In this document: piece after piece, positions 1 to 64,000 of the stretch
How positions within the stretch are numbered: the stretch's first letter is position 1
Layout of the letters: every line of letters begins with the position of its first letter
IMG/VR virus record: IMGVR_UViG_3300034158_000023
Location: 124,001 to 188,000 of that record
DNA: 64,000 bases
Source: a virus
Direction: 5' to 3' (one strand)
Translations under genes and position numbers: made by a program
The notes under the pieces: generated by a model
The model's database searches: none
Told to the model about the DNA's origin: nothing
What the model saw: the letters and a program-made list of their open reading frames with translations, nothing else

Positions 1-819
1 GTACAGATGACTAGAAACTTTGGTTGTGCTGATAGACACATACGCGAATTCCAAATGAAGAACGAATTCTTGTTTAAGTTCTTCTCGTTGACCACGATGG
101 CTAAACATTATTTTGCGGCTAAGCACACCTGTGAAGGTATCGTGTATGACGTACCAGACTGGGAGATTAAAGGTTCTAACTTAAAGAACACGAAAGCTAC
201 AGCTGAGTTAATGGAAAGGTCTGATGGTCTCATTAAAGAAATAGCCCACAAAGTTATGGCTGGTGAGAAGATTCAACTGATTCCTATCCTTAAGGAGATT
301 GCAGATAAAGAAACTGAGATCATCAACAGTATCAGGTCAGGTAGTACAGAGTTCTTTGCTACAGGACAGATTAAAGACTTTAACAGTTATAAGCAGAAAG
401 AGAATGCTCCAGCTTGGCATAATTACTTACTGTGGTTAGAAGTCTTTGCTCCTAAGTATGGACAGACTCCTCCTCCAGCTTATACTGCTATTAAGGTTAA
501 CATCGAGTGTGATACTGGCGGTAAGATGAGAGCGTGGTTTGATGACATGCCTGATCAAGAGTTAGCTACTCGTTTCCGTGAGTTTATGCTTAGGTATAAG
601 AAAACTGCAATGACTGCGATTTGGTTACCTTCTGATCACGTTGGTGCTCACGGTATGCCAGATGAAATCATGATGGTTGTAAACGTACGTAAGATGATTA
701 TCGGAATGATGAAGAGCTACTACTTGATCTTAGAGTCTCTAGGGTTCCATATCCTTAACTCTAACGATACAAGATTGATCTCTGATGACTTAGCTGGGTT
801 TACTAAGAAAGCGGCATAA
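1..819 (+). CDS. Family B DNA polymerase, C-terminal piece (5' end cut by window edge)
   Basis: The reading frame is open from base 1, so the first Met at base 7 is probably internal and the gene starts upstream of the window. What is visible resembles the region after polymerase motif C of family B DNA polymerases: MAKHYFAAKH looks like the conserved (L/M)AKKRYA element, and EIKGSNLKNTKA looks like the KG.(E/D).(K/R)(S/R) element that opens the thumb. The remaining ~200 residues would form the thumb. The catalytic DTD of motif C is not in the visible part. The exonuclease and motif A are in a separate minus-strand gene at 32.2-34.0 kb, so the enzyme is assembled from at least two genes. The stop codon lies inside a GGCATAA box leading directly into a palindromic terminator. 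Confidence 0.72.
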   Translation, partial: VQMTRNFGCADRHIREFQMKNEFLFKFFSLTTMAKHYFAAKHTCEGIVYDVPDWEIKGSNLKNTKATAELMERSDGLIKEIAHKVMAGEKIQLIPILKEIADKETEIINSIRSGSTEFFATGQIKDFNSYKQKENAPAWHNYLLWLEVFAPKYGQTPPPAYTAIKVNIECDTGGKMRAWFDDMPDQELATRFREFMLRYKKTAMTAIWLPSDHVGAHGMPDEIMMVVNVRKMIIGMMKSYYLILESLGFHILNSNDTRLISDDLAGFTKKAA

Positions 820-841
820 AAGGAGCTCCTAGGAGCTCCTT
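820..841. terminator. Bidirectional palindromic terminator
   Basis: A perfect 22-bp palindrome, AAGGAGCTCC-TA-GGAGCTCC-TT in outline, separates two convergent genes. It is followed by a short T-rich run on each side and is preceded by GGCATAA. The 18-bp core recurs exactly at 38288-38305. Confidence 0.75.
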
Positions 842-843
842 GT

Positions 844-1908
844 TTATGAAAACAATCTGTTGTAGATGAAGTCCATCTTCATGTTTACTAATGTAGATAG
901 GACAGAATCACTATACCAGTTCTCATTGTTTAGTCGTTTAAAGACACGCTCAAATTCTACTAAGTGTTTGGAGTTCTCTGGGTTAGGTTTACATGTCCCT
1001 AACAGAATCAGATAATCCATAGTAGTTAAGCAGGCCATTGCTTTACCTAACCTAGTCGGTGCAAAGTATGGAGTTTGTGCGTAAGCCAATCCAGTCGTGC
1101 CACTAGGTAAAGGTACAGAACTCAATACGTCTGCCCACTCGTAACTTTGCTCAGTGAACCTGTCTCGCATAGCTGTGAGAACGTCATGAGTAAAGGTCTC
1201 AGATGAGGATAAAGAAAATGGAATACGTTTTAAAGTATCAGCTGGTTTGGGATATGTACCTTCCAGTATTCTTGACAACCTGTTCAACCACGCTACGTCA
1301 TTGTGACTACGTATCATGTTTGGCAATACCCAGTTAGCTATAAACTGTCCAGTTGTTTGTGGGTTATCAGGATAAACTTTAAGTTGATACTGACGCCAGC
1401 AAATAAACATGTACATTAACATTGCTGCATCTATACCGATTACGGAGAAGCTCTCTTCGTTGGTATTAGGAACACCGTTCAACAAAGTGTAAGTGATGTC
1501 AGTTCTACCATGAGAGAAAACTTTTAATGGTTCTAACTCATACCAAGGTTTATTGCTAGTACGATCTAACTCTACGGAAAGTAATACTTCCTCGTAGCCA
1601 TAAAACCATCCTTTGCGAGCAAGTTTAGCGGAATGGATGGCTCCACCAATCTTAAGTGCGTTACATACGCTAGGAGATACGGAATCACAAATATCGAAGA
1701 ACCTTTCTTTATCACCTGACCATACCACGTTCATGGTGTTAATTAAAGTAACAAGAGGATGGTTAGATCGAACAGTCTCTCCACTAGCCCTATAATAGTC
1801 AATGGCTCGAATGGTGTTCTCGTTAATCCGTTTTTGCACATAAGACATTTTAGGAAACACTAGCGAGCGACGATTGGCATCTAGCTTAGTTTTAAATAGT
1901 TTAATCAC
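844..1908 (-). CDS. Unknown protein, 354 aa
   Basis: The product is a 354-residue soluble protein with no motif I recognise. The start is a GTG at 1908 with an upstream GAGGAC ribosome-binding sequence at good spacing on the minus strand. It is transcribed divergently from the chimallin gene, with a 0.2-kb shared intergenic region, and ends convergently with the DNA polymerase piece at the palindromic terminator. Composition is ordinary (Leu, Asn, Ser rich, several Trp/Tyr), with no signal peptide or membrane segment. Because it lies next to the nucleus shell gene it may be an early or middle gene, but this is inference from position only. Confidence 0.8.
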   Translation of the reverse strand: MIKLFKTKLDANRRSLVFPKMSYVQKRINENTIRAIDYYRASGETVRSNHPLVTLINTMNVVWSGDKERFFDICDSVSPSVCNALKIGGAIHSAKLARKGWFYGYEEVLLSVELDRTSNKPWYELEPLKVFSHGRTDITYTLLNGVPNTNEESFSVIGIDAAMLMYMFICWRQYQLKVYPDNPQTTGQFIANWVLPNMIRSHNDVAWLNRLSRILEGTYPKPADTLKRIPFSLSSSETFTHDVLTAMRDRFTEQSYEWADVLSSVPLPSGTTGLAYAQTPYFAPTRLGKAMACLTTMDYLILLGTCKPNPENSKHLVEFERVFKRLNNENWYSDSVLSTLVNMKMDFIYNRLFS

Positions 1909-2142
1909 GCTAATGTCCTCGAGGTTTAATGAATCTACATACGATAGCTTTAACCTGTAATAATTTACACAGAGTATCTATTATATGTAACTAAACGAAT
2001 TTTATAATTCGTTATCTAATCCATATGCTGTTATGATCGAAAATTTACGTTTTCGAACTAATCGTGCGTATATATTACCTATGTGAATCGCTACCATAAT
2101 AAAGCGATTTAGTCGACTATTTAATAAAAGGAAATGCGTAAC
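1909..2142. promoter_or_regulatory. Divergent intergenic region with chimallin promoter and leader hairpins
   Basis: This AT-rich spacer separates the minus-strand 354-aa gene from the chimallin gene. It holds two hairpins: AACGAATT/AATTCGTT (1994-2013, 8-bp stem) and CGAAAA/TTTTCG (2038-2055). At 2068-2083 lies GTATATATTACCTATG, which resembles the TATATTAC-type early promoter described for phiKZ. The ribosome-binding leader AATAAAAGGA follows at about 2123-2132. Confidence 0.6.
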
Positions 2143-3972
2143 ATGGCTTATAACGAAAAACCACAATCAAATTCTCACGCAACTGGTTACGGCGCACATG
2201 CACCTAAACCAAATGAAACTCCAGTTGGTGGTGGTAAATCTACTGCGCAAATGTTAAGTGGTATCTCTGCACCAATGGCCCACAATGGCAGCGGTGAAGC
2301 TCTTACCACAGTTTATGAAAACATGAAGTTGGTAATGGCTAAAGAAACTCAGCTGGCCAATTTTAAACTTCTGCCAATTGACGGCCAAGCTAATGGCTTG
2401 AACGTTAGTTCTGTTTTGATGTACGCTAAAAATCCACATGTCGATAACTCTTACGTGGTATACACGTTCCTGGTTGGCGCATCTGTTGGTGTCCTGCGTC
2501 CACGTGTCGCGAAGTTCCAAGAAGGTCAATACGACATTCCTGTTGTACTGTCTGACTTGTACGGTCCTACTTTACGTGAAGCCAACTTTGCAATCTTAGC
2601 CACTGCTATCGGTGCTAACGATGAAACTGCGATGACTGATGCGGGCGGTAATGCGTTCCCACGTAGTATGGCTCTGGATGACATGATCAGTTTCCGTACT
2701 TGTATCTATCATGGCGTTTACGCAATGAACAGTATCTTCGTAGACGATGCTGAAGAGCCACAAGTTTACGACCTGACTGACAAAGCAACAAACGTTTATT
2801 TCCATGGCGATCTAGACTTCCGTCCAGGTATTTTACAAAATGGCGCAGGTTCTCCTGTACGTCGTGATGTAACTATTGCAATCACTGCGGTAGATGGTGT
2901 AAACGGGCAAGACGTTGCTGACCAAACTTACGCAACAAGTCACTTACTGTCAAACTGTTCTGCTTATTTTGACATGGTGTTCACTGGTAAGAAACCACCA
3001 GTGCAAGCGTATTATGGCGGCCCAGTTGTAGAACCAACTCAGATGTTCACTCCTAAGTGCTGCATCGTTGACACTACAACAATGGCTGGTGTTACTCCAG
3101 AACTGCAAATCATGACTTTGGCATCAGCTACCAAGCTGTCAAGCGGTCAGTACACTCAGGCTTGGACTAACATGTTCAATCCAGCAGTAGGTGGCGCAAA
3201 CACCATGCATGACATCAGTGCCTTAGGTATTGAGTTAGGCTTCGGTGCTATCGATACCAATGCTCCTGATTGGAACCCACTTGAGTTCTGTAAGTTGTAT
3301 GTTGACGAACAGTTAGTTTACGCTCTACATGTTGAAGACGTGGGCGATTTAAGCTGGATGCACAAAATGCTGAAAGCTGCTGCGGAAAACAACACGCAAT
3401 CACGTCGCGATGATGCTAAAGCATACATCTGGGATGCCGCGGATAACTTGACTGGTAACAAAACTCTTAGCCAGTTTGTGAAGCCAACTGATGCGATCTG
3501 CTACATTGAAGATGACCGTATTTTCTTAGGTCACTACTTTGATAGCACTGGCGCTAAACGCGACCTGCGTGAAATCGATTACCTATATGCGTTAAAGCAT
3601 TTCGGTACCACTGATTTACCAATGGTAGTTGACTTCGGTTCTACGTTCAACCCAGAAACTGGTCCACTGGACTTACGTCTAGGTAAACGTAAACTGTTGA
3701 TCGAAGCTATGGTTTCTCAAAGCATCGTGATCGAAGGTTATGCAACACCACTGATTCTTGATCCAGTGTGGTTGACTGGCGTACAGAAAGCTATCGCAGC
3801 TGTTGGCGGCGAGCCTAAGTTCGAACACCTGTTACAAGGTCAACATACTCAACAACGCGAGTACAGTGCTCTGCGTCAATACGGTATGCAGGCGATTGCT
3901 CCAGTTGCTCAACAGTACGCTGCAAGCGGTTACTACGGCAATGGTTACTACGATCCACGCTTCGCTCGTTAA
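2143..3972 (+). CDS. chmA: Chimallin-like phage nucleus shell protein
   Basis: The product is ~609 aa, the size of chimallin, the protein that polymerises into the lattice enclosing phage DNA in phiKZ-like infections. The gene has its own strong leader, a strong terminator and codon usage like that of the capsid gene, all signs of heavy expression. The next gene is an RNA polymerase beta-prime N-terminal subunit; in phiKZ, chimallin (gp54) is also followed by that subunit (gp55). The N-terminus (~45 residues, rich in Asn, Gly, Pro, Ser) and the C-terminus (Gln, Tyr, Gly rich) look like flexible tails, as expected for a lattice protein with interlocking tails. I chose the ATG at 2143 because the ATG at 2134 is only 2 bases after AAAGGA. 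The alternative, a tail sheath or other abundant structural protein, cannot be excluded without a search. Confidence 0.72.
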   Translation: MAYNEKPQSNSHATGYGAHAPKPNETPVGGGKSTAQMLSGISAPMAHNGSGEALTTVYENMKLVMAKETQLANFKLLPIDGQANGLNVSSVLMYAKNPHVDNSYVVYTFLVGASVGVLRPRVAKFQEGQYDIPVVLSDLYGPTLREANFAILATAIGANDETAMTDAGGNAFPRSMALDDMISFRTCIYHGVYAMNSIFVDDAEEPQVYDLTDKATNVYFHGDLDFRPGILQNGAGSPVRRDVTIAITAVDGVNGQDVADQTYATSHLLSNCSAYFDMVFTGKKPPVQAYYGGPVVEPTQMFTPKCCIVDTTTMAGVTPELQIMTLASATKLSSGQYTQAWTNMFNPAVGGANTMHDISALGIELGFGAIDTNAPDWNPLEFCKLYVDEQLVYALHVEDVGDLSWMHKMLKAAAENNTQSRRDDAKAYIWDAADNLTGNKTLSQFVKPTDAICYIEDDRIFLGHYFDSTGAKRDLREIDYLYALKHFGTTDLPMVVDFGSTFNPETGPLDLRLGKRKLLIEAMVSQSIVIEGYATPLILDPVWLTGVQKAIAAVGGEPKFEHLLQGQHTQQREYSALRQYGMQAIAPVAQQYAASGYYGNGYYDPRFAR

Positions 3973-3989
3973 TTATTAAGTGTTATAAA

Positions 3990-4019
3990 AAGAAGAGCTT
4001 TCGGGCTCTTCTTTTTTTG
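3990..4019 (+). terminator. Intrinsic terminator after chimallin
   Basis: The hairpin AAGAAGAGC-tttcgg-GCTCTTCTT is followed by a run of T, the classic rho-independent form. Confidence 0.9.
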
Positions 4020-4048
4020 CCCAGTACATTACAATAAAAGGAAGCTGT

Positions 4049-5587
4049 ATGATACCAGATTCATATGGAAAAAAGCGGGTAAATCAGATGTTATCGGATT
4101 TATCTTATTTCCTTGAACAGCTAAGAATGTACAGAGAACAAAACTACTCTGGGATTAATCTCGAGTTCGTAGACTTCAGACGCACGTTAGAGTCTATGGA
4201 TCCACCACCGTTAATCTTAAACGATCGACCGCCATGCGTTACTAAAGAAGACCGCGAAGCTTTAGTGAAGTTAATACGTACGGATGTAGAGGGTGATACT
4301 CTTAACATCGTCCCTCGTTGCGGATGTGGTTTTAGATCTGGGGTAGAGTGGAAAAACACTCGATGTCCAGAATGTACAGACTTAGTTACTGCTATCACTG
4401 AACAACCGATTGAGTCACGCGTATGGTTACGCAGCCCTACTGGTGTAGCTCCACTGATAAACCCAACGTTCTGGTTGATCTTAAGCAGAGCGTTTACGAC
4501 ATCTAAGTTCTCTCCGCTAGAGTGGTTAGCTGATCGTAACTATGTAGGTAAGGACGTTAACACAGCTAAGTTTGCAACTGAGTCTCAGCGTTTAATAGAT
4601 GCTGGTTTTCAGCGGGGTTATAATAACCTGTATGAGCATTTCCCTGAGTACATGGGTAAGCTTATGGCTATGGGTTATACTAACCGAGCAGTATCTGAGA
4701 AGTTACGTACACTGTTAGAAAAATATGGGCATTTAGTTTATTCGGAGTATTTACCTTTACCTAATAAACTGGTGTTCCTAACAGAGAAAACTAGTGTACA
4801 CATCTATGCTGATAGTAACATCAAACATGCTTTAGAAGCAGCGGTGATTATTAGCAGTATCGATGAATCAGATCCCAACCTTACCTTACGTGTAAAAGAA
4901 ACTCGTGCTATTAAAGTGGTAACTTGTTTGTCTGGTTATGCTAGCTTACAATTTGCTAAAACGTTAGGCGGGAAACCTGGGTTATTCCGTAAGGAAATCT
5001 TAGGCTCTCGTATGAAGTGGGCTGGACGTTCTGTAATTGCATCTATCTCTGGTGTGCATGATTACGAAGAACTCCATCTGCCGTGGGGATATGCAATTGG
5101 GTTATTTAAGACTCATCTAACTAACAAACTGAAACGACGCGGTTGGTCGTCAGTGGAAATTGATAACTTCCTAGTTAGACACAGTACTAAGTATCACCCA
5201 TTGTTAGACAAGATATTCGTCGAGTTAATTAAAGAAACAGAGTTACCTGGGATACCTTGTATTCTACAACGAAATCCATCGTTGGCTAGAGGTAGTTCGC
5301 AATGCTTCTTTATTACTAAGATTAAGCATGATGTTGCAGACGTTACTATCGGCATGTCGGTATTGACGTTGGTAGCACCTAACGCGGACTTCGATGGCGA
5401 TAGCTTGAATAACTGGATTGTTCTTGATAAGACAATGTATAAGTATATTTCTCGTTTGGCACCACATACAAACGTGTTTGATTTGAATAGTGTAAGAACC
5501 ACGTCTAACACAGCTAAGTTGCAAACACCAACAACGGAAACTATAGCTAACTATATTAGACATGGTGACGCTAGATTTGTACCTTAG
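4049..5587 (+). CDS. Non-virion RNA polymerase, beta-prime N-terminal subunit
   Basis: This 512-aa protein carries the metal-binding catalytic motif NADFDGD (residues 445-451), which coordinates the active-site Mg2+ in all multisubunit RNA polymerases. Upstream, residues 308-330 (GKPGLFRKEILGSR..., ending GRSVI) match the conserved beta-prime segment GK.GRFR..LLGKR...GRSVI. Near the N-terminus Cys91, 93, 106 and 109 form CxC-x12-CxxC, the same spacing as the zinc-binding domain of E. coli beta-prime. The chain ends ~60 residues after the catalytic loop; the rest of beta-prime is a separate gene at 17.7 kb. By position next to chimallin it corresponds to phiKZ gp55, part of the polymerase that transcribes late genes. 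It has an ACAATAAAAGGA leader. Confidence 0.93.
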   Translation: MIPDSYGKKRVNQMLSDLSYFLEQLRMYREQNYSGINLEFVDFRRTLESMDPPPLILNDRPPCVTKEDREALVKLIRTDVEGDTLNIVPRCGCGFRSGVEWKNTRCPECTDLVTAITEQPIESRVWLRSPTGVAPLINPTFWLILSRAFTTSKFSPLEWLADRNYVGKDVNTAKFATESQRLIDAGFQRGYNNLYEHFPEYMGKLMAMGYTNRAVSEKLRTLLEKYGHLVYSEYLPLPNKLVFLTEKTSVHIYADSNIKHALEAAVIISSIDESDPNLTLRVKETRAIKVVTCLSGYASLQFAKTLGGKPGLFRKEILGSRMKWAGRSVIASISGVHDYEELHLPWGYAIGLFKTHLTNKLKRRGWSSVEIDNFLVRHSTKYHPLLDKIFVELIKETELPGIPCILQRNPSLARGSSQCFFITKIKHDVADVTIGMSVLTLVAPNADFDGDSLNNWIVLDKTMYKYISRLAPHTNVFDLNSVRTTSNTAKLQTPTTETIANYIRHGDARFVP

Positions 5588-5599
5588 AATGGAGGAATA

Positions 5600-6229
5600 A
5601 TGGCTAGACTAATTGTTGGCAACGACGCAGTATTTGAAGCAATGCGTCCGGTTAATTTCACTGCACAGTTGTATGACTTTGTAGCGGAACAACAACAACG
5701 GTACCATCAAGCATTTGGTAACGTGCAAAATGCGCTTACTGATAAAATCCATCATTGGCAACAAGCGTTTGTAGCAACTGATGCAGCTCGAGTAGCTGGT
5801 GCAATCATGCGACAAGCGGAATCGTATTTCAACCCTGAAGGTTTCCGGTATTTAACCAACATGTGGGATATACAGAATGCTCCAAGCGATATGATACGTG
5901 GTCTTATGGCAATGCCTGAGGCTCGGAATCTAGCTAACAAGCAAATGTGTAACGCGTATGAAGGTCAGTACTTCGATGCTTTCCCTGCTGCTACTCCACA
6001 AGAACATCGTGATTACAAACTGGTGTATGACGGTATAATTGTAGACTCCGAAGATGATGACATCGATTACACGATGGTGTTATACGGAGATGACTTGGTA
6101 GTTGATGATCCTTATCAGTATCTACAAGTCGAGCAGAAGTATAATGTTATTGAAGCTCGCTCTTTGATGTGTAAAGCTTTAGCTGAGGACATAGACTTTA
6201 CTGATCCTATGAACAATAAGTTAAGGTAA
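5600..6229 (+). CDS. Unknown protein, 209 aa
   Basis: The gene follows the RNAP beta-prime N-terminal gene by 12 bases with a GGAGGAA ribosome-binding site, so the two are probably co-transcribed. The product is soluble. Its first half is Gln and Ala rich and probably helical; its C-terminal half is very acidic around SEDDDID and GDDLVVDD. I recognise no family. A terminator begins right after the stop. Confidence 0.8.
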   Translation: MARLIVGNDAVFEAMRPVNFTAQLYDFVAEQQQRYHQAFGNVQNALTDKIHHWQQAFVATDAARVAGAIMRQAESYFNPEGFRYLTNMWDIQNAPSDMIRGLMAMPEARNLANKQMCNAYEGQYFDAFPAATPQEHRDYKLVYDGIIVDSEDDDIDYTMVLYGDDLVVDDPYQYLQVEQKYNVIEARSLMCKALAEDIDFTDPMNNKLR

Positions 6230-6238
6230 AATGAAATG

Positions 6239-6268
6239 AGGGGAGTTTCGGCTCCCTTTATTTTTTTA
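6239..6268 (+). terminator. Intrinsic terminator
   Basis: GGGGAG-tttcgg-CTCCC followed by TTTATTTTTTT. It ends the chimallin-downstream RNAP unit. This hairpin also shows that the Met at 6236 is not the start of the next gene. Confidence 0.85.
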
Positions 6269-6283
6269 CATATCGGAGTTAGT

Positions 6284-6700
6284 ATGAGCGATGATAACAA
6301 AATATGGATGCCTACACTAACCGTCAAAGGGTGGCTTAAAAGCTTAGAGGAAGTAATAGATACAGCACTAGCACATATGTTTGTATCAGATTACTCGCAA
6401 TCAAACTCTCACTACGGTAAAGTTACTTCATTCAGTTGGTTGGTAGCTAAGTGGGGACACAACCCTGCTGATATGGCGTCTGAGACAGAGCACACGATCC
6501 GTACGTATTTGTCTAAGTATGCTGATAAGGTGGATGTAACTGTTACTTACACTTATCCTGACAACGCCCAGAGTAGTAAGACGTATGACTTACAGATTGC
6601 TCTGAAGGTTTACAAAGATGGTGTGGCGTATGCGTTAGCTGAAAAGTTAGAGATTATTGATAGTAAGTTCAAAAGAGTTGCGGAGGTAGCAAATGGCTGA
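6284..6700 (+). CDS. Unknown protein, 138 aa
   Basis: The start is the ATG at 6284 with CGGAG upstream, after the terminator. The product (MSDDNKIWMPTLTVKGWL at the N-terminus) is a small soluble protein with a Val/Thr/Tyr-rich middle that is probably beta-strand. No family recognised. It overlaps the next gene by 8 bases, which suggests translational coupling. Confidence 0.78.
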   Translation: MSDDNKIWMPTLTVKGWLKSLEEVIDTALAHMFVSDYSQSNSHYGKVTSFSWLVAKWGHNPADMASETEHTIRTYLSKYADKVDVTVTYTYPDNAQSSKTYDLQIALKVYKDGVAYALAEKLEIIDSKFKRVAEVANG

Positions 6701-7283
6701 GATAGACTTAGACGTATTTAGGCAGAACTCTACGAGAGAGATTCGTCAACTAGAAAACGGTATGCGTAAACTATTAGACGATCTTGATAAAGAAGTTCCC
6801 ACTATACGTGAGAGCTTATTCGTGAATCGTTATTTGCCTCACATGGCTAACTGGAAGATACCTTTCCCTTGGGCAGCTTGGGTAAATGAAATTTCTTTCA
6901 TGTCAGCGAACCCAGTGCATGTTATTGATGACAACGGCAACATAGTCTGTACTGTGCCTCCTCTATGCGACACAGACGGTTTAATGTTAGTTAAATATAC
7001 CAATGAGACTAGCATTAATTATCAAGCCGCTGAAGCGTTCTCTGAAGCTGTCCGGTTACAACACATTGGCCAGCAGGTAATTTACAACAAACTAGGTCCT
7101 TATATCCCTAAGGGTAAACCTAGTACTAAATGGGCTGGCGTTTGGGATTCTGTGTTAGCACGGTATGGCTACCCTACCACAGTCGAAGTCTTGGCCAAGC
7201 TTAATAAATCAAAAAAAACTGGTGCCAGTAATGTTATAGACTTACCTATAACGGATTATTACGAAGATGGCGAGCTTATTTAA
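6693..7283 (+). CDS. Unknown protein, 196 aa
   Basis: The first 35 residues are charged and likely helical (repeated Arg, Glu, Leu), followed by a mixed domain with several Trp and Pro. No motif recognised. It overlaps its upstream neighbour by 8 bases and the downstream nuclease gene by 17 bases, so the four genes from 6.3 to 9.2 kb form a tight operon. That context hints at a DNA-maintenance role, but only by association. Confidence 0.78.
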   Translation: MAEIDLDVFRQNSTREIRQLENGMRKLLDDLDKEVPTIRESLFVNRYLPHMANWKIPFPWAAWVNEISFMSANPVHVIDDNGNIVCTVPPLCDTDGLMLVKYTNETSINYQAAEAFSEAVRLQHIGQQVIYNKLGPYIPKGKPSTKWAGVWDSVLARYGYPTTVEVLAKLNKSKKTGASNVIDLPITDYYEDGELI

Positions 7284-8406
7284 TTTAACTAAGAATCCAG
7301 GTACGTTAAACTTAGCTGTGTTCGGTGATGTTCACTTAGGTAACCGCCGAACACTAGCTCCTGACGTAATCCGTGGGTTAGATTCTTTTTTCCCTAACGA
7401 TCCTGAAACTAAAGCTTTAGACATGATCGTGATAGAGGGAGATTTATTCGATGAAGGGTTAACCTTCTACTCTGAATTCCTAGGTAGAATTCAGAACTGG
7501 ATGTTACGCTTACTAAAGACATGCAAAGATAACGATATTGCTTTGCGTGTATTAGAAGGTACTCCTAGTCACGACATGCATCAGTCTAGACAGTTTGCAG
7601 TGTTGTTAGAAGCTACTAAGTGGGACATCGACTTTAAGTATGTAGAAGACTTAGAGTTAGAAAGACATCCTAAGTTTGGTGATATACTGTATGTACCAGA
7701 CGAATGGGGTGATAGCAATGAACATTGTTACACATCAGCTAGAAATTTGTTATCCTTACATGGATTAACTAAAGTTGACTACTGTATATTCCACGGAGCT
7801 TTCGAGCATCAATTACCACCAATAAAAGGTATTCCTACCCACGACTCAAAAGCGTGGCAGGAATTGGTGACGTATGCCCTCTTTGCTGGACATATCCATC
7901 AGTATTCTAAACATGGTCTTATATTAGCAGCAGGTAGTGCGGATAGGTTTACTCAAGGCGATGAAGCTCCTAAAGGGCACATCAGAGCGTCTTTAAGTCC
8001 TAATGGTAGTAAGTTTACCTTTAGAGAAAATAAGTTCGCTAAGAAGTATCTGACGATCGACTGTAGGCATCTATCAGTGGATGAAGCACTAGAGAAGATT
8101 AGAAAGTCAGTTAAAGTACCTAAGGGTAGTTTCTTAAGACTCAGGTATACAACCACCGATAACCTAATGCCGATGAAGCCTTATTTAAGGGCTGAGTATC
8201 CTGATTACTATTGGGATGACATTATTGAAGATGCTGGAACTGAAAAGCTAGAACAGAAACTGCTACCTGAAACTATTTATCAGAGTGTGCATCTGAACGC
8301 ATCCAACTTAGTCAGCCTTATGCAGAAGCGTATGGAGGCAGCTGGAAGTCCCGCAGAGAAAATAAAAGCTGCTATAGCTAAATTGGAGGCGCTATGTACA
8401 ACCTAG
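7267..8406 (+). CDS. SbcD/Mre11-like metallophosphoesterase nuclease subunit
   Basis: The 379-aa product has the ordered metal-binding motifs of calcineurin-type phosphoesterases: GDVH (motif I), EGDLFDEG (motif II), a variant motif III GTPSHD, HGAFEH (motif IV) and GHIHQYS (motif V). This order and length fit the SbcD/Mre11/T4 gp47 family, which processes DNA ends with an SbcC/Rad50-type ATPase. Motif III is unusual: families normally have GNHD or GNHE, and here the Asn is replaced in G-T-P-S-H-D. The C-terminal ~130 residues would be the capping and partner-binding region. No Rad50-like partner is visible here; the downstream 276-aa gene, overlapping by 13 bases, is not one. Probable role is end processing in replication or recombination. 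Confidence 0.85.
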   Translation: MASLFNLTKNPGTLNLAVFGDVHLGNRRTLAPDVIRGLDSFFPNDPETKALDMIVIEGDLFDEGLTFYSEFLGRIQNWMLRLLKTCKDNDIALRVLEGTPSHDMHQSRQFAVLLEATKWDIDFKYVEDLELERHPKFGDILYVPDEWGDSNEHCYTSARNLLSLHGLTKVDYCIFHGAFEHQLPPIKGIPTHDSKAWQELVTYALFAGHIHQYSKHGLILAAGSADRFTQGDEAPKGHIRASLSPNGSKFTFRENKFAKKYLTIDCRHLSVDEALEKIRKSVKVPKGSFLRLRYTTTDNLMPMKPYLRAEYPDYYWDDIIEDAGTEKLEQKLLPETIYQSVHLNASNLVSLMQKRMEAAGSPAEKIKAAIAKLEALCTT

Positions 8407-9224
8407 ATAAAGTTATCTCTACTAGGGAGATAGGTGAGTTAGGCATTAGTATTGCTACCTCAGTAGCATTGGAGTCTTTGTTTAAAAAGACAGACATTAA
8501 TGAAACTGAGATATGGATTAACGTACGTACGTTGTTTCGTAACCTGCATGGTGCGATAGATGGAGACTATCGTAAGTTCCTATCAGCTGAGGCGTTAGTT
8601 CCTACGTTGATTGGAGAAATGGGTGTAATTACACGCAACATAGAAGCTAGTCCAGTAGGACATTTAGAAGTGCACTTCTATAGTTGTAGCTACAGTGATT
8701 TAACTCGTAAGTTACCTAATGCCATATTAAGGGAGGCACACACACCACTACAATTAATCTATACGGATTTAGAACAACAAACACTAGATCAGGTTAAAAA
8801 TAAACGTAACAGTTTAGAACAGCCGATGCATCTTTTCCAAACAACCATAAAAGGTCGCGCTACTCGAGCTAGAGCTGTGTTGTTGACACACAGTCCAATT
8901 GATTTACTGTTTAACGACTTCTCTAATGTTAGGTTATTAGAATCCCATACAGGAGCTTTAAAGAGCAAAACTGAATGGAACACTAAACTAACTAATGCCA
9001 AACTACTACCTCCGTTACCATTCAACGCTTTTACGGTGCAGGTGTTTGGTGATAACAACACGTACTTATCTGGGATGCCGATTAAGATTAAAGAAGCCGT
9101 TGTTAAGATGGCTGAAACTGATCGTTGGAATCCTATCTCCACGAATGATCGTATCTCGGCTAGCATTGCAAAAATGCCAGATAAGTTTGGTGCTCAGTTC
9201 TTAAAACGAGTGCTAAGATCATAA
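8394..9224 (+). CDS. Unknown protein, 276 aa, coupled to the nuclease gene
   Basis: The start codon lies inside the end of the SbcD-like gene (GAGGCGCT before ATG), implying translational coupling. The protein is soluble with no P-loop and no recognisable motif. Its place between an end-processing nuclease and an SSB-like gene suggests a replication or recombination role. Confidence 0.75.
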   Translation: MYNLDKVISTREIGELGISIATSVALESLFKKTDINETEIWINVRTLFRNLHGAIDGDYRKFLSAEALVPTLIGEMGVITRNIEASPVGHLEVHFYSCSYSDLTRKLPNAILREAHTPLQLIYTDLEQQTLDQVKNKRNSLEQPMHLFQTTIKGRATRARAVLLTHSPIDLLFNDFSNVRLLESHTGALKSKTEWNTKLTNAKLLPPLPFNAFTVQVFGDNNTYLSGMPIKIKEAVVKMAETDRWNPISTNDRISASIAKMPDKFGAQFLKRVLRS

Positions 9225-9275
9225 ATTATTCAACTTAGTTATATATGAAGAACTATTTTTTTTAAGGAAATCCCC

Positions 9276-9992
9276 ATGTCCTCTGGTAACCTGTTAGAAG
9301 AATTTAAAATGCGTTTAAGTGCCGACCCTTTACCTAACTGTAAAGTGTACGGTGATCGCAAAGCTGCTCCACAATTAGCTATTCGCATTAAAGACAACCA
9401 ACCACGTTTCGTTGTGTACACTAACGTGGAAAATGATAAAAACAATGGTATCATTGAAGCACCTATGGATTCTGTGGTGTTCATGACTGTAATGCAAATC
9501 ATCCGTGACGTTGCAGATGGGCGTAGTAAAGGTAATAAAATTCACAACCGTGGACACTACTTTAGTGCTCAAGGTCGTAGTGCAGAGCCAGGCGTATTGT
9601 CGGTTACTAGCATTGGTGTTAACGACAATGGTATCATCTGCATGTCAGTTGTGGCTAAAGGTCGTCCAGAAGCGGTGTTTAAGTTTGGTCCACATGAATG
9701 GCACCCAATGATGGATGCTAGCGGTAACGCTGTTACTGTGCAAGAGCAGTCACGTTTGTTTGCTTTAGGTTATGTTAACCTAATGGAAAAATGTGTAGTC
9801 CGTGTATTAGGCGATGAGTTCATTAATTATACTGACCTTAAAGCCCGTAAAGAAGCTAACCGTGCTGCACGTAGTGGTGGTAATGGTGGTAGCGGTGCTC
9901 GTCAGCAGTATGGTAACAATGGCGGCGGCGGGTATAACGCCAACCCTGCTCCTAAACCAAGTGACTCAGAAGGCGATGGGATGCCTTGGTAA
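9276..9992 (+). CDS. Single-stranded DNA-binding protein-like
   Basis: The 238-aa product has the SSB layout. An N-terminal ~190-residue domain, rich in beta-type sequence, contains aromatic and basic residues. A Gly/Asn/Gln-rich flexible linker follows (about residues 200-225, GGNGGSGARQQYGNNGGGG). It ends in an acidic tip, SDSEGDGMPW. Bacterial SSB ends in DDDIPF, and the acidic stretch plus Pro plus terminal aromatic is the protein-interaction tip. The gene has an AAGGAAA site and follows the nuclease operon. The OB-fold itself cannot be confirmed by eye, so the call rests on architecture and context. Confidence 0.62.
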   Translation: MSSGNLLEEFKMRLSADPLPNCKVYGDRKAAPQLAIRIKDNQPRFVVYTNVENDKNNGIIEAPMDSVVFMTVMQIIRDVADGRSKGNKIHNRGHYFSAQGRSAEPGVLSVTSIGVNDNGIICMSVVAKGRPEAVFKFGPHEWHPMMDASGNAVTVQEQSRLFALGYVNLMEKCVVRVLGDEFINYTDLKARKEANRAARSGGNGGSGARQQYGNNGGGGYNANPAPKPSDSEGDGMPW

Positions 9993-10015
9993 TTAGTTAA
10001 GTAAAAGGCAAACGT

Positions 10016-10036
10016 GGGAGGGCTAACGCCCTCCCA
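10016..10036 (+). terminator. Terminator hairpin after the SSB-like gene
   Basis: GGGAGGGC-taac-GCCCTCCC, an 8-bp GC-rich stem. It is followed by atctatg rather than a T-run, as in several other units here. Confidence 0.7.
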
Positions 10037-10057
10037 TCTATGTCGATCGAAATAAAA

Positions 10058-10076
10058 GTAGACATATATTATCCTA
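10058..10076 (+). promoter_or_regulatory. Probable phage promoter (19-bp repeat)
   Basis: GTAGACATATATTATCCTA lies ~30 bases before the start of the 565-aa gene and follows a terminator. The identical 19-mer occurs at 58951-58969, also directly after a terminator and before a gene. The TATATATTAT core resembles phiKZ early promoters. Confidence 0.6.
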
Positions 10077-10106
10077 GTAGCGTAACCACAATAAAAGGTA
10101 ACAACA

Positions 10107-11804
10107 ATGGAAATAATTGCTGGTGAGGTAATTGCTGGGAATAAAAAGTCTGTGCGTGTACGACACCAAGGTAACACTATAGACTTCGTAACTGTTAACC
10201 TAACCATCCCGGATCCACGGGAAGATTTCACAGCAGTCGTTGGTGCTATTAATGCTTTCTGGGGAACCCTACCCCTAGAATCGCAAAACAAACTCTTTGA
10301 GCTTTATCAAGAAGCGCATGAGATCATGGAATACGTAGGGGAGCATTTAATCCTACATGAACAGTTATCTAAAGTAAGTTGTGCCATAGTTGACTTCTAT
10401 ACGTACGAGTCTGTGCATTATTACATGCTTAAGAATCGACCTGTACATATCCCAGACGACTTAAAAATGTTCTATGATGAATTAAGCCCTGATAATTCAA
10501 GGACTTATTTACTAGATGATTATTTACATCTGGTAACATTCTCCGTTATTCTGAAATCCATGATTCCTATCTGGGGTGAATACATCCAGATTATTGCAAA
10601 CTCAGTGGGTAGTGAGTTTAAGGAATCACGTGCAGCTGCAATGATTAAATCATCTGCACTGATGCGCAGTAGTCCAGCTAAACGTTTAGAGCGTTATGTA
10701 GAAGCGTATGCTGATACAGATACTTTAAATCTACCTGCTGTGTTAGGTAACATGTCCAGTGTGGATTTCCCAGACTATCTGAGAACTCTAACTATTGTAC
10801 GTCGTTTAGCTACATGTAGACTTCCAGGTAATGCCGCATGTCCGAGTGATGCCCCTACGCATTTAATCCGTGACATCTACGGTTTCCTGAAAAGTAAAGT
10901 AAATAATGCCGATACTTTGTTCACTAAAAGTACTGTGCGTGATAAGTCCCCTGAAAGTGGTGACCGTAGTGGTGGGGATGAAGATAACACTTCTAAGATT
11001 GAATTAATAAAACTAAGGGAGGAAGTAGACAAAGGTGCTGTAGAAAGATATCGGTTAGATGCATTAAACGCTGAATGGTTATATCATCGCATTGACCATA
11101 CTGCGCCGTTAGACTTATTACAGTTGTGCCAAACTGAGATAAGTTCTAAGTTGCATTTAGCAAGTGATGCTTTTCGTATCTGGATAGTACGAAGAGTTAT
11201 ATGTGGTTTCCGTGTTATGAACCCACATCCTGATATCCGCTTAGATTTACTGGAACATGGATTAGCTACTGCGTTTGGCGATACCATGATTAAAAGTAAA
11301 ATCTTTGGTGCAATAGTTACGGATTATTTAGAACTACCTGAACGTATAAGTTTGATGGCTGTTACTCAAGCCTTACTGTTTCATTGGGGGTACCCTGACA
11401 TAGCTGCGTTGATAAGTTCAACTAGAACTGTCCAACCAGTTGGCTCATTCATGAGTGTACAAGTAGCACCAATCGACGGTAAGTTAGTTGAGTTATGTTT
11501 CGAGACTTATCCTTACTTAGCTTTATCTCCAGCAGCTAAAGTTGAATACGGTAAGTTACAAATCGAAGCGCAACGGAGTCAAAAAGGTCAGTCACAGTTC
11601 TATAGGCTTAAAGTGGCTAATAACCCTTTAATCACTAACGTGAATGCCTATGTCTTAGACTTAAATAAATACACTTGGGTATTACACGTACCTCAACAAT
11701 TAAGGTCTAGAATTAATTTCCGTAAGCAAGAAAATAAATGGGTAATACCAGAAGATCTAAAAAATCAATTGGTATCATTAGTACTAAAATCTAAAAGAGG
11801 TTAA
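10107..11804 (+). CDS. Unknown large protein; candidate fifth non-virion RNAP subunit (gp68-like)
   Basis: The 565-aa protein has no motif I can assign. Its position is informative. It starts the run unknown-unknown-unknown-RNAP beta C-part-RNAP beta-prime C-part-helicase, which mirrors phiKZ genes 68 to 75 as I remember them. phiKZ gp68 is the fifth, non-canonical subunit of the non-virion polymerase and has about this length. A Ser/Asp/Gly-rich hinge (around residues 285-300, ESGDRSGGDEDN) separates two mostly helical halves. The gene has an ACAATAAAAGG leader and is tightly spaced (2 bases) before the next gene. Function is inferred from synteny only. Confidence 0.5.
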   Translation: MEIIAGEVIAGNKKSVRVRHQGNTIDFVTVNLTIPDPREDFTAVVGAINAFWGTLPLESQNKLFELYQEAHEIMEYVGEHLILHEQLSKVSCAIVDFYTYESVHYYMLKNRPVHIPDDLKMFYDELSPDNSRTYLLDDYLHLVTFSVILKSMIPIWGEYIQIIANSVGSEFKESRAAAMIKSSALMRSSPAKRLERYVEAYADTDTLNLPAVLGNMSSVDFPDYLRTLTIVRRLATCRLPGNAACPSDAPTHLIRDIYGFLKSKVNNADTLFTKSTVRDKSPESGDRSGGDEDNTSKIELIKLREEVDKGAVERYRLDALNAEWLYHRIDHTAPLDLLQLCQTEISSKLHLASDAFRIWIVRRVICGFRVMNPHPDIRLDLLEHGLATAFGDTMIKSKIFGAIVTDYLELPERISLMAVTQALLFHWGYPDIAALISSTRTVQPVGSFMSVQVAPIDGKLVELCFETYPYLALSPAAKVEYGKLQIEAQRSQKGQSQFYRLKVANNPLITNVNAYVLDLNKYTWVLHVPQQLRSRINFRKQENKWVIPEDLKNQLVSLVLKSKRG

Positions 11805-11806
11805 CG

Positions 11807-13417
11807 ATGGTAGGTTCTAACGCGCCGATTCAAGTGGTGAAGATGGAATTGTTCCAAGCTGGAACATACAACCCACAATACAGACGGCCGATAGTGATGA
11901 ATGTTAATTTGTCTGACTGTAGCGCTTTCTCTGAAGCGACACAGAACGGTACACAATTCACACCTGGTCGTATAAGTAAAATTGTTAACAACATTGTTGG
12001 TATCTCTGCTACACCTGAACGCAATGCTCACACAACTGATGGTTCTGTACCCATCGTCAACGAATGGAGTAACGAACGTTGCCGCTTTACATTAGAGTTA
12101 TTGGAAACCCTTACAGCTACATCAAGGACTAGACATTTCTACATTGGTTATACTGATGCGGTAGGTTTTAGTCAGCAAGGTACTCGCGATGCTCTAATCG
12201 ACAGACGTATGCAGTTCTACGTCAATGCGGTAGTGTCAGTGATTGAGACTGATGTGTGGCAATCAGGTGCATTAACTACTATTACTCGTGTAAGTAGAAG
12301 TGATACGTACCTGACAGGCCAATGGGCACCTAATGTGCACATAGGGTTTAACGATTACTCTTGTCGCCCGCAAGAAGTAGTTGACCACATGCGAGCAGGT
12401 GTGATTATCAACCAAGCTGGCATACAAGCTCCAATCAACAACACTGGTGCAACTTTCTCTACAATGAAAGTTAAAACCTCGTTAGCGGCTAACTCAAGAC
12501 CTACTCAGTACCTGACGAATATTTTAGAGTGTTACACTAAAGCTTCGGCAGAACAGGAAGGGGGGTATCTCGACGAGCAGGTGCTATTCGAAAATGCTAG
12601 CGGTTATGGTACAGAGTCTCTGTTAAGCCATGAACCTCTGTTCCGTATTATCTCTATCGATCCAGTAATGCAATATGGCTTCTTTACGTTTGGTCAGTTA
12701 GAAGCTGGAGCGCCACACTTAGATAAAATTACCGATGTTCATCAATACGATGGTAGCGGTATGTTTGGTGCTGCGCAAGCTGGTACGACAGAGTTCATGC
12801 ATAATGCTACAATGGAGACACACATAACTTCAATGATTAACACGTCATTGCCAAGTTTGTTGATGGAGTCGTTGTTCCGTTCTATGCATATCCACGTTAG
12901 TAACAATAACGTCACAGCTACCCCGTTCTGTGAGTTAGTACCGCAACCTATATTACCAGGGGAAAACATGCCAAGACCGTCTTACACCACGTTATCTGCT
13001 AACATGGATGTAGGGTTCTGGTGGAGTCGATTCCGTCAAAGATTCTTAGACGAAGTCTTTAATGTGATTACTCAAAACAATATCAATATCGTTGATATGG
13101 TGATTAACATCAGTATCACAGGTGATATTTTAGTTTCATGTAGCGTGAATGGTTCACCTTTAACCGATTATCGAAATCCATGTTTCTGTAATCAGTTAAC
13201 TAGTTCACTAACTACAAACAACCCTGGTATGGTTGATGGCATTGCTAATGACATTTTCAGTCTAACCAACCACGCTGCCAATGTGTTAGGAGAAGCTATG
13301 ACTAACAGTCCATTTGCTCCAGCTAACCCATTTGAAGCACAAGCTGTACCTCTTTACACTCCGTCCAAACACGGTGCGCTAAGTGCCCCCGTTAAAACGT
13401 CCTCTCGTTGGGACTAA
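11807..13417 (+). CDS. Unknown large protein, 536 aa
   Basis: This 536-aa soluble protein, rich in Asn, Thr and Ser, is translated just 2 bases after the preceding gene. The sequence looks like a mix of beta-rich and helical segments, ending in a Pro/Ala-rich tail (~30 residues). No catalytic motif recognised. By order it would equal phiKZ gp69. It may be virion or transcription related; I cannot say which. Confidence 0.8.
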   Translation: MVGSNAPIQVVKMELFQAGTYNPQYRRPIVMNVNLSDCSAFSEATQNGTQFTPGRISKIVNNIVGISATPERNAHTTDGSVPIVNEWSNERCRFTLELLETLTATSRTRHFYIGYTDAVGFSQQGTRDALIDRRMQFYVNAVVSVIETDVWQSGALTTITRVSRSDTYLTGQWAPNVHIGFNDYSCRPQEVVDHMRAGVIINQAGIQAPINNTGATFSTMKVKTSLAANSRPTQYLTNILECYTKASAEQEGGYLDEQVLFENASGYGTESLLSHEPLFRIISIDPVMQYGFFTFGQLEAGAPHLDKITDVHQYDGSGMFGAAQAGTTEFMHNATMETHITSMINTSLPSLLMESLFRSMHIHVSNNNVTATPFCELVPQPILPGENMPRPSYTTLSANMDVGFWWSRFRQRFLDEVFNVITQNNINIVDMVINISITGDILVSCSVNGSPLTDYRNPCFCNQLTSSLTTNNPGMVDGIANDIFSLTNHAANVLGEAMTNSPFAPANPFEAQAVPLYTPSKHGALSAPVKTSSRWD

Positions 13418-13433
13418 TAATAAAAGGTAAGTT

Positions 13434-15122
13434 ATGAACAATCCGAATGTAAATACATTATACACTGGCATCTTAACGGCGCTAGGTTATGAGGTGTTAC
13501 CCTCAGGTATGGTGATGGTTAAAACCGCTGATGCCCAACAGGTGTTACGCATAGATTCAAAAGCTGTGTATATTCCTACACAGGAAGTATTGAAAGACGC
13601 AGATTGGGATAACACTATTGTGTTCCATCCATGTGCTGAGAATGCGATTCGTAATGAATCTGTAATTCAACGCCGTCTGCGTACTTGGGTAAATACCAAT
13701 CTGTATTACAAGATACATTTTGCACTGAATCTGATTATGGAACTCAACGTAGATGTTGATAACCATAAGAACTTCAGTCCAGCCCAACGTGAGATGTTGA
13801 AAGTAATTGCTGAGACTGGCAATGTGACTAAGAAGCATCACAAGAAACTGGAAACTATTCTTAATAAGACAAGTGTAAATGGGGATACCCGTTTAATTAC
13901 TATCTTCATTAAGCGCAATGGGGTGCTGAATAACCAAGAGTATCGTCGTTGTGCTATGGTTAACTTCCCGTTCTTAGAGCCAGGTGATGGTGAAAAGAAA
14001 TCTATCTTTGGTGTTACTTTAACTAACCCAGAGTATAACATTTTGCGCTCGGTGTTTGAGTACGTCTTACCTAATTCATTTGGGGTAGACAATGCTTACA
14101 GTGCTGGTAGCTTAGATACAACTGCGCCTTCATTTGAAGCTTTGATGTTAGCATACGTTAACGTTACTGATCGTTTAAATGAAGTGTTCCGTTTGTTCTA
14201 CGATACTGGTCATGGTGCTGAAGACTTCATCAGTGACTTGAGTTGGGTAGAGTTACTAACCAGTGAAAACTTACTGCGCTTTAAGGCAGCGGTACCCGTT
14301 ACTCCAGGCAATGAAGGTGAAGCTATTACCACACGTACAGGAAACCCTGTAGGTAAAGGTAGTGTACAAACTGTAGCTCCAGTACCAGCAGCGGCGGCAC
14401 CATCGTGGCAGCAAGCTGTACCTAGTAGTGGAGTTCCAGCTCCAGTTGCTGCACCAGCTCCTACTGCTAGTGGTAAACAATCTTGGTCTGATATTAAGAA
14501 AGCTAACAACACCGGAGCACCAGCTGTAAATTTTCCGGTAGCGCCGGGGCCAGTTGGCTACGCTCCAGCGCCGCAACCCCAGTATCAGCCAACACCACAG
14601 TACGCACCGCAACCGCAGTATCAGGCCGCGCCAGCATTGCCGCAATACGCGCAGCCGCAAGCCCATATAACTCATCTGACAGTAAGAAGTGAGTTAAACG
14701 GGATATTAGAACTTGCTGATCCTGCTGGTAACATTGTTTCAATGCCTGTATGGGCATATGACCAAGCAATGGCACCGTTTAGAGCTCCACCGGGACAGCC
14801 ACCTGCGCATCCTGGATATGTTCCACCTGGTAGTAGTCCTGCTAGACAAGCTGTTGCGGCAGCGCGTGCAGCAGCAACATCCTATCAGTACGCATATCCA
14901 CAACCGCAGTACGGCGCACCAGTAGGTTATGCTGCACCACCTCCACAATACGGTGCACCGCAACCCCAGTATGGAGCTCCTCAATATGCTGTGGCTCCGC
15001 CTCAGTATGGAGCACCTGTACCACAATACGGTGCACCACCACCGCAGTATGGAGCTCCTGTGCCAGCTTATGGCGCACCTGCTCCACATTACCAACAACA
15101 CCCTGCCCACCAAAGACGATAA
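13434..15122 (+). CDS. Protein with long PQYGAP-repeat disordered tail, 562 aa
   Basis: Residues 1 to ~285 form an ordinary domain. From ~295 onward the chain is Ala/Pro/Gln/Tyr rich and turns into near-regular repeats of PQYGAP (PQYGAPVGYAAP, PQYGAPQPQYGAP and so on) up to a short basic end. A short ordered insert with HLTVRSELNGILEL interrupts the tail at about residues 415-445. Such tails are intrinsically disordered and may mediate multivalent contacts. The gene lies between an unknown gene and RNAP subunit genes and corresponds by order to phiKZ gp70. Leader TAATAATAAAAGG; a bidirectional terminator follows. Confidence 0.82.
   Translation: MNNPNVNTLYTGILTALGYEVLPSGMVMVKTADAQQVLRIDSKAVYIPTQEVLKDADWDNTIVFHPCAENAIRNESVIQRRLRTWVNTNLYYKIHFALNLIMELNVDVDNHKNFSPAQREMLKVIAETGNVTKKHHKKLETILNKTSVNGDTRLITIFIKRNGVLNNQEYRRCAMVNFPFLEPGDGEKKSIFGVTLTNPEYNILRSVFEYVLPNSFGVDNAYSAGSLDTTAPSFEALMLAYVNVTDRLNEVFRLFYDTGHGAEDFISDLSWVELLTSENLLRFKAAVPVTPGNEGEAITTRTGNPVGKGSVQTVAPVPAAAAPSWQQAVPSSGVPAPVAAPAPTASGKQSWSDIKKANNTGAPAVNFPVAPGPVGYAPAPQPQYQPTPQYAPQPQYQAAPALPQYAQPQAHITHLTVRSELNGILELADPAGNIVSMPVWAYDQAMAPFRAPPGQPPAHPGYVPPGSSPARQAVAAARAAATSYQYAYPQPQYGAPVGYAAPPPQYGAPQPQYGAPQYAVAPPQYGAPVPQYGAPPPQYGAPVPAYGAPAPHYQQHPAHQRR
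14900..15095 (+). repeat. Tandem-like coding repeat (Pro-Gln-Tyr-Gly-Ala-Pro units)
   Basis: About seven imperfect copies of an 18-24 bp unit around CAGTAYGGHGCWCC, encoding PQYGAP. Third-codon positions vary (cag/caa, tat/tac, gga/ggt/ggc), so the repeat is kept at protein level. Confidence 0.85.
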
Positions 15123-15137
15123 GTCTTAGGGGCAAAA

Positions 15138-15165
15138 AGAGAGAGCTTCGGCTCTCTCTTTTTTT
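15138..15165. terminator. Bidirectional terminator
   Basis: AGAGAGAGC-ttcg-GCTCTCTCT with T-runs on both strands, between convergent genes. Confidence 0.9.
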
Positions 15166-15490
15166 AGAATGTTTTACCGTATATCTCTAAGAGTACATCT
15201 TCGCTAGGTAACAATAGTCTAGTGAAATCACTATTAAAAGCTTGTGGGTTATCAATGCCATTTATAATCATAAACGCGACATGGTACTGAGGTGGTATCT
15301 GAATTACTTTAAATAGACTGAAGATATCATTTCTGTACTTAATTGTTTCTACTTCAGATAGATTTTTAATCTGAGTGTCAGGCCTATTTAAGATATAGTC
15401 TTTATGTGCTTTAATAGCTAACAACCATTTCTCCGTATAGAAGTTATCTGACCCTACGCTAGGTAGCTCTTTGGTTATGCTAAACGCCAT
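15164..15490 (-). CDS. Unknown protein, 108 aa
   Basis: This is a lone minus-strand gene between two large plus-strand transcription units. The product has no membrane segment or known motif. Its start is divergent from the RNAP beta C-terminal gene, and its end shares the bidirectional terminator. Being the only gene of its orientation in the region suggests independent, probably early, expression. Confidence 0.72.
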   Translation of the reverse strand: MAFSITKELPSVGSDNFYTEKWLLAIKAHKDYILNRPDTQIKNLSEVETIKYRNDIFSLFKVIQIPPQYHVAFMIINGIDNPQAFNSDFTRLLLPSEDVLLEIYGKTF

Positions 15491-15512
15491 TTTGGTATCC
15501 TCAATATAATCT

Positions 15513-15527
15513 AAGTATATATTATCA
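15513..15527 (+). promoter_or_regulatory. Probable promoter for RNAP beta C-terminal gene
   Basis: AAGTATATATTATCA fits the TATATATTA(T/C) pattern seen at 2068, 10058 and 58951. It is followed ~20 bases later by ACAATAAAAGGAG and the start codon. Confidence 0.5.
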
Positions 15528-15559
15528 TTTAGTAAGTACTACAATAAAAGGAGATGTCG

Positions 15560-17647
15560 GTGTCTTATATACAATATAAATACCCAGAACTTACGCAATG
15601 GGTATTGGATATAATAGCAAATTCACCTAACGAACACACCCCTGAAGTTCTAGGGTTAGCCACAGGATTAAATCAATACGCACATTGTAACAGCTCCCCA
15701 CGTATGGTTATGTTGGGATCACATCTATCACAAACACCAGTTATCTATGGTGCTGCTCCTAGACGTATTTATTCCGGTCTGGAAACTAAATACGGGGAAG
15801 GTACTTGGAAGCAGAAGTTAAATGAAGATGCGGTTATTAAGAAAGTAATTCCTAAATACCCAACTGCTGCCAACATGTTTAAATTAAACCCTAGCAGTTA
15901 TGTTATCTATCAAACTAAAGGACAATTAAAAACATTCAACCTGATGCAGTTAGATTTATATCACTCTACGCATCAGTCATTTGGTTATAAGAACGTAATG
16001 GTAAACCACCATCTATTACGGGAAAATCAACCAGTACTAAAAGACACAGTGTTCTCACAAAGTCCTAACATCCGTTTACATGCTGAGTGGGTAATCGGTA
16101 GAGACTTAGTGATTGCAAACATCTCTTTAGATGGGGTAATTGAAGATGGCGTGATTGTCTGTGATGATATCTTAGATGATCTAACCACAGTGCAAGTCGG
16201 TAAACGTAGTGCCTCTAGTGGTAAAGCTTATTACTTGTTAAACACGTATGGCACTAAAACGTTCTTTAAAGGTTTCCCTGATATAGGCGAGCATGTTAGA
16301 GAATGTGGTTTGTTGTTCGCTATGCGTAAGTTTGATTCTGATACAGCTGACATCGATATGGATATTGATAGCATGCAGTATGACGCTGTAGACACAGTAT
16401 TAGACAGATGTGTTTATGCAGTCGCTGGTGCTAAGATTACAGATATTCACATCATGCACTCTCATCTGTATAAAGGTAAGTCGATGAACTGTACTCCAGT
16501 TAACACTGAAGCGCAGATAGTTCGTTACTATGAAGCAGAAGGTAGAGCGTACAAAGCGTTGTTGGATACTGAAGCTGCTTTACGTCGTGAGTTTAAACAC
16601 ATCGAGTTAAGTCCTGGCTTAGAACGTTTGTGTGTAGAAGCTGAAGATTATCATTGGGCACCACATGCTGGGGCGTTAAAACGTACCTATCGTGCTACGC
16701 CGTTAGATGAATGGAATATAGACATCACGTTTGCGCATGACTATAAACCTAACATCGGCAGTAAAATCTCTGGATTACATGGGGATAAATCGGTTATCTG
16801 TGGTATCTGGCCAAGAGCTAACATGCCTACGGATGAATGGGGACGTTCCTCTGATCTCATATCAGCAGGCGGCACAACCATTAACCGGATGAACGTAGGG
16901 CGTTTGATTGAGCAGTATCTAGATGCAAGTGCATGGCATTTTGAAAGACACTTACGTGTATCTAAAGATCCAGAGCGTGACTTTTTAGAGTACTTAGCTT
17001 TAGCTAGTCCTATCTCATACAGCTGGTTGTTAGATTTACCTGAGGAGAAACTGAAAGAACAAGTTGCTCAAGCTCAAGAGTACTTGCGTTATTGTCTACC
17101 TCCTCACAGTCCTAACTTGAATGCCTTATTACCTTACGAGATGCAAAAGAGATTCCCTGTACCTAAGGGACATTTACGATACATCGATCCGCAAGGTAAG
17201 GTTAACATAACCGAAGACAAAATCATGTTGGGCTGTCAACACATAATCGTATCTGAAAAGAACGGTTATGATTGGGCGTCTGTAGCTGATGATGCTAAGT
17301 GTCAAATTTATGGCCCTCCTGCTAAGCTGTCTAATGCTGACAAATATAGTTCTCCTCGTAGACGTCAAACTACAAGGGGTTTAGGAGAAGCTGAATCTCG
17401 CAACCTTAACGCTGTTTGTGGGCCTGTGTTCGCTGCTCGTATCTTAGAGTATCAGAACAACCCGGATGCTGCTAGAGTGATGTCTAGGACGGTACTAACG
17501 CATCCTACACCTACTAACATTGATTGTATTATTAGCGATGCAATAGTGAAGCCTGGATTCTCTAGACCTTCTTTGTTAGCTAACCACATAATCAACGTAG
17601 CTGGTGTGCAGTACAGTACTCGGCGACCACGTAGTGTAGGAGTGTAA
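15560..17647 (+). CDS. Non-virion RNA polymerase, beta C-terminal subunit
   Basis: At residues ~395-460 the protein reads GSKISGLHGDKSVI, then MPTDEWGRSSDLI and NRMNVGRLIEQYL. These match the hallmark beta C-terminal block GDKMAGRHGNKGV...MP...G...D...NP...PSRMNIGQ..E. The lysines of the KxxGxHGxK element contact the active-site nucleotide in cellular enzymes. The N-terminal half of beta is absent and is probably the 536-aa gene at 60.0 kb. The gene corresponds to phiKZ gp71-73. I prefer the GTG at 15560 as start: the ATG at 15554 abuts AAGGAG with no spacing, whereas the GTG has 6 bases. It ends 3 bases before the next RNAP gene. Confidence 0.9.
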   Translation: MSYIQYKYPELTQWVLDIIANSPNEHTPEVLGLATGLNQYAHCNSSPRMVMLGSHLSQTPVIYGAAPRRIYSGLETKYGEGTWKQKLNEDAVIKKVIPKYPTAANMFKLNPSSYVIYQTKGQLKTFNLMQLDLYHSTHQSFGYKNVMVNHHLLRENQPVLKDTVFSQSPNIRLHAEWVIGRDLVIANISLDGVIEDGVIVCDDILDDLTTVQVGKRSASSGKAYYLLNTYGTKTFFKGFPDIGEHVRECGLLFAMRKFDSDTADIDMDIDSMQYDAVDTVLDRCVYAVAGAKITDIHIMHSHLYKGKSMNCTPVNTEAQIVRYYEAEGRAYKALLDTEAALRREFKHIELSPGLERLCVEAEDYHWAPHAGALKRTYRATPLDEWNIDITFAHDYKPNIGSKISGLHGDKSVICGIWPRANMPTDEWGRSSDLISAGGTTINRMNVGRLIEQYLDASAWHFERHLRVSKDPERDFLEYLALASPISYSWLLDLPEEKLKEQVAQAQEYLRYCLPPHSPNLNALLPYEMQKRFPVPKGHLRYIDPQGKVNITEDKIMLGCQHIIVSEKNGYDWASVADDAKCQIYGPPAKLSNADKYSSPRRRQTTRGLGEAESRNLNAVCGPVFAARILEYQNNPDAARVMSRTVLTHPTPTNIDCIISDAIVKPGFSRPSLLANHIINVAGVQYSTRRPRSVGV

Positions 17648-17650
17648 GAT

Positions 17651-19660
17651 ATGGAAGTATTGTTAGCCCGTGATGTCGCAAATATGTCCGAACATGACAT
17701 TTGGACTATATTACCACCTAGATTCATTATGCGGTTTGATGATGGAGATATGGTGGTAGATGATCGACGCACTCAAATGTGTTACTACCTGTGGTGGCCA
17801 CTACGAGATTATCCTGATACCAAGATCTATAAATACCATCACATGGGTGCTGCTGGTTGGACATCTAAGTCAGTTTTGGAACTGAACGATGCAATGTGGT
17901 GGGATTGTTTTGATCAACACGGTAAATCCATCAACCCTGAATTAGGGGCGATGCGTAGTAAGCAGGAGATTAACCGTTTACACAACAGCGTATCTGTTAA
18001 CTTAGGTGCGCATGTGGCCAGTTTAGATATTCTGGATTTTGCTGAAGTAATGATGCATCCAGAGATCAAAGCTATTAACGATCATCTGCAATCGTTAGAT
18101 CAAACGGATTTAAGTGTACTGGTAATGATGGATGTTGAGATTGCTAAAGCTCACGCTGAAGTAACTCGCATTATGATGACCTGTCCTACACTTAAAGACA
18201 ACCGATTAGTTTGTGCTGTGCGTGCTAAGACGTCAGACATAAACCCAGTGTTGCAGATTATCTGTTGTCGTGGTAAGCCTACAGACATCGATAGTACAGT
18301 TTTCACTACTGCTATCGTGCGTGGGTTAGGTCATGGGTTATTCTCTCTTTACGATGTGTTAGCGGAGTCTAGAACTGCTGCTAAGGCACTAGAGTTACAG
18401 AAAGATCCATTAGCTGATACTGAGTACTTTAACCGTCAGATGCAATTGATCTGTGCTACCTTAGCGCATTTAGATGCTTACTGGCAACGCAACGTGGAAG
18501 GTCCTTATGAACTCCACGATTGTGGCACCAAACGTTATATCACTTGGCAAGTAGATAAACAAAACTTCCAAGATTTAGTGGGTAGTTACCGCGTAGATGA
18601 AAACGATCAATTGCACGTTATCCGTAAGGATGATGTACATCTGATTGGTACAGTGATTCAAATACGTAATGGTTTAACTTGTGCACATAAAGAAGAGAAC
18701 CATATATGCGCCGCTTGTTATGGCGAGTTGGAATTCTCTTTACCTGCTGGAACCAACGTAGCACACTTTGCATGTATTGTACTGTGCGCTATTATCTCGC
18801 AGAAAGTGTTATCAGTTAAGCATAACGAAACCTCTGCAACTGTAGCTGGTGCCGAAGTCCCTAGAGAGTATAGAAGACAATTACGTGCGTTGGGTAACTC
18901 TTATGGGTTCTCATTGGACTTAGATTTAAGTACGTCATGCTTGGCGATTAACAAAGATGATGTGCCTAGATTAAGTGATATCTATGAGACTAAGAACATC
19001 CATGATCTCCCCCTACGCAAAATAGGGACTATGCAGGATGTCACCATCATATCGGAAATACCAGGGTTGGGACTAACGTCGTCGTACGTACCAGTACGCT
19101 CAGGAACTACAGGAAGTAGTTTCACTTATGAATTCTTAGAATACATAAAAGCTACTGGGTTTGAGGTTGAACGTGAGACAATCATAATCAACCTTAAAGA
19201 TTGGGATATCATGAAACCAGTGTGGGAAATGTCGCGTAAGCACGCTAACATGCTGGACTTTATGGAAGCTATTAAGAAACTAGTTAAAGTTAGTGATGAC
19301 GATAAAACTACTAAACTCACCATGGACTTGGATGAGGAAGGTAACGTCTCTTTAGCGTTAAGTGGTTTCTATGATTTAGTTAGATCTAAGTTCCCATTTA
19401 ACCTTTCTTTATTAGGGGTTATAATGCGGTCTACTCTAGTAGTAGATAAAGAGCTAGGTGATTATCGAATCCCATGTGGAGATCAGATTGGTCAATTCGA
19501 ACAATTTGGTAAGACCATGGAAAAACGTTCGTTAGGTGGTGGTCTAGCCAACGAACGACATGAGGGGATATTTGTTAACCCTGATTCGTATATACTAACT
19601 GAACGTGGTGGACATCCTTTAGACGAAACTATACAACCAACTATGTCTTATTTCCCTTAG
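17651..19660 (+). CDS. Non-virion RNA polymerase, beta-prime C-terminal subunit
   Basis: The 669-aa product continues where the 4.0-kb beta-prime N-part stops. Residues ~190-293 run VRAKTSDINPVLQIICCRG, then FTTAIVRGLGHGLFSLYDVL and PYELHDCGT. This parallels the beta-prime bridge-helix and trigger-loop region (SGARGS..QI.Q..G.RGLM ... GL...EYF ... DCGT). Residues ~341-360, LTCAHKEENHICAACYGE, match the TC.....GVC..CYG element. An unusual feature is that the usual G(E/A)..G..AAQSIGEPGTQLTMRTFH is strongly diverged. The C-terminal ~200 residues would complete beta-prime. It corresponds to phiKZ gp74 by order. It is translated with the beta C-part. Confidence 0.9.
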   Translation: MEVLLARDVANMSEHDIWTILPPRFIMRFDDGDMVVDDRRTQMCYYLWWPLRDYPDTKIYKYHHMGAAGWTSKSVLELNDAMWWDCFDQHGKSINPELGAMRSKQEINRLHNSVSVNLGAHVASLDILDFAEVMMHPEIKAINDHLQSLDQTDLSVLVMMDVEIAKAHAEVTRIMMTCPTLKDNRLVCAVRAKTSDINPVLQIICCRGKPTDIDSTVFTTAIVRGLGHGLFSLYDVLAESRTAAKALELQKDPLADTEYFNRQMQLICATLAHLDAYWQRNVEGPYELHDCGTKRYITWQVDKQNFQDLVGSYRVDENDQLHVIRKDDVHLIGTVIQIRNGLTCAHKEENHICAACYGELEFSLPAGTNVAHFACIVLCAIISQKVLSVKHNETSATVAGAEVPREYRRQLRALGNSYGFSLDLDLSTSCLAINKDDVPRLSDIYETKNIHDLPLRKIGTMQDVTIISEIPGLGLTSSYVPVRSGTTGSSFTYEFLEYIKATGFEVERETIIINLKDWDIMKPVWEMSRKHANMLDFMEAIKKLVKVSDDDKTTKLTMDLDEEGNVSLALSGFYDLVRSKFPFNLSLLGVIMRSTLVVDKELGDYRIPCGDQIGQFEQFGKTMEKRSLGGGLANERHEGIFVNPDSYILTERGGHPLDETIQPTMSYFP

Positions 19661-19665
19661 TAGAA

Positions 19666-19683
19666 GTGGGGGTTCGCCCCCAC
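19666..19683 (+). terminator. Hairpin between RNAP and helicase genes
   Basis: GTGGGGG-ttcg-CCCCCAC is a strong stem with a UUCG tetraloop but no T-run. It could be a partial terminator or an RNA-processing or protecting structure. Confidence 0.6.
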
Positions 19684-19700
19684 CCTTACAGGAGACAAGA

Positions 19701-21209
19701 ATGCCATGTTGTAAAATGGAAGTACTTACCCACGCATTTATTTTAACGGAGATTGACTCCAGGTTTAAATGGGTTATACACGCTTACGGTAAACGCTTTA
19801 TTGTAATGAAACGTGAGCGTGTAGGTCGTCAGATGATTGTGGTACCTGACAAAATGTATTGTTGGGCTAACGAATCTAGAACCGAGTTTAGGTTCCATCG
19901 TAATCAAAAGGATGAGTTTTTAGAGCACGCGGCTAGATGTGGGTTCAATGACATTCAGGTAACTGAGCGTCCCCTATATAAAGCTGCTAAAGTTAATGTG
20001 AGTTTGGTGGCAGCTTGGACACCTCGCCCTAACCAAGTGCCTATCATTGAGCATGTGTTAGCTCCTGGACACACTAAAGTTATTGCATTGCAGACAGGAC
20101 AAGGTAAAACTAGTACTAGTCTTAAATGTGGGGAATTAATAGGTGAAAGGATATTAGTATTAGCTTTAGGACGTTACCATGATAAATGGAAGTCTGACGT
20201 TATAAAGCAATACCGATTGAAGCCAGGGGAGATTATGACTGTTCGTGGTTCAGATCAGTTATACAACCTAATGCAAACGATAGACACTGACAAATGTATC
20301 CCTAGGGTAATCAACATCACCCTAGGTACGCTACGTGGATATATTGCGGAGTATAGTAGTCCTGGTCCTAAACCTGACTGGTTTGTTTCTCCTTGTAGGT
20401 TATGGGAGAAGTTAAAGATAGGCGTACGTATTACGGATGAAGTACATCAGCATTTCCACGCTAACTACATAATCGATTTGTTTACACACGTACCTAAAGC
20501 TATTTATCTGAGTGCTACGATAGAAACAGATAACCCTTTAACCAACGAGATGTCTAAGGTTAGTTTTCCTTTTAACACTCGTATGGGCGGTGGTGCATAC
20601 ATTAAGATTGCTAACGTTGTCTGTATCAGATACGCGTTAGAGAAGCGTGGTAGTATTCAATGTAGTGGGTTTGGTGGTAGTTATAACCACGGTAACTTTG
20701 AAACTAGTATGATGAAAAAGGAAAAGATCAAGCTGAACTATTTTGCTATGATTCTTACCTTGATCAATGAGTTTCATATACCCTACGCTAAACCTGGACA
20801 AAGGTTGCTAATCTTTGCTTACCGCGTAGATTTCTGCGTAGAGTTAGTAGAGTACCTGAAGATACATTTACCGCACCTAAAGATCTGTAAGTATACCTCA
20901 GATGATGCTACTGAGATTATCGAGCAACACGATGTCACAGTTACTACTTTAGGTTCTGCTGGTACAGCGCTAGATATAGATGGGTTATTGACATGTATGT
21001 TAACTATAGCTGTAGATAGCAGACAAGCAAACTTACAAGCATTGGGTAGACTAAGGGACATAATGTCTCCAGGACAAACTCCAATGTTCCTTTACTTGTG
21101 TTGTGAAGATATACCTAAACACGTGTCCTATCATCAAAGAAAAGAAACTGATATCTTTGCTGGGAAAACATTAAGCTACAGAACCATTAGTTACGCTAAC
21201 AAAATTTAG
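19701..21209 (+). CDS. Superfamily 2 helicase (UvsW/DEAD-like)
   Basis: The 502-aa product has Walker A LQTGQGKTST (~residues 130-139), a DEVH box (ITDEVHQHF, ~245-253), motif III YLSATI, and a helicase C domain ending in QALGRLRDI (motif VI-like QA.GR.(R)). The layout of an N-terminal ~110-residue extension followed by two RecA domains resembles T4 UvsW and related phage branch-migration helicases. It directly follows the RNAP genes, as phiKZ gp75 does from memory. Likely role: remodelling of replication or recombination intermediates, or of RNA:DNA hybrids. GGAGACAAGA precedes the ATG. Confidence 0.88.
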   Translation: MPCCKMEVLTHAFILTEIDSRFKWVIHAYGKRFIVMKRERVGRQMIVVPDKMYCWANESRTEFRFHRNQKDEFLEHAARCGFNDIQVTERPLYKAAKVNVSLVAAWTPRPNQVPIIEHVLAPGHTKVIALQTGQGKTSTSLKCGELIGERILVLALGRYHDKWKSDVIKQYRLKPGEIMTVRGSDQLYNLMQTIDTDKCIPRVINITLGTLRGYIAEYSSPGPKPDWFVSPCRLWEKLKIGVRITDEVHQHFHANYIIDLFTHVPKAIYLSATIETDNPLTNEMSKVSFPFNTRMGGGAYIKIANVVCIRYALEKRGSIQCSGFGGSYNHGNFETSMMKKEKIKLNYFAMILTLINEFHIPYAKPGQRLLIFAYRVDFCVELVEYLKIHLPHLKICKYTSDDATEIIEQHDVTVTTLGSAGTALDIDGLLTCMLTIAVDSRQANLQALGRLRDIMSPGQTPMFLYLCCEDIPKHVSYHQRKETDIFAGKTLSYRTISYANKI

Positions 21210-21230
21210 GAGGCTTAGGCCTCCTTTTTT
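21208..21230 (+). terminator. Intrinsic terminator after helicase
   Basis: AGGAGGC-ttag-GCCTCCT followed by TTTTT; it overlaps the stop codon of the helicase gene. Confidence 0.9.
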
Positions 21231-21255
21231 GCCCCTAAAATAAAAGGAATACAAA

Positions 21256-22038
21256 ATGCAATTAGATAAACTAAACTCACTTTTCCCCAATGCTTTAATC
21301 GTGGGGAAATTATATACTTTCAGCTCTTGGTCTAGCACAGATCATTGTTACCACACTACCGCGGTTGCTGTGTGTATAGAAAGTTGCGATCTTAATAAGC
21401 AAATGGAACTCTTTAATGACATATCTGATCTCCAAGATACCCCAGAGGATTACCGCAACACCAATTGGAATACCTGTGAAACTTTTGTGGGGTTCTTAAT
21501 CCGTGAGAAATATTTAGTTCCAATTGAATTAGAGGAGGTCATATTTGCTGGCGTAGAGGTTAAAGGTCCAGTAGGACTAGAATGTATTGCTGCCGACTAC
21601 GCTAAGTACAAAGCTGAGCAAACCAGCAAAAAAGTAAACCTGTTGACAGCGGCCGATATTATAAAACCTAACGAAGACATTCCAGAGGTGGGGACGATGC
21701 GAACCGATGGGAAATTCACTATAACAACCAAAAGAAAGTCTGAGAGTCAATTGATAACAGAAGGACAAGTTTGCACTTTTACTTCTTGGGTATTTGAAAC
21801 TGATAGTTACGACCCCTATAAAACGTGCGTATGTTTAAAGGATTTTGACATAAGCCAACTACGCGCCGAGTGGGAAGCACATCGTTTAAATGTTGCTAAC
21901 GACAGGGAAATGCATTGGGAAACTTGTGTAGCATTTGCTGACTATGTAATTGAAGCTGGTTATCTGAAAGAGATCCCAGTAACTGAAATGGTTGTTTACC
22001 ATCAAACCACCGAAATTATTACTACAATAAAAGGATAA
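21256..22038 (+). CDS. Unknown protein with an internal duplication, 260 aa
   Basis: Two copies of a ~90-residue module are visible. Copy 1 (about residues 16-98) reads LYTFSSWSSTDHCYHT ... NWNTCETFVGFLIREKYLVPI. Copy 2 (about 171-250) reads VCTFTSWVFETDSYDPYKT ... MHWETCVAFADYVIEAGYLKEI. Shared features are TF.SW, a Cys-containing strand, W.TC.(T/A)F..(Y/F)(L/V)I....YL and a charged end. The linker (~100-165) is Lys/Thr rich. No known fold comes to mind. Leader AAATAAAAGGA. Confidence 0.85.
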   Translation: MQLDKLNSLFPNALIVGKLYTFSSWSSTDHCYHTTAVAVCIESCDLNKQMELFNDISDLQDTPEDYRNTNWNTCETFVGFLIREKYLVPIELEEVIFAGVEVKGPVGLECIAADYAKYKAEQTSKKVNLLTAADIIKPNEDIPEVGTMRTDGKFTITTKRKSESQLITEGQVCTFTSWVFETDSYDPYKTCVCLKDFDISQLRAEWEAHRLNVANDREMHWETCVAFADYVIEAGYLKEIPVTEMVVYHQTTEIITTIKG

Positions 22039-22045
22039 CGCCGTA

Positions 22046-22651
22046 ATGAAAATCTATCTTATACCAATAGGCTCTCTAGAAGATTTAAAACCTCCAGTAA
22101 CAAATGCTGAAATTCTTAAAATGTCTAAAACCGACATAATGGCGTTAGAGTTGCGTGCCGCAGCTAATCCCTTAGCATTCATCAATAAATACTTGTTTGC
22201 TACATACATGCCATCTAACTGGAATTATGACTACTTTAAAGAGGTGTGTGCATCTGTCGACTACATTTTGGCTAACCAGCAGGCCTACAATTTTAACTCA
22301 GTGGATATAGAAAAACTTAACGACATTAGTATTTACTTTAATACCCTTAAAGACTACTGGACTAACTACGTTTCTTACATCGAGCAAGAATCCGGCGTAT
22401 CGGTTGAAATAGCATATTCACTAGCCTTTAAAATGCATGTAGCTGTACTAGATGATGGCGGAGATACTGAAGTTATCAAAATCTTAGCAGATGATAGGGT
22501 GCAACAAAGTACTTCACATATGTTAGCGGCAGCAGTCCCACTTATTTTATCCTTCCATTCATTGCACGCCGATTGTTTGGAAAGGCTGCAAAAAGCTTGG
22601 CCAAAATACGGTTATGCTTTAGCAGATGTAATAAACCTTAAACGACACTAA
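22046..22651 (+). CDS. Unknown protein, 201 aa
   Basis: This soluble, probably all-helical protein is rich in Tyr, Asn, Ala and Leu. It follows the duplicated-module gene by 7 bases and has an ACAATAAAAGGA leader inside the end of that gene, so the two are co-expressed. No motif recognised. Confidence 0.78.
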   Translation: MKIYLIPIGSLEDLKPPVTNAEILKMSKTDIMALELRAAANPLAFINKYLFATYMPSNWNYDYFKEVCASVDYILANQQAYNFNSVDIEKLNDISIYFNTLKDYWTNYVSYIEQESGVSVEIAYSLAFKMHVAVLDDGGDTEVIKILADDRVQQSTSHMLAAAVPLILSFHSLHADCLERLQKAWPKYGYALADVINLKRH

Positions 22652-22664
22652 CACAAACGGCAAA

Positions 22665-22694
22665 AGAAGAGAGTTTTACCTCTCTTCTTTTTTT
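22665..22694. terminator. Bidirectional terminator
   Basis: AAGAAGAGAG-ttttac-CTCTCTTCTT with a T-run, separating convergent genes. Confidence 0.88.
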
Positions 22695-22705
22695 GTGGTT
22701 TTTAC

Positions 22706-23359
22706 TTACTTGTTGCACTTAAGGTTAAGTTTGTAAATGTTCCCAATGTCGCTGGCTGGACGTACGAAAGCAACGCGCATCTGTGGGTTATAAACAATAC
22801 AATCGTCTAAGGTACACTTAAACTGTGTAGCTACAGCTTTACCGCTATCTAAACGCACCATAGCGTAACCATCTTCATTGATGCCCACTACACGCTTAAT
22901 GGTAAGGTCAGTAGTAAGTACGTGTTGTACTTTCTCTGTCTCCCAGAACTCTTCAGGGGCAGCGTTCCACGAATGGTCGTTTACATAAGATTGCTGAATT
23001 GCTTTAACTGTAGAGATTGGATCTGGATCATCAGGATCTAACTTAACCTCTATAGAAGCGCTATGTTGGTCAACTAATGCATAACCTTCTTCAAAGGCTT
23101 TAGCTGGGCTTAGAGATACGTAGCCGTCTTCGTAAACTACATAGTAACACCCAGGTACAAACACAGGTTTACTGATGCAATCTGCTGGTAATGGTAAACG
23201 CAGACGTTGTCTATAACCATCAACACTTACTACGGTTACTAGCGGTAAGTTATCACTATCGCCATCTGCACCTAAATCATGAATTTCTAACACCTTAACT
23301 GCTTTTACAACTTTGTGGCAAGTGTAGAGGGCCAGTAGTTCATCTAATGTCTTACCCAT
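22706..23359 (-). CDS. Unknown protein, 217 aa
   Basis: This minus-strand gene is the last of a run (26.2 to 22.7 kb) that includes the macrodomain and the frameshift gene. The product is acidic and rich in short beta-type segments (DGYRQRLRLPLP, GCYYVVYEDGYVSLSP, EDGYAMVRLDSGKAV), which suggest small barrel or SH3-like folds. No catalytic motif. TAAGGAATTGAA precedes the ATG. Confidence 0.78.
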   Translation of the reverse strand: MGKTLDELLALYTCHKVVKAVKVLEIHDLGADGDSDNLPLVTVVSVDGYRQRLRLPLPADCISKPVFVPGCYYVVYEDGYVSLSPAKAFEEGYALVDQHSASIEVKLDPDDPDPISTVKAIQQSYVNDHSWNAAPEEFWETEKVQHVLTTDLTIKRVVGINEDGYAMVRLDSGKAVATQFKCTLDDCIVYNPQMRVAFVRPASDIGNIYKLNLKCNK

Positions 23360-23368
23360 TTCAATTCC

Positions 23369-23809
23369 TTATAAACAAATGTGTATTTTATTTTTAATGG
23401 ACTCTAGGTATTTATAGAGTAGTGGTTTTACTTCAGTTGGGTAATCTAAACCACCGTTACCACAACCTAAAGGAGGGATAGCTATATCGCAGTCTCCTAA
23501 CTTATCAAGATTGTCAACTAACTTAGTACAGATAGTTTCAACCCATTCTAACTTAGAACCATTAGACCAATGGTCTTTTGTTGCAACCAATAAAATAAGC
23601 TCCTTAGAGGTAATGTAATAAGGTAGTATACTTCCAGGTTTCATTATACCTAGGCGACACTTCTCTTTATAGTTGCGTAAGATACTTGGGTATCTTTTTT
23701 TCGCTTCTAATGCTATCCCTTTACCCATGACGCCTACACAGTTAACTGTTACCAGTTTAATAGGCGCTGGATGTTCGAATATATTACTTACCCCTTCGGA
23801 AACTATCAT
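23369..23809 (-). CDS. DarG/Poa1-type macrodomain (ADP-ribosyl hydrolase-like)
   Basis: The 146-aa protein is a single macrodomain. Residues 23-35, NCVGVMGKGIALE, form the ADP-ribose loop. Residues 77-81, TKDHW, match the TK.HW of DarG, in which that lysine is catalytic. Residues 112-122, PPLGCGNGGLD, are the distal phosphate loop. DarG-type macrodomains remove ADP-ribose from thymidine bases in DNA placed there by the toxin DarT. Related Poa1/TARG1 proteins hydrolyse ADP-ribose 1''-phosphate or ADP-ribosyl-glutamate. In a phage, protection of its DNA from host DarT is the most attractive role. The start ATG overlaps the stop of the upstream frameshift extension (ATGA), so translation is coupled. 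Confidence 0.88.
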   Translation of the reverse strand: MIVSEGVSNIFEHPAPIKLVTVNCVGVMGKGIALEAKKRYPSILRNYKEKCRLGIMKPGSILPYYITSKELILLVATKDHWSNGSKLEWVETICTKLVDNLDKLGDCDIAIPPLGCGNGGLDYPTEVKPLLYKYLESIKNKIHICL

Positions 23810-24267
23810 CGGTTAAGTTCCTTCTCCAAATCATTCAATGCAGAATTTGGATTTGGTTTAGTTAAATCAATGGCGCACAATCGCAGCATTTCATCTGCTG
23901 AGGCTCTACTTTGCTTTAAGAACGTAGGGAAATCTACACCGAATGCATCTTTCACTTTTAGATTCTTAAATCTAAGCATATACTGAAACTCTAAGGAGTC
24001 AGACATTACGTCTTCCTTAGGATGGAAACCAACCCTACTTAAAGGATCGACTCGTTCAGCTAAGTCATGGTCGCATATGCCGTAGAGTTTATCATAGGTT
24101 TCATTTATGATAACTCTACTAGCTAAAGCTGACACTGGAACTTTAATGGCAGCGAATAATGTCTTCGCTACCTGACCCTCAGCAACATGACGTCCAAACT
24201 GTTGACTTCGTACCGTATCTGCTACGGTAGTTTGGTCAGCAGATAAGACTGCTGCATTAGAAAAAAA
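23806..24267 (-). CDS. Frameshift extension of the 526-aa protein (-1 frame; 665-aa fusion)
   Basis: This frame is open without interruption from the slippery run at 24267-24261 to the TGA at 23808-23806. Its first internal ATG (24135) has no ribosome-binding site. Shifting -1 on the T7 run joins residue 514 of the upstream frame to 151 further residues (beginning SNAAVLSADQTTVADTV) and gives a 665-aa protein. The extension is soluble and mostly helical. The 0-frame stops after only 12 more codons. Either the long form is made by programmed frameshifting, or one base is missing in the assembly. The motif phase argues for the former. Confidence 0.75.
   Translation of the reverse strand, partial: FFSNAAVLSADQTTVADTVRSQQFGRHVAEGQVAKTLFAAIKVPVSALASRVIINETYDKLYGICDHDLAERVDPLSRVGFHPKEDVMSDSLEFQYMLRFKNLKVKDAFGVDFPTFLKQSRASADEMLRLCAIDLTKPNPNSALNDLEKELNR
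24211..24267 (-). promoter_or_regulatory. Candidate programmed -1 ribosomal frameshift site
   Basis: On the minus strand, a T_TTT_TTT slippery heptamer (24267-24261) sits in the exact phase X_XXY_YYZ. A 6-base spacer follows, then a hairpin CAGCAG-TCTTAT-CTGCTG (24254-24237), then a second hairpin TACCGTA-GCAGA-TACGGTA (24229-24211). TCTGCT of the first can alternatively pair with AGCAGA in the second, allowing a pseudoknot-like fold. The 0-frame stop lies in the second hairpin. Confidence 0.75.
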
Positions 24268-25802
24268 GTGCTGACTCCATCGATAGGATGAACTACACGA
24301 GTTTCTCCATTCTCTGTTACTAACCAGTCATGGCAGTTAGGGCATTCGTAGTTAGGGATACCCACAAACGAAACTAAAGACTCGTTCATGAATTTCTCAA
24401 TGCCTTCTACGATAGCATTAACGAAGTCATCGTTTTCTGACCAGATACCTAACTGCTCTTCGATTGCTTCATCGTCAGATACCTCTAACAGATGATCACC
24501 TACGGTCATTTCAATACGATCAATCCAGTGACCATAGTTACGCAGGATAGTAGCAATACGCATGTCTGTATAGTGCTTAATGCGCTCTGCTTCAGACAAC
24601 ACTGTACCAAACGCCGTTTCTGTACGATGTTCTAACTCAGTCGCCCATCGCGCACCAGAATGGATGTGCTTAGCCACACTAGGTACACTAAAGAACACTT
24701 TAACCGTATCAGTCAAAACGATATGGTTGTTAGCGTAGTAGAACTCATCTTGATACGATTTAAGATCAGCATCACTAACCTTACCTGGTCTAGTAATGAT
24801 CTTAAGTTGGTTAGAGTTCAACATGTTGTGATCTACAACAACCATCTTAGCTACCAGCACTTGACGTCTTGCCACGTGTGTACATTTGTTAGGATCACTA
24901 GTACAAGGTTGTGCAAATGGGAAACCTGCACTGTGGATACAGTGAGCCATATACGCAGCAAGGATTTGCATGTCTGGTAAACGAACTGCTTCCAAGAACT
25001 TCTCGTAGTCGTTACCTGATTCAATACCTACTGAAACACAGTGATCGTAAATGAAACGAATCAAGTTACGGTTAATGGCAAAAGAGTCATTAGAGAAAAT
25101 AGCACCGCGTGTGTTGCGCCCTAACAAGTTACGATCAGATGCAATCAAACGATCCAACTCTACCTGTTCAGATAGCGGAGGCGTACGCAGCGTTACAGAG
25201 AAACCAGAACCCCACAGAGGGAACGAGTTAGCTCCGCCCATGCTAGTCATAGCACTCATTTGCAGAACAGCTTCACGACCTTTTAAAGTACCACTACCGC
25301 TAGGAGCACCAGGCACTAGTTTACGTGGTCCAAAGATAGTACCAGCATAACCAACAGAGTTAACCCAATTAGCTGTAGGTCTAAATGCCGCAGCGTTTAA
25401 ACCATCACTAACAACGTTAGAATAGCTAGCAGCGTTAGATAAATGACGTGACCACTCGGTAGTCTCAGCAGTGGCGTCTAATTTATCCCAATCTGTAGAG
25501 ATATGCTCTAGGACGTTTAATGAGGTACCTAGAATACTTACTGGTGGTACGTCTTCATATGAGTCAAACGTTTTACCATTAGCATCTGTACGAGCAACAA
25601 TAAAGTTAGCAGCAACCGCTACTTTTGCACCAGGAGGTTGAGTAGGCACATATGGAGCTTTAGGAGCGATCTCTTCTTTAGGTGCTTCAGGTTCCTCAGG
25701 GATAACAACAGCTGTCTCCTCTTCAGTAACTGGCACACTAACAACTTCTTGTTCATCTACTGGGATACCAGTAGTTCCAGTGGTAGTTGGATTATTTTCC
25801 AT
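24222..25802 (-). CDS. Unknown 526-aa protein (0-frame product of frameshift gene)
   Basis: The N-terminal ~60 residues are Glu/Val/Pro/Thr rich and look disordered (EEETAVVIPEEPEAPKEE). The rest is a folded domain of mixed character with many aromatic and Asn residues. A CPNC pair (near residue 490) may be half of a metal site. I do not recognise the family; a virion protein or large structural component is possible. Only 12 residues follow the slippery sequence in this frame. The start overlaps the end of the upstream 148-aa gene by 11 bases, so the genes are coupled. Confidence 0.82.
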   Translation of the reverse strand: MENNPTTTGTTGIPVDEQEVVSVPVTEEETAVVIPEEPEAPKEEIAPKAPYVPTQPPGAKVAVAANFIVARTDANGKTFDSYEDVPPVSILGTSLNVLEHISTDWDKLDATAETTEWSRHLSNAASYSNVVSDGLNAAAFRPTANWVNSVGYAGTIFGPRKLVPGAPSGSGTLKGREAVLQMSAMTSMGGANSFPLWGSGFSVTLRTPPLSEQVELDRLIASDRNLLGRNTRGAIFSNDSFAINRNLIRFIYDHCVSVGIESGNDYEKFLEAVRLPDMQILAAYMAHCIHSAGFPFAQPCTSDPNKCTHVARRQVLVAKMVVVDHNMLNSNQLKIITRPGKVSDADLKSYQDEFYYANNHIVLTDTVKVFFSVPSVAKHIHSGARWATELEHRTETAFGTVLSEAERIKHYTDMRIATILRNYGHWIDRIEMTVGDHLLEVSDDEAIEEQLGIWSENDDFVNAIVEGIEKFMNESLVSFVGIPNYECPNCHDWLVTENGETRVVHPIDGVSTFFLMQQSYLLTKLP

Positions 25803-26238
25803 CTTCTTTAACCTCTAACGCCATAGCGTAATCAGTGATTTGCGCTGCTAATGGTAATGCAGTGTTTTGATAATTCTCGATCCAGCTCACATACTGCTGG
25901 GATAGTTCTAAGCAGTTGAGTTGATATGTCTCTGCTGAGTTAGTTTTTTCTATCTCAGGAAGAGCTAAGTGGATCTTTGCTAGTTCAGCTGAAGCAACTT
26001 TAACTACTTGGGCATACTGAGGTGCCAGCTTTAACACTTCAGGGATAGCTGCCATCCCAGGCACAGTAATGATAGGGGCTATCTCTCTGGCTGATACCAA
26101 TAATTGTTCAGCAGTGGAAGCAAATACTTTTAACTCGCGTTTAGCGCGCTTAGTAGTTTTATTGTGTACGAAGTTAGAGCCACTTACTTTAATGGCATCT
26201 CGTAACGCAACAGCAGCGTTTTTATTTTGTTTGTTCAT
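25792..26238 (-). CDS. Unknown helical protein, 148 aa
   Basis: This is the first gene of the minus-strand run. I chose the ATG at 26238 (CTGGAAAA before it) rather than the Met 12 codons upstream, which has no ribosome-binding sequence. The N-terminal ~35 residues are strongly basic (Lys/Arg/Asn); the rest is Ala/Leu/Glu rich and helical. No motif recognised. Confidence 0.75.
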   Translation of the reverse strand: MNKQNKNAAVALRDAIKVSGSNFVHNKTTKRAKRELKVFASTAEQLLVSAREIAPIITVPGMAAIPEVLKLAPQYAQVVKVASAELAKIHLALPEIEKTNSAETYQLNCLELSQQYVSWIENYQNTALPLAAQITDYAMALEVKEDGK

Positions 26239-26320
26239 TTTTCCAGATTCCCGTAAATTGGCAATTGTATACATATGGTAAGTAGATTGAATAATTTATA
26301 ACACATTAAAGGAGTACCTC

Positions 26321-27166
26321 ATGTCTCAGAAATTCCTAACTTGGGCAACACTTTCGCTAGGTCCTGTTAAAGCTACACAATTACACGATAGTTTTGAATT
26401 AGCGTCTTTAGTATTAGAAGATGATGTTTGGGAGGTTGCTGAACAACCGTACTTCAGAAGCAATATCGATAGTCCAGGTGAGTTACAGACTTGGATCCAG
26501 AGTCAAGCTTACATGTACATCGTCAGAGCTTGTCAGGCGTTCGGTGTAACGATAGATGAATCTGTCGGTATAGAAGCTATAGGCAACATCAATAGCATCT
26601 TACGTACGCTTATAGAGCTTACTGGTGACTTCCAACTACCTGAAGAGGTTATCTCATTAGAAGATATGGATTGCTCTGATTCTGAGAAGTTGACTAAGAT
26701 GGTTACCATCGTAGAAACATGGGTAGAGGAAGAAGATGTCCTAGGACTAATCTCTGATATGAGTTTGAAGGTAATTCCTCGTATCCTCAACAACTGTAAG
26801 TCGTTAATGCCTCCAGAGACGGATGAGATTGATGAACCAGTAACTCCTAAATACTTAGCTCAAGTTAGTGCTTTGATTAAAAGCCTTGAGCGCTCTTCTA
26901 TGGTGTCTGAATACTTCAGTGAGGGCAATGCCTTAGGTTATAGCTTAGCGCAGTATATGACTGTGTTTGGGGGCTTCCTGGCTACCTTGGAAGAACCTAA
27001 AGAGTTAGCTATCAACTTGATGTTAGTTTTGTATTACACTGAGGACTTATCTGAACCTCAGCAGAAAGACCTGTTACGTATCTTAGATAAAATTGTCCCA
27101 GACATCCACTTAGCTGCTGATGTAGGGGTTATGTTAACGCGGATGTTTAAGGAACTGTCACTATGA
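26321..27166 (+). CDS. Unknown helical protein, 281 aa, upstream of RNAP gene
   Basis: This acidic, almost entirely helical protein has TTAAAGGAGTACCTC before the ATG. Its stop overlaps the start of the RNAP beta-prime gene by 4 bases (ATGA), so the two are translationally coupled and may interact. No recognised domain. Confidence 0.8.
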   Translation: MSQKFLTWATLSLGPVKATQLHDSFELASLVLEDDVWEVAEQPYFRSNIDSPGELQTWIQSQAYMYIVRACQAFGVTIDESVGIEAIGNINSILRTLIELTGDFQLPEEVISLEDMDCSDSEKLTKMVTIVETWVEEEDVLGLISDMSLKVIPRILNNCKSLMPPETDEIDEPVTPKYLAQVSALIKSLERSSMVSEYFSEGNALGYSLAQYMTVFGGFLATLEEPKELAINLMLVLYYTEDLSEPQQKDLLRILDKIVPDIHLAADVGVMLTRMFKELSL

Positions 27167-28455
27167 CGCCGTTTACGTATTTACTAGAAGCTATTAACGC
27201 TGGAGCTCATTTAAGATCAGAATGGGTAACTAGAGCGTTCTGTGTTTCTAACATCGGTAATGAGATTACTGATGAGTCTTACGACTACCAGTTGTTGAAC
27301 GTCGATGGAGTTTATGGTTTTGTAAAAGGGGCTGAAGTTATAGTAATCCCTGACACTGATGTCACTAAACCACTACTGCACAAAAACGCACCGATTGAAC
27401 TTAAGAAAGGTTGGTTACCTAACGTAAACCAAGACGTTATTACTTTGGTGGGTAACGTGATAGCAAACGCTATTATGTTCATCTATCCGTTTGAACACAA
27501 GTTCCCTTTCTTACTAGGTAAGTTTAACTTAGGTAAGATTGAAAAGCAGATCATCCAAAACCTTTATGATGATGTTGGAGAAGGGGAGTCAGAAGAGGCT
27601 GATAAGTTCTACGTACGTGAGCTGGTTAAGTTCATCGATGCTACAGTTTCTCTAACTGGCTTTAACGACCTGTTTGTGCCTGGTGCTACCGAGTATACCT
27701 TAGGACCTGCTCCAAAGGCTCTAGCACGCATGAAGGAGCTTCTAGCGGAACATAAAGATCATCTAGACGATCCTGTTGTAATTGCCGACATTCAGAAGGA
27801 GATCGAAGTTCTAGATAGAGAGTACATAGCAAGCGATCCAGATGCTGGATTCTATTTTAAAGATAAATCCTTTAAAGTAGTCCGTATGAAAATGTACTAC
27901 ATGTACGGTATCGAGAAGAACTTTGCTAACGATGGCACTTATACGTTTATCGAGAAGCCTCTCAACGATGGATGGGATCTATCTAAATTACCGGAGATGT
28001 CTAACACAGCACGTGATGGTTCGTTTAAGCGTGGTGCTGAAACTGCATTAGCTGGTGAGAAGGTTAAGATAGCTTTCCGTGCAATGACTGGTGTAGTTGT
28101 AAACGTTGAGGACTGTGGTAGCATGGTAGGGGAACCTATTCACATGTACTCTGACAAATACCTTAACTTTGTAGGTAGCACCTTTATCATAAACGGTAAG
28201 CTAGTGAAGGTAGATGAGTCTAACGTAGAGTCTTTCAAAGATCAAACGATGTTAGTGAGATCTCCTACTACCTGTAACGTGATCGATGGTAACCTCTGCG
28301 TTGTGTGCGTTGGTGATTTCATTAGGTCTCGTGAGAACACTCTAGGAGCTAGGGTAGCTGAGATCCCATCTACGATGATGGGACTCTCCATGGGTGCTAT
28401 GCATGGTAAGGCTTTGAAGACTGTGCAGATAGATATAGCTAGAGCGTTAACATAA
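27163..28455 (+). CDS. Second RNA polymerase beta-prime C-terminal subunit (probably virion RNAP)
   Basis: The 430-aa product contains SNTARDGSFKRGAETALAG, then VVVNVEDCGSM. This parallels GARKGL.DTALKTA.SGYLTRR...V....DCG of beta-prime. About 45 residues later LVRSPTTCNVIDGNLCVVC matches RS..TC....GVC..CYG. It is therefore a paralogue of the 17.7-kb subunit, but shorter, and it ends soon after this block at GAMHGKALKT, a diverged form of the AAQSIGEPG...MRTFH segment. phiKZ-like phages encode a second polymerase that is packaged in the virion, and this gene probably belongs to it (phiKZ gp80-like by order). No second NADFDGD-bearing partner is in the window. Confidence 0.8.
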   Translation: MTPFTYLLEAINAGAHLRSEWVTRAFCVSNIGNEITDESYDYQLLNVDGVYGFVKGAEVIVIPDTDVTKPLLHKNAPIELKKGWLPNVNQDVITLVGNVIANAIMFIYPFEHKFPFLLGKFNLGKIEKQIIQNLYDDVGEGESEEADKFYVRELVKFIDATVSLTGFNDLFVPGATEYTLGPAPKALARMKELLAEHKDHLDDPVVIADIQKEIEVLDREYIASDPDAGFYFKDKSFKVVRMKMYYMYGIEKNFANDGTYTFIEKPLNDGWDLSKLPEMSNTARDGSFKRGAETALAGEKVKIAFRAMTGVVVNVEDCGSMVGEPIHMYSDKYLNFVGSTFIINGKLVKVDESNVESFKDQTMLVRSPTTCNVIDGNLCVVCVGDFIRSRENTLGARVAEIPSTMMGLSMGAMHGKALKTVQIDIARALT

Positions 28456-28740
28456 TCAGGGGAGGGGTAAAACCCTCCCTTATGCCCAGTTAAATGGAGA
28501 TATATATCATCTATTTGTAACAAGCCGACATATAATACTTAAGACAAATCTTATTTTATTACACCTATCTTATTATATGTTTAAACGCCCTTGACGTTGC
28601 TCTGCACGCCCCTGGCGTCTATGCTGTTTATATATATAAGGAAATCTAAGAAAGTATAAGAAACACGTATAAACAGCATACACAGGAGAGGGTACAAAGC
28701 CCTCTCCGTATGCCTATATAAAACCATAAAAGGAAAACCA
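28456..28740. ncRNA. Structured non-coding interval, 285 bp
   Basis: No convincing gene is present. From left to right there is a terminator hairpin (28459-28480) with TATGCC; a TATATATCATC promoter-like stretch (28500-28512); and an imperfect direct repeat ACGCCCTTGACGT / ACGCCCCTGGCGT (28586-28598 and 28606-28618). A long inverted repeat follows, TATGCTGTTTATA / TATAAACAGCATA (28620-28632 with 28668-28680, 13-bp stem, 35-base loop). Last comes a second hairpin GGAGAGGG-tacaaag-CCCTCTCC (28684-28707) with GTATGCC. The spacing suggests a small structured RNA bounded by two terminators. Type is a guess; it could also be a regulatory region. Confidence 0.4.
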
Positions 28741-29190
28741 ATGAGTAAACGTAAAGCTAAAGCTAAAAGCAAACCTGAGGTAACTGATCACTCCAGGATC
28801 TTAGAAACTATCCTAGGAGATAAACTCCACTGGTTACACAGAGGAATGGCAAAGCAAACCTTAGAAGATGCAGCAGGAGATCCTATCTATCGATACAGCC
28901 TATACAGAGGCAACGTAGTGATAGACTTCTACCCATCTACACCAGAAGCTATCACCTTGAGAGATACTATCCCATTCGCAGCTGATATGGCTATCTTACT
29001 AAAGAATCAACTTTGTATCAACACAGTTGATAACTTCCGTAATACATTGCTAGACGTATGCTTACATAAAGCTAAAAGCCGTAAGTTACACATAGAAGGT
29101 TTTGTTAAACAGGTTTATTACTCCATGCAGATAAACCCTGAGCTATTTGCAACCAACGCATTTACAACTAACACATTTGAAGGTAAGTAA
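28741..29190 (+). CDS. Unknown small basic protein, 149 aa
   Basis: The N-terminus is a Lys/Ala/Arg run (MSKRKAKAKSKPE), and the remainder is a mixed domain with no known motif. ACCATAAAAGGAAAACCA precedes the ATG. Its stop overlaps the start of the membrane protein that follows (TAATG), so they are coupled. Confidence 0.8.
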   Translation: MSKRKAKAKSKPEVTDHSRILETILGDKLHWLHRGMAKQTLEDAAGDPIYRYSLYRGNVVIDFYPSTPEAITLRDTIPFAADMAILLKNQLCINTVDNFRNTLLDVCLHKAKSRKLHIEGFVKQVYYSMQINPELFATNAFTTNTFEGK

Positions 29191-29537
29191 TGGAAGAGTT
29201 CTATCAGTTACGTAACATCGGCGTGCATTCAGCATTAGTTTATTTACTATACGTCTACATTAGCAGTTACCATATGTTAGACGATTCACCACTAGCACCC
29301 AAGCCCCCTTTAAGTGTAGTCTTAGTTACTATTATGATGATAGTGGCTAGCAACTCTACCGTTATCTTCAGTATGTTAATCGGGGTATTGTTTGTAGTGA
29401 GCGTAGCAGCTGGCATACGTAAAGCTAAGGTTAATAATTCCAACTTCGTCGACTTAGGTTGGATGATGACTGGTATGCTATACCTTACGTTATTGATCAA
29501 TGCTGGACTAGATGTTTTAAATAACTTACAGTCCTAA
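29190..29537 (+). CDS. Small multi-span membrane protein, 115 aa
   Basis: Three or four hydrophobic segments are visible: ~13-28 (SALVYLLYVYISSYHM), ~42-56 (SVVLVTIMMIVASN), ~58-75 (TVIFSMLIGVLFVVSVAAG) and ~89-106 (LGWMMTGMLYLTLLINAG). A short basic loop (RKAKVNN) lies between the last two. Size and topology would suit a holin, but no lysis gene is adjacent, so I leave the function open. Confidence 0.75.
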   Translation: MEEFYQLRNIGVHSALVYLLYVYISSYHMLDDSPLAPKPPLSVVLVTIMMIVASNSTVIFSMLIGVLFVVSVAAGIRKAKVNNSNFVDLGWMMTGMLYLTLLINAGLDVLNNLQS

Positions 29538-29584
29538 TTATTATGTATACTTTGACTTACCGAGTATAACGAACGGAGCAACCC

Positions 29585-30514
29585 ATGACTAAGAAACGAA
29601 CTAACCAATCTAAAGGTACCGCTATGGAACAGAAAGATACTGCACCAGTTGTTGACACTAATGTTGAAACCTCAGTAGAAGAAGGTGTTGCTACTGAACT
29701 TGATACCAGCGTAGCCCAAGAAGGCGAAGCTACAGGCGAAATCAATACACCTGTAGAATCTGATACTTTAGTTGAAGGTGAAACTGCCACTACTGACAAA
29801 GTTGCTAAGCTTGTAGGTTTGAACGCTGACCATGAGGGCGAATATGATTCATCCGTCTTGCATACTCCTAAAATTGTTAGTGAGATCGATGCAGCTTCAT
29901 TGGAGCAAGCATCTGGCGATGCTACAGATGGTATCACTGAAGGTAGTGTTGCTACTGCTACTGAAGAAACTCCCGCTAGTACAGCTGTAGGTCTAGAAGA
30001 TCTAGATCCTCAACCTAAGCTAGACGAAGAAGAGCAAGAACCTGGTCACTATTATGATCCAGTTGATGACTATTCCGTCTTTGCTCGTAGCCTTCGTGAA
30101 ACCCTGCGTAGCTACACAGTTACTATGGCTCCTAACTACCCAGTAACTCCATCTGAGATGTTGGCGCAACAAGCATCACTGGCACGTAGCTTAAACCGTG
30201 TGTTCAATCACCCTAACGTAGTTGAGTTCCAAGAAGCTATGGACGTATTAGTACGTTCTATGAAAGCGAACCCAGAAACGTTCTCTGTCCGTTATATCAA
30301 TCGCGGTATGGATAATGTAACTCTGAGCGCTGATGCACGTAAGCAATTTGAAACTGTTATGTTCATCCTCCCGATTTCTGTATTAAGTGCGGATGGTCGT
30401 ACACATTACCTCAACTACGGCAGCAAGCTAAGTAGCCTCTTCCCTGAAGACAAAACTGGCGCTGTAGGTAATCGCTTACAATCTTGGATCAAGCGTTATT
30501 TAAGTATTGAATAA
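29585..30514 (+). CDS. Unknown protein with acidic disordered N-terminus, 309 aa
   Basis: After a basic start (MTKKRTNQSK) the first ~150 residues are Glu/Thr/Val/Ala repeats (for example VDTNVETSVEEGVATELDTS) and look disordered. The C-terminal ~155 residues form a folded, probably helical domain (SEMLAQQASLARSLNRVF). The layout resembles that of the 526-aa protein at 24.2 kb, which also has a Glu/Thr/Val-rich tail before a domain. Function unknown. Confidence 0.8.
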   Translation: MTKKRTNQSKGTAMEQKDTAPVVDTNVETSVEEGVATELDTSVAQEGEATGEINTPVESDTLVEGETATTDKVAKLVGLNADHEGEYDSSVLHTPKIVSEIDAASLEQASGDATDGITEGSVATATEETPASTAVGLEDLDPQPKLDEEEQEPGHYYDPVDDYSVFARSLRETLRSYTVTMAPNYPVTPSEMLAQQASLARSLNRVFNHPNVVEFQEAMDVLVRSMKANPETFSVRYINRGMDNVTLSADARKQFETVMFILPISVLSADGRTHYLNYGSKLSSLFPEDKTGAVGNRLQSWIKRYLSIE

Positions 30515-30528
30515 TCTTATCCATATTA

Positions 30529-30556
30529 GGGAGAGCTACGGCTCTCCCGTTATGCC
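30529..30556 (+). terminator. Terminator hairpin with TTATGCC box
   Basis: GGGAGAGC-tacg-GCTCTCCC followed by GTTATGCCG in place of a T-run. Confidence 0.7.
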
Positions 30557-30569
30557 GTTTCGAAAATAA

Positions 30570-30588
30570 CCTACGGATATATCATCCA
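30570..30588 (+). promoter_or_regulatory. Possible promoter
   Basis: CCTACGGATATATCATCCA lies after a terminator and before a gene, a setting like the 10058 and 58951 promoters, but its core matches them only partly. Confidence 0.35.
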
Positions 30589-30621
30589 CGTGTATACACC
30601 TTACAATAAAAGGAAAGTTCA

Positions 30622-31413
30622 ATGCATTTGCCAGATGAGTGTACAGAAAGTAAAAAACCTAATTACCTTGAAATAGCTAATATCCTAGCTACAGAGTTAC
30701 AAGTGGAACTTAAACCGTATTACAGTAAAAATGATAAAGCGCATCAGTGGGATCATGTGCTCCAGGTGTTAGATAACGTGACTTACATTTTCTATCATTT
30801 AGATCGATCTCCTAAGTTGGCGCAGTGGGCTAGTGAGCTAGGTGAAGACATAGTAGTTAGTTTTACAAAAACTGCTATAGCCGCGTTGTATCACGATATG
30901 TTCTCTACGGAGAATCGTAAGGAACATCACGAGCTAGCTAAAGCATTTATCATCAAAGGTGATGATTACCTACTTGCGATAGACAAAGCAGCGCGAGTAC
31001 ACATAGGTCAGATCGCTTCTGAGCACCGTGCAAGCTTTAAAGATGAGTACTCTAGCATCGAGTGTGAAATCTTAGCAGCGGCTGATAGAGGAGCTCCTGA
31101 TGTAGATGCGTACATCATGCGAAGTATTCTCTATGCCCACACTAAACGTAAGTACTCTAAACTGGATAGTCTGGTGCATGGACTAATCCACATCGGACAG
31201 AAGTTTGGTAGCAACAAGAATGCCAAAGTTCCTGACTGGTACGACGATTTCTACAAAGAACAAATTCGTCGTTCTAAAGGTATGTTTGAGTTATGTGGCA
31301 ACACTCAGTTTGATGCTGAGATGGCTATAGGGTTTGTAAGAACATATTTCGATCTAGATACTAAAGTTCGTCAATGGGCAGAAGAAATCGTGTTAGATGG
31401 TTTGCCATGGTAG
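30622..31413 (+). CDS. HD-domain phosphohydrolase
   Basis: The metal-binding pattern is visible: His45 in HQWDH, His91-Asp92 in ALYHDMF, His102/103 in KEHHELA, His134 in SEHRAS and Asp155 in AADRGAPD. This is the H...HD...H...D layout of HD-domain enzymes, which cleave phosphate esters of nucleotides or cyclic nucleotides. The 263-aa length suits a single-domain nucleotidase or phosphodiesterase. Substrate is not predictable. A dNTP-pool role and cleavage of a defence signal nucleotide are both possible. Own ACAATAAAAGGA leader and terminator, so a single-gene unit. Confidence 0.82.
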   Translation: MHLPDECTESKKPNYLEIANILATELQVELKPYYSKNDKAHQWDHVLQVLDNVTYIFYHLDRSPKLAQWASELGEDIVVSFTKTAIAALYHDMFSTENRKEHHELAKAFIIKGDDYLLAIDKAARVHIGQIASEHRASFKDEYSSIECEILAAADRGAPDVDAYIMRSILYAHTKRKYSKLDSLVHGLIHIGQKFGSNKNAKVPDWYDDFYKEQIRRSKGMFELCGNTQFDAEMAIGFVRTYFDLDTKVRQWAEEIVLDGLPW

Positions 31414-31449
31414 TATGTAGCGCTTAGCCGTTAATTATTGACGGCATAT

Positions 31450-31478
31450 GAGAGAGTGTCCCCACTCTCTCTTTTTTT
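31450..31478 (+). terminator. Intrinsic terminator
   Basis: GAGAGAGTG-tccc-CACTCTCTC followed by TTTTTTT, preceded by a GGCATA box. Confidence 0.9.
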
Positions 31479-31497
31479 ATTATAAAAGGATTTCCAC

Positions 31498-32169
31498 ATG
31501 AAACAAGATGAAGTAGGTAACCCAATAGTTAAAGCGTTGGTAGGTACTGAATATTGTACTCGCCAAATAAATATGCATGAAGTTCTAGAACTTGAAGCGT
31601 CGGCAGACACTAGTACCGTAGCTGAGGATAAGTTTGTCGAATCTATCAAAGCTATACGAGAAGAGTTAAAGTCTGCACCAAACTTATCTTTAGATGCAGC
31701 CAAGAACTCATTACGAGAAATTATGCATAGCGTTAAGATAACTGCTTTACCAAATGTTACCCCAGTACAAAGTGTGGTATTCAGCTGTAAAGAATATGGG
31801 GAGCAAAGTTGGTCCTTAGCCGTTATTCGAGCAGTGTCAACCAATAACGAACTATTTAATTCTTTAGTAGATGATGAGTTACTAGAGCGGGTATCTAATG
31901 ACCAAAGTCTGCTTTATAAACTACTGAAAATGTTAACCCTAGATAACATAGATTTAAAACATGTTGGTTTTTCAACGATTCAAATTCTTACCATAGAAGC
32001 AATCGTTAGCGCTAACTTGAACCAATATCTGCATGGGGATCGTCTCATTACAGAAAAGGTATTCACCTGTGAAATAGAACAGGTGGTACCTATAATTGGA
32101 CGACCAGGCATTGATGCAATTAAAAGGCGTTTAGCATTGATCGTTAAAATATTGTCAGACTACCTGTAA
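31498..32169 (+). CDS. Unknown protein, 223 aa
   Basis: This soluble, helix-rich protein (many Leu, Val, Asn, Glu) has no motif I can name. It is a single-gene unit: ATTATAAAAGGATTTCCAC leader, terminator at both ends, and convergent with the DNA polymerase gene. Confidence 0.78.
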   Translation: MKQDEVGNPIVKALVGTEYCTRQINMHEVLELEASADTSTVAEDKFVESIKAIREELKSAPNLSLDAAKNSLREIMHSVKITALPNVTPVQSVVFSCKEYGEQSWSLAVIRAVSTNNELFNSLVDDELLERVSNDQSLLYKLLKMLTLDNIDLKHVGFSTIQILTIEAIVSANLNQYLHGDRLITEKVFTCEIEQVVPIIGRPGIDAIKRRLALIVKILSDYL

Positions 32170-32183
32170 GCACACCTGGCATA

Positions 32184-32217
32184 AAGGGAGAGTGTAAGCT
32201 CTCCCTTATTTTTTTTT
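32184..32217. terminator. Terminator between convergent genes, with GGCATAA box
   Basis: AAGGGAGAG-tgtaag-CTCTCCCTT followed by A then nine T; GGCATAA precedes the stem. Confidence 0.9.
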
Positions 32218-32220
32218 GTT

Positions 32221-33957
32221 TTATGCTACTTCTTTCTGTGTCTCTTCTACCCCTAGGATAGAATCGTTACTAGCTCCTTGGTTTAGATAAGCGCTGTAGA
32301 TAGCAGTAAGTGCAGGGAACGCATGAATAGTTTCACAATAGTTAATGGCATTAGTTACACCACCACTTAAGTTCAATCCCACTCTACGGCGATCTTCCTC
32401 ACTCACACCTTCGATTTTAACTAACTCTAAAGTTGTAGTACCCTTAGAAGCGTTCATAACGATCTCACCCCATGGGTAAGCTGAACGGATGTCTAAGTCA
32501 GATACATACAAACGAATCAGAGTTTGTAAATCTTCTACGTCTTCAATACACTTAAGACCATTCACTTCGACTAAGTGAGTAGCTAGTGTAATGATCCAAT
32601 CTTCTGTGCCGATAACCAGATCATCTAACTCATCTGCCATCTTATCGGAAACGCAGCAAATAACCCTACCATGTTTCAAGAAGAAGAAATGTAAGTCCTC
32701 TGCTAGCTGTTTAGGTGTAGAGGAGAATAACCTGTAGGGACTAGCACCTACTAGTTCAGATAGAGAAATACTTAAGTCTTTAGTTTTCTCATCTAACAAC
32801 TCCACACCGATACAGTCGAATAAGTTATAGATTAGGTATTCAATCTTATACTTCTTCTGCATGAACTCATGCCAAGCTAACTTAACGTAACCATCAGCAA
32901 AATTAAAGTTCAGCTTACGTTTACCTAAGATCTTCTCTAGGATTGCATCTAACGCATAAGACTTCTCGTTACCTTTAGCCTTACGTAGGAATGCATATGT
33001 GCCCATAGCACAAATCCAGTAAGACTTAGAAGGTGTAATTAACGTATGCCATCTTTCATGCATAGAGAATGTCATTACGCCGCCATCTGCTTTAATGCGG
33101 TTGGCTGGACCTTCAATGTAATTACATTCACGGAACTCTGGATCCACTCCAGGATCACTAAAGTGTATAGCTGGATCAATCCCATCACGTTCTAAGGTTT
33201 GAATCATCTTAGGTACGTCGAAGTTCATGTTCCATGTAGCTACGAAATCAGCACCATATTCGTGTACACGTTTCAGCAACTCAATTACTATCTGAGTGTC
33301 TGATTCTACTTCAACTATCTCTAGTTTGATACCACGAGACTTTTCATACTGACCTAAATGCTCAGAGAACGCTGCACGAATCTTTTCTTCAGCTTTAACG
33401 ATACTACCCATAAACCTTTTAGAATAACAAAGGAATGCTTTATCTTTAAATGTGATAGAGCCTGAAATGATGTCACCCATTTCTTTATGATCACGTCTAC
33501 CACCTAACACGTTGGTCTCTAAGTCGAGTACCGCTATGCTATTAGGACTTACGATATCTTTCCAGGTAGTTAGATACTTAGTTTTAACTAATGCTTCTGG
33601 AGTAATGTCAGTACCGTAGATGTACTGACTTCTACCTAACTGACGCATGTTCAGATTGCTAGTAGGTAGGTTTAAAGCTTTAGCTATCTTCAAAGGCATA
33701 GTAGCGGTGTTGCTGCTACGCTTCTGTAGTCTGGTTAGTGACTCACTTTCTTTTTTGTCTTTATGTTTACGATAACCTTCTTTTGTAATATACCAATCGC
33801 GTTCAAAGTTAACAATCTTTCTAAGATTGGGTTCTCTAGTACCATCAGGTAAATGTTTATACTCTTTTACAAACACAGCATCATTAGAAGGATTATGTTT
33901 AGATTTAACGTAAACTATATGCTTCGCCTCTAACTTAAAATCTTTATCGGTGCTCAC
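32221..33957 (-). CDS. Family B DNA polymerase, exonuclease and motif-A piece
   Basis: The 578-aa product shows the 3'-5' exonuclease motifs LDLET (Exo I), WNMNFDVPKM (Exo II, with Asn and Asp) and YNLFDCIGVELL (Exo III). It ends ~90 residues after polymerase motif A, VSDLDIRSAYPWGE (DxxSxYP). Motifs B and C (the KxxxNSxYG and DTD elements) are absent, so it cannot polymerise alone. The C-terminal piece seen at the left edge of the window presumably joins it in trans. I chose the GTG at 33957 (AGGGAGAG 7-8 bases before). The ORF extends upstream to 34068, but that would overlap the divergent neighbour. Confidence 0.88.
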   Translation of the reverse strand: MSTDKDFKLEAKHIVYVKSKHNPSNDAVFVKEYKHLPDGTREPNLRKIVNFERDWYITKEGYRKHKDKKESESLTRLQKRSSNTATMPLKIAKALNLPTSNLNMRQLGRSQYIYGTDITPEALVKTKYLTTWKDIVSPNSIAVLDLETNVLGGRRDHKEMGDIISGSITFKDKAFLCYSKRFMGSIVKAEEKIRAAFSEHLGQYEKSRGIKLEIVEVESDTQIVIELLKRVHEYGADFVATWNMNFDVPKMIQTLERDGIDPAIHFSDPGVDPEFRECNYIEGPANRIKADGGVMTFSMHERWHTLITPSKSYWICAMGTYAFLRKAKGNEKSYALDAILEKILGKRKLNFNFADGYVKLAWHEFMQKKYKIEYLIYNLFDCIGVELLDEKTKDLSISLSELVGASPYRLFSSTPKQLAEDLHFFFLKHGRVICCVSDKMADELDDLVIGTEDWIITLATHLVEVNGLKCIEDVEDLQTLIRLYVSDLDIRSAYPWGEIVMNASKGTTTLELVKIEGVSEEDRRRVGLNLSGGVTNAINYCETIHAFPALTAIYSAYLNQGASNDSILGVEETQKEVA

Positions 33958-34031
33958 AGTTGTTCTCTCCCTGTCGGTCCGTATATGATGTACATACTGT
34001 GTAAAGTAAAACTTTTTTATGGAGTTATCCC
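33958..34031. promoter_or_regulatory. Divergent intergenic region between DNA polymerase and metalloprotease-like gene
   Basis: A 74-bp AT-rich spacer. It contains CGTATATGATGTACATAC (about 33979-33996) and AAAACTTTTTTATGGAG before the plus-strand gene. Probably holds promoters for both, but no confident box. Confidence 0.4.
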
Positions 34032-35306
34032 ATGTTTCCAGAGAATGTATTTGTCGGCATAGAAGCAATGGCGTATAAAGCCAGAGAAAACTTCTACCCT
34101 CAGTTAGTTACTAAATTCCAGCACGTTTTAGACCATATAGACCTATCTATTCCTCGTCGCATACTGGATTGCAATATCCCTAAATTGGTAGGCGATGAGT
34201 TTAACATGAACGTTACCGTAACTGTAGAGAAGTCCACTCAGTATGGTGCGTACATGATTGCTCCTGATTTAAAAACAAACCACGCCTTATTATCTTCCTG
34301 GCGCAACACCTATTCAGAAGCTGGTGCATCTTTAAAGTATCTAAAGAGTTCTAAACTGAAATCTATCAATGGTTCTGTGTCTAGAGCTACTGGTAAGGTG
34401 TTTGGTGATTTCTCTAAAATACAAGCTCCTATCGTAATGTCAGAAGCTTTATTCGATGGTACGTTTACAGCCAGAGAGCTAGCTTCTATGTTCAGTCATG
34501 AGTTAGGTCACTTCTGGACTTACTTAGAATGTTTAGCCAGAACAGTAACAGCTAACTTAGCCTTAGCAGCAGTGTTACAAGAGTTGACTGGTACGCAAGA
34601 TGTTAAAATGAACTTCCAGTTAATCACAGAACTAGAAAACGTAACTGGTACGAAAATCCCTAACGCCAAGCAAGTAGCTAACTACAGATCAACTGAAAAG
34701 TTACACACCGTAGTAGTGAACGAAGTTTATAAACAAACTGTATCGTCAACTGAATATGGTAGCCTTTATGACCAAGCTGGTTGGGAATCTCAATCGGATA
34801 TGTTTGTTAATCGTCTAGGTGGTGGTAAAGACCTAACCACGGCACTGCACAAAATCCATAAGAAATATGGTGACGCTGCATACTGGGGAGCAACAGGTTG
34901 GTACATCTGGCAAATCCTGTCAGTAGCACTAACTCTGGTAGTGACATGGCCGATCTTATTAGCTGTCTTTTTCGTATTGGCGTTGTCTGGAACTCACCCA
35001 GAGACAAATGAGTATGATACGATTGCCGCTAGATGTAACAGAATCAAGTTGGATATCGTTGGTTCATTGCGCAATAAAGGGCTAGCAAAAGAAGAAGTAA
35101 AACAAACTCTGGCTGACATAGACGAGATTGAAGTAGCTTTAGAAAATGCCGTAGATAGACAACCATGGTTAACAGGTTTAATGGTGGTAGTCTGGAATCC
35201 CTTTAGAAAACAAGCCAAAGAAAAACAGATGCAACAACTTCTGGAAGAACTAGCTAACAACCCACTGTTAATAACCGCAGCTCGCTTTAAAACAGCTGAT
35301 TATTAA
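34032..35306 (+). CDS. Membrane zinc metalloprotease-like protein (M48-like), inner-body cluster
   Basis: Residues 156-160 are HELGH, the HExxH zinc site, in FSHELGHFWTYLE. About 95 residues on, WESQSDMFVNRLGGG (Glu252) resembles the third-ligand motif E..AD.FA..LG of M48 (Ste24/HtpX) peptidases. A long hydrophobic stretch follows (~288-325, ILSVALTLVVTWPILLAVFF), and a charged helical C-terminus. The gene opens a cluster of probable virion-internal proteins, so the enzyme may be packaged or ejected. FVGIEAMA near the N-terminus fits the GxE pattern seen in neighbours. It could also act on the host membrane. Protease activity is inferred. Confidence 0.7.
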   Translation: MFPENVFVGIEAMAYKARENFYPQLVTKFQHVLDHIDLSIPRRILDCNIPKLVGDEFNMNVTVTVEKSTQYGAYMIAPDLKTNHALLSSWRNTYSEAGASLKYLKSSKLKSINGSVSRATGKVFGDFSKIQAPIVMSEALFDGTFTARELASMFSHELGHFWTYLECLARTVTANLALAAVLQELTGTQDVKMNFQLITELENVTGTKIPNAKQVANYRSTEKLHTVVVNEVYKQTVSSTEYGSLYDQAGWESQSDMFVNRLGGGKDLTTALHKIHKKYGDAAYWGATGWYIWQILSVALTLVVTWPILLAVFFVLALSGTHPETNEYDTIAARCNRIKLDIVGSLRNKGLAKEEVKQTLADIDEIEVALENAVDRQPWLTGLMVVVWNPFRKQAKEKQMQQLLEELANNPLLITAARFKTADY

Positions 35307-35317
35307 GGATCATTCCG

Positions 35318-36439
35318 ATGAGATTAAAAATTACTACTAACCGTAATCACGATACGGGGATTGAGGCGTTAGAACAAGAGCTGTCACCTCAAGAGCAACG
35401 CGCTGATGAGTATTTGAAGTTAAATGATACCATTGGTGCCTTAAGAGCTGAACCCTCTGTAAACACACCTACGGAAGGCACAGAGAGCTTCCAGCATAAG
35501 ACAGCATCTACTGAGTCTTTAGTAATTGCTGGTATCATTGCAGCGTCAGCTTTAGTGATGGCGGCTATCTACAAAATCTACAAACACTTTGCAGATAAGC
35601 CAGCCTCAGACAACGCTATCCGTGTAGCTCAAGATCTAGAAGATCTGAAAGACTCCACAGATTTAAATGGTGGTGCTACATCCATTACCTCAAGTGCTGC
35701 TAACAGCGGACATTTGCGTAAAGTGATGGCCTTGTATTTAGCTAGTGTTAAACTCACTACTGATAAGCAAGGTATGTTAATCGGTTTTAAACCAGTGCAC
35801 GAGTTCCTTAACTCAGTACAAGTATTGGTAGCTAAACTAGGTGTACTAGCAGCCGAGAAAACTGGTACGGTTTCAGGTACTCTAAGTAAAGAAGACTTAG
35901 ATACTACTAAATTTGAAACCACATACAACAACGTGATTCGTTTGTTGAATGAATTACAGTGGAAGATGCCAGAAGACTTTAAGAAGTCCTTTGCTATCTC
36001 AGAACCTAAGCTCTTTGTTTTTGGTGGAGAGTATAACTACATCAAAGGTATTGATCTAGCGTTCAGTGAACTTCAAACCCACTTAGCTAAGACTAATGAT
36101 AAAGATGTGGTTACAGCGGCTGAACTGTCTAAGTTGATGTTAAGTCCATCTCTGCGTGAGACTATAGTGCAGTGTGGCAACATCTCTAAAACGTTAGAGT
36201 CAGAAGGTGAAGCTATCTCTAAAGCCGCTGAGAAAGCAGAGACCACCATCAAAGGTTTAGGTCATGACTTAGCTACTACTCAAGATGATATCGAGTTAAA
36301 GAAATTAGCTCTGTATGTTGAGATCGTTAAAGCTACGGCTAACATCTACAAGAAACAAAATTTAATTACCATTGCCGCCGTTAAGTACGTGGAAGAAGTA
36401 GCCAAAGTAATGAAAGCTGCATCTAACACCATCGATTAA
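35318..36439 (+). CDS. Inner-body/virion-like protein with one membrane segment, 373 aa
   Basis: The N-terminal ~60 residues are polar and end in GTESFQ (residues 54-58). This is the same GTESF string found at residue 129 of the major capsid protein, so it may be a prohead-protease cleavage site. A hydrophobic helix (~68-86, LVIAGIIAASALVMAAIYK) and a long helical domain follow. It is spaced 11 bases after the metalloprotease-like gene and is co-transcribed with the next. Likely an internal head protein; specific role unknown. Confidence 0.7.
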   Translation: MRLKITTNRNHDTGIEALEQELSPQEQRADEYLKLNDTIGALRAEPSVNTPTEGTESFQHKTASTESLVIAGIIAASALVMAAIYKIYKHFADKPASDNAIRVAQDLEDLKDSTDLNGGATSITSSAANSGHLRKVMALYLASVKLTTDKQGMLIGFKPVHEFLNSVQVLVAKLGVLAAEKTGTVSGTLSKEDLDTTKFETTYNNVIRLLNELQWKMPEDFKKSFAISEPKLFVFGGEYNYIKGIDLAFSELQTHLAKTNDKDVVTAAELSKLMLSPSLRETIVQCGNISKTLESEGEAISKAAEKAETTIKGLGHDLATTQDDIELKKLALYVEIVKATANIYKKQNLITIAAVKYVEEVAKVMKAASNTID

Positions 36440-36450
36440 GGATTTCTACA

Positions 36451-36816
36451 ATGATCACCCAAGACCAGATTAACATGCTCGTTAGTTTTCTTCGCAACGG
36501 AGAAAAGAAGTCATCTCGTGGTAAGTTGTTAACTATTGCCATCGCGTATTCTATCCCTGTAGCGCAGACTAGCGAAGATAGTCTTAAGAGTTTCCCAGGC
36601 TATTTCACTACTGCCTGTGAAGCGTTGAGCAAAATCAATGAAGAACACATCATCCCGATTAAACAAATCACGGAAGACATCCGTAAGACGTTTTTCTATC
36701 GCATCACGGCGTTTGATCTACCTCAGGTTGAAATCCCCGCAGTGTTATCCGATTTAGATGGTGACGACATTTTTGATTTGTCGACATTGAAGCGCAACTT
36801 AAAAGACATTTTCTAG
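36451..36816 (+). CDS. Unknown small protein, 121 aa, virion cluster
   Basis: Soluble, helical protein (RNGEKKSSRGKLLTIAIA near the N-terminus) with an acidic end (LDGDDIFDL). TAAGGATTTCTACA precedes the ATG. No motif recognised; probably a virion or assembly protein from context. Confidence 0.75.
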   Translation: MITQDQINMLVSFLRNGEKKSSRGKLLTIAIAYSIPVAQTSEDSLKSFPGYFTTACEALSKINEEHIIPIKQITEDIRKTFFYRITAFDLPQVEIPAVLSDLDGDDIFDLSTLKRNLKDIF

Positions 36817-36824
36817 CATAACCT

Positions 36825-36850
36825 TGATCCATGGGTAGCGCCATGGATCA
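36825..36850 (+). terminator. Intercistronic hairpin
   Basis: TGATCCATGG-gtagcg-CCATGGATCA, a 10-bp stem without a T-run, between two virion genes. It may be a processing or stability hairpin or a weak terminator. Confidence 0.55.
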
Positions 36851-36870
36851 TTTGCCTTAAGGAATTTATT

Positions 36871-38274
36871 ATGTTCGATTATGCTGAATACGATAAAGCG
36901 CAAAAAGCCTTAACCGTTTTACGCGATATCCAAGAGAACGTTAAAGTAAACGGTGTGTCTAGAGCCGATATCACATATGCTCTAGAAGCCGCCGAGATTT
37001 TCAAACTCCCTAATCGGTACCCAGTTAACTCATTCACTGCTGAAGCTAGTAGCACTAATTTAGACGTGGCTCTAGAAAGTCTATCTGAAGGTCAACGCCT
37101 AGGTTACTCTATTTTAACTGGTGTGATCGTAGGTCTCTTAGCTAAGATCATTTCTTATTTTTTCACTGGTGGTAGTAGCGGTGGTTCTGGTAGTTCGGCT
37201 CCGTACATTGCAAAGCAGAACCACACTCTGGAACAATTCGCAAATCTTAAAAAGATTGCTGTGTTGGAAAGAGAGAGAGCTGACGAGATAGCATCTATGG
37301 GTGTTAGACGTAAAGCTATGCGTAAAGTGCTAGGAGATGTAGAGATCTCTGAGTACATGTTGCAACATCCCTATACACGGATTGCATTTGAAACCTTGTG
37401 TTCTCATAACGCTAAGTTTAGAAAATGTACTTCGTTTTTAGGTGAGCTCCAGAAACGTGAAAACCTTCGAAGCATTTATGTCTTCATTATGCAAGAGCTA
37501 AATGATTCTTTGTTAGAGATGATCGAAACTGCTGATGCCATTAAAGAGTGGGTGTACGCTCGTCGTCGTGGTGGCAACAGAGAAAAAGTAATCGAGCCAC
37601 GTTTGCAGATCCCTGGCCCAATGTTAGATCGCTTTATTGCACGTGGTACTAAATCAGTCCATGGCTGGTTAGCAGCTAACAATATCGTTGGCCCTGGCAT
37701 GATGATTGATGTTACGCCACCAGATGAGTACAAAGGGGTACCTATCCCAACGGAAGATATCCCGTTGTTCTTACTGATCGAAACATTTAAGTTTATGAAT
37801 CAGATGAGCAGTGATCCTACAGGCATCAAGTTTGCGGAACCTACTGACTATCTAGATCGTTTAATCACAGCAAAAGAAAAACTGTTGCTGCGGGTTACTA
37901 GTTCTACGGTGTTAGAAGAATGGGAACCTTTACCTAATGCTACGCCTAAAGACTACGATCCAATGGACAGAGCTACTTTACTTAACAAACGTGTAAGTAA
38001 AGCGTACGATAAGACTGAGTGGAATACTCTTTTCTCTAAGCCTAAACCTGATGGTAAGGATGGCGATGAAGAGAGCGATTGGTTTGTAGGGGAAAGTTGG
38101 AAGTTAGTGGATATCTATTTTGACGGAGTACAGAGTCTCTATAAAGAATCTGCAATTCTGTTGAAGATGGCTAACGATATTATTTCTGGTATGCATGACG
38201 CTTTGCGCATCGTGGACAAGTATCAGAAAGAACTCAAAACTGAAACTAAAGAAACTGAACCTGCTGCTGAGTAG
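36871..38274 (+). CDS. Inner-body/virion-like membrane-segment protein, 467 aa
   Basis: Layout resembles the 373-aa neighbour: a ~70-residue N-terminal region ending in VALESLSEG, then a hydrophobic helix (~77-97, LGYSILTGVIVGLLAKIISYFF), a Gly/Ser linker (GGSSGGSGSS), and a long helical domain to an acidic tail. The ALES string may be a protease site. Probably packaged in the head, possibly as a paralogue of the neighbour. No enzymatic motif. Confidence 0.7.
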   Translation: MFDYAEYDKAQKALTVLRDIQENVKVNGVSRADITYALEAAEIFKLPNRYPVNSFTAEASSTNLDVALESLSEGQRLGYSILTGVIVGLLAKIISYFFTGGSSGGSGSSAPYIAKQNHTLEQFANLKKIAVLERERADEIASMGVRRKAMRKVLGDVEISEYMLQHPYTRIAFETLCSHNAKFRKCTSFLGELQKRENLRSIYVFIMQELNDSLLEMIETADAIKEWVYARRRGGNREKVIEPRLQIPGPMLDRFIARGTKSVHGWLAANNIVGPGMMIDVTPPDEYKGVPIPTEDIPLFLLIETFKFMNQMSSDPTGIKFAEPTDYLDRLITAKEKLLLRVTSSTVLEEWEPLPNATPKDYDPMDRATLLNKRVSKAYDKTEWNTLFSKPKPDGKDGDEESDWFVGESWKLVDIYFDGVQSLYKESAILLKMANDIISGMHDALRIVDKYQKELKTETKETEPAAE

Positions 38275-38284
38275 ACAACATAGA

Positions 38285-38315
38285 AGAGGAGCTCCTAGGA
38301 GCTCCTCTATGCCGT
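38285..38315. terminator. Bidirectional palindromic terminator
   Basis: A perfect 24-bp palindrome (AGAGGAGCTCC-TA-GGAGCTCCTCT in outline) between convergent genes, followed by TATGCCG. It shares its 18-bp core with the element at 822-839. Confidence 0.75.
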
Positions 38316-41213
38316 TTATTCCTTGTGGGCTATGAAGTCTACCAAGATAGCTTCTTCTATGCCTAGGGATGCGTTTGACAGCACCTTAAGGTTACGTCTA
38401 ACACTACAGCGAGTAGCTTCATCCACAGCAGTGAATGTAGAGATATCTCTATCTGGGCCCATAGGATCCATTTCAATACTCAACACGTCACCCTTGATAG
38501 CCACTTTAAGCATATCTGTAATACCAGCAATACTTACCGTAGCTTCTTTCAAAGCTTCGTTAATAACTCGCTTAGTAGTTTTAGTTATGCTTTCACGCAA
38601 TAGTAGATTACCGTAGTTAAGTCTAGTCATGTAGTAAGTAACCACAAAACTTAATCTAGCAGGAATCTCCACAACCACGTTACTACCTACAATTACTTTG
38701 TTCTGTCCTAAAGACTTCTTAGGATAGTAGTAAAGTTCAGTCTTAGCATGGAGTTGTGGTTTAATCGAGTTTAACTTACCAGATAAGAACTCTAATACAG
38801 TATCAGCAATAGTGTTTCTGTAAGCCACATCAGTTACACTGTTACTAAAGTAATAAGCTCCATCTACTAAAAACAAATCTATTTGACGATCTGTTTTCCT
38901 AGGTTTAACTACGATAGGTAAACCACTTTCATCATAAACCACGTCAGAGGCTTTAGCTTTGTAAACTACCTGCCCGTCGTCGTCTAATAAAGGATCACCC
39001 TTATGGATTAGCACGTTGTACTTAGCTTCTCCGTTCTCTATCCAGATTTTAGGTAACCCAGTTATTGGATCAGTTTCTAAAATGGTGTCTGGGTAAGTGT
39101 AAGGTACATCCACCCCGTATGTGGCATACTGCACGCTACTATCAACGGTTCTGCCATTACTCCACAAGTTAGTAAGAGCCTCACCAAACTTCAGCTCCAC
39201 AGACTCCTGTACAATCCCCACAACTTCATCAGGCAACAAGTGTCTACCTAATCGTAAGTCGATGTCACTCTTACTTAAGCCGTAGATAGAGTAATCAGAA
39301 ACCCCATAGATCAAACTGAACTTCTCAGTTAACCCACAACCGAAGTTACGTACTTGGTCAGAGAACATACTGAAGTTATTCAACATTATTAAATCTCTAC
39401 TATCGATATCTAAAGTAGTTTTAATAGTGAATTCCCAAATAGCGTTACCTTCCTCAGTAACTGCTTTAAGTACCCCATTTAAAAACGCTGGGTTGTTTTC
39501 TTTATCTGGAATGAAACTTAATTGACAGAACAGTTTCTCCATAGGCAAGTCTTGGTAGTTATCACCAGACAGAACCTCGATCGTCAATACCCAGTTGTCG
39601 CCTTTTCTAACAAACGAAAGTTTATTAGTGGCTACGTTAAGTTGAGTAGTGTCGTTCTCTAAGATAAACTGTCTGCTAGTTACGTTAGCATTACCTAAGT
39701 AATAAGCACGGCAATCGAAAGAGTTACCAGTTGCATCCAGTACATAGTGGAATGGCGAATACATAAACTCAGTAGAGTTCACAGCAGTAGCCAAAGCATC
39801 ATTAGACAACCCTAGATAGAAAGGGTGTTCCAAGTTTGACACCACAGTTACAATACCGTTCTCACTTTTATAGAGAGTATCGGGAGTTACAGTTAAACGT
39901 AATCCGTTGTCTCTAGTGTTAGATGAGGTAGCCAGATCATCCATGTTGGTTTGTAACGTACCAATCATACAAGCTGCCCCTGAAGTAAACTCAGAGTTAG
40001 CAACCGCAGGTAGATGTCGAGTAGCTTGATAAACACGACGCATCAAGTTGTCGATACTAAGAATGATAGTAAACCCATCAATTTCAAAGTTAGTACGTAG
40101 CTGCGCTTCAGTGATTGGGTTAGTAGTGCGGTTAGCATTCTCAATAGAACGTTTACGCGCTTCCTCAAAGGTTAGTCCACTACGACCACCGTTAACCTTA
40201 CCGTCACCAGCAATACCCATCACACTCCAAGATTCCAAAGGAGTATAATAAATAGAATCAGTGATGTCAGTAAACCCTTTACCATACTCTAGCGAGAACG
40301 CATTAGATACGTACTCACCCATATCTAAATTAACTGGGCCTTTAGAGGTGTAGATAATGATCTTAATCTGAGGAGGCAACTTACCTTCACTGAAATAGAT
40401 TCTAGGGATAGTTACCCGTAAAGAATTACCAGAGTAACGTAATAAAGCAGTATTGACCCGCTTGTCGTAAATTAACTCACTGTGAGTAGTTACGAACGGT
40501 GTCTCTACTCCAGATGCACTAATACCAATCACTTCACAGTGGTAGAAGTTATCAGAAAGAGCATACGCTTTATTAAAACCTACAGATGGGTTTAGAGTAT
40601 CGAAAAACTCTTTTCTATCTAACTGCACTAGCTGGATTGGTAAGTTGATCATCTCAACTTCACTTAACACACCTTGTTTCCATTCCACGATGTTTGTTTC
40701 TAGTGGACGGATTACGCTTTGTACAGTACTGTCGTAAACTACTTGAATGCCACCGTGAGACATTACCCGGATCTCAATTGGGTAGAGAGTCATAAACGGG
40801 ATACCAGTTACGGTAATTTTAGTGTACTTAGGAATAATTAATTTACGTACTCCAGTATCACCTACCTTAACTGCTTTAGCGTAGATCTCATCCTTACTAA
40901 AGTAAACGTTAAAGTTACCGACAGCATAAGTGCAGAACAGGTTAAGGTAATCCACATCAGCCATATGGCGATACAGATCTTCCCATGACTCTACAGTAGA
41001 CTTCTCTACCTTAGTCAATGCAGTCTCCATGCGAATCAAAGCAGCAGCCGCTAATTCACTACCCATCTCTAACGTAAACACAAATGGGTTAGTAGCATCA
41101 ACTAAGTCAGTAGCTCCTGCCATAATGGATTCTAAACGCTCAAACTGGTAACGCTGAAATGTTGCTGGGGAATAACCAGTCTTTAGTAGCGTATCAATAA
41201 TTCCAGTCATCAT
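38316..41213 (-). CDS. Baseplate wedge-like protein (gp6/J-like), 965 aa
   Basis: In the middle (~residues 340-395) the protein reads GGRSGLTFEEARKRSIENA then ITEAQLRTNFE. This resembles the conserved GG...E....(A/R)....R.(V/I)T..D(Y/F) segment of T4 gp6 and P2 gpJ-type baseplate wedge proteins. The length and the beta-rich composition suit such a large wedge subunit. Its start overlaps the end of the upstream minus gene by 20 bases, so they are coupled. The two genes form a minus-strand island within a plus-strand virion cluster. Family assignment rests on a short segment, so moderate. Confidence 0.62.
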   Translation of the reverse strand: MMTGIIDTLLKTGYSPATFQRYQFERLESIMAGATDLVDATNPFVFTLEMGSELAAAALIRMETALTKVEKSTVESWEDLYRHMADVDYLNLFCTYAVGNFNVYFSKDEIYAKAVKVGDTGVRKLIIPKYTKITVTGIPFMTLYPIEIRVMSHGGIQVVYDSTVQSVIRPLETNIVEWKQGVLSEVEMINLPIQLVQLDRKEFFDTLNPSVGFNKAYALSDNFYHCEVIGISASGVETPFVTTHSELIYDKRVNTALLRYSGNSLRVTIPRIYFSEGKLPPQIKIIIYTSKGPVNLDMGEYVSNAFSLEYGKGFTDITDSIYYTPLESWSVMGIAGDGKVNGGRSGLTFEEARKRSIENANRTTNPITEAQLRTNFEIDGFTIILSIDNLMRRVYQATRHLPAVANSEFTSGAACMIGTLQTNMDDLATSSNTRDNGLRLTVTPDTLYKSENGIVTVVSNLEHPFYLGLSNDALATAVNSTEFMYSPFHYVLDATGNSFDCRAYYLGNANVTSRQFILENDTTQLNVATNKLSFVRKGDNWVLTIEVLSGDNYQDLPMEKLFCQLSFIPDKENNPAFLNGVLKAVTEEGNAIWEFTIKTTLDIDSRDLIMLNNFSMFSDQVRNFGCGLTEKFSLIYGVSDYSIYGLSKSDIDLRLGRHLLPDEVVGIVQESVELKFGEALTNLWSNGRTVDSSVQYATYGVDVPYTYPDTILETDPITGLPKIWIENGEAKYNVLIHKGDPLLDDDGQVVYKAKASDVVYDESGLPIVVKPRKTDRQIDLFLVDGAYYFSNSVTDVAYRNTIADTVLEFLSGKLNSIKPQLHAKTELYYYPKKSLGQNKVIVGSNVVVEIPARLSFVVTYYMTRLNYGNLLLRESITKTTKRVINEALKEATVSIAGITDMLKVAIKGDVLSIEMDPMGPDRDISTFTAVDEATRCSVRRNLKVLSNASLGIEEAILVDFIAHKE

Positions 41214-42300
41214 TACCTCCTAACAATTTTAGATAGTTCTCAATAGAACAATACCAGAAAAGTTCCCCAGTATCTTCATGGATTAATGGAGTGCCTAAAT
41301 AGTTAGCACCTTTTAATAAGTTTCTAGGTATTTTAACCCATGTTTCACTTTGCTCACCTACAGTAGTCAGACTGCCATTGGAGTTCATATCTACGATTAG
41401 TAAGGCTGGGTTGAATCTAGCCACCAAACGGTTGAACTCTCTGAAGTTGATTGGATCATTGTACTCAGCTACGTTACATTTAAAAGTAACTGGTAATTGT
41501 TCCTGTGATCTTTGCATGGTGTCACCACCAGTAAAGTTAAACAAAGAACCGATTGGGAACGTCGTAGGGAATCCACCCATACCAGTTACAGCTGAGTGTT
41601 GAATGTACTGACGACCTGGATCTAAAATAAAATGGTAGATACGGGTTTTAGAATCAATGGCGATATTAATCTGATTGATTAGATATGGTTCCATGTTTTC
41701 AAACCGTACCCCGTACATGTAGTACAACCACGTTAAGATAAGTAAAGCTATCGGACTACCTTGAGTGTTTCTAAACGACGCGGTTAAATCAAACTCACCG
41801 TTGTGTTTAGCAATACCAGTCAACATACTCCAAGACTCACGCATCACCCCTTCCTTACTACTGTAAGTTTCTGGGTTGATATCAGGCCATCCAGATAAGC
41901 TCACTAAGTTGTTAGTCAACACAGCCATGAATGGATTGAGTTCATCTATCAATGGAGATGTTATGCCCCTATCGTTAGACATTGGATCTAATAATGTGCG
42001 AATGGCTCTCTGAATAGTAGGTGGTTCATCTTGCTGCGTAGCTAATGGCATTAGTACCCGTTGCTTCGCAAGGTTATCGTATGACAAATTTAAATCCGGT
42101 CTGGTAAAGAAGATAATACCAGTGTTATCTTGTGTTGATGCCACTGGGTTACCGAGCCCACGATGGTTGATGCCCCGCATCATGTTCAGATATGCATCAT
42201 TAAGCTGCCCTATACCACTCTTACGTGATATCAGGTCAAGGAGTTCTTCCATATTTTGAAAATAGGGAGACTCAGCAGATGACGTACTTTTTTCGGCCAT
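41194..42300 (-). CDS. Probable virion (tail/baseplate) protein, 368 aa
   Basis: Coupled to the wedge-like gene (20-base overlap), hence probably a partner in the baseplate. The sequence is rich in Asn, Pro, aromatic and beta-type segments, as in phage structural proteins. No specific family recognised. Divergent from the 42.3-kb gene with a 27-bp spacer. Confidence 0.7.
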   Translation of the reverse strand: MAEKSTSSAESPYFQNMEELLDLISRKSGIGQLNDAYLNMMRGINHRGLGNPVASTQDNTGIIFFTRPDLNLSYDNLAKQRVLMPLATQQDEPPTIQRAIRTLLDPMSNDRGITSPLIDELNPFMAVLTNNLVSLSGWPDINPETYSSKEGVMRESWSMLTGIAKHNGEFDLTASFRNTQGSPIALLILTWLYYMYGVRFENMEPYLINQINIAIDSKTRIYHFILDPGRQYIQHSAVTGMGGFPTTFPIGSLFNFTGGDTMQRSQEQLPVTFKCNVAEYNDPINFREFNRLVARFNPALLIVDMNSNGSLTTVGEQSETWVKIPRNLLKGANYLGTPLIHEDTGELFWYCSIENYLKLLGGNDDWNY

Positions 42301-42327
42301 TTTTAACTCCTACTAAAGGAAAATAAC

Positions 42328-43434
42328 ATGTTTGAAGATAAAATTGTAGATAGTGTTACAAAGTTTGCGGGCAACATCCCGGATCTCTTTAAAGGAGTGA
42401 CAAGTGACTCGTACGTAGACTACACTAAGAACCTACGCATCGAACCAATCGTTCTCGTAGACACCACCATTCAGAACCAAGAAGTAGCTTCTAATTTATT
42501 GTCAGTGCTAACTAACGTGTTCTCTGGTTATGTGCTACAAGCGTTTACTGTTAGCGCCACTATCGGTAATATTCAAGTTGCTCGGCATTTAGACAAACTG
42601 AATCCTAATCGTAGTATTGGCGATTCATTGGTTGGCACTTTTGCTGATGCGGTTAGTACAGAATCGCATATGTTCCGTCTGCCAAACTACAAACAACCAA
42701 ATAAAGCATATCATCATGGCTTAGAAGCTTCTTATGCCGATGATAAAGCTAACGTCACAAAACATGTGACAAAAGATGCAATCGGTATGTTGAATGACAT
42801 CCCTTCATTAGCTGTTGGTAAGATGTTAGAGGTTACCTTAGTTAAAGATGGTGAGTCTATCAACTTCCCAATTTCGATTCGTTTAGCTCCTGTTGGTGTA
42901 AGTCCTAGTATCTTCCGTACTGTGTTTGGTATCGGCGGTAATAAGAACAAACCAATGGAACGCTGGCACAGATGGCGTAGCGGTGAGTTAACTTTCATTG
43001 GCGATATGATTTGGTGTAATGATTTAATCGACCAACATCGTGAAGCGTTACGTCAAGATCGTTCTGGCTTCTATAAGCAAGTTTTAGATAGCCGACGTAA
43101 AAACCGTATTTCTGCGATCTTCTCTGGTCAACCTAGCGTAGCTTCAGCTTCCAACGTAGCATGTATCACATCTGCTACTGCTTTGGAAATCGAACAAGAG
43201 TTAGGCGGTCCGTTAAAGTCTCCTAAAGTGCGTGAAGGTTTGTTCAAAGTCGGTTCTCTCATGCTGCTAGCTGTGTTAGACCCTGAGTGGGAAACCGCAA
43301 CTATTTATCACCGCGGGATACCTTTACCTACAGAAGTGTCTTTCCGTGACTTAAAGCCACTGTCCAAAGGTAGTGGTCCAGACATCGCTGAGATTTTAAA
43401 AGCGTACACTGCGGCTAAAGCCCCAACATTCTAA
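42328..43434 (+). CDS. Probable virion protein, 368 aa
   Basis: Soluble mixed alpha/beta protein with ACTAAAGGAAAATAAC before the ATG. First of five closely spaced genes that lead into inner-body-like proteins. No motif recognised. Confidence 0.75.
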   Translation: MFEDKIVDSVTKFAGNIPDLFKGVTSDSYVDYTKNLRIEPIVLVDTTIQNQEVASNLLSVLTNVFSGYVLQAFTVSATIGNIQVARHLDKLNPNRSIGDSLVGTFADAVSTESHMFRLPNYKQPNKAYHHGLEASYADDKANVTKHVTKDAIGMLNDIPSLAVGKMLEVTLVKDGESINFPISIRLAPVGVSPSIFRTVFGIGGNKNKPMERWHRWRSGELTFIGDMIWCNDLIDQHREALRQDRSGFYKQVLDSRRKNRISAIFSGQPSVASASNVACITSATALEIEQELGGPLKSPKVREGLFKVGSLMLLAVLDPEWETATIYHRGIPLPTEVSFRDLKPLSKGSGPDIAEILKAYTAAKAPTF

Positions 43435-43444
43435 GAGGTTACTC

Positions 43445-44344
43445 ATGGGTATTGAAACATTCGTAAAAAGTCTTCTGCCTAGTATTGATAAAAGTACTAT
43501 TCTAGAAGACGCAGCGACCACAGTAGAAGAACTTAAGGAGTGTACTCTGCCTCCGTACATTGCTACGATTGATGCTAAGTTGTTCACTGGAGATTATCGT
43601 TTCCAGTCTGATTGGATGTTCCGTCGCAACCGTGATTTCAAGTCACGCTTCCGTGGTACTAACGGTAGTTTGATTGAAGTGATTGCTCTGACACTAGGTA
43701 CCGTTTTAAAGCGCACTGAGTTCATCCAGGACGCTTTAGAGAAAGACTTAGTACATGACCTAGCCCGCGATGGCATTAGTTACCCTAAGGCCACTCTGGT
43801 GCAGTTATTGGAACTTGCTTCATTCTACTCTCGTTATGCACGTCGTTTTCTTTTGATGTGTTATGCTTGTGAGATCCCTGAGTTTAACAAAGAGATATCT
43901 AAAGAGAGACCTTTCTCTAAGATTGAAGTTAAACAAATGGAAGAACAGTTCGGTGCTTTTATATCTGTAACTGAAATCTTCTCTCGCAACGAACGTGATT
44001 TTAATGCAGCCTTAACTAGCATTCCTGATATGTTAGTGGATTTAGCAGATGCTCAAGTTACTCATGCGGTAGCTGGCACTGGTAATCTGAATCCAATGGC
44101 GTTAGGCTTTATTAGCCATGTGTGGAACCCCATTTATCACATCCGTATGGCTGTGGCTAACTGGCAGAACACTCGTTGTTTAGCGGCTAAAGAAGAAGCG
44201 ACTGCTCTAGAGTATCGCTTAGCTCAAATGCGTTTAGCTTTAGAAGGCGAACAGAATGCCGCTTTAGAAAAGCGCATCGAATACACTGAGCGCCGTTTAA
44301 TGAACTTAAACGTGGAAATCGCTAAACTTGAAAAGGTGAAGTGA
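43445..44344 (+). CDS. Probable virion protein with coiled-coil C-terminus, 299 aa
   Basis: Starts MGIETF. The final ~60 residues (EEATALEYRLAQMRLALEG..., ending in NVEIAKLEKVK) form a clear Leu/Ala/Glu heptad coiled coil. 10 bases after the preceding gene and 1 base before the next; probably one operon. No enzymatic motif. Confidence 0.75.
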   Translation: MGIETFVKSLLPSIDKSTILEDAATTVEELKECTLPPYIATIDAKLFTGDYRFQSDWMFRRNRDFKSRFRGTNGSLIEVIALTLGTVLKRTEFIQDALEKDLVHDLARDGISYPKATLVQLLELASFYSRYARRFLLMCYACEIPEFNKEISKERPFSKIEVKQMEEQFGAFISVTEIFSRNERDFNAALTSIPDMLVDLADAQVTHAVAGTGNLNPMALGFISHVWNPIYHIRMAVANWQNTRCLAAKEEATALEYRLAQMRLALEGEQNAALEKRIEYTERRLMNLNVEIAKLEKVK

Positions 44345-44345
44345 T

Positions 44346-44855
44346 ATGAAACCGAGCAGTTATCAATCGTATCCAAGTTCTTTCCGTTCCCCAGTGTATT
44401 CCACTGAACGTATGACCATTACAGCTGACGAACAAATTAAACATTTGTATGCGCAGTATAAGTCACACTTAGTGTCAGTGGACACCTGGGAATTCCATGC
44501 TGAGTTGATTGCTAATGTCCGCCGTTTGTTCGGTGACTTCTTAGCATGGCTAGACGCACAAGACCATAATGTGTACATCTCTAAAACCGCTTATAATTTG
44601 ATAGTTGATACTATTCAATTTATAAAGGGTAAGCGGAGACCTATCGCATTACGTTCCGCTATGGGTCTAATCCAAATGGAAAGAGACTCTGGTGAGTTTC
44701 AAAACTTGAGCGCTGAACGTAGAAACACTAAACTTCGTGAGTTAGTTGACTTCGACGGACGTGACTTCATTTACCTATGGTTGAAGCAACCAAATGGGTT
44801 AGATGACATGTTATGTACAACGCATTTTATTTTTGGCAAAGAAGTGCAGCAATAG
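44346..44855 (+). CDS. Unknown virion-cluster protein, 169 aa
   Basis: Translated 1 base after the coiled-coil gene. The N-terminus is Ser/Tyr/Pro rich (SSYQSYPSSFRSP) and the rest helical with several Trp. No motif recognised. Confidence 0.75.
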   Translation: MKPSSYQSYPSSFRSPVYSTERMTITADEQIKHLYAQYKSHLVSVDTWEFHAELIANVRRLFGDFLAWLDAQDHNVYISKTAYNLIVDTIQFIKGKRRPIALRSAMGLIQMERDSGEFQNLSAERRNTKLRELVDFDGRDFIYLWLKQPNGLDDMLCTTHFIFGKEVQQ

Positions 44856-44877
44856 CACTTATTTTTAGGAGCTCTAT

Positions 44878-46284
44878 ATGAGACGTTTACCCCTCCGTGC
44901 AAAAGCAGGGTTAGAATCGGGCGACGGCGAGTTAGACTTGACATCTACAGACCCTGTAGACATGTCGGAGTTTGAATCTGAAGCTAGCGCTGTAGCCGAA
45001 CACACCCGTGAGGTAACTGATGCCAATGAAGCAGTGATGGGCTTAGAAGCCATTGCTATGGGCATTCAGTCTACTCTGAAAGGCCGTGGTTTAGATCGTA
45101 ATGCCGCTATGTTTGCTCACATCGCTACTGCTGCATATTGCGACCGTCTGCGTGTGAACAACCCATTGCCTTCTTTGGAAAACTTTGGTGCTACTACTTC
45201 ACAGCTCACGATGACTCGTGCTGGCCTAGAAGATGTTAAGCAAAAGATCAAAGATGCTTGGAAATGGATCATTGATCTGTTACAGTCCGGCATCCGTAAA
45301 GTAAATGAGTATTATCAGCGTGTTTGGGCTCAAGCTCCACGTTTGATTACTAAAGCGCAAGCTATCTCTAAACAGGTGTCTGAACTGAAAACAGGTAAGT
45401 CTAAAGATGGTAAAAACATCGACGTAGACAAATCTTCTTTCACTACTGTACACGTAGCCAAAGCCGTAGATGGTGCTGGCCTTGTAGGTGGCATGAAGCA
45501 GTTAGAAAGCATCAGTGGTGATATCTTTGTTGATTACGTCAAGAAAGTTACTGACTGGGGCGATCAAGTCGTAACCAGTACTACTGACATCGATTATGCT
45601 GATGACAACCGTTTCACTGAAACTGTCAATAAGCTGATGGAGCACAAGCTAGAAACTGATAAGTTAGTAGCTGCTGCAACTGTTGCTTCTCAAGCTGGTC
45701 CTAATGCAGGCGGTAAAGAAACTCCTGAAATTATGGGCGGCAAGAAAATCTTCGTTAAAATCGGTGCCGATGTATCTGCTGAGAAAGCTCCTGGTACTGA
45801 AGACGACCAAACTGGTACTGCTCCAGGCGCAGAAAAAACAGCTGGCGCTACTGTAGTCCTAGCCGATTGGCGTGGTTTCGTAAACCCATTATCTGATACA
45901 CGTGTGTATTTAGGTTCTGCTTATGAAACTGAACCAGAGCTAAGCGACAAATCAGTTGCAACCTTTGAAGCTCAACAAATTGGTAGTATCGCAGCTTCTG
46001 CTGAAGCATTGTGTACTATTATTATGAACTACAAAGCAGGTAATAAGCGCGCCAATGATTTACGTCAAAAGGCCATTACCGCAGCTAAGCGTGCTCAAAC
46101 TAACGCCGTCAAAGCTGACGACCTTAGCAAAGACAACGCGACAGTGGCTGGTCAGTTGAATAAAGTTGTTGCTGCTGTAAACACTTTGTTAACTCAGCCA
46201 AACCAAGAGTTCAGTGCGCACATGTTACGTGTCACTAACGTATGTCTGCAATTGTGTGAAAAGTCTTTAGCTAATTACAAATAA
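44878..46284 (+). CDS. Inner-body-like virion protein, 468 aa
   Basis: A basic start (MRRLPLRAKA) is followed by an acidic region with two GLE strings (GLESG at 11, MGLEAIA at 54-60). The bulk is a highly helical, Ala/Lys-rich domain. The pattern matches that of proteins made with a propeptide that is clipped by the prohead protease, as phiKZ inner-body proteins are. It resembles the next gene in layout: basic start, acidic leader, Lys/Ala helix with a Trp-rich amphipathic part (KDAWKWIIDLLQSGIRK here; KFWAEVKRLVAKAWEAILK there). Probably paralogous. Confidence 0.72.
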   Translation: MRRLPLRAKAGLESGDGELDLTSTDPVDMSEFESEASAVAEHTREVTDANEAVMGLEAIAMGIQSTLKGRGLDRNAAMFAHIATAAYCDRLRVNNPLPSLENFGATTSQLTMTRAGLEDVKQKIKDAWKWIIDLLQSGIRKVNEYYQRVWAQAPRLITKAQAISKQVSELKTGKSKDGKNIDVDKSSFTTVHVAKAVDGAGLVGGMKQLESISGDIFVDYVKKVTDWGDQVVTSTTDIDYADDNRFTETVNKLMEHKLETDKLVAAATVASQAGPNAGGKETPEIMGGKKIFVKIGADVSAEKAPGTEDDQTGTAPGAEKTAGATVVLADWRGFVNPLSDTRVYLGSAYETEPELSDKSVATFEAQQIGSIAASAEALCTIIMNYKAGNKRANDLRQKAITAAKRAQTNAVKADDLSKDNATVAGQLNKVVAAVNTLLTQPNQEFSAHMLRVTNVCLQLCEKSLANYK

Positions 46285-46320
46285 GTAATAGTTTGAGTCT
46301 TGGCACGTTAAACCCTGTTA

Positions 46321-46356
46321 TGAGGAACATTATCAGTTCCTCACTAATTCTTTTTT
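46321..46356 (+). terminator. Hairpin before inner-body-like gene
   Basis: TGAGGAAC-attatca-GTTCCTCA then CTAATTCTTTTTT. It could end the upstream unit or act as a leader structure, since the next ribosome-binding site GAAGGATAC follows immediately. Confidence 0.65.
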
Positions 46357-46370
46357 GAAGGATACAATGT

Positions 46371-47723
46371 ATGAAATTACGTATTAATGGCGCAAGCGGT
46401 TTTTCAGCTGGTTTAGAAGATGCAGAAGTTGAAGCTGGTATGTCAGAAGGCGAAGCTGCGATTGCTGCTGCTGAAACTGCTACTGACGTAGCTGAAATCG
46501 AAAGCGACCTTACCAACGCCACTCGTCTTGAAGATCAAGCCGAAGGTATGGAAGACGCTGCTGAAGTTATCGACGGCATCGAACGCGCTACTCCAGGTGA
46601 AGTTCAACTTGCAGACGTGGCTTCTAGCCTAGCAACTGCTGGTACTGACGCTGAAGTTGAAATCTTCGAAGATGCTCCAGAAGGCGAAGCAGTATCTGTG
46701 GAATCTTTCACTAATCGTAAGATTGGTACTGAAGGTCTGAAAGAAATGGCTCAGAAGTTCTGGGCTGAAGTTAAGCGCCTTGTTGCCAAAGCTTGGGAAG
46801 CTATTCTCAAATTCTGGCGTAAAGTGACTGACCAAGTTCCAGGTGTTGTTAAAGCTGCTCGTTCTCTGCGTACTCGCGCTGAAGATGCCGCTGGTAAATC
46901 ACTTAAGTCTGAAGACAAGAAACTCAAAGCTGGCTCTGCTGGTTTAGCGTTAGTCTTAGGCGACAGTTACCCAACTTCTGCTGGCGATGTTACTAAAGCC
47001 GTTGAAAACATGACTGCTGTAGCTAAAATCGTTTTAGATGCTGATGCTAAATCAGTACACGAAGGCGGCGAAGCTTTACAATCTGCTATCAACGATTTCG
47101 ATGTTGAGAAAGCAGAAGAGTCACTGAAGAAAGTAACTGACAAAGTTAAAGCTGGCGGTTTCGGTCAATCTGGCGCATGTAAAACTGCAATCGGTTCAGA
47201 CAGCCGTTACGGTAACGGTTTAACTGCAACTAAGTCTGTTGATCTTCCAGGCGGCGTGATCCTTGTTGCTTCTAAAGCACCAAATGAATCTAACGGTGGT
47301 CTGTTAGGTTGGGCTGCTGCGTTACGTTCACAATCAGTTGCCGTTGTACACCACAACGACAAAGACAAAAAGTCTATCACTGAGAAAGACGTAACTACCT
47401 TGTCTCTGCAAGAGATCAAGAAAGTTGCTGATCAAGCCGAAGATCTTGCACTGGTTGTTAAAGGTTTCCAAGAGAAGCATTTACGTAAACTGGAACAAGC
47501 ATCTAACAAGATGAAAGGCGCTGGTGACAAAGTTGCGAAACAAGTCACTGAAGAAACTCCAGCTCTTGCTCAAAAGCAATATCAAGCCGCTCTGCGTTTC
47601 GTTACTGCATACGCTGCATGGTCTGCTTCTCCATTCAACCGTATCGCACAGATGTCTCTGACAACTGCTCGCGCTGCTATTGAAGTGGGTAACAAGTCTG
47701 TTGGTAAATACTCAGCTGCTTAA
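46371..47723 (+). CDS. Inner-body-like virion protein with acidic leader, 450 aa
   Basis: The N-terminal ~110 residues are very acidic (AGLEDAEVEAGMSEGEAAIA and similar), ending in SVESF and then IGTEGLKEM (residues 119-125), followed by the helical Trp/Lys segment and a long Lys/Ala domain. The acidic leader would be removed if cleaved after GTE. Codon usage (many GAA, GCT, CGT, GGC) resembles the capsid and chimallin genes and indicates high expression. Likely an abundant internal head protein. The role could be ejection or DNA packing. Confidence 0.74.
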   Translation: MKLRINGASGFSAGLEDAEVEAGMSEGEAAIAAAETATDVAEIESDLTNATRLEDQAEGMEDAAEVIDGIERATPGEVQLADVASSLATAGTDAEVEIFEDAPEGEAVSVESFTNRKIGTEGLKEMAQKFWAEVKRLVAKAWEAILKFWRKVTDQVPGVVKAARSLRTRAEDAAGKSLKSEDKKLKAGSAGLALVLGDSYPTSAGDVTKAVENMTAVAKIVLDADAKSVHEGGEALQSAINDFDVEKAEESLKKVTDKVKAGGFGQSGACKTAIGSDSRYGNGLTATKSVDLPGGVILVASKAPNESNGGLLGWAAALRSQSVAVVHHNDKDKKSITEKDVTTLSLQEIKKVADQAEDLALVVKGFQEKHLRKLEQASNKMKGAGDKVAKQVTEETPALAQKQYQAALRFVTAYAAWSASPFNRIAQMSLTTARAAIEVGNKSVGKYSAA

Positions 47724-47746
47724 TCGCACTCGGGTATTGAAATGAG

Positions 47747-47771
47747 GAAGGGGGCTTCGGCTCCCTTCTTT
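47747..47771 (+). terminator. Intrinsic terminator
   Basis: GAAGGGGGC-ttcg-GCTCCCTTC then TTTTGCCG. One bulge in the stem. Confidence 0.8.
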
Positions 47772-47828
47772 TGCCGTCAGTTATAAATTACCACAGAGCC
47801 TAATGGTGTAGGCAACTGAGGAGGCACT

Positions 47829-48110
47829 ATGCGCCAAATATACACCACTGATAAAATCCTAAAGTTATTTAAATGGTTAAATAGTCTACCTAAAGAAAGA
47901 TTACCATTTGTACCAGTGACAGATAATGAGTTGGAAGAACTACTTGTTCTAGGTACCAACTTCGATGTATTGGAACCAATTCCTGACACTTTTGCAGACG
48001 TACGCGTTAACATGCATGGGTTTACACTAAGGTGCCGACATGGAAGGCTATCTATTTTTACCTGTAAAGATGACGTATTAAAACTGTATGTATTGAAGGG
48101 GGCTAAGTGA
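47829..48110 (+). CDS. Unknown small protein, 93 aa, coupled to NADAR-like gene
   Basis: Soluble 93-aa protein (ending YVLKGAK) with TGAGGAGGCACT before its ATG. Its stop overlaps the start of the next gene (TGATG), so it is co-translated with the NADAR-like protein and could be its partner. No motif recognised. Confidence 0.75.
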   Translation: MRQIYTTDKILKLFKWLNSLPKERLPFVPVTDNELEELLVLGTNFDVLEPIPDTFADVRVNMHGFTLRCRHGRLSIFTCKDDVLKLYVLKGAK

Positions 48111-48580
48111 TGTTGATATGGACTACAAGTGGGATGATGGAACATGACCATAATGCAGATGGGGTATTGTACCTTAACTGCTATAGCCAAGCCTCCACTC
48201 AGTTAGGTAGGGATCTATCTAACTTTGCTAGTTTAGGGTTTACTATTCCAGGCGTGGGAAGGTTTGCATCTATGGAAGGACTTTGGCATTGGGTAGCAAC
48301 TGGTAAGAAGTATCCTGAGTTCATGAGCATGAACGGATACAAAGCTAAGATGGCTAGTCGTAGCTACAAGAAAGTACATAACCCTAACTTTGAGCAGGAT
48401 ATCTGTGCTGGAGTAGAAGCTAAACTAACTCAGAACCCAACTCTACTTCAAGCTTTGATTGCTAATAAATTACCGTTAGCACATTTTCGTTTTAACCATC
48501 AGCAATTAATGGACATCCCTCCTGATCAAATGTTCTGGTTAGAGGCTATCGACAATGTTAGACGATGTTATGATTTCTAA
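48110..48580 (+). CDS. NADAR-like protein (candidate ADP-ribosyl-guanine glycosidase)
   Basis: The 156-aa product shows the NADAR layout: LSNFASLGFTIPGVGRFASM (LSNF + F-ipG..f.S-E), then a helix EGLWHW at the place of the conserved SxEHxxQA, and a later basic helix. NADAR proteins (YbiA/DUF1768) remove ADP-ribose from guanine; in DarTG1 systems a NADAR domain is the antitoxin. The usual E-H-x-x-Q is E-G-L-W-H here, so activity is uncertain. Start: I prefer ATG 48110 to the GTG at 48107; AAGGGGGC precedes. A counter-defence role would parallel the macrodomain at 23.4 kb. Confidence 0.55.
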   Translation: MLIWTTSGMMEHDHNADGVLYLNCYSQASTQLGRDLSNFASLGFTIPGVGRFASMEGLWHWVATGKKYPEFMSMNGYKAKMASRSYKKVHNPNFEQDICAGVEAKLTQNPTLLQALIANKLPLAHFRFNHQQLMDIPPDQMFWLEAIDNVRRCYDF

Positions 48581-48602
48581 TACCTGATTCAAAGGAGTTC
48601 CC

Positions 48603-50153
48603 ATGCCCGCATTAGCACTACCCGTGGTTGAGACGTACAACGCCATAGAAAGACCTGTAGCCGTAGATATCGCTAAACGCCTAGCAAGTATATCAGGGTT
48701 AGATGTACCGATCATTATAAGCTTCCCAGGAGCTAATGACGCCATGCCTCTTTTCGATAGCCGCTTACAGCAAGATAAGAATGCTGATAGTGCTGTCTAT
48801 AAGAACCGCAGTAAGTTTTCTATTACAGTAACTGAAAGTTATTTGGAAGGTACGGAACTCAACACTATCGTTAGATCACGTGATGCTCCAGTTTTATTTG
48901 CCGATGAAGCACTGGGTGTAGAAATGTATCCAGTGTACAGTGCTACTGAAGTAAGAATGTCATTTACCTATCGTGCTCAGGATAGACGTGAAGCTGAAAT
49001 CTTTAGAGACCAATACCGAATCAAACTAGCTGAAGGTGTGCGTGAGTTAGTAATGTCTGCTGCGTATGAAATACCTGTACCTAAAGAGTATCTAATGATA
49101 CTCAAGCAGATACACACTCTACGTGAAAAGCAAGGAGGGTACGGGGAGACTTGGGCTAAGTGGATGAACACTAACTTAAGTCCTAAAGCTACGGTTTTAA
49201 CCACCATGGCTGGTACTGAACCTTTGTTAGTTTTTAAAGAAAGACAAGAAGGGATTTTAGGTTACTGGGATTTTGATTTACCTCCAGAACATTCGAAGGG
49301 TGAAACTGGCAGTACTTACGAATTAACCATGGATTTCATTTACACTTATGAAAAGCCTATCAACTTTGTTTTACGTTATCCTCTGGTGGTACATAACCAG
49401 ATGTTGCCTAAGCGATTTGTGCCTGCAAGAAACTTAAAGTATTATTCTCGCATGGAAGGTACTAAAAGTGAAACTAATGCAGCGTATGACATGTTCCGTA
49501 AACTGTCAGGGTATTATTACAACACCTTAGATGGAATCTCTCAGCCTTTTGCAGACGAGTTCTCACCTAGAACAGTAATGCCTAATATGTTTAACGCTCT
49601 CACACAGCTTATACGCGTTGATTTACAAAACCCTAGGCAAGTTATCAACCTGAAGGAATTCTATCCTTACAGAGCTTCCCAAGGCGTTCTAGACGCACTA
49701 ACTCTGTTCCAGTCGACAGTGGCTGTACCTTACATGTCTCCTTTTACGTTATGTCTATTTGAAAACGGTGTTAGGGTACATGAATCTAAGGTTGTAATGG
49801 ATGCTGAGTTTAATGTTAGCACTAACTACGACATGGACATTCGCAAGACTTACCATTTAGGTATCTACTTGCTAATCAATCCAGCGTTGTTACAACCAGC
49901 AGCAGAATCTACCCTACTGAACAATCCAACTATTTGTTTAAACTATGCTGATACCCTAAGATGCCTATCAGATGAACCTAACTATGAAATAGAAGTATTA
50001 GCTGACCGATTAGTGAATCGTAACAGTTGGTGGTATTTTGTACGTACACTTAGAAGTGTGCATTCGGTTTATCGAAATAAGATTTGGCAATCTTGGAATT
50101 TAGTTGCTAGTTGTACAGTAGTCACTGAGGTAAAAACAAATGCCACCATTTGA
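48603..50153 (+). CDS. Probable tail/baseplate structural protein, 516 aa
   Basis: First of four overlapping genes (50153/50140, 51501/51502, 52089/52083), which implies a complex made in fixed ratio. The sequence is beta-rich with many Tyr, Asn and Pro, as in tail proteins. No family recognised. AAAGGAGTTCCC before the ATG. Confidence 0.72.
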   Translation: MPALALPVVETYNAIERPVAVDIAKRLASISGLDVPIIISFPGANDAMPLFDSRLQQDKNADSAVYKNRSKFSITVTESYLEGTELNTIVRSRDAPVLFADEALGVEMYPVYSATEVRMSFTYRAQDRREAEIFRDQYRIKLAEGVRELVMSAAYEIPVPKEYLMILKQIHTLREKQGGYGETWAKWMNTNLSPKATVLTTMAGTEPLLVFKERQEGILGYWDFDLPPEHSKGETGSTYELTMDFIYTYEKPINFVLRYPLVVHNQMLPKRFVPARNLKYYSRMEGTKSETNAAYDMFRKLSGYYYNTLDGISQPFADEFSPRTVMPNMFNALTQLIRVDLQNPRQVINLKEFYPYRASQGVLDALTLFQSTVAVPYMSPFTLCLFENGVRVHESKVVMDAEFNVSTNYDMDIRKTYHLGIYLLINPALLQPAAESTLLNNPTICLNYADTLRCLSDEPNYEIEVLADRLVNRNSWWYFVRTLRSVHSVYRNKIWQSWNLVASCTVVTEVKTNATI

Positions 50154-51501
50154 ATTAGATAATGAAAGCGGGGTTGTTGATAACAAAAACCCTAATGATG
50201 CACCAGCTCCTTATCAGACGACGGCAGTAGATAACGCCTATAGTCCAGTGCGTAGTTTATTAACCCACGTAGAAGGTGCTAAGTGGGTACTGGACGATTA
50301 CTTTAGCCAATACTTAGGTATGGATCAAGCAGTCGATCAACAGAACGTTAACTCAGTTGCAGTTTACCAGCAGTACTTGCGCATTAAAGAATTTGAAATG
50401 CGGGTTAGCTCACCGCTAGACATTTCATCTGATACTAGTAGCCGTGAATTCCAATTAGTTGGTTCAGCCACTATGTACCCAGGTTTCATCCCCAACAAAG
50501 GCGATATGTTTGTTGCCATGATTGGAGATGGTCGTAAAATGTTGTTTACTCTAACCGACATAGAAAAGAAAACTATGTTGTTAGATGCGGTGTATGAAGT
50601 CAGTTACGAGAGTGTGGATTATCTAAGTCCAGACTTAGAACAAAACTTGCTGTCCAAAGTAGTTAAGACAGTAACTTTTGTAAAAGAGTTTATGGCGTTA
50701 GGTAATACCCCATTCCTAGTGGATAGTGAATACTCTACTCTAAAAGAGTTAAGAGAATGGATCCATAAATTACCATTGGAATATGTAAGAGAGTTCTTCG
50801 ATGAAGAGTTCTCTACCTTCTTGATCCCAGGACAAGATAAACCAATGTACGATCCATTTATTGTGAAGTTTGCTAAAGCTACGATGTCTACTCATCAAGA
50901 ACCTTTATGGGCTCGTGTGAGAGAACACAACTGCGATAACGGTAGAGACAGTGGATATACAACTATCCTAGACACTCTGTTGGAAACCAACGAACGTGGT
51001 TTAGATTTTGTGCAGCAGTTCTTTGCGGTGTTCTTTGTTCGCGGGCAACATCGAAACACTACGTTTGGAACAGTGACGTATTCTGGTATAGATAACGTCT
51101 ACTATCCTAAAGGTAATGATTCACTTGGTTACCTTAATGAGAACGTGCCATTTAAACCTTCCCCACCGCGTGAGTTTAATCGCCCGATAGATTTAAGTAT
51201 TGTTATCTCTGATACCACTCTGGAAGGGCTAACAGCACCAGACATGATTTCTGTAGACTCTATACGTCCTGTGACTGTAGATAACTATTACATACTTTCC
51301 AAAGCGTTCTATGAGAGTGATCAGGCTAACATGTCAGCATTAGAATTGTTGTTGCATGCTACGTATTACTCAAAACCTTTATGCCACTTCACGCTGTTGA
51401 ATTTATGTAAGAAGTCGGTGTACTGGGGAGTGTTAGAACGATTCTATTACTTACCACTGTTGCAGTTCTTATTGGTGGTTTCTAAGAAGGATGTAAACTA
51501 A
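50140..51501 (+). CDS. Probable tail/baseplate structural protein, 453 aa
   Basis: Overlaps the preceding gene by 14 bases. Soluble, mixed sequence with acidic patches (EFFDEEFSTF). No motif recognised. Assigned by operon context only. Confidence 0.7.
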   Translation: MPPFELDNESGVVDNKNPNDAPAPYQTTAVDNAYSPVRSLLTHVEGAKWVLDDYFSQYLGMDQAVDQQNVNSVAVYQQYLRIKEFEMRVSSPLDISSDTSSREFQLVGSATMYPGFIPNKGDMFVAMIGDGRKMLFTLTDIEKKTMLLDAVYEVSYESVDYLSPDLEQNLLSKVVKTVTFVKEFMALGNTPFLVDSEYSTLKELREWIHKLPLEYVREFFDEEFSTFLIPGQDKPMYDPFIVKFAKATMSTHQEPLWARVREHNCDNGRDSGYTTILDTLLETNERGLDFVQQFFAVFFVRGQHRNTTFGTVTYSGIDNVYYPKGNDSLGYLNENVPFKPSPPREFNRPIDLSIVISDTTLEGLTAPDMISVDSIRPVTVDNYYILSKAFYESDQANMSALELLLHATYYSKPLCHFTLLNLCKKSVYWGVLERFYYLPLLQFLLVVSKKDVN

Positions 51502-52089
51502 ATGGAATACAAATGCGAACAAGATACTCCAGCGTGGAAACTATTCCATACTGAATTTCTAGTTAGTATCCCTGCGGCTCACGTACGATCAGCCCATGAT
51601 CAAAAAGTGTTTGGCTTTGTTAGTACCGGAGATTCTGAGTACGATAAACAGTTAGCTCATGCACACACGAAAGTGTACCGGAAGATCCCCGAGTTAGCTG
51701 AACTGTTAGATGCTGGAGTAAACCCTAACATTCTTAACCCAGATAACCAGATCCCTCGGATGACTGAGTTGATCAAAGCGCATATCCAAGAGATTGATAA
51801 CTTACAAAGTGGTCGATACTCCAGGGTGCGTCCGGAGGATGAATTAGATCCTGAGGTATTGGAAGAACTCCAGTTATTGGAAAAGTTCTCTGCGTGGATG
51901 AATAAAGTCCCACGGGATGAAAAGCCTATCGACAACTCGCCAAAAGGTTACGCAGCTTATTTGCAGCGCTTCAAGCTTATGTCTATGGGTGGCTTAGAAG
52001 GTGCTCCACCATCTGTCCCTATTAAACCGTTCACAAACGCTGACAGCGGGTTTACTAAGAAAGGACTAAGGAGAATACCTAGATGGTAG
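51502..52089 (+). CDS. Probable tail/baseplate protein, 195 aa
   Basis: Follows the previous stop with no gap. Mostly helical, acidic centre and basic end (KKGLRRIPRW). No motif recognised. Confidence 0.72.
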   Translation: MEYKCEQDTPAWKLFHTEFLVSIPAAHVRSAHDQKVFGFVSTGDSEYDKQLAHAHTKVYRKIPELAELLDAGVNPNILNPDNQIPRMTELIKAHIQEIDNLQSGRYSRVRPEDELDPEVLEELQLLEKFSAWMNKVPRDEKPIDNSPKGYAAYLQRFKLMSMGGLEGAPPSVPIKPFTNADSGFTKKGLRRIPRW

Positions 52090-53402
52090 TAAAAAGCCTC
52101 ACAACGCATGCTGAGGTAGTTAAATCTATCCAGGCCGATACCTACCCAACTTACTTTGAATACAAGTGTCAGTTCACAGTCAATGGTTTAGTGATCGACA
52201 CTTTAAAAACTGTGGAGATAGATATAGCCGAAGACTATGCGAATGGTTATGGGGCTGCTATCATAATCTCTGTGGCCATGATTTTAGATGACTACATGCA
52301 GAAGGTTTATCCTAATCGGAATGCGTTAACCTGTACTCTGGTTAAAAAGGCGGTTACAACTGGAGTTACAGCTGTAACTCCTTTGATGTCTACTACGGTA
52401 GAGTATTCCGTGGTGCCATTAGACAACGTTGACATGGCTGCATCTGCTAAAGTTAACTTTGATGGTAAGTTAGGGATAGGAACATTTAAGTTCCAGTTGA
52501 TCCCATTACCTTTAGAGAAACTTAGACTAGAAACTGTCAGTGGGGTATATCCGGAAGCCGCAGCGATTGATGTACTTAAAGTGTTACTAGGTAATGCTAC
52601 CCGTAAACGAGCTACAAACAGTTCTAACGCGTTTACTGGGTTTGCCGCTACCGAGCCACCTAAAGAGATCAAAGTAAAGCCACAGCTGATAATTAAGCCC
52701 ACTAACGTGCTTGATCTACCTACGTACTTACAGAAACATTGTGGTGGTATCTACAACCATGGTATTGGTTGTTATTTCTACAATACTTTCTGGTATATAT
52801 ACCCACTGTACGATTGCACTAGATACGATAGAGCAAAACGCACTTTGGATATTGCAGTACTGCCCCAACAACAAACTATCGGCATAGATAAAACTTATGC
52901 TTACGTTAACAACCGAGCATTTATTTTAATCACTGCTGAGTTCCAAGAAACAGATAACCGAGATGTAAAAATGTTAAACAAGGGTAATGGCGTTAGGTTC
53001 TCTAATGCTACTATCATGTTTGATGAGTTTACTACTCGTGGTGGAAACAAAGCTACTACTGATATCACTAAGAACGTTTCACAGTTTGTTTTAAGTGAAC
53101 GTGAAACAGGTGACCAGTATGCTCCATTCAGTGATAATGAGATTACTGATAACGTAGCGCAGGAACTGTCTAAGCTAAGTGCTAGAATGGGGACGGAAGT
53201 AACTATGCGATGGAAGTATGCTAACCCTGATATCCTATATCCTGGGATGCCAGTCAAAGTACACTTCCCCGTAGAAGGTGGGGTTAAAGAAAGGTTAGGG
53301 GTATTGTTAGCTATACAAACATATGGCCGTACTTTACAACCAGAAATGACTGCAATGAAAGTAGGTATGGAAGTTGCATTAAAGTTATTCTTAGCTGACT
53401 AA
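52083..53402 (+). CDS. Probable tail hub-like protein, 439 aa
   Basis: Overlaps the 195-aa gene by 7 bases. Beta-rich with many Thr, Val and Asn. The C-terminal stretch VNPD-like ANPDILYPGMPVKVHF resembles segments of hub proteins in which a ring of beta domains surrounds a channel (gpD/gp27-type), but this is weak. Last gene before a terminator. Confidence 0.6.
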   Translation: MVVKSLTTHAEVVKSIQADTYPTYFEYKCQFTVNGLVIDTLKTVEIDIAEDYANGYGAAIIISVAMILDDYMQKVYPNRNALTCTLVKKAVTTGVTAVTPLMSTTVEYSVVPLDNVDMAASAKVNFDGKLGIGTFKFQLIPLPLEKLRLETVSGVYPEAAAIDVLKVLLGNATRKRATNSSNAFTGFAATEPPKEIKVKPQLIIKPTNVLDLPTYLQKHCGGIYNHGIGCYFYNTFWYIYPLYDCTRYDRAKRTLDIAVLPQQQTIGIDKTYAYVNNRAFILITAEFQETDNRDVKMLNKGNGVRFSNATIMFDEFTTRGGNKATTDITKNVSQFVLSERETGDQYAPFSDNEITDNVAQELSKLSARMGTEVTMRWKYANPDILYPGMPVKVHFPVEGGVKERLGVLLAIQTYGRTLQPEMTAMKVGMEVALKLFLAD

Positions 53403-53410
53403 CATAAACT

Positions 53411-53439
53411 GGGAGGACTGCTAGTCCTCCCATTATGCC
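53411..53439 (+). terminator. Terminator hairpin with TTATGCC box
   Basis: GGGAGGAC-tgcta-GTCCTCCC followed by ATTATGCCG. Confidence 0.75.
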
Positions 53440-53526
53440 GTGACTGGAAAACTTTCTAAATATATATTGTTTTAGTAGTAAGAAAGCATAAAGCTTTCTA
53501 TTCATAAAACAATAAAGGGTATTACC

Positions 53527-53616
53527 ATGAACAAATTCGAAAAGTTTGTTGAGCGCAACCAAGAAGTTCTACTGTTAATCTCTGCCGTGATTGGGTTGAT
53601 GTACAAATATATTTAG
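53527..53616 (+). CDS. Micro-membrane protein, 29 aa
   Basis: The product has a charged start (MNKFEKFVERNQE) and one hydrophobic helix (VLLLISAVIGLMYKYI). ACAATAAAGGGTATTACC before the ATG is a variant of the common phage leader, and an AT-rich promoter-like run (AAATATATATTG, 53459-53470) lies upstream. It sits between a terminator and a second hairpin (53629-53658), as an independent unit. Function unknown; a membrane-active or regulatory peptide is possible. Confidence 0.5.
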   Translation: MNKFEKFVERNQEVLLLISAVIGLMYKYI

Positions 53617-53628
53617 TTTAATTATATG

Positions 53629-53658
53629 GGAGGTAGTGCACTTAAGTGCGCACCTCCT
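53629..53658 (+). terminator. Hairpin after micro-membrane gene
   Basis: GGGAGGTaGTGCAC-ttaa-GTGCgcACCTCC, an imperfect long stem followed by taaacctatattttttg. Confidence 0.65.
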
Positions 53659-53687
53659 AAACCTATATTTTTTGCCGGAGGTGTAAA

Positions 53688-53942
53688 ATGAGTAAACGTA
53701 AAGTTGAATTAAACTTCGATACTGAAGCAGGTATTCCAGATGCTGTTGCTACTGTACGCCCTATCAACGGACAAACAGAAACCGCAGTAAGAGTGTATGT
53801 CGTAGGTGAAGGTGAAGACCTAGCCGTAGAAGAATTAATAGAGGAAGTTAGACAGCAGTTATCCGCTGATGGCGTATACGTCATGACCTCCCTTAAAATT
53901 CCAACTACTGAGACACACGCATGGAAATCTATTACCCATTAA
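53688..53942 (+). CDS. Unknown small acidic protein, 84 aa
   Basis: CGGAGGTGTAAA precedes the ATG. The product (MSKRKVELNF at the start, then a Val/Glu-rich beta/alpha sequence) has no motif recognised. Confidence 0.72.
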   Translation: MSKRKVELNFDTEAGIPDAVATVRPINGQTETAVRVYVVGEGEDLAVEELIEEVRQQLSADGVYVMTSLKIPTTETHAWKSITH

Positions 53943-54166
53943 TCGCTAGACTTAAGATGACTATGCTAATCGTTGGGTTAGTATGGTCATTGGCTTATGC
54001 CGCTGTAGCGGTAGAGAAGAAAAATAAAATGATGGTCATAGAGGATGTCGTGGTAGAAGCATCATATGAAAACCATCTGTATAATAAAAGGATTTCCAAT
54101 GATTCACAGCATAAATCTGACATGTACAAGAAGCAAAGAAGCAAGCCAGTATTCCATGTACATTGA
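53921..54166 (+). CDS. Possible small membrane protein, 81 aa
   Basis: Overlaps both neighbours. A hydrophobic segment (MTMLIVGLVWSLAYAAVAV) near the N-terminus would anchor it, with a charged C-terminal tail. There is no clear ribosome-binding site, so it may be spurious. Confidence 0.32.
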   Translation: MEIYYPLIARLKMTMLIVGLVWSLAYAAVAVEKKNKMMVIEDVVVEASYENHLYNKRISNDSQHKSDMYKKQRSKPVFHVH

Positions 54167-54470
54167 GTTGCCACCACTCCCTAAGCAGATCTATGATCGA
54201 TCTACAAAGATGTGTATGGTAACTGTAAACGACGTTACATTCCCTTTCTCTGTCACACTACCACTAGAGAAAGATTATCTAAATCCAGAACTTGAAGCAA
54301 TGCCTAAAGTTGATCTGTGGAACTTCCAATCTAAACTTAGAGAACTCAAAATACTTGCTGATGATGAATTTCTCTGCACCGTGCAAACTGGCCTTAAGTT
54401 TAAGGAAAGGCACAAGGGTGCTAACGTTAGACCGGATGAAGCAGCTGCCATTAAATACGAATGGAACTAA
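54099..54470 (+). CDS. Unknown small protein, 123 aa
   Basis: I chose the ATG at 54099 because ATAATAAAAGGATTTCC, the standard leader of this phage, immediately precedes it; a Met 11 codons upstream lacks one. Soluble mixed protein ending in AAAIKYEWN. No motif recognised. Confidence 0.75.
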   Translation: MIHSINLTCTRSKEASQYSMYIELPPLPKQIYDRSTKMCMVTVNDVTFPFSVTLPLEKDYLNPELEAMPKVDLWNFQSKLRELKILADDEFLCTVQTGLKFKERHKGANVRPDEAAAIKYEWN

Positions 54471-54472
54471 AC

Positions 54473-54522
54473 GGCATAAAGAGAGAGCTTAGTGCTCTCT
54501 CTTATTTTTTTGTTTTATGCCG
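54473..54522. terminator. Bidirectional terminator framed by GGCATAA/TTATGCC
   Basis: GGCATAA + AGAGAGAGC-ttagt-GCTCTCTCT + A + T-run + TTTTATGCCG, between convergent genes. Both halves of the box pair are present. Confidence 0.88.
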
Positions 54523-56062
54523 CCATATCAAACCAGCTGTCATCACGATCGTCGTTTACGCTACGACCACCTGGCTTCTTAAGGGATAGATCTTCTCCTT
54601 TAAGATCATCTCGACAGCCCCCTGCATCAAAGAACGGCAGAACACAATAGAGATCTTTCTCTGGTGTCTGTGGCCCACTCTTACGATGCTTACCACGCTG
54701 TAGTGTAAGGTAACTTCGCCCATTAACTTTAACGATGTGGATAAGTATCTCAATGTCAACTTCTTGGTCGATCGTCTTACAGCTATCGTAATACCCTTTG
54801 TTGACGATTTCTTTTACAAAGTCGTCAGTACCATTACGCAACAGATATTTCGCCTCTGTTGAAATCTGATGCGGTGTAATGAAGGCTATCTTACGTGGGT
54901 TAGTAAAGTTACGTACACGACGGAACAAATCACGAGTATCTGAACCAGTTGGGCCTTGAGTACAACCTACCTTACTAAACATGTTCAGGTAGTCAACTGT
55001 GAGTAGATGGATTTCATAACCTTCTGACTCATAGAACATAATCAAGTTAAACAGTTTCTGATAGGTGAACTCAGACGGGTTAACACGCAACATCTTAAAC
55101 GCGTAACCATTGATACTAGTTTCTTCGTAAATGTACTTAGCGGCCTCCTCAGGAGTAACTGCGGTACAATCTGCCACCTCTCCTGTTCGGTTTTCTTTTA
55201 GGCTAGAATACGTTAACAGAATGTTATCTGTTAGTTGGTTCTCTGACGAGATGTGTAAGATAAGTGGTTTCTTATCTGGGTCTAACATATACGGTTTATT
55301 GTAAAGAGCTACCTGCTTAGTTAAGTTCAGAGTAAAACCAGTTTTATAGTTATGTTGTAGTGCACCAACAACCATAAAGTCACCACGACGAATACCAGCA
55401 TGTGATCCCAACATACGGTTCACAGCTTGATACCCAAACTGGAGCATACCTTCTAAACTCGTTTCATCTTGTGCTTCTTTAAAGAGGCCAGCTATTTCTT
55501 CCACATTAGAAAAGTCAACCTCGCCTAATACACCAGCCATACCCTTAGCACCTTGGGCATTACTTTCAACAGTGTACTTCTCAAGATTACTTTGCATCTC
55601 AGTAGCAAAGTTGGTTACATCGATTTGTTCTGTGGTGTATAAAGCACGTTGTACGCATGATCTAATGTAGGCTTGGAAATCTCGCTGTTTAATAAAGTTC
55701 TGTATGAGCTTTGAGTACTCAAGGATCTTTTTCTTAGTTAGTTCAGGAGAGATTTCATCACCAAGTGCATCTGTAATTGCTGTATAGATATGAGTATCAC
55801 TCATGCAGTTGATTTTAATTCTTTGCAATAGTGCTTGTTTATCTAATGGTTCCCCTTTGTCTAAGTCGCACATATGCAATACTGTATGACGTAGGCCGTA
55901 CAGTATTTCCTTATTGTCATCTGTCTCTAAAGTAGCCGCAGGCATTTCCATGGCCTCGACGATTTCTTTTATATGAGCTGAGCTATCGCCTGATTTACCT
56001 AGGGCCATGTTCTCCCAATATAGTAAAGTGATGGCATGCACTAATAATAATCTCGGTTCCAT
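54515..56062 (-). CDS. DnaB-like replicative helicase
   Basis: The 515-aa product has an N-terminal helical half and a RecA-like C-terminal half. A P-loop-like GALQHNYKTGFTLNL lies at residues ~227-241; Walker B-like LLTVDYLNM follows; and the DnaB-type motif FITPHQISTEAKYLL precedes the C-terminus. The loop has K-T in the right place but lacks the usual Gly-x-Gly-x-Gly before it, as some phage replicative helicases do. It unwinds DNA at the replication fork with the split polymerase and SSB-like protein. Start is ATG 56062 with TTAGGTAAAAAAAT before it; the end is at the shared terminator. Confidence 0.8.
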   Translation of the reverse strand: MEPRLLLVHAITLLYWENMALGKSGDSSAHIKEIVEAMEMPAATLETDDNKEILYGLRHTVLHMCDLDKGEPLDKQALLQRIKINCMSDTHIYTAITDALGDEISPELTKKKILEYSKLIQNFIKQRDFQAYIRSCVQRALYTTEQIDVTNFATEMQSNLEKYTVESNAQGAKGMAGVLGEVDFSNVEEIAGLFKEAQDETSLEGMLQFGYQAVNRMLGSHAGIRRGDFMVVGALQHNYKTGFTLNLTKQVALYNKPYMLDPDKKPLILHISSENQLTDNILLTYSSLKENRTGEVADCTAVTPEEAAKYIYEETSINGYAFKMLRVNPSEFTYQKLFNLIMFYESEGYEIHLLTVDYLNMFSKVGCTQGPTGSDTRDLFRRVRNFTNPRKIAFITPHQISTEAKYLLRNGTDDFVKEIVNKGYYDSCKTIDQEVDIEILIHIVKVNGRSYLTLQRGKHRKSGPQTPEKDLYCVLPFFDAGGCRDDLKGEDLSLKKPGGRSVNDDRDDSWFDMAA

Positions 56063-56094
56063 ATATTTTTTTACCTAATTAAAAGGGAGTCATC

Positions 56095-56616
56095 ATGATC
56101 AATAAGAGTCATTACGTGACTATTGTACCCAAATGGTTAGCTGACCAGTTAGCGTTAGTTGGTGAAGATTTGAAGATAGTTGAAGACTTTCAAAAACTAT
56201 CCGCTATAATATCAGCAAGTGAAATAAGTTATTACTTTTTATCTATTCAAAAGCTCCGTGAATACCTTCCTGATGCGTTTGATGATATGCGATTGTTATC
56301 AGAAAAAAGTAATAATTTGCAATGGGTGTCTGAAAACGGTGATGTTATAGCTAAGGCAAAGTTAGAATTCGATAAAGCTTTTTATAAGGCCAAAGGAAAT
56401 TTAACTAAAGATGATGTAGATCTTATAGTGAGACGCACGTCTTATAAACCTAAAGCTATTGCTGATGATACTCTAGCATTAGTTGGATTTGATTGCGAAA
56501 CCGAATACCCCTATTCGAAGTTCTTACGTGATTGTTGCGCTGAATTAAATAAACAAATATTATTTGACCAGTATAGCAACATGGAAGTGTTTCGACAATA
56601 CACAAGACATGCTTAA
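56095..56616 (+). CDS. Unknown protein, 173 aa
   Basis: TAAAAGGGAGTCATC precedes the ATG. Soluble protein divergent from the helicase. Base composition is slightly more AT-rich than its neighbours. No motif recognised. It is a single gene before the capsid unit. Confidence 0.78.
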   Translation: MINKSHYVTIVPKWLADQLALVGEDLKIVEDFQKLSAIISASEISYYFLSIQKLREYLPDAFDDMRLLSEKSNNLQWVSENGDVIAKAKLEFDKAFYKAKGNLTKDDVDLIVRRTSYKPKAIADDTLALVGFDCETEYPYSKFLRDCCAELNKQILFDQYSNMEVFRQYTRHA

Positions 56617-56721
56617 TAATAGTGTGTAATTTAATTCTGACGACTCCATCGGTCGTATAGTATGCAGTAGTGGCCTCGGCCGTTATTATATTCCTTAAGA
56701 TTAACCTTCCAGAGGTACGTT
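56617..56721 (+). promoter_or_regulatory. Capsid gene leader
   Basis: Holds a small hairpin CGACTCCATCGGTCG (about 56643-56657), GTATAGTATGCAG that fits the short TATG late-promoter pattern of phiKZ, the palindrome GGCCTCGGCC, and CCAGAGGTACGTT as the ribosome-binding site. Confidence 0.5.
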
Positions 56722-58887
56722 ATGTCCCATTTTACACGAGTAGATCAAAGTTCAGGTCTTGGTGCTCTGTACGCAACCATTAATGCAACTCTTTCTAAAC
56801 AAGCTGCGGTTGTTGCAAACGACGTTACTGCTAGAGCTGTAGCTGGTTTAGAGTCTGCTGCTATTGGCGCTCACCGCGACACTCACAAAAACATTGAGAA
56901 CATGCTGTCACAGTGTGTTACTAGCGTTCCAAGCGTCGCTGCCCCAACTTGCCACGGCTTAGAAGCTGCTGCAATCCTTGTAGCTGCATCAAGCAATCCA
57001 TCTGTTTATCACGACGCCGTACGTGGTGCACAAAACATCCACGCTAAACTGCGTGAGTTCGGTCCTTTAGGTAGCGGTAACGCAGGTGCTTTAAGCTACT
57101 CTACTGGTACTGAGTCATTTGATACTCAAGAACTAGCCAAGCACACTGTACAGTCAATCACTTACACGATTGATGCCGTTCGTCAAGATGCATTAGGTGA
57201 ATTGTTCTTCCCAACAATCGTAGCAACTCCAGACCAAGCTTTCTATAAAGCTTCTGTAGTTCGTCCTACGATCTTCCGCGGTATTACTCACAGTCGTGAT
57301 GGTAATCCGACCAAGTGGGAAAAGTACAACCTGTTAGACGCGTATCGTGATGCTTCTTTACTGAAGAACGATTCAACTCGTCTGATTCCATATGCTTCAT
57401 CTGAAGCAGTTGACAACTTAGCGCCTGTTTCTGAAATCGCTACAGTTAACGTTAAAGTCGGCGACTGGACTGTTCCATCACGTCCTCTGAAAATGGGTAA
57501 GAAGATTAACCTTATCGGTATCTCCATGCACCCAGATTTAGTAGCTAACGGTGTTTGTGATCAAACTGACCACATTGACCGCGCTGCACGTGTTGAAGCG
57601 TTGTATGTTAAAGTTACCAAAACTGGTAACGCTGCGCCAGCTGAGATCATCAAGTTCAACGTTTTAGGCATGCCATCAAGCAACTTCTACAAGACGCAAG
57701 AAGGTAAAGGCTACGACGCAATGCTCAAGATGACTCTGCGTTCATTGCGCCTTGACAAAAACACCAAGTCTATCTCTGGTGCAGTTCCAGCTATGTTAGC
57801 TGATTTCGTAGCAGCCAACTTAGCAGTTGACTTAGAAACTGTTGTTGACGGTGAATTGAACTTCGAACAAGGTACTGCAAACGTTCGCGGTAGCCACCTG
57901 ACTCCACGTGCAATTTACGACGTGTCTTCTGATCTGGCTACTCAGTTAACTACGCATGCTTCTTTGGAAAATTTAGTATTCGAACCAGTTTACTGGGACA
58001 TCGATGCTCACCTGACTAACACCAACCGTCGTACTCGCGGTACCATGTTAGACAATGACGTCTTCGAAGAAATTTACACCATCGGTTTGTTAGCTCCTAT
58101 CAGCGTACAGAAGCCAGTGCACCTTACTGACAAATCTGCTGTCACTGAAGTTGAAACAGATACTCTGGTTAAAGCTACTCACGTGATCATCAGTAACAGC
58201 GCTGTAACAACTCTGCTGAACTACTGTGAACATTTGAAATCTTTCTACCACAAAAATATCAATCACCTGCGTGCTGCATCTATCGACGGTGAAGGTATTG
58301 AAGGTATCGGTCGTTTATTGGTAACTCCATTCTACGCCGAAGCTGAAATCGACTTAGTTGAAGTAATCAACTCATTGACTTCAACTGATAAGATGAGCGA
58401 CTTACGTGGTTACTTCACTGGTTTCATCACTGAACTCGGTTACCGTATGGCTCAACGTTCTGGTTACTTGCCTGTGTTACGTCAGTACACTAACAACCCA
58501 GAAGCTACGCCTACACTACTGATCGGTACTGACCAAGTGTTGCCACAGTTCATGATGATCAATGGCGATCCACGTGCTGTCGGTCCTACTCTGAAGCATG
58601 AGATCGCATCAAGCCCAGATGACCGTATGGTTGGTGAAATCATCCTTAGCTTCGGCAAGGTAGATGACAAGAACTTCTGTCCTCTGAACTCTGGTAACAT
58701 GATCTGGATTCCAGAGTGGATTTCTACAATCCCAGTAAACCGCGGTGGCGCTACTGTGAATGAAACTTGCGTACAACCACGTTTCCGTCACGTGATCAAC
58801 TTACCAATCTTCGCACGTATCAAAGTTACTAACCTTGATAAGTACTTAGGTACTAAGATGAACATCGCTTACAAAGAAGTCGTTTAA
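56722..58887 (+). CDS. Major capsid protein
   Basis: The 721-aa product and its strongly biased codon usage (GCT, CGT, GAA, GGT), strong leader and strong terminator are typical of the major capsid protein of phiKZ-like phages (phiKZ gp120, ~750 aa). The first ~130 residues look like a propeptide rich in Ala/Ser with GLE strings at 42-44 and 79-81 (AGLES, HGLEA). STGTESFDTQ at ~128-136 marks the likely cleavage by the prohead protease, leaving ~590 residues that would form the HK97-like shell. The following genes (a coiled-coil protein, then a putative RNAP beta N-part) reproduce the phiKZ gp120-gp123 order. Assignment rests on size, expression signals and synteny. Confidence 0.82.
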   Translation: MSHFTRVDQSSGLGALYATINATLSKQAAVVANDVTARAVAGLESAAIGAHRDTHKNIENMLSQCVTSVPSVAAPTCHGLEAAAILVAASSNPSVYHDAVRGAQNIHAKLREFGPLGSGNAGALSYSTGTESFDTQELAKHTVQSITYTIDAVRQDALGELFFPTIVATPDQAFYKASVVRPTIFRGITHSRDGNPTKWEKYNLLDAYRDASLLKNDSTRLIPYASSEAVDNLAPVSEIATVNVKVGDWTVPSRPLKMGKKINLIGISMHPDLVANGVCDQTDHIDRAARVEALYVKVTKTGNAAPAEIIKFNVLGMPSSNFYKTQEGKGYDAMLKMTLRSLRLDKNTKSISGAVPAMLADFVAANLAVDLETVVDGELNFEQGTANVRGSHLTPRAIYDVSSDLATQLTTHASLENLVFEPVYWDIDAHLTNTNRRTRGTMLDNDVFEEIYTIGLLAPISVQKPVHLTDKSAVTEVETDTLVKATHVIISNSAVTTLLNYCEHLKSFYHKNINHLRAASIDGEGIEGIGRLLVTPFYAEAEIDLVEVINSLTSTDKMSDLRGYFTGFITELGYRMAQRSGYLPVLRQYTNNPEATPTLLIGTDQVLPQFMMINGDPRAVGPTLKHEIASSPDDRMVGEIILSFGKVDDKNFCPLNSGNMIWIPEWISTIPVNRGGATVNETCVQPRFRHVINLPIFARIKVTNLDKYLGTKMNIAYKEVV

Positions 58888-58908
58888 CGATTACTTAGTA
58901 TGACTTAA

Positions 58909-58936
58909 AAGAGAGGGGCTTCGGCTCCTCTCTTTT
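58909..58936 (+). terminator. Intrinsic terminator after capsid gene
   Basis: AAGAGAGGgGC-ttcg-GCtCCTCTCTT then TTTG; stem with a single mismatch. Confidence 0.85.
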
Positions 58937-58950
58937 GTCCCGAACTTATC

Positions 58951-58969
58951 GTAGACATATATTATCCTA
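58951..58969 (+). promoter_or_regulatory. Probable promoter (19-bp repeat copy)
   Basis: Exact second copy of the 19-mer at 10058-10076 and in the same setting: after a terminator, ~50 bases before a gene. Confidence 0.6.
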
Positions 58970-59017
58970 CTGCACAACAATCAAAAATGGAATTATAATA
59001 AGCAGGATGGTCTAAGC

Positions 59018-60016
59018 ATGACAGACACATCAACTCCGATTACTATTCAGCCACCTAAATTAAACAAGGAGATAGCTCTACCTGAAGTGCCTGGATTCCA
59101 GATGAACATTTCAATATGGAATCTTACCAGTATTTCCATCTATGTTAAAGATGCGAATAACAGTGTTTATGAAATATTGTCCCAACAAGAGCCCGGAGGT
59201 CTCTTAGCGGTATACTACAATGTAAGAACTAAAGTTTCTGTTAAAAAATATCGGATACAACCATTGTGTAGGGAATGGGGTAACCGAGTACTTCTGGAAA
59301 GTGAGTTTAGTAATGATGATAGGGCATTTTATATCCCAGAGTTAAATTTAGTAATGGGAACTAAAGAAAGTGTGGAGCGTACTCCACACCCGTTATGCTG
59401 TATCAACCACTCTACAAGACATAAAGTTTTGAGTGACACAGTTGTTTGTGAGTACACGTTGGTAGATAATGATGGAGTGCTCCCACAAATCTGGTTGATG
59501 GATTGTGGCGAGATACGTACATTAACAGCTATCAAAGATGAGACCAGACTTCCTGGTATCTATGTATCCAGTAACAACATCGTTACAGAGGGTGAGTTAT
59601 TAAATAAAGCAAGCAGAGTGTTCCACCCCATGAACCAAGTTTTAGAAGCCATGACTGAAAGGAAATCTAGCGGATTGTTAGCTTATGTATTCCCGAATAG
59701 GTTAGATGCAATGACACACGGAGAGCCACATAAAGTGGCGGAACGTATGCACGCAGAACAGATGGCTACCTTAAAACGAGACAAAGAACTACAAGCACTA
59801 GAGTTAGATGACCTTAAACGGAACCATGAACTCAAGCTGATAGAGTTAGATCAAAAGCAGAAAGAGGTAGAGCACATAAGTAAACTCCAAAGTCTCCACA
59901 CTAAGGATTATTATGATGCTAAATCTTACGTACGTAAAGATTCCATCGAATGGTGGAAGATTGTGCCTGCGGCAATCTCTTCAGTAGTTCTAGTAGCAAC
60001 GGTTTTTAAAGCATGA
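59018..60016 (+). CDS. Coiled-coil protein with C-terminal membrane anchor, 332 aa
   Basis: Residues 1 to ~220 form a beta-rich domain with several Cys. Residues ~235-300 are a long charged coiled coil (HAEQMATLKRDKELQALELD, then DLKRNHELKLIELDQKQKE). A short C-terminal hydrophobic segment follows (IVPAAISSVVLVATVF, ~315-330). Tail-anchored topology suggests it acts at the host inner membrane or in the virion. It lies between the capsid and the RNAP beta N-part gene; no family recognised. Start after GCAGGATGGTCTAAGC. Confidence 0.75.
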   Translation: MTDTSTPITIQPPKLNKEIALPEVPGFQMNISIWNLTSISIYVKDANNSVYEILSQQEPGGLLAVYYNVRTKVSVKKYRIQPLCREWGNRVLLESEFSNDDRAFYIPELNLVMGTKESVERTPHPLCCINHSTRHKVLSDTVVCEYTLVDNDGVLPQIWLMDCGEIRTLTAIKDETRLPGIYVSSNNIVTEGELLNKASRVFHPMNQVLEAMTERKSSGLLAYVFPNRLDAMTHGEPHKVAERMHAEQMATLKRDKELQALELDDLKRNHELKLIELDQKQKEVEHISKLQSLHTKDYYDAKSYVRKDSIEWWKIVPAAISSVVLVATVFKA

Positions 60017-60023
60017 GGGTAAA

Positions 60024-61634
60024 ATGAGCGATCATTTGTTTGAAGCGGCTAAAAGGAACATACCTAACATTAACAAACGTTTTATCGAGGGGGTGCCAGT
60101 ACAGGAATTAGCTCATGCAAAAGAACACATAGATCGATACTTCAAGATTGCTTCTCAGAACTTTCCACCAGGTGTAGAGTATTTGCGAGTAGAACGTTGT
60201 ACTCCACAAGAAGCGCATGAAGCCTTAACGGGGAAAAAGCGGGGCTCTCAAAAGCCTACGGCCAATAGACCTAACTACGATTTAGCTAGAACAGATATGT
60301 TCATGTTAAAAGTATTTCTACGGTTTAATGGTGAAGACATCCCTCCTAAGTTTTTAGGTGTGCCGTTTGCAGAGCAAGCAGGTACTATCCATTTACGTGG
60401 GCCTTTAAACACCATCTCACCAGTGTTGGCAGATCCTATCTTATCTGTATCCAAGGACAGTATCTTTATTCCTTTCCTACGAGATAGAGTCACGTTTTAT
60501 CGCCACACTTACTACTACCGTAAAAATGGACTTACGGTTAATAAGTACATAGTCTGGTCTCCAATTCACAGCTATGCACCTAAAGCTACCGCTACAAACA
60601 GTATAAAAACAACAGTACCGCACTACCTATTTTGTAAACTCGGTCTACATGAGGCGTTTCGCCTTTATGCTGGCGCAGAGATTGCTGTAGGGTATGATGA
60701 GATAAATACTGATACCTACCCAGCTTCACAGGGATGGGATATCTATGAATCCAATGGACAACCTTTGAAAAGGAGATCTGTAGCTACGGCAAAATCGTTA
60801 GTACGTTTAGCGATGCGTAGCGAAGTGAGTAACAACTTAACACAAAGTATGTTGGCAGCATTTTTCTATTTAGTAGATGCGTTCCCAGAACGAGTACTAC
60901 CTAAATACTGTCACGACCCAGCGTTATGGAAAGTTCTTATGGGGTTATTGTTAGAGTATTCTGATAGGAATGAGGGACGATTGATTTCTGATATCGAAAC
61001 TCATTTAGCTTCACTTGACCAATACGTAGACACAATAGTAAAAGACGACTTATCGAAAGTTAATATATTCGTTAATGACATCTATGAGTTATTTGTCTAT
61101 ATGACTAAAAACATTTCCGCTCATTTGATTGGAGCCACACCAAACGACCTGTTCGAAAAGAAACTGATGGTAAACCGATATGTTCTCCTAGATTACATTA
61201 AGGCTATCTTTAACTTCAGTTATAAACTAAACAGTGGTAGTGGGAAACGTGATTTGTCATTAAAGGTTATTAACCAAGCAGCTGGGAAGTTCTTAAATCC
61301 CAACATCATTTACAATTTACCGAAGTCTCATGGTGAAGTGAATATTGTAAGCTCGCCTGGTGACTGCTATTTGTTCAAACATACCTGTAGATACATTTTA
61401 CAAGTGGATGCAACATCTCGCAGAGGTAGTGGTAAAAGAAGAGCAGAAGATAGTTCAAGGTCGCTACATGTGTCCTTAGCCTATGTCGCTAGTGCTCGTA
61501 ACTTACCTAAACCTGAACCAACTGGTCAAACGCAAGCAAATCCGTGGGTGGAGTTCACTCATGATTTACATATCAGAGCTAACCCTAAAACTCTGGCGCT
61601 AAGAACAGCTACACAGAAATTGATTGCTAGATAA
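60024..61634 (+). CDS. Probable non-virion RNA polymerase beta N-terminal subunit
   Basis: Residues ~95-160 read GEDIPPKFLGVPFAEQ, AGTIHLRGPLNTISPVLAD, then IPFLRDRVTFYRH. This follows the pattern of the beta lobe region (GE.P......GTFIING.ERVIVSQ......). Near the C-terminus, LPKSHGEVNIVSSPGDCYLF and a later TGQTQANPWVEF resemble the region before the fork loop. It lies two genes after the capsid gene, as phiKZ gp123 (beta N-part) does after gp120. The similarity is weak but ordered. Together with genes at 4.0, 10.1, 15.6 and 17.7 kb it would complete the five-subunit enzyme. Spaced 8 bases from the preceding gene. Confidence 0.62.
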   Translation: MSDHLFEAAKRNIPNINKRFIEGVPVQELAHAKEHIDRYFKIASQNFPPGVEYLRVERCTPQEAHEALTGKKRGSQKPTANRPNYDLARTDMFMLKVFLRFNGEDIPPKFLGVPFAEQAGTIHLRGPLNTISPVLADPILSVSKDSIFIPFLRDRVTFYRHTYYYRKNGLTVNKYIVWSPIHSYAPKATATNSIKTTVPHYLFCKLGLHEAFRLYAGAEIAVGYDEINTDTYPASQGWDIYESNGQPLKRRSVATAKSLVRLAMRSEVSNNLTQSMLAAFFYLVDAFPERVLPKYCHDPALWKVLMGLLLEYSDRNEGRLISDIETHLASLDQYVDTIVKDDLSKVNIFVNDIYELFVYMTKNISAHLIGATPNDLFEKKLMVNRYVLLDYIKAIFNFSYKLNSGSGKRDLSLKVINQAAGKFLNPNIIYNLPKSHGEVNIVSSPGDCYLFKHTCRYILQVDATSRRGSGKRRAEDSSRSLHVSLAYVASARNLPKPEPTGQTQANPWVEFTHDLHIRANPKTLALRTATQKLIAR

Positions 61635-61655
61635 ATAATAAAAGGTAAAAGTACG

Positions 61656-63446
61656 ATGAACAACACCGTGAATGAAACACTTTTGATGGAAATGATTTGG
61701 CGTGAGTTAGAAAGCTTACGTCGGGTTAGAGCCGTTAACGAATATAATTCGTTCTTAGCGTCTCAGCAGTATCGTGGTCCTATGGTTGATAAGTTGTTTA
61801 ATAACACCTGTGAGTATTTGTTAGCCATGGCTTCAGTAGAAGGTGTCCCACCTGATGCAGTTATGGAGCAAGCAGTGCGTGACTCTATACAAGCGCATGT
61901 TGCTCACTTCATTGAAAAACAACCGCAGCTTATTAACACATTTAGCCCTACTGAGATAGCAGGGTTAAAGAACTACGCTATGCGTAAAGTAATGATGGAT
62001 GATTTAATCGGTTCTGTTATGGAAATCGAAATCCAAAACGCTCCTGCTCCTGGGGAACGTGACTTGGGTAGTAAACGCCGTCGTCGCCAACGCGCAGGGT
62101 CTTCTGACCAACCAGCTACAACAAACGCCCCAGAAGATAGAAACGATTCTGGTCCCAGACGTCGCAAAGGTAGTAGAACAGAGTTAGAACGTGCTCCTAC
62201 TCCACCACCTAAGCGCGCTAGTATCCGGGAATCCATCACCCCCACGGGAGCTAAGCCGATGCCTGCCAAAGCACAACCACAAAAAGTAGTAGAGGCACCT
62301 GTAGAAAACATCATGAAAACGGGCGTTATTATCAAGCGCTTAGAAGGACAAGAAATGGACTACCACAAACACCAGTCAGTAAAGATCTTTGATACATCTA
62401 AACCTGCGCCAGACCGCCCTAAGAACTTTGAAGCTCAAGTTCGTATGGCTCCTTTGGTGCGTCCGGTGTTAGCTGAAACCTTCGATGAACCTGATACGAT
62501 CGAAGTGTTGGATGCTGGCTCATCGGAAACTGAGTATGAAGCGATCCCGTTACTGAAGAATCAATCTCCAATGATCTTTAGTGTTACAGCGGCATGTGTA
62601 GCAGCTCGTAGTGAGATCCGTAACTCTGAGTTTAACGTGCCTGGTCGTCAGACTGGTATTGTGGAATTTGAAGTTCTTACTCCAGTGCAATACTTCGAAG
62701 ATCCTACCAGTGCTAACATTGCAATGAATGAACATTATCTGTTCCCATTGCTTAACTACAAAGACCAAAACGAATTTGGTATTGTGGAATGGCATGCGCG
62801 TTTAGAACATGCTGTGGAAATGTCTGACTGTGCTATGGCTACTGCACTGTTAACTCAGTTAGACCGTTTAGCTACTGTAGAGTTTAACAACTTCCTCAAG
62901 TACACCTTAGGGTTACAATCATCGATTGATAGTTTCATTGAAGACTTCCATGACTTCTATGCAGCTGTATCGAAATCTATGACTGTGCCAGTATTAGATG
63001 CATTGTTAGGTGAAGCGGTAGAAGGTGTACGTAACAATGATGTAGCTGGTGCTATGTTAGTGAAACGTATTGCTGATGTCCGTATATTACCACAATCGCT
63101 TTTATCTTCAGGTGTAACTGATACACAAGGCGTGACGCTATGTATCGTGCAACCAGTTAGTGTAATGACGTTAGGTGCTAACTCTTCTGAGTTGCAGTTC
63201 GCTACAACGTCTAGTGATTACAACAGCATTACTGCTAAGTATGTAAAAGATGAGCCACATGTCATCTCTGGCCTCCTGCGTATGTTTACTGCTGCATTAC
63301 TAAGTCGTAAAGAAAGTAGTGTGTACCTATGTACCAACGACAATGACATTTTCCATATCCGTGATATGACGCGTATTGAAGATGGCACACCTGTGTTGCA
63401 TTTAGGTATTAAGTATCTTACTAACCCATTTACTTTGGGTCTGTAA
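61656..63446 (+). CDS. Unknown protein with basic disordered middle, 596 aa
   Basis: An N-terminal helical domain (~1-125) is joined by a Lys/Arg/Pro/Ser-rich linker (~135-215, SKRRRRQRAGSS, GPRRRKGS) to a C-terminal domain of ~330 residues. The linker could bind nucleic acid. AATAATAAAAGGTAAAAGTACG before the ATG. The basic linker and position next to an RNAP gene suggest a role in transcription or DNA handling; unproven. Confidence 0.8.
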   Translation: MNNTVNETLLMEMIWRELESLRRVRAVNEYNSFLASQQYRGPMVDKLFNNTCEYLLAMASVEGVPPDAVMEQAVRDSIQAHVAHFIEKQPQLINTFSPTEIAGLKNYAMRKVMMDDLIGSVMEIEIQNAPAPGERDLGSKRRRRQRAGSSDQPATTNAPEDRNDSGPRRRKGSRTELERAPTPPPKRASIRESITPTGAKPMPAKAQPQKVVEAPVENIMKTGVIIKRLEGQEMDYHKHQSVKIFDTSKPAPDRPKNFEAQVRMAPLVRPVLAETFDEPDTIEVLDAGSSETEYEAIPLLKNQSPMIFSVTAACVAARSEIRNSEFNVPGRQTGIVEFEVLTPVQYFEDPTSANIAMNEHYLFPLLNYKDQNEFGIVEWHARLEHAVEMSDCAMATALLTQLDRLATVEFNNFLKYTLGLQSSIDSFIEDFHDFYAAVSKSMTVPVLDALLGEAVEGVRNNDVAGAMLVKRIADVRILPQSLLSSGVTDTQGVTLCIVQPVSVMTLGANSSELQFATTSSDYNSITAKYVKDEPHVISGLLRMFTAALLSRKESSVYLCTNDNDIFHIRDMTRIEDGTPVLHLGIKYLTNPFTLGL

Positions 63447-63460
63447 GGTAGTTAGGAATT

Positions 63461-63484
63461 AGAGGGCTTCGGCCCTCTTTTTTT
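63461..63484 (+). terminator. Intrinsic terminator
   Basis: AGAGGGC-ttcg-GCCCTCT then TTTTTTT. Confidence 0.92.
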
Positions 63485-63520
63485 GCTGTATCGTATGGTG
63501 CAATTTAAGCAGGATGAGAT

Positions 63521-64000
63521 ATGGCTAAGTTAATACGCAGAACTGTTAGCGTAGAAGCAGAAGATGTTTCTGGAGCAACAGTAAAAGAAAAAGAACACGT
63601 ATGGTTATTACGTGGGGTAGACATAGAACAAATTAAAAAGTTAGCCACATCTAGTGAACTTCAAGAACAGTGGAGTTTCATGGGACCTAATGCTAACCTA
63701 CGAGTACGAGCGATAGATAACACTACGTTTATACAAACAGGTAAGTCTTGGGTAGATGGAGTAGACGGCAAAGATGAAACACAGCTAGAAACTAATCTAG
63801 CCATGTTTAAAGTCTTTAAGTCGTTAGCTACGTCAGGTATGGTTAAACGTCGTTACATAGTGCCGTATCGTGGACATACCTTAGAAGTGGATATCTTCTT
63901 TGAAGGTCATGTACCTGATGGTAGACCAGCTGAGTGGTGCAAGGTGGATCTAGAAGTTAAAGATCTTTCTTTACCTGTACCTGATTTGCCATTTACTGCT
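63521..64000 (+). CDS. CYTH-like triphosphate tunnel enzyme (3' end cut by window edge)
   Basis: Starts at ATG 63521 after GCAGGATGAGAT. The 160 visible residues show the ordered, charged strands of CYTH/triphosphate tunnel metalloenzymes: LRVRAIDNTTFIQTGK, then ETQLETN, RRYIVPYRGHTLEVDIFFEG and WCKVDLEVKD. Alternating Arg/Lys and Glu/Asp pairs point into the tunnel. The family hydrolyses triphosphates, including thiamine triphosphate, inorganic triphosphate and RNA 5'-ends. The usual N-terminal EIERKF is replaced by EKEHVWLLRG. The substrate here is unknown. Confidence 0.75.
   Translation, partial: MAKLIRRTVSVEAEDVSGATVKEKEHVWLLRGVDIEQIKKLATSSELQEQWSFMGPNANLRVRAIDNTTFIQTGKSWVDGVDGKDETQLETNLAMFKVFKSLATSGMVKRRYIVPYRGHTLEVDIFFEGHVPDGRPAEWCKVDLEVKDLSLPVPDLPFTA

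Follow-up and report, generated by a model that had tools for sequence, protein, structure and literature searches.

A strongly diverged chimallin gene paired with a non-virion RNA polymerase subunit gene in a probably complete genome of an uncultured member of the Chimalliviridae

Introduction

Chimallin is the protein that builds a nucleus-like shell around the DNA in giant bacterial viruses. Described examples are gp54 of phiKZ, gp105 of 201phi2-1, PhuN of phiPA3 and the chimallin of phage Goslar. In phiKZ, the chimallin gene lies in the order gp50, gp52 (reversed), gp54 and gp55. PhuZ is an accessory component in the Chimalliviridae, present in about two thirds of the members. Early genes are preceded by a motif that reads TATATTAC in phiKZ and TATATTACDWHDGTG in 201phi2-1 (PMC7058600, table), and a further protein, ChmB, has been reported only from Pseudomonas phages (PMC10643120).

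We have analysed a stretch of 64,000 nucleotides, hereafter the window, that corresponds to positions 124001-188000 of a 215,386-base virus record (IMG/VR record IMGVR_UViG_3300034158_000023). An initial annotation had proposed that one of its genes encodes a chimallin-like protein and that the phage would therefore build a protein nucleus. Here, we compare this gene, its neighbours and the remainder of the record with the known systems.

Results

Two adjoining open reading frames are found on the plus strand, at positions 2134-3972 and 4049-5587, with a gap of 76 bases between them (Table 1). The upstream one encodes 612 amino acids when read from its first ATG and 609 amino acids when read from the ATG at 2143, in line with the length of about 610 residues originally given. 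The start at 2143 was preferred because the putative ribosome-binding site AAAGGAA ends 9 bases before this codon and directly abuts the ATG at 2134, and because residue 4 of the 612-residue reading is a near-invariant methionine in the family alignment. The resulting product, ChmA, has a calculated mass of 66.4 kDa and a pI of 5.0.

Family profiles and solved structures gave the same answer about this protein. The Pfam profile PF25677 (Chimallin_Phikzvirus) matched it with 108.4 bits against a cut-off of 27 (E = 3.7e-31, profile positions 58-619 of 627), the PHROG family phrog_4795 (nuclear shell protein) matched with E = 6e-53, and phmmer recovered the solved chimallins 8fne (phiPA3; 2e-18) and 7sqq (1e-14). 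A tblastn search with ChmA reached 115 phage records, the best at ∼25% identity. An AlphaFold2 model built from 53 aligned sequences (mean pLDDT 84.9, pTM 0.83) showed a predicted two-domain chimallin fold. Foldseek returned nine significant PDB matches to this model, all of them chimallin (TM by target length 0.78-0.86), the best being 7sqv (E = 2e-32). With VIA-align, eight chimallin entries aligned to the model with Z scores of 33.6-37.2, headed by 8igg (Z 37.2, rmsd 2.6 over 474 residues), whereas the best unrelated chain was a bacterial toxin (Z 6.3), followed by GNAT acetyltransferases. The middling scores of the latter (Z about 5-6) fit the acetyltransferase-like domain already described in chimallin (PMC9938867). 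The flexible ends that had been predicted for the protein are visible in the model as disordered stretches at residues ∼5-24 and ∼570-612, with pLDDT below 50 at 5-24 and 584-612.

We considered whether the gene might instead encode a virion structural protein, either a tail sheath or a capsid-related protein, that is a neighbour of the polymerase gene by chance. The length of the reading frame would be plausible for a sheath and the gene on its other side matches a structural head family, but none of the families or folds matched by ChmA is that of a sheath or capsid protein, and a separate gene of the window encodes the major capsid protein of phiKZ type. A tail sheath or otherwise unrelated fold, the outcome that would have counted against the initial annotation, is disfavoured by the predicted fold, whose significant PDB matches are all chimallin and which matches nothing else at high score. 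We therefore regard a structural protein at this position as exceedingly improbable.

The downstream reading frame encodes the subunit of 512 residues bearing the NADFDGD motif, whose direct adjacency had been likened to the phiKZ gp54-gp55 pair. This likeness was confirmed: the product matched phiKZ gp55 (1e-63) and Eowyn RpoBC (5e-99), and the genes from the gp50 to the gp55 homologue follow the phiKZ order. IMG/VR was scanned with an alignment of the RNA polymerase (RNAP) beta' N-part and the best 80 loci were examined. A chimallin gene was located upstream of the polymerase gene in 78 of them, in most cases no more than a few hundred bases away; the remaining two lack it because the contig ends ∼400 bases before the polymerase gene.

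Several loci showed features of their own. In the IMG/VR loci L053, L062, L063, L073 and L100 the beta' N-part match is longer than the reading frame, which suggests introns or inserted genes. The chimallin gene of L100 (6040-7231) is in pieces in different frames, probably due to sequence errors. Five further loci (L120, L121, L123, L124 and L125) carry a chimallivirus-like beta' N-part on contigs of 143-286 kb inside bacterial assemblies (Paraburkholderia, Caballeronia, a Rhodoferax MAG and a gammaproteobacterial MAG), and are probably co-sequenced or carried phage genomes.

Table 1. Features of the chmA locus, the rest of the window and the record (window coordinates unless marked as record)
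Feature	Position	Strand	Evidence
Divergent family B DNA polymerase (phiKZ gp50), C-terminal part	1..819	+	PF20286 5e-86
phiKZ gp52 homologue (structural head protein)	844..1908	-	phrog_3938 5e-48; phiKZ 3e-25
Putative early (virion RNAP) promoter TATATTACCTATGTG	2071..2085	+	TATATTAC core at 2071-2078
Ribosome-binding site AAAGGAA for start at 2143	2127..2133	+	sequence
chmA, chimallin nuclear shell protein, 609 aa	2143..3972	+	PF25677, phrog_4795, AlphaFold2 model
Intrinsic terminator between chmA and RNAP gene	3987..4016	+	stem-loop and U-run
Non-virion RNAP (nvRNAP) beta' N-part (phiKZ gp55), NADFDGD motif, 512 aa	4049..5587	+	phrog_2987 1e-135
phiKZ gp59 homologue	5600..6229	+	weak: phiKZ 1e-4, Eowyn 2e-5; phrog_3254 4e-24
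SbcD-like nuclease (phiKZ gp65)	7267..8406	+	phrog_100 5e-44
phiKZ gp67 homologue, ChmC counterpart by gene order	9276..9992	+	phiKZ gp67 1e-20
nvRNAP fifth subunit (phiKZ gp68)	10107..11804	+	phiKZ gp68 5e-32; phrog_3209 5e-84
PicA (phiKZ gp69; phiPA3 gp63), nuclear-shell protein importer	11807..13417	+	phiKZ gp69 1.5e-18; phrog_3141 5e-74
phiKZ gp70 homologue	13434..15122	+	phiKZ gp70 5e-25; phrog_3520 1e-65
nvRNAP beta C-part, single unsplit gene (phiKZ gp71-73)	15554..17647	+	phrog_3295 3e-150
nvRNAP beta' C-part (phiKZ gp74)	17651..19660	+	phrog_3015 1e-140
Virion RNAP (vRNAP) subunit (phiKZ gp80)	27163..28455	+	phrog_2962 1e-120
Major capsid protein (phiKZ gp120)	56722..58887	+	PF25620 1.7e-169
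nvRNAP beta N-part (phiKZ gp123)	60024..61634	+	phrog_2943 5e-130
vRNAP beta-N (phiKZ gp178)	record 52463-56602
PhuZ tubulin	record 116967-117998 (7 kb upstream)		phrog_4733 7e-74

The initial annotation had also attributed features of high expression to the gene. Upstream of the ribosome-binding site we located a putative early promoter, and its extended motif, with at most one mismatch, occurred in the record 11 times on the forward and never on the reverse strand, compared to 2 and 1 times for a reversed-pattern control. Nine of the 11 sites are placed 41-84 bases before a reading frame, so that most sites are followed at this distance by a frame equipped with a ribosome-binding site. The exact TATATTAC was present upstream of 12 out of 62 chimallin genes against 1.1 in shuffles, a comparison that overstates independence because the loci are related by descent. 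By itself TATATTAC was not enriched in the window (6 occurrences vs 4.2 expected), and only the extended motif together with intergenic placement is informative. Taken together, the counts of the extended motif, its placement before reading frames and its recurrence upstream of chimallin genes make it well supported that chmA would be transcribed early by the virion RNAP. A scan for sigma-70 promoters gave nothing above chance, as expected for a phage that has its own polymerases. At the other end of the gene, the stem-loop of the intrinsic terminator has a predicted energy of -15.7 kcal/mol (z = -3.64), equalled in none of 200 shuffles. The codon usage of chmA is the third closest to that of the capsid gene among 47 window genes, a ranking in which the capsid gene itself is included and comes second. 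Promoter motif, ribosome-binding site, terminator and codon rank are thus all in keeping with the expression level that had been claimed. Along the record (1-215386), the extended sites are all on the plus strand and share a common flank just 5' of the motif; they could serve to map the early operons of the phage.

The ends of the record share 127 identical bases, and because of this terminal repeat the 215,386 bases probably represent a complete genome. Over its full length, the window keeps the gene order of phiKZ gp50-gp124 and of Eowyn gp086-gp146. It combines chimallin with core gene blocks in the order conserved in the Chimalliviridae, the comparison covering the collinear blocks of the window out of the family's 72 core genes. 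All nvRNAP subunits (gp55, gp68, gp71-73, gp74 and gp123) and the vRNAP subunit gp80 are encoded in the window, while the terminase, the portal and vRNAP beta-N lie elsewhere in the record. Two multisubunit RNAPs, virion and non-virion, are therefore present, as are PicA and the accessory PhuZ, and each further core gene that was sought was in place. From the gene order beside the nvRNAP fifth subunit, phiKZ gp67 would correspond to phiPA3 gp61 (ChmC), and the product of the gp70 homologue may likewise be the counterpart of the shell-associated phiPA3 gp64. A single sequence-only search of the record with phiKZ gp2, a weak probe for ChmB, gave no match.

Some genes of the window are arranged differently from those of phiKZ. 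The nvRNAP beta C-part is unsplit here and in Eowyn (ORF 65335-67401), and broken into gp71, gp72 and gp73 in phiKZ. A macro-domain protein homologous to phiKZ gp104 is displaced to a position (23369-23809) with the nvRNAP block on one side and the gp77 homologue on the other. In phiKZ the second DNA polymerase-like gene (gp82) is on the plus strand; its homologue here (32221-34068), like that of Eowyn, is on the minus strand.

No chimallin found shares more than about 30% identity with ChmA. A quick maximum-likelihood tree of 64 sequences grouped ChmA with two uncultured IMG/VR contigs, L029 and L053, with an SH-aLRT support of 99. The end branch of ChmA measures 1.48, and because of long branches its exact position is uncertain. 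Single-protein scans of IMG/VR with the window ChmA and with the RNAP subunit gave no close relative. Relatives on genome contigs came from Burkholderia-group and other proteobacterial assemblies and are distant from this phage.

This divergence, with its long branch, and the lack of a ChmB match in the phiKZ gp2 search would suit a phage that retains a true chimallin homologue and has lost the closed nucleus, the shell protein having a reduced or altered role. The record, however, has kept PicA, the gp67/ChmC counterpart, gp70 and PhuZ; both tails of ChmA are retained in an intact frame; and codon usage and promoter point to heavy early expression. A loss of the nucleus consequently appears very unlikely.

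Discussion

Family profiles, matches to solved chimallins, predicted fold, conserved position and core genes agree in supporting the chimallin-like reading of the gene, and we found no evidence contradicting it. We conclude that the gene is almost certainly chmA and that it belongs to an uncultured member of the Chimalliviridae whose genome is probably complete. The assignment is based on the chimallin profile and fold, on the block formed by chimallin and the nvRNAP beta' N-part, and on the hallmark genes of the record, namely PicA, the gp67/ChmC counterpart, both multisubunit RNAPs, PhuZ, the phiKZ-type capsid, the portal and the terminase. Membership in this family suggests that the phage builds a nucleus.

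By analogy with its relatives, in which all the steps are known (PMC10299810, PMC11087766, PMC12908238, PMC13282480), the virion RNAP, injected with the DNA, would use the TATATTAC promoter at 2071 for early transcription of chmA, and ChmA would be made in bulk. Linked by their tails, ChmA tetramers would form a closed two-dimensional lattice that surrounds the phage DNA; PicA and its partners would let chosen proteins into the shell, and mRNA would exit through it. The gene next to chmA encodes the first subunit of the nvRNAP, which would work inside the shell, and PhuZ filaments would position the shell. The early promoter motif would connect the injected polymerase with early production of the shell in a simple way that can be tested.

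With an identity of no more than about 30% to any chimallin found and a long end branch, ChmA could form a lattice whose geometry differs from that of known chimallins. That the diverged ChmA and the absence of a detectable ChmB reflect a shell with another lattice geometry or pore organisation is an unlikely proposition; if true, capsid docking and mRNA export would proceed through parts not yet described.

The phage represents a new, distant lineage of the Chimalliviridae from uncultured material, without a cultured member. Its novelty is limited to the lineage: the biology of the chimallin shell was already known and the known mechanism is unchanged by our findings. What is added is an apparently complete genome from a deeply branching part of the family without a cultured relative, and with it a wider range of sequences for comparing the shell protein, the import factor and the early promoter.

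Compared to known systems, the nearest in the tree are L029 (3300040801_001811) and L053 (3300006805_000048), both with the chimallin gene directly upstream of the RNAP beta' N-part, as here; their chimallins share 28-30% identity with the window ChmA, and L053 differs in having an interrupted beta' N-part gene. Klebsiella phage vB_KvM-Eowyn (Eowynvirus; NC_070650, PP187_gp088) is alike in chimallin family, flanking gene order and upstream early motif, whereas its chimallin is only about 25% identical. The chimallins of phiKZ, 201phi2-1, phiPA3 and Goslar are more distant (about 18-22% identity), and in contrast to these phages no ChmB homologue was detected here by the single phiKZ gp2 search. 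Nevertheless, those that have been solved have the same fold as the ChmA model (Z 34-37), the disordered ends are shared, and phiKZ gp54 adjoins a gp55-type RNAP gene just as the window ChmA does.

Follow-up and report, generated by a model that had tools for sequence, protein, structure and literature searches.

Probable -1 frameshifting on a conserved T-run yields two lengths of a predicted tail assembly chaperone in phiKZ-like jumbo phages

Introduction

Near the 3' end of a long gene in a phiKZ-like virus lies a run of seven thymines, shortly after which the reading frame closes while an overlapping frame stays open. Is the run a sequencing error, the boundary between two genes, or a site at which ribosomes change frame, and what protein would be made there? 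The locus lies in a stretch of 64,000 nucleotides (the window) from a virus record of 215 kb, in which the genes for RNA polymerase and DNA polymerase are phiKZ-like. An earlier sequence-only reading proposed that a programmed -1 frameshift joins the 526-aa frame to the next one. This proposal is borne out by an in-phase site and an open -1 frame in all relatives collected here. Judged from these sequence comparisons, the T-run near the gene end is very probably a programmed -1 ribosomal frameshift site. Taken jointly with a role of the product as tail assembly chaperone in phiKZ-like phages, to which the predicted fold of the short form and analogy point, this reading has a probability of roughly 0.8.

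The phiKZ gp77 / PhiPA3 gp074 family, to which the gene belongs, is found throughout the phiKZ-like jumbo phages examined and is nearly always annotated as hypothetical. Its C-terminal domain is split off in annotations as another hypothetical gene. One frameshifted chaperone of two lengths would give the family a testable function, and would make the annotation correctable in up to some 190 phage records.

Organization of the locus

The features of the locus, all on the minus strand, are as follows.

25792..26274, minus strand: preceding gene, which overlaps the 526-aa ORF at its start; in the position of phiKZ gp78 / PhiPA3 gp075, assigned by position only
24222..25802, minus strand: 0-frame ORF of 526 aa, the short form; predicted N part of a tail assembly chaperone (phrog_4585, tblastn, AF2, Foldseek)
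24267-24261, minus strand: slippery heptamer T_TTT_TTT, in exact -1 slip phase in the sequence; an in-phase T-run is present in all relatives
24237..24254, minus strand: hairpin 1, CAGCAG/CTGCTG, 6 nt past the heptamer (minimum-energy fold; not family-conserved)
24211..24229, minus strand: hairpin 2, TACCGTA/TACGGTA, overlapping the 0-frame stop codon (minimum-energy fold; not family-conserved)
23806..24261, minus strand: -1 frame extension, the C domain of a putative 665-aa long form (phrog_12109, tblastn, 27-member alignment)
23369..23809, minus strand: macrodomain gene, a neighbour outside the product (PF01661, E 1.5e-6)

The slip-site context on the minus strand reads AGC ACT TTT TTT CTA ATG, and the heptamer has the exact slip phase that the sequence-only reading gave it. 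The 0 frame stops 12 codons past the heptamer. The -1 frame is open for 151 codons from the slip and then meets TGA at 23808-23806, which makes a long form of 665 aa in total. The first start codon (ATG, GTG or TTG) in this frame is a GTG at codon 44. The reading frames agree with the products of 526 and 665 aa proposed earlier, both being encoded by one locus, and they also agree with the proposed coupling to the macrodomain gene, whose ATG at 23809 overlaps the -1 frame stop as ATGA and whose product matches PF01661. Besides the window, Goslar (L018 3019-3579) has an annotated macrodomain gene, and the other named relatives read have none annotated.

The 526-aa ORF matches phrog_4585 with an E-value of 6.8e-79, and the -1 extension matches phrog_12109 with an E-value of 4.6e-15. 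The upstream gene, of 160 aa, has no PHROG match. The neighbours of the locus are the macrodomain gene, genes for RNA polymerase beta parts and helicase genes. No recognised tape measure gene adjoining the frameshift gene was found, so the position usual for a chaperone gene is not seen here. A place just 5' of the tape measure gene is usual and not defining; in T4, genes 27 and 28 separate 51 from 29.

The split frame in related phages

The 526-aa protein is a homologue of PhiPA3 gp074, which the PhiPA3 record equates with phiKZ gp077 and 201phi2-1 gp136. The -1 domain is a homologue of PhiPA3 gp073 / 201phi2-1 gp135. A tblastn search with the 526-aa protein gave 190 phage records. Junctions were first surveyed at 50 loci, namely the window, 23 named jumbo phages and 26 IMG/VR contigs gathered with a family alignment of three sequences. 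Two very distant phages, Aeromonas D9 and Klebsiella YC1, were added later, bringing the relatives to 51 (25 named and 26 metagenomic). The set is partly redundant, with Psa21 present twice (L010, L040) and a few near-duplicate contigs. Close relatives were sought in IMG/VR with the window proteins and in genome contigs with the -1 domain, in both cases with no match; the phage is too diverged.

At all loci examined (the 50 and the two distant ones), the 0 frame ends 8-45 codons past an in-phase T-run, and the -1 frame is open through the run and for 114-164 codons beyond it. Both halves were searched against the related phages, and in none of the 51 relatives are they fused in one frame; the split and the slip phase recur in all. 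The 0-frame products of the family are 475-705 aa long, and the alignment of the -1 domain has 27 members. The slip site is not annotated in the related giant phages, and the downstream CDS annotated in the named phages starts inside or past the frame overlap. In the Erwinia phage PhiEaH1 (L024 1-1400), the 0-frame homologue is found right where the linear record begins, and no CDS is annotated for it.

Fold and profile comparisons of the predicted tail assembly chaperone

No Pfam model matches the 526-aa protein of the window, and PF12322 matches one of 27 family members (E 0.0079). An AF2 model of the short form, built with 27 sequences, reached a pTM of 0.78. The Foldseek matches of this model beyond its own family are annotated as 'baseplate hub assembly protein, T4-like' and 'baseplate hub assembly chaperone', with E-values of about 1e-5 and target TM scores of 0.51-0.54. 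Against solved structures, the model has no meaningful match. Local hhalign comparisons with T4 gp26 and gp51 gave weak probabilities of 18-28%, although among 12 T4 proteins compared these two scored highest. In the record of one jumbo phage, the 0-frame gene is already called T4 gp26-like.

For the -1 domain, Pfam gave nothing consistent. Modelled alone with AF2, the domain has low global confidence (pTM 0.41), and the significant matches of the model are small jumbo-phage proteins, including the downstream ORFs annotated in Psa21, Eowyn and Goslar. The hhalign comparison with the tail domain of gp51 aligned the two towards their C-terminal ends at a probability of 5%, which is not significant.

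A bridge to other chaperones is provided by the T4-like phages. In T4, gp26 matches PF12322 and phrog_150, as does gp51, whose added C-terminal stretch matches phrog_634. In the cyanophages S-RIM4 and S-RIM50 and the KVP40-like vibriophage PVA8 (L062, L063, L065), gp26 ends in TTT TTC-x-stop, and the -1 frame immediately past this slip site encodes the gp51 tail domain (phrog_634). Thus, T4 has two paralogous genes where these T4-like phages slip, with the same Phe-Phe motif. The records of the three phages give the tail domain as an ORF of its own, named 'baseplate hub assembly catalyst' or hypothetical. A gp26-like gene of the Escherichia phage ECML-4 (Ackermannviridae; L064 2444-2617) ends ATT TTC ATT TAA, without a clean T-run; the -1 frame that follows, about 57 aa long, looks gp51-like, and no CDS is annotated there.

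Of these two proteins, both listed among the hub assembly chaperones, gp51 is required but does not occur in the particle (PMC3004832). That they are tail assembly chaperones is not new, being credited in PMC12846349 to Vladimirov, Gautam and Davidson 2022. In the 201phi2-1 record, detection by mass spectrometry is flagged for gp138 and not for gp135-137, a pattern that is no more than compatible with a chaperone absent from the virion.

The likeness in fold, together with the analogy to lambda gpG/gpGT and T4-like gp26/gp51, suggests that both forms act as tail assembly chaperone in phiKZ-like phages. A real frameshift could also serve a protein with a different function, such as one in transcription or in the phage nucleus. 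The nearby RNA polymerase beta-part and helicase genes would suit such a function, as would the weak sequence similarity to the T4 proteins and a model that resembles no solved structure. We consider this unlikely, since several fold matches lead to T4-like hub assembly proteins, and the recurrence in T4-like phages of a Phe-Phe T-run at the C-terminus followed by a -1 domain would be an odd coincidence. Also unlikely is that the two-length protein is a different regulatory pair, with a ratio set by the bare T-run and perhaps tuned by a phage factor on the ribosome.

Selection on the slip codons

The heptamers at 49 loci are T_TTT_TTT (29), T_TTT_TTC (12), A_TTT_TTT (4), G_TTT_TTT (2), T_TTT_TTG (1) and A_TTT_TTC (1). 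These loci were chosen by the pattern TTT TT, and one surveyed locus, in a distant Vibrio phage (L015), falls outside the pattern with only CTT TTT at the corresponding place. The T-run is 6-8 long in most loci; 12 loci have a run of 6, and a single locus has one of 5.

Phe is encoded by TTT in 38% of cases in the 0-frame genes overall. All 49 pattern-selected loci use TTT for the first Phe codon of the slip site, whereas none of the 24 other Phe-Phe pairs in the same genes begins with TTT (Fisher p 8e-20, a value that is only indicative because the sequences are related, yet their divergence is great, with identities to the window mostly of 20-29%). Essentially all homologous 0-frame genes have the slip-site copy of in-phase TTT TT, and the motif occurs just once elsewhere in their 27,376 codons. 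The codon preceding the slip Phe ends in T at 42 of the 49 loci, while synonymous use predicts 17.6. Conservation of the slip site and this codon bias strongly imply selected -1 frameshifting.

The phage RNA polymerase might itself slip on the T-run and produce mRNAs with an altered number of bases. Homopolymer runs of 6-8 in most loci would permit this, and phiKZ-like phages have their own multi-subunit RNA polymerases. However, the dozen loci with a run of only 6, the one with 5 and the CTT TTT of L015 speak against it. Runs this short would be unusual for polymerase slippage, and slippage of tRNA-Phe on T_TTT requires no more. Transcriptional slip is very improbable as the source of the long form.

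The annotation of a downstream CDS inside or past the overlap in the records of named phages treats the -1 frame as a small gene of its own, which would need an independent start or re-initiation after the 0-frame stop. In 33 of the 49 loci, however, no ATG, GTG or TTG lies between the slip and the first conserved Phe of the -1 domain, so that the conserved protein region, which starts at the slip site, begins 5' of any start codon. Where -1 frames do contain start codons, a Shine-Dalgarno sequence is rare, and the first start in the window comes as late as codon 44. With strong selection on the slip codons in addition, an independently started gene is very improbable. A homopolymer error that split a single true frame, conceivable for an error-prone T7 run and already argued against in the sequence-only reading, is refuted as a general explanation by the selected TTT codons and by the split frame and T-run in dozens of genomes sequenced independently of one another, 201phi2-1, PhiPA3, SPN3US and Goslar among them.

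RNA structure downstream of the slip site

In the window, the two hairpins that had been described from the sequence are part of the minimum-energy fold and come after a 6-base spacer. This fold has an energy of -22.8 kcal/mol (z -3.10), and one of 200 shuffled sequences was as stable. Goslar also has a strong downstream fold (z -3.05), as do a few other loci. Across the family, the 60 nt downstream of the slip show no excess of structure, with a mean z of -0.11 against -0.39 in control windows of the same genes (one-sided p 0.96). Shine-Dalgarno-like sequences 5' of the slip are likewise at the family-wide background level (10% versus 10%). Conserved stimulators of either kind, hairpin or Shine-Dalgarno, were rejected on this lack of a family-wide signal. 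Slip site and hairpins thus differ in conservation: the slip site recurs in all relatives, whereas downstream folding does not stand out from control windows. Because downstream structure is not conserved, the hairpins of the window are at most a lineage-specific stimulator; like the strong folds of Goslar and a few other loci, they may stimulate slippage locally or have arisen by chance.

Proposed mechanism

Slippage driven mainly by tRNA-Phe on the T-run would be the simplest mechanism common to all loci. At the G_ and A_ heptamers, presumably only the second of the two tRNAs re-pairs perfectly. Most ribosomes would finish the 526-aa short form, and a minority, a few percent, would slip back one base on T_TTT_TTT as tRNA-Phe re-pairs on TTT, giving the 665-aa long form with its 151-aa C-terminal domain. 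By analogy with lambda gpG/gpGT, the part common to both forms may cover the tape measure protein, to which the less abundant long form may bring tail-tube subunits. The slip rate would set the ratio of short to long form. We infer that the slip is ribosomal and its rate useful, and the protein partners and the chaperone role have the same standing.

The slip site is not described in the titles, abstracts and passages covered from the phiKZ/Chimalliviridae frameshift and assembly-chaperone literature, a coverage that extends to sources other than Vladimirov 2022. The earlier statement that no frameshift gene is described at this locus holds in that none was found for phiKZ-like phages, but the arrangement itself matches the known lambda G/GT kind (PMC5009743). 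Slip-site conservation, the predicted fold of the short form and analogy point to a tail-chaperone frameshift in a phage group for which no such description was found.

Comparison with known frameshifted chaperones

In phage lambda, the binding partner of gpG is the tape measure protein, and tube subunits are recruited by the rare gpGT (PMC5009743). This chaperone frameshift is reviewed in the same article, citing Xu, Hendrix and Duda 2004. As proposed for the phiKZ-like gene, one lambda gene gives short and long forms via a -1 slip near its 3' end; neither lambda product stays in the virion. The lambda extension is of comparable size, about 150 aa, and the slip sequence is GGGAAAG, where the phiKZ-like loci have a T-run instead. 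Unlike in lambda, the phiKZ-like gene does not lie just before a recognised tape measure gene. The phiKZ-like 0-frame product (475-705 aa) is also far larger, and no sequence similarity between the two was found.

In Vandenendeviridae/Andersonviridae, too, the chaperone gene has at its end a T-run for a -1 slip; the sequence GTTTTT is invariant there (PMC12846349), and the -1 frame is open in every genome. Two phiKZ-like loci have G_TTT_TTT as well. These are different phage families, however, whose gene precedes the tape measure gene, and the likeness is one of arrangement. The E/E' genes of phage P2, in its tail operon, likewise slip by -1 on a T-rich heptamer, but the genome context differs and the likeness is one of slip type. 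The P2 heptamer is TTTTTTG. For the E/E' frameshift, PMC5009743 cites Christie et al. 2002.

The closest comparison is with the T4-like phages. The phiKZ-like short form resembles gp26/gp51 in the predicted fold of the 0-frame protein and in a C-terminus with a zinc-ribbon-like CxxC and Phe-Phe, and the T4-like cyanophages and the KVP40-like phage share the slip on TTT TTC into a -1 domain. In contrast, additional N-terminal sequence sets the phiKZ-like short form apart, and its -1 domain is much longer, at about 150 aa versus 55-60 aa, with no detectable similarity. T4 itself differs in using two paralogous genes with no slip. On this comparison, phiKZ-like phages would join the lambda-like phages, the T4-like phages and Vandenendeviridae as lineages that make the chaperone by a slip, and about 50 natural slip sites without a shared stimulator provide material for learning how a bare T-run sets a protein ratio.
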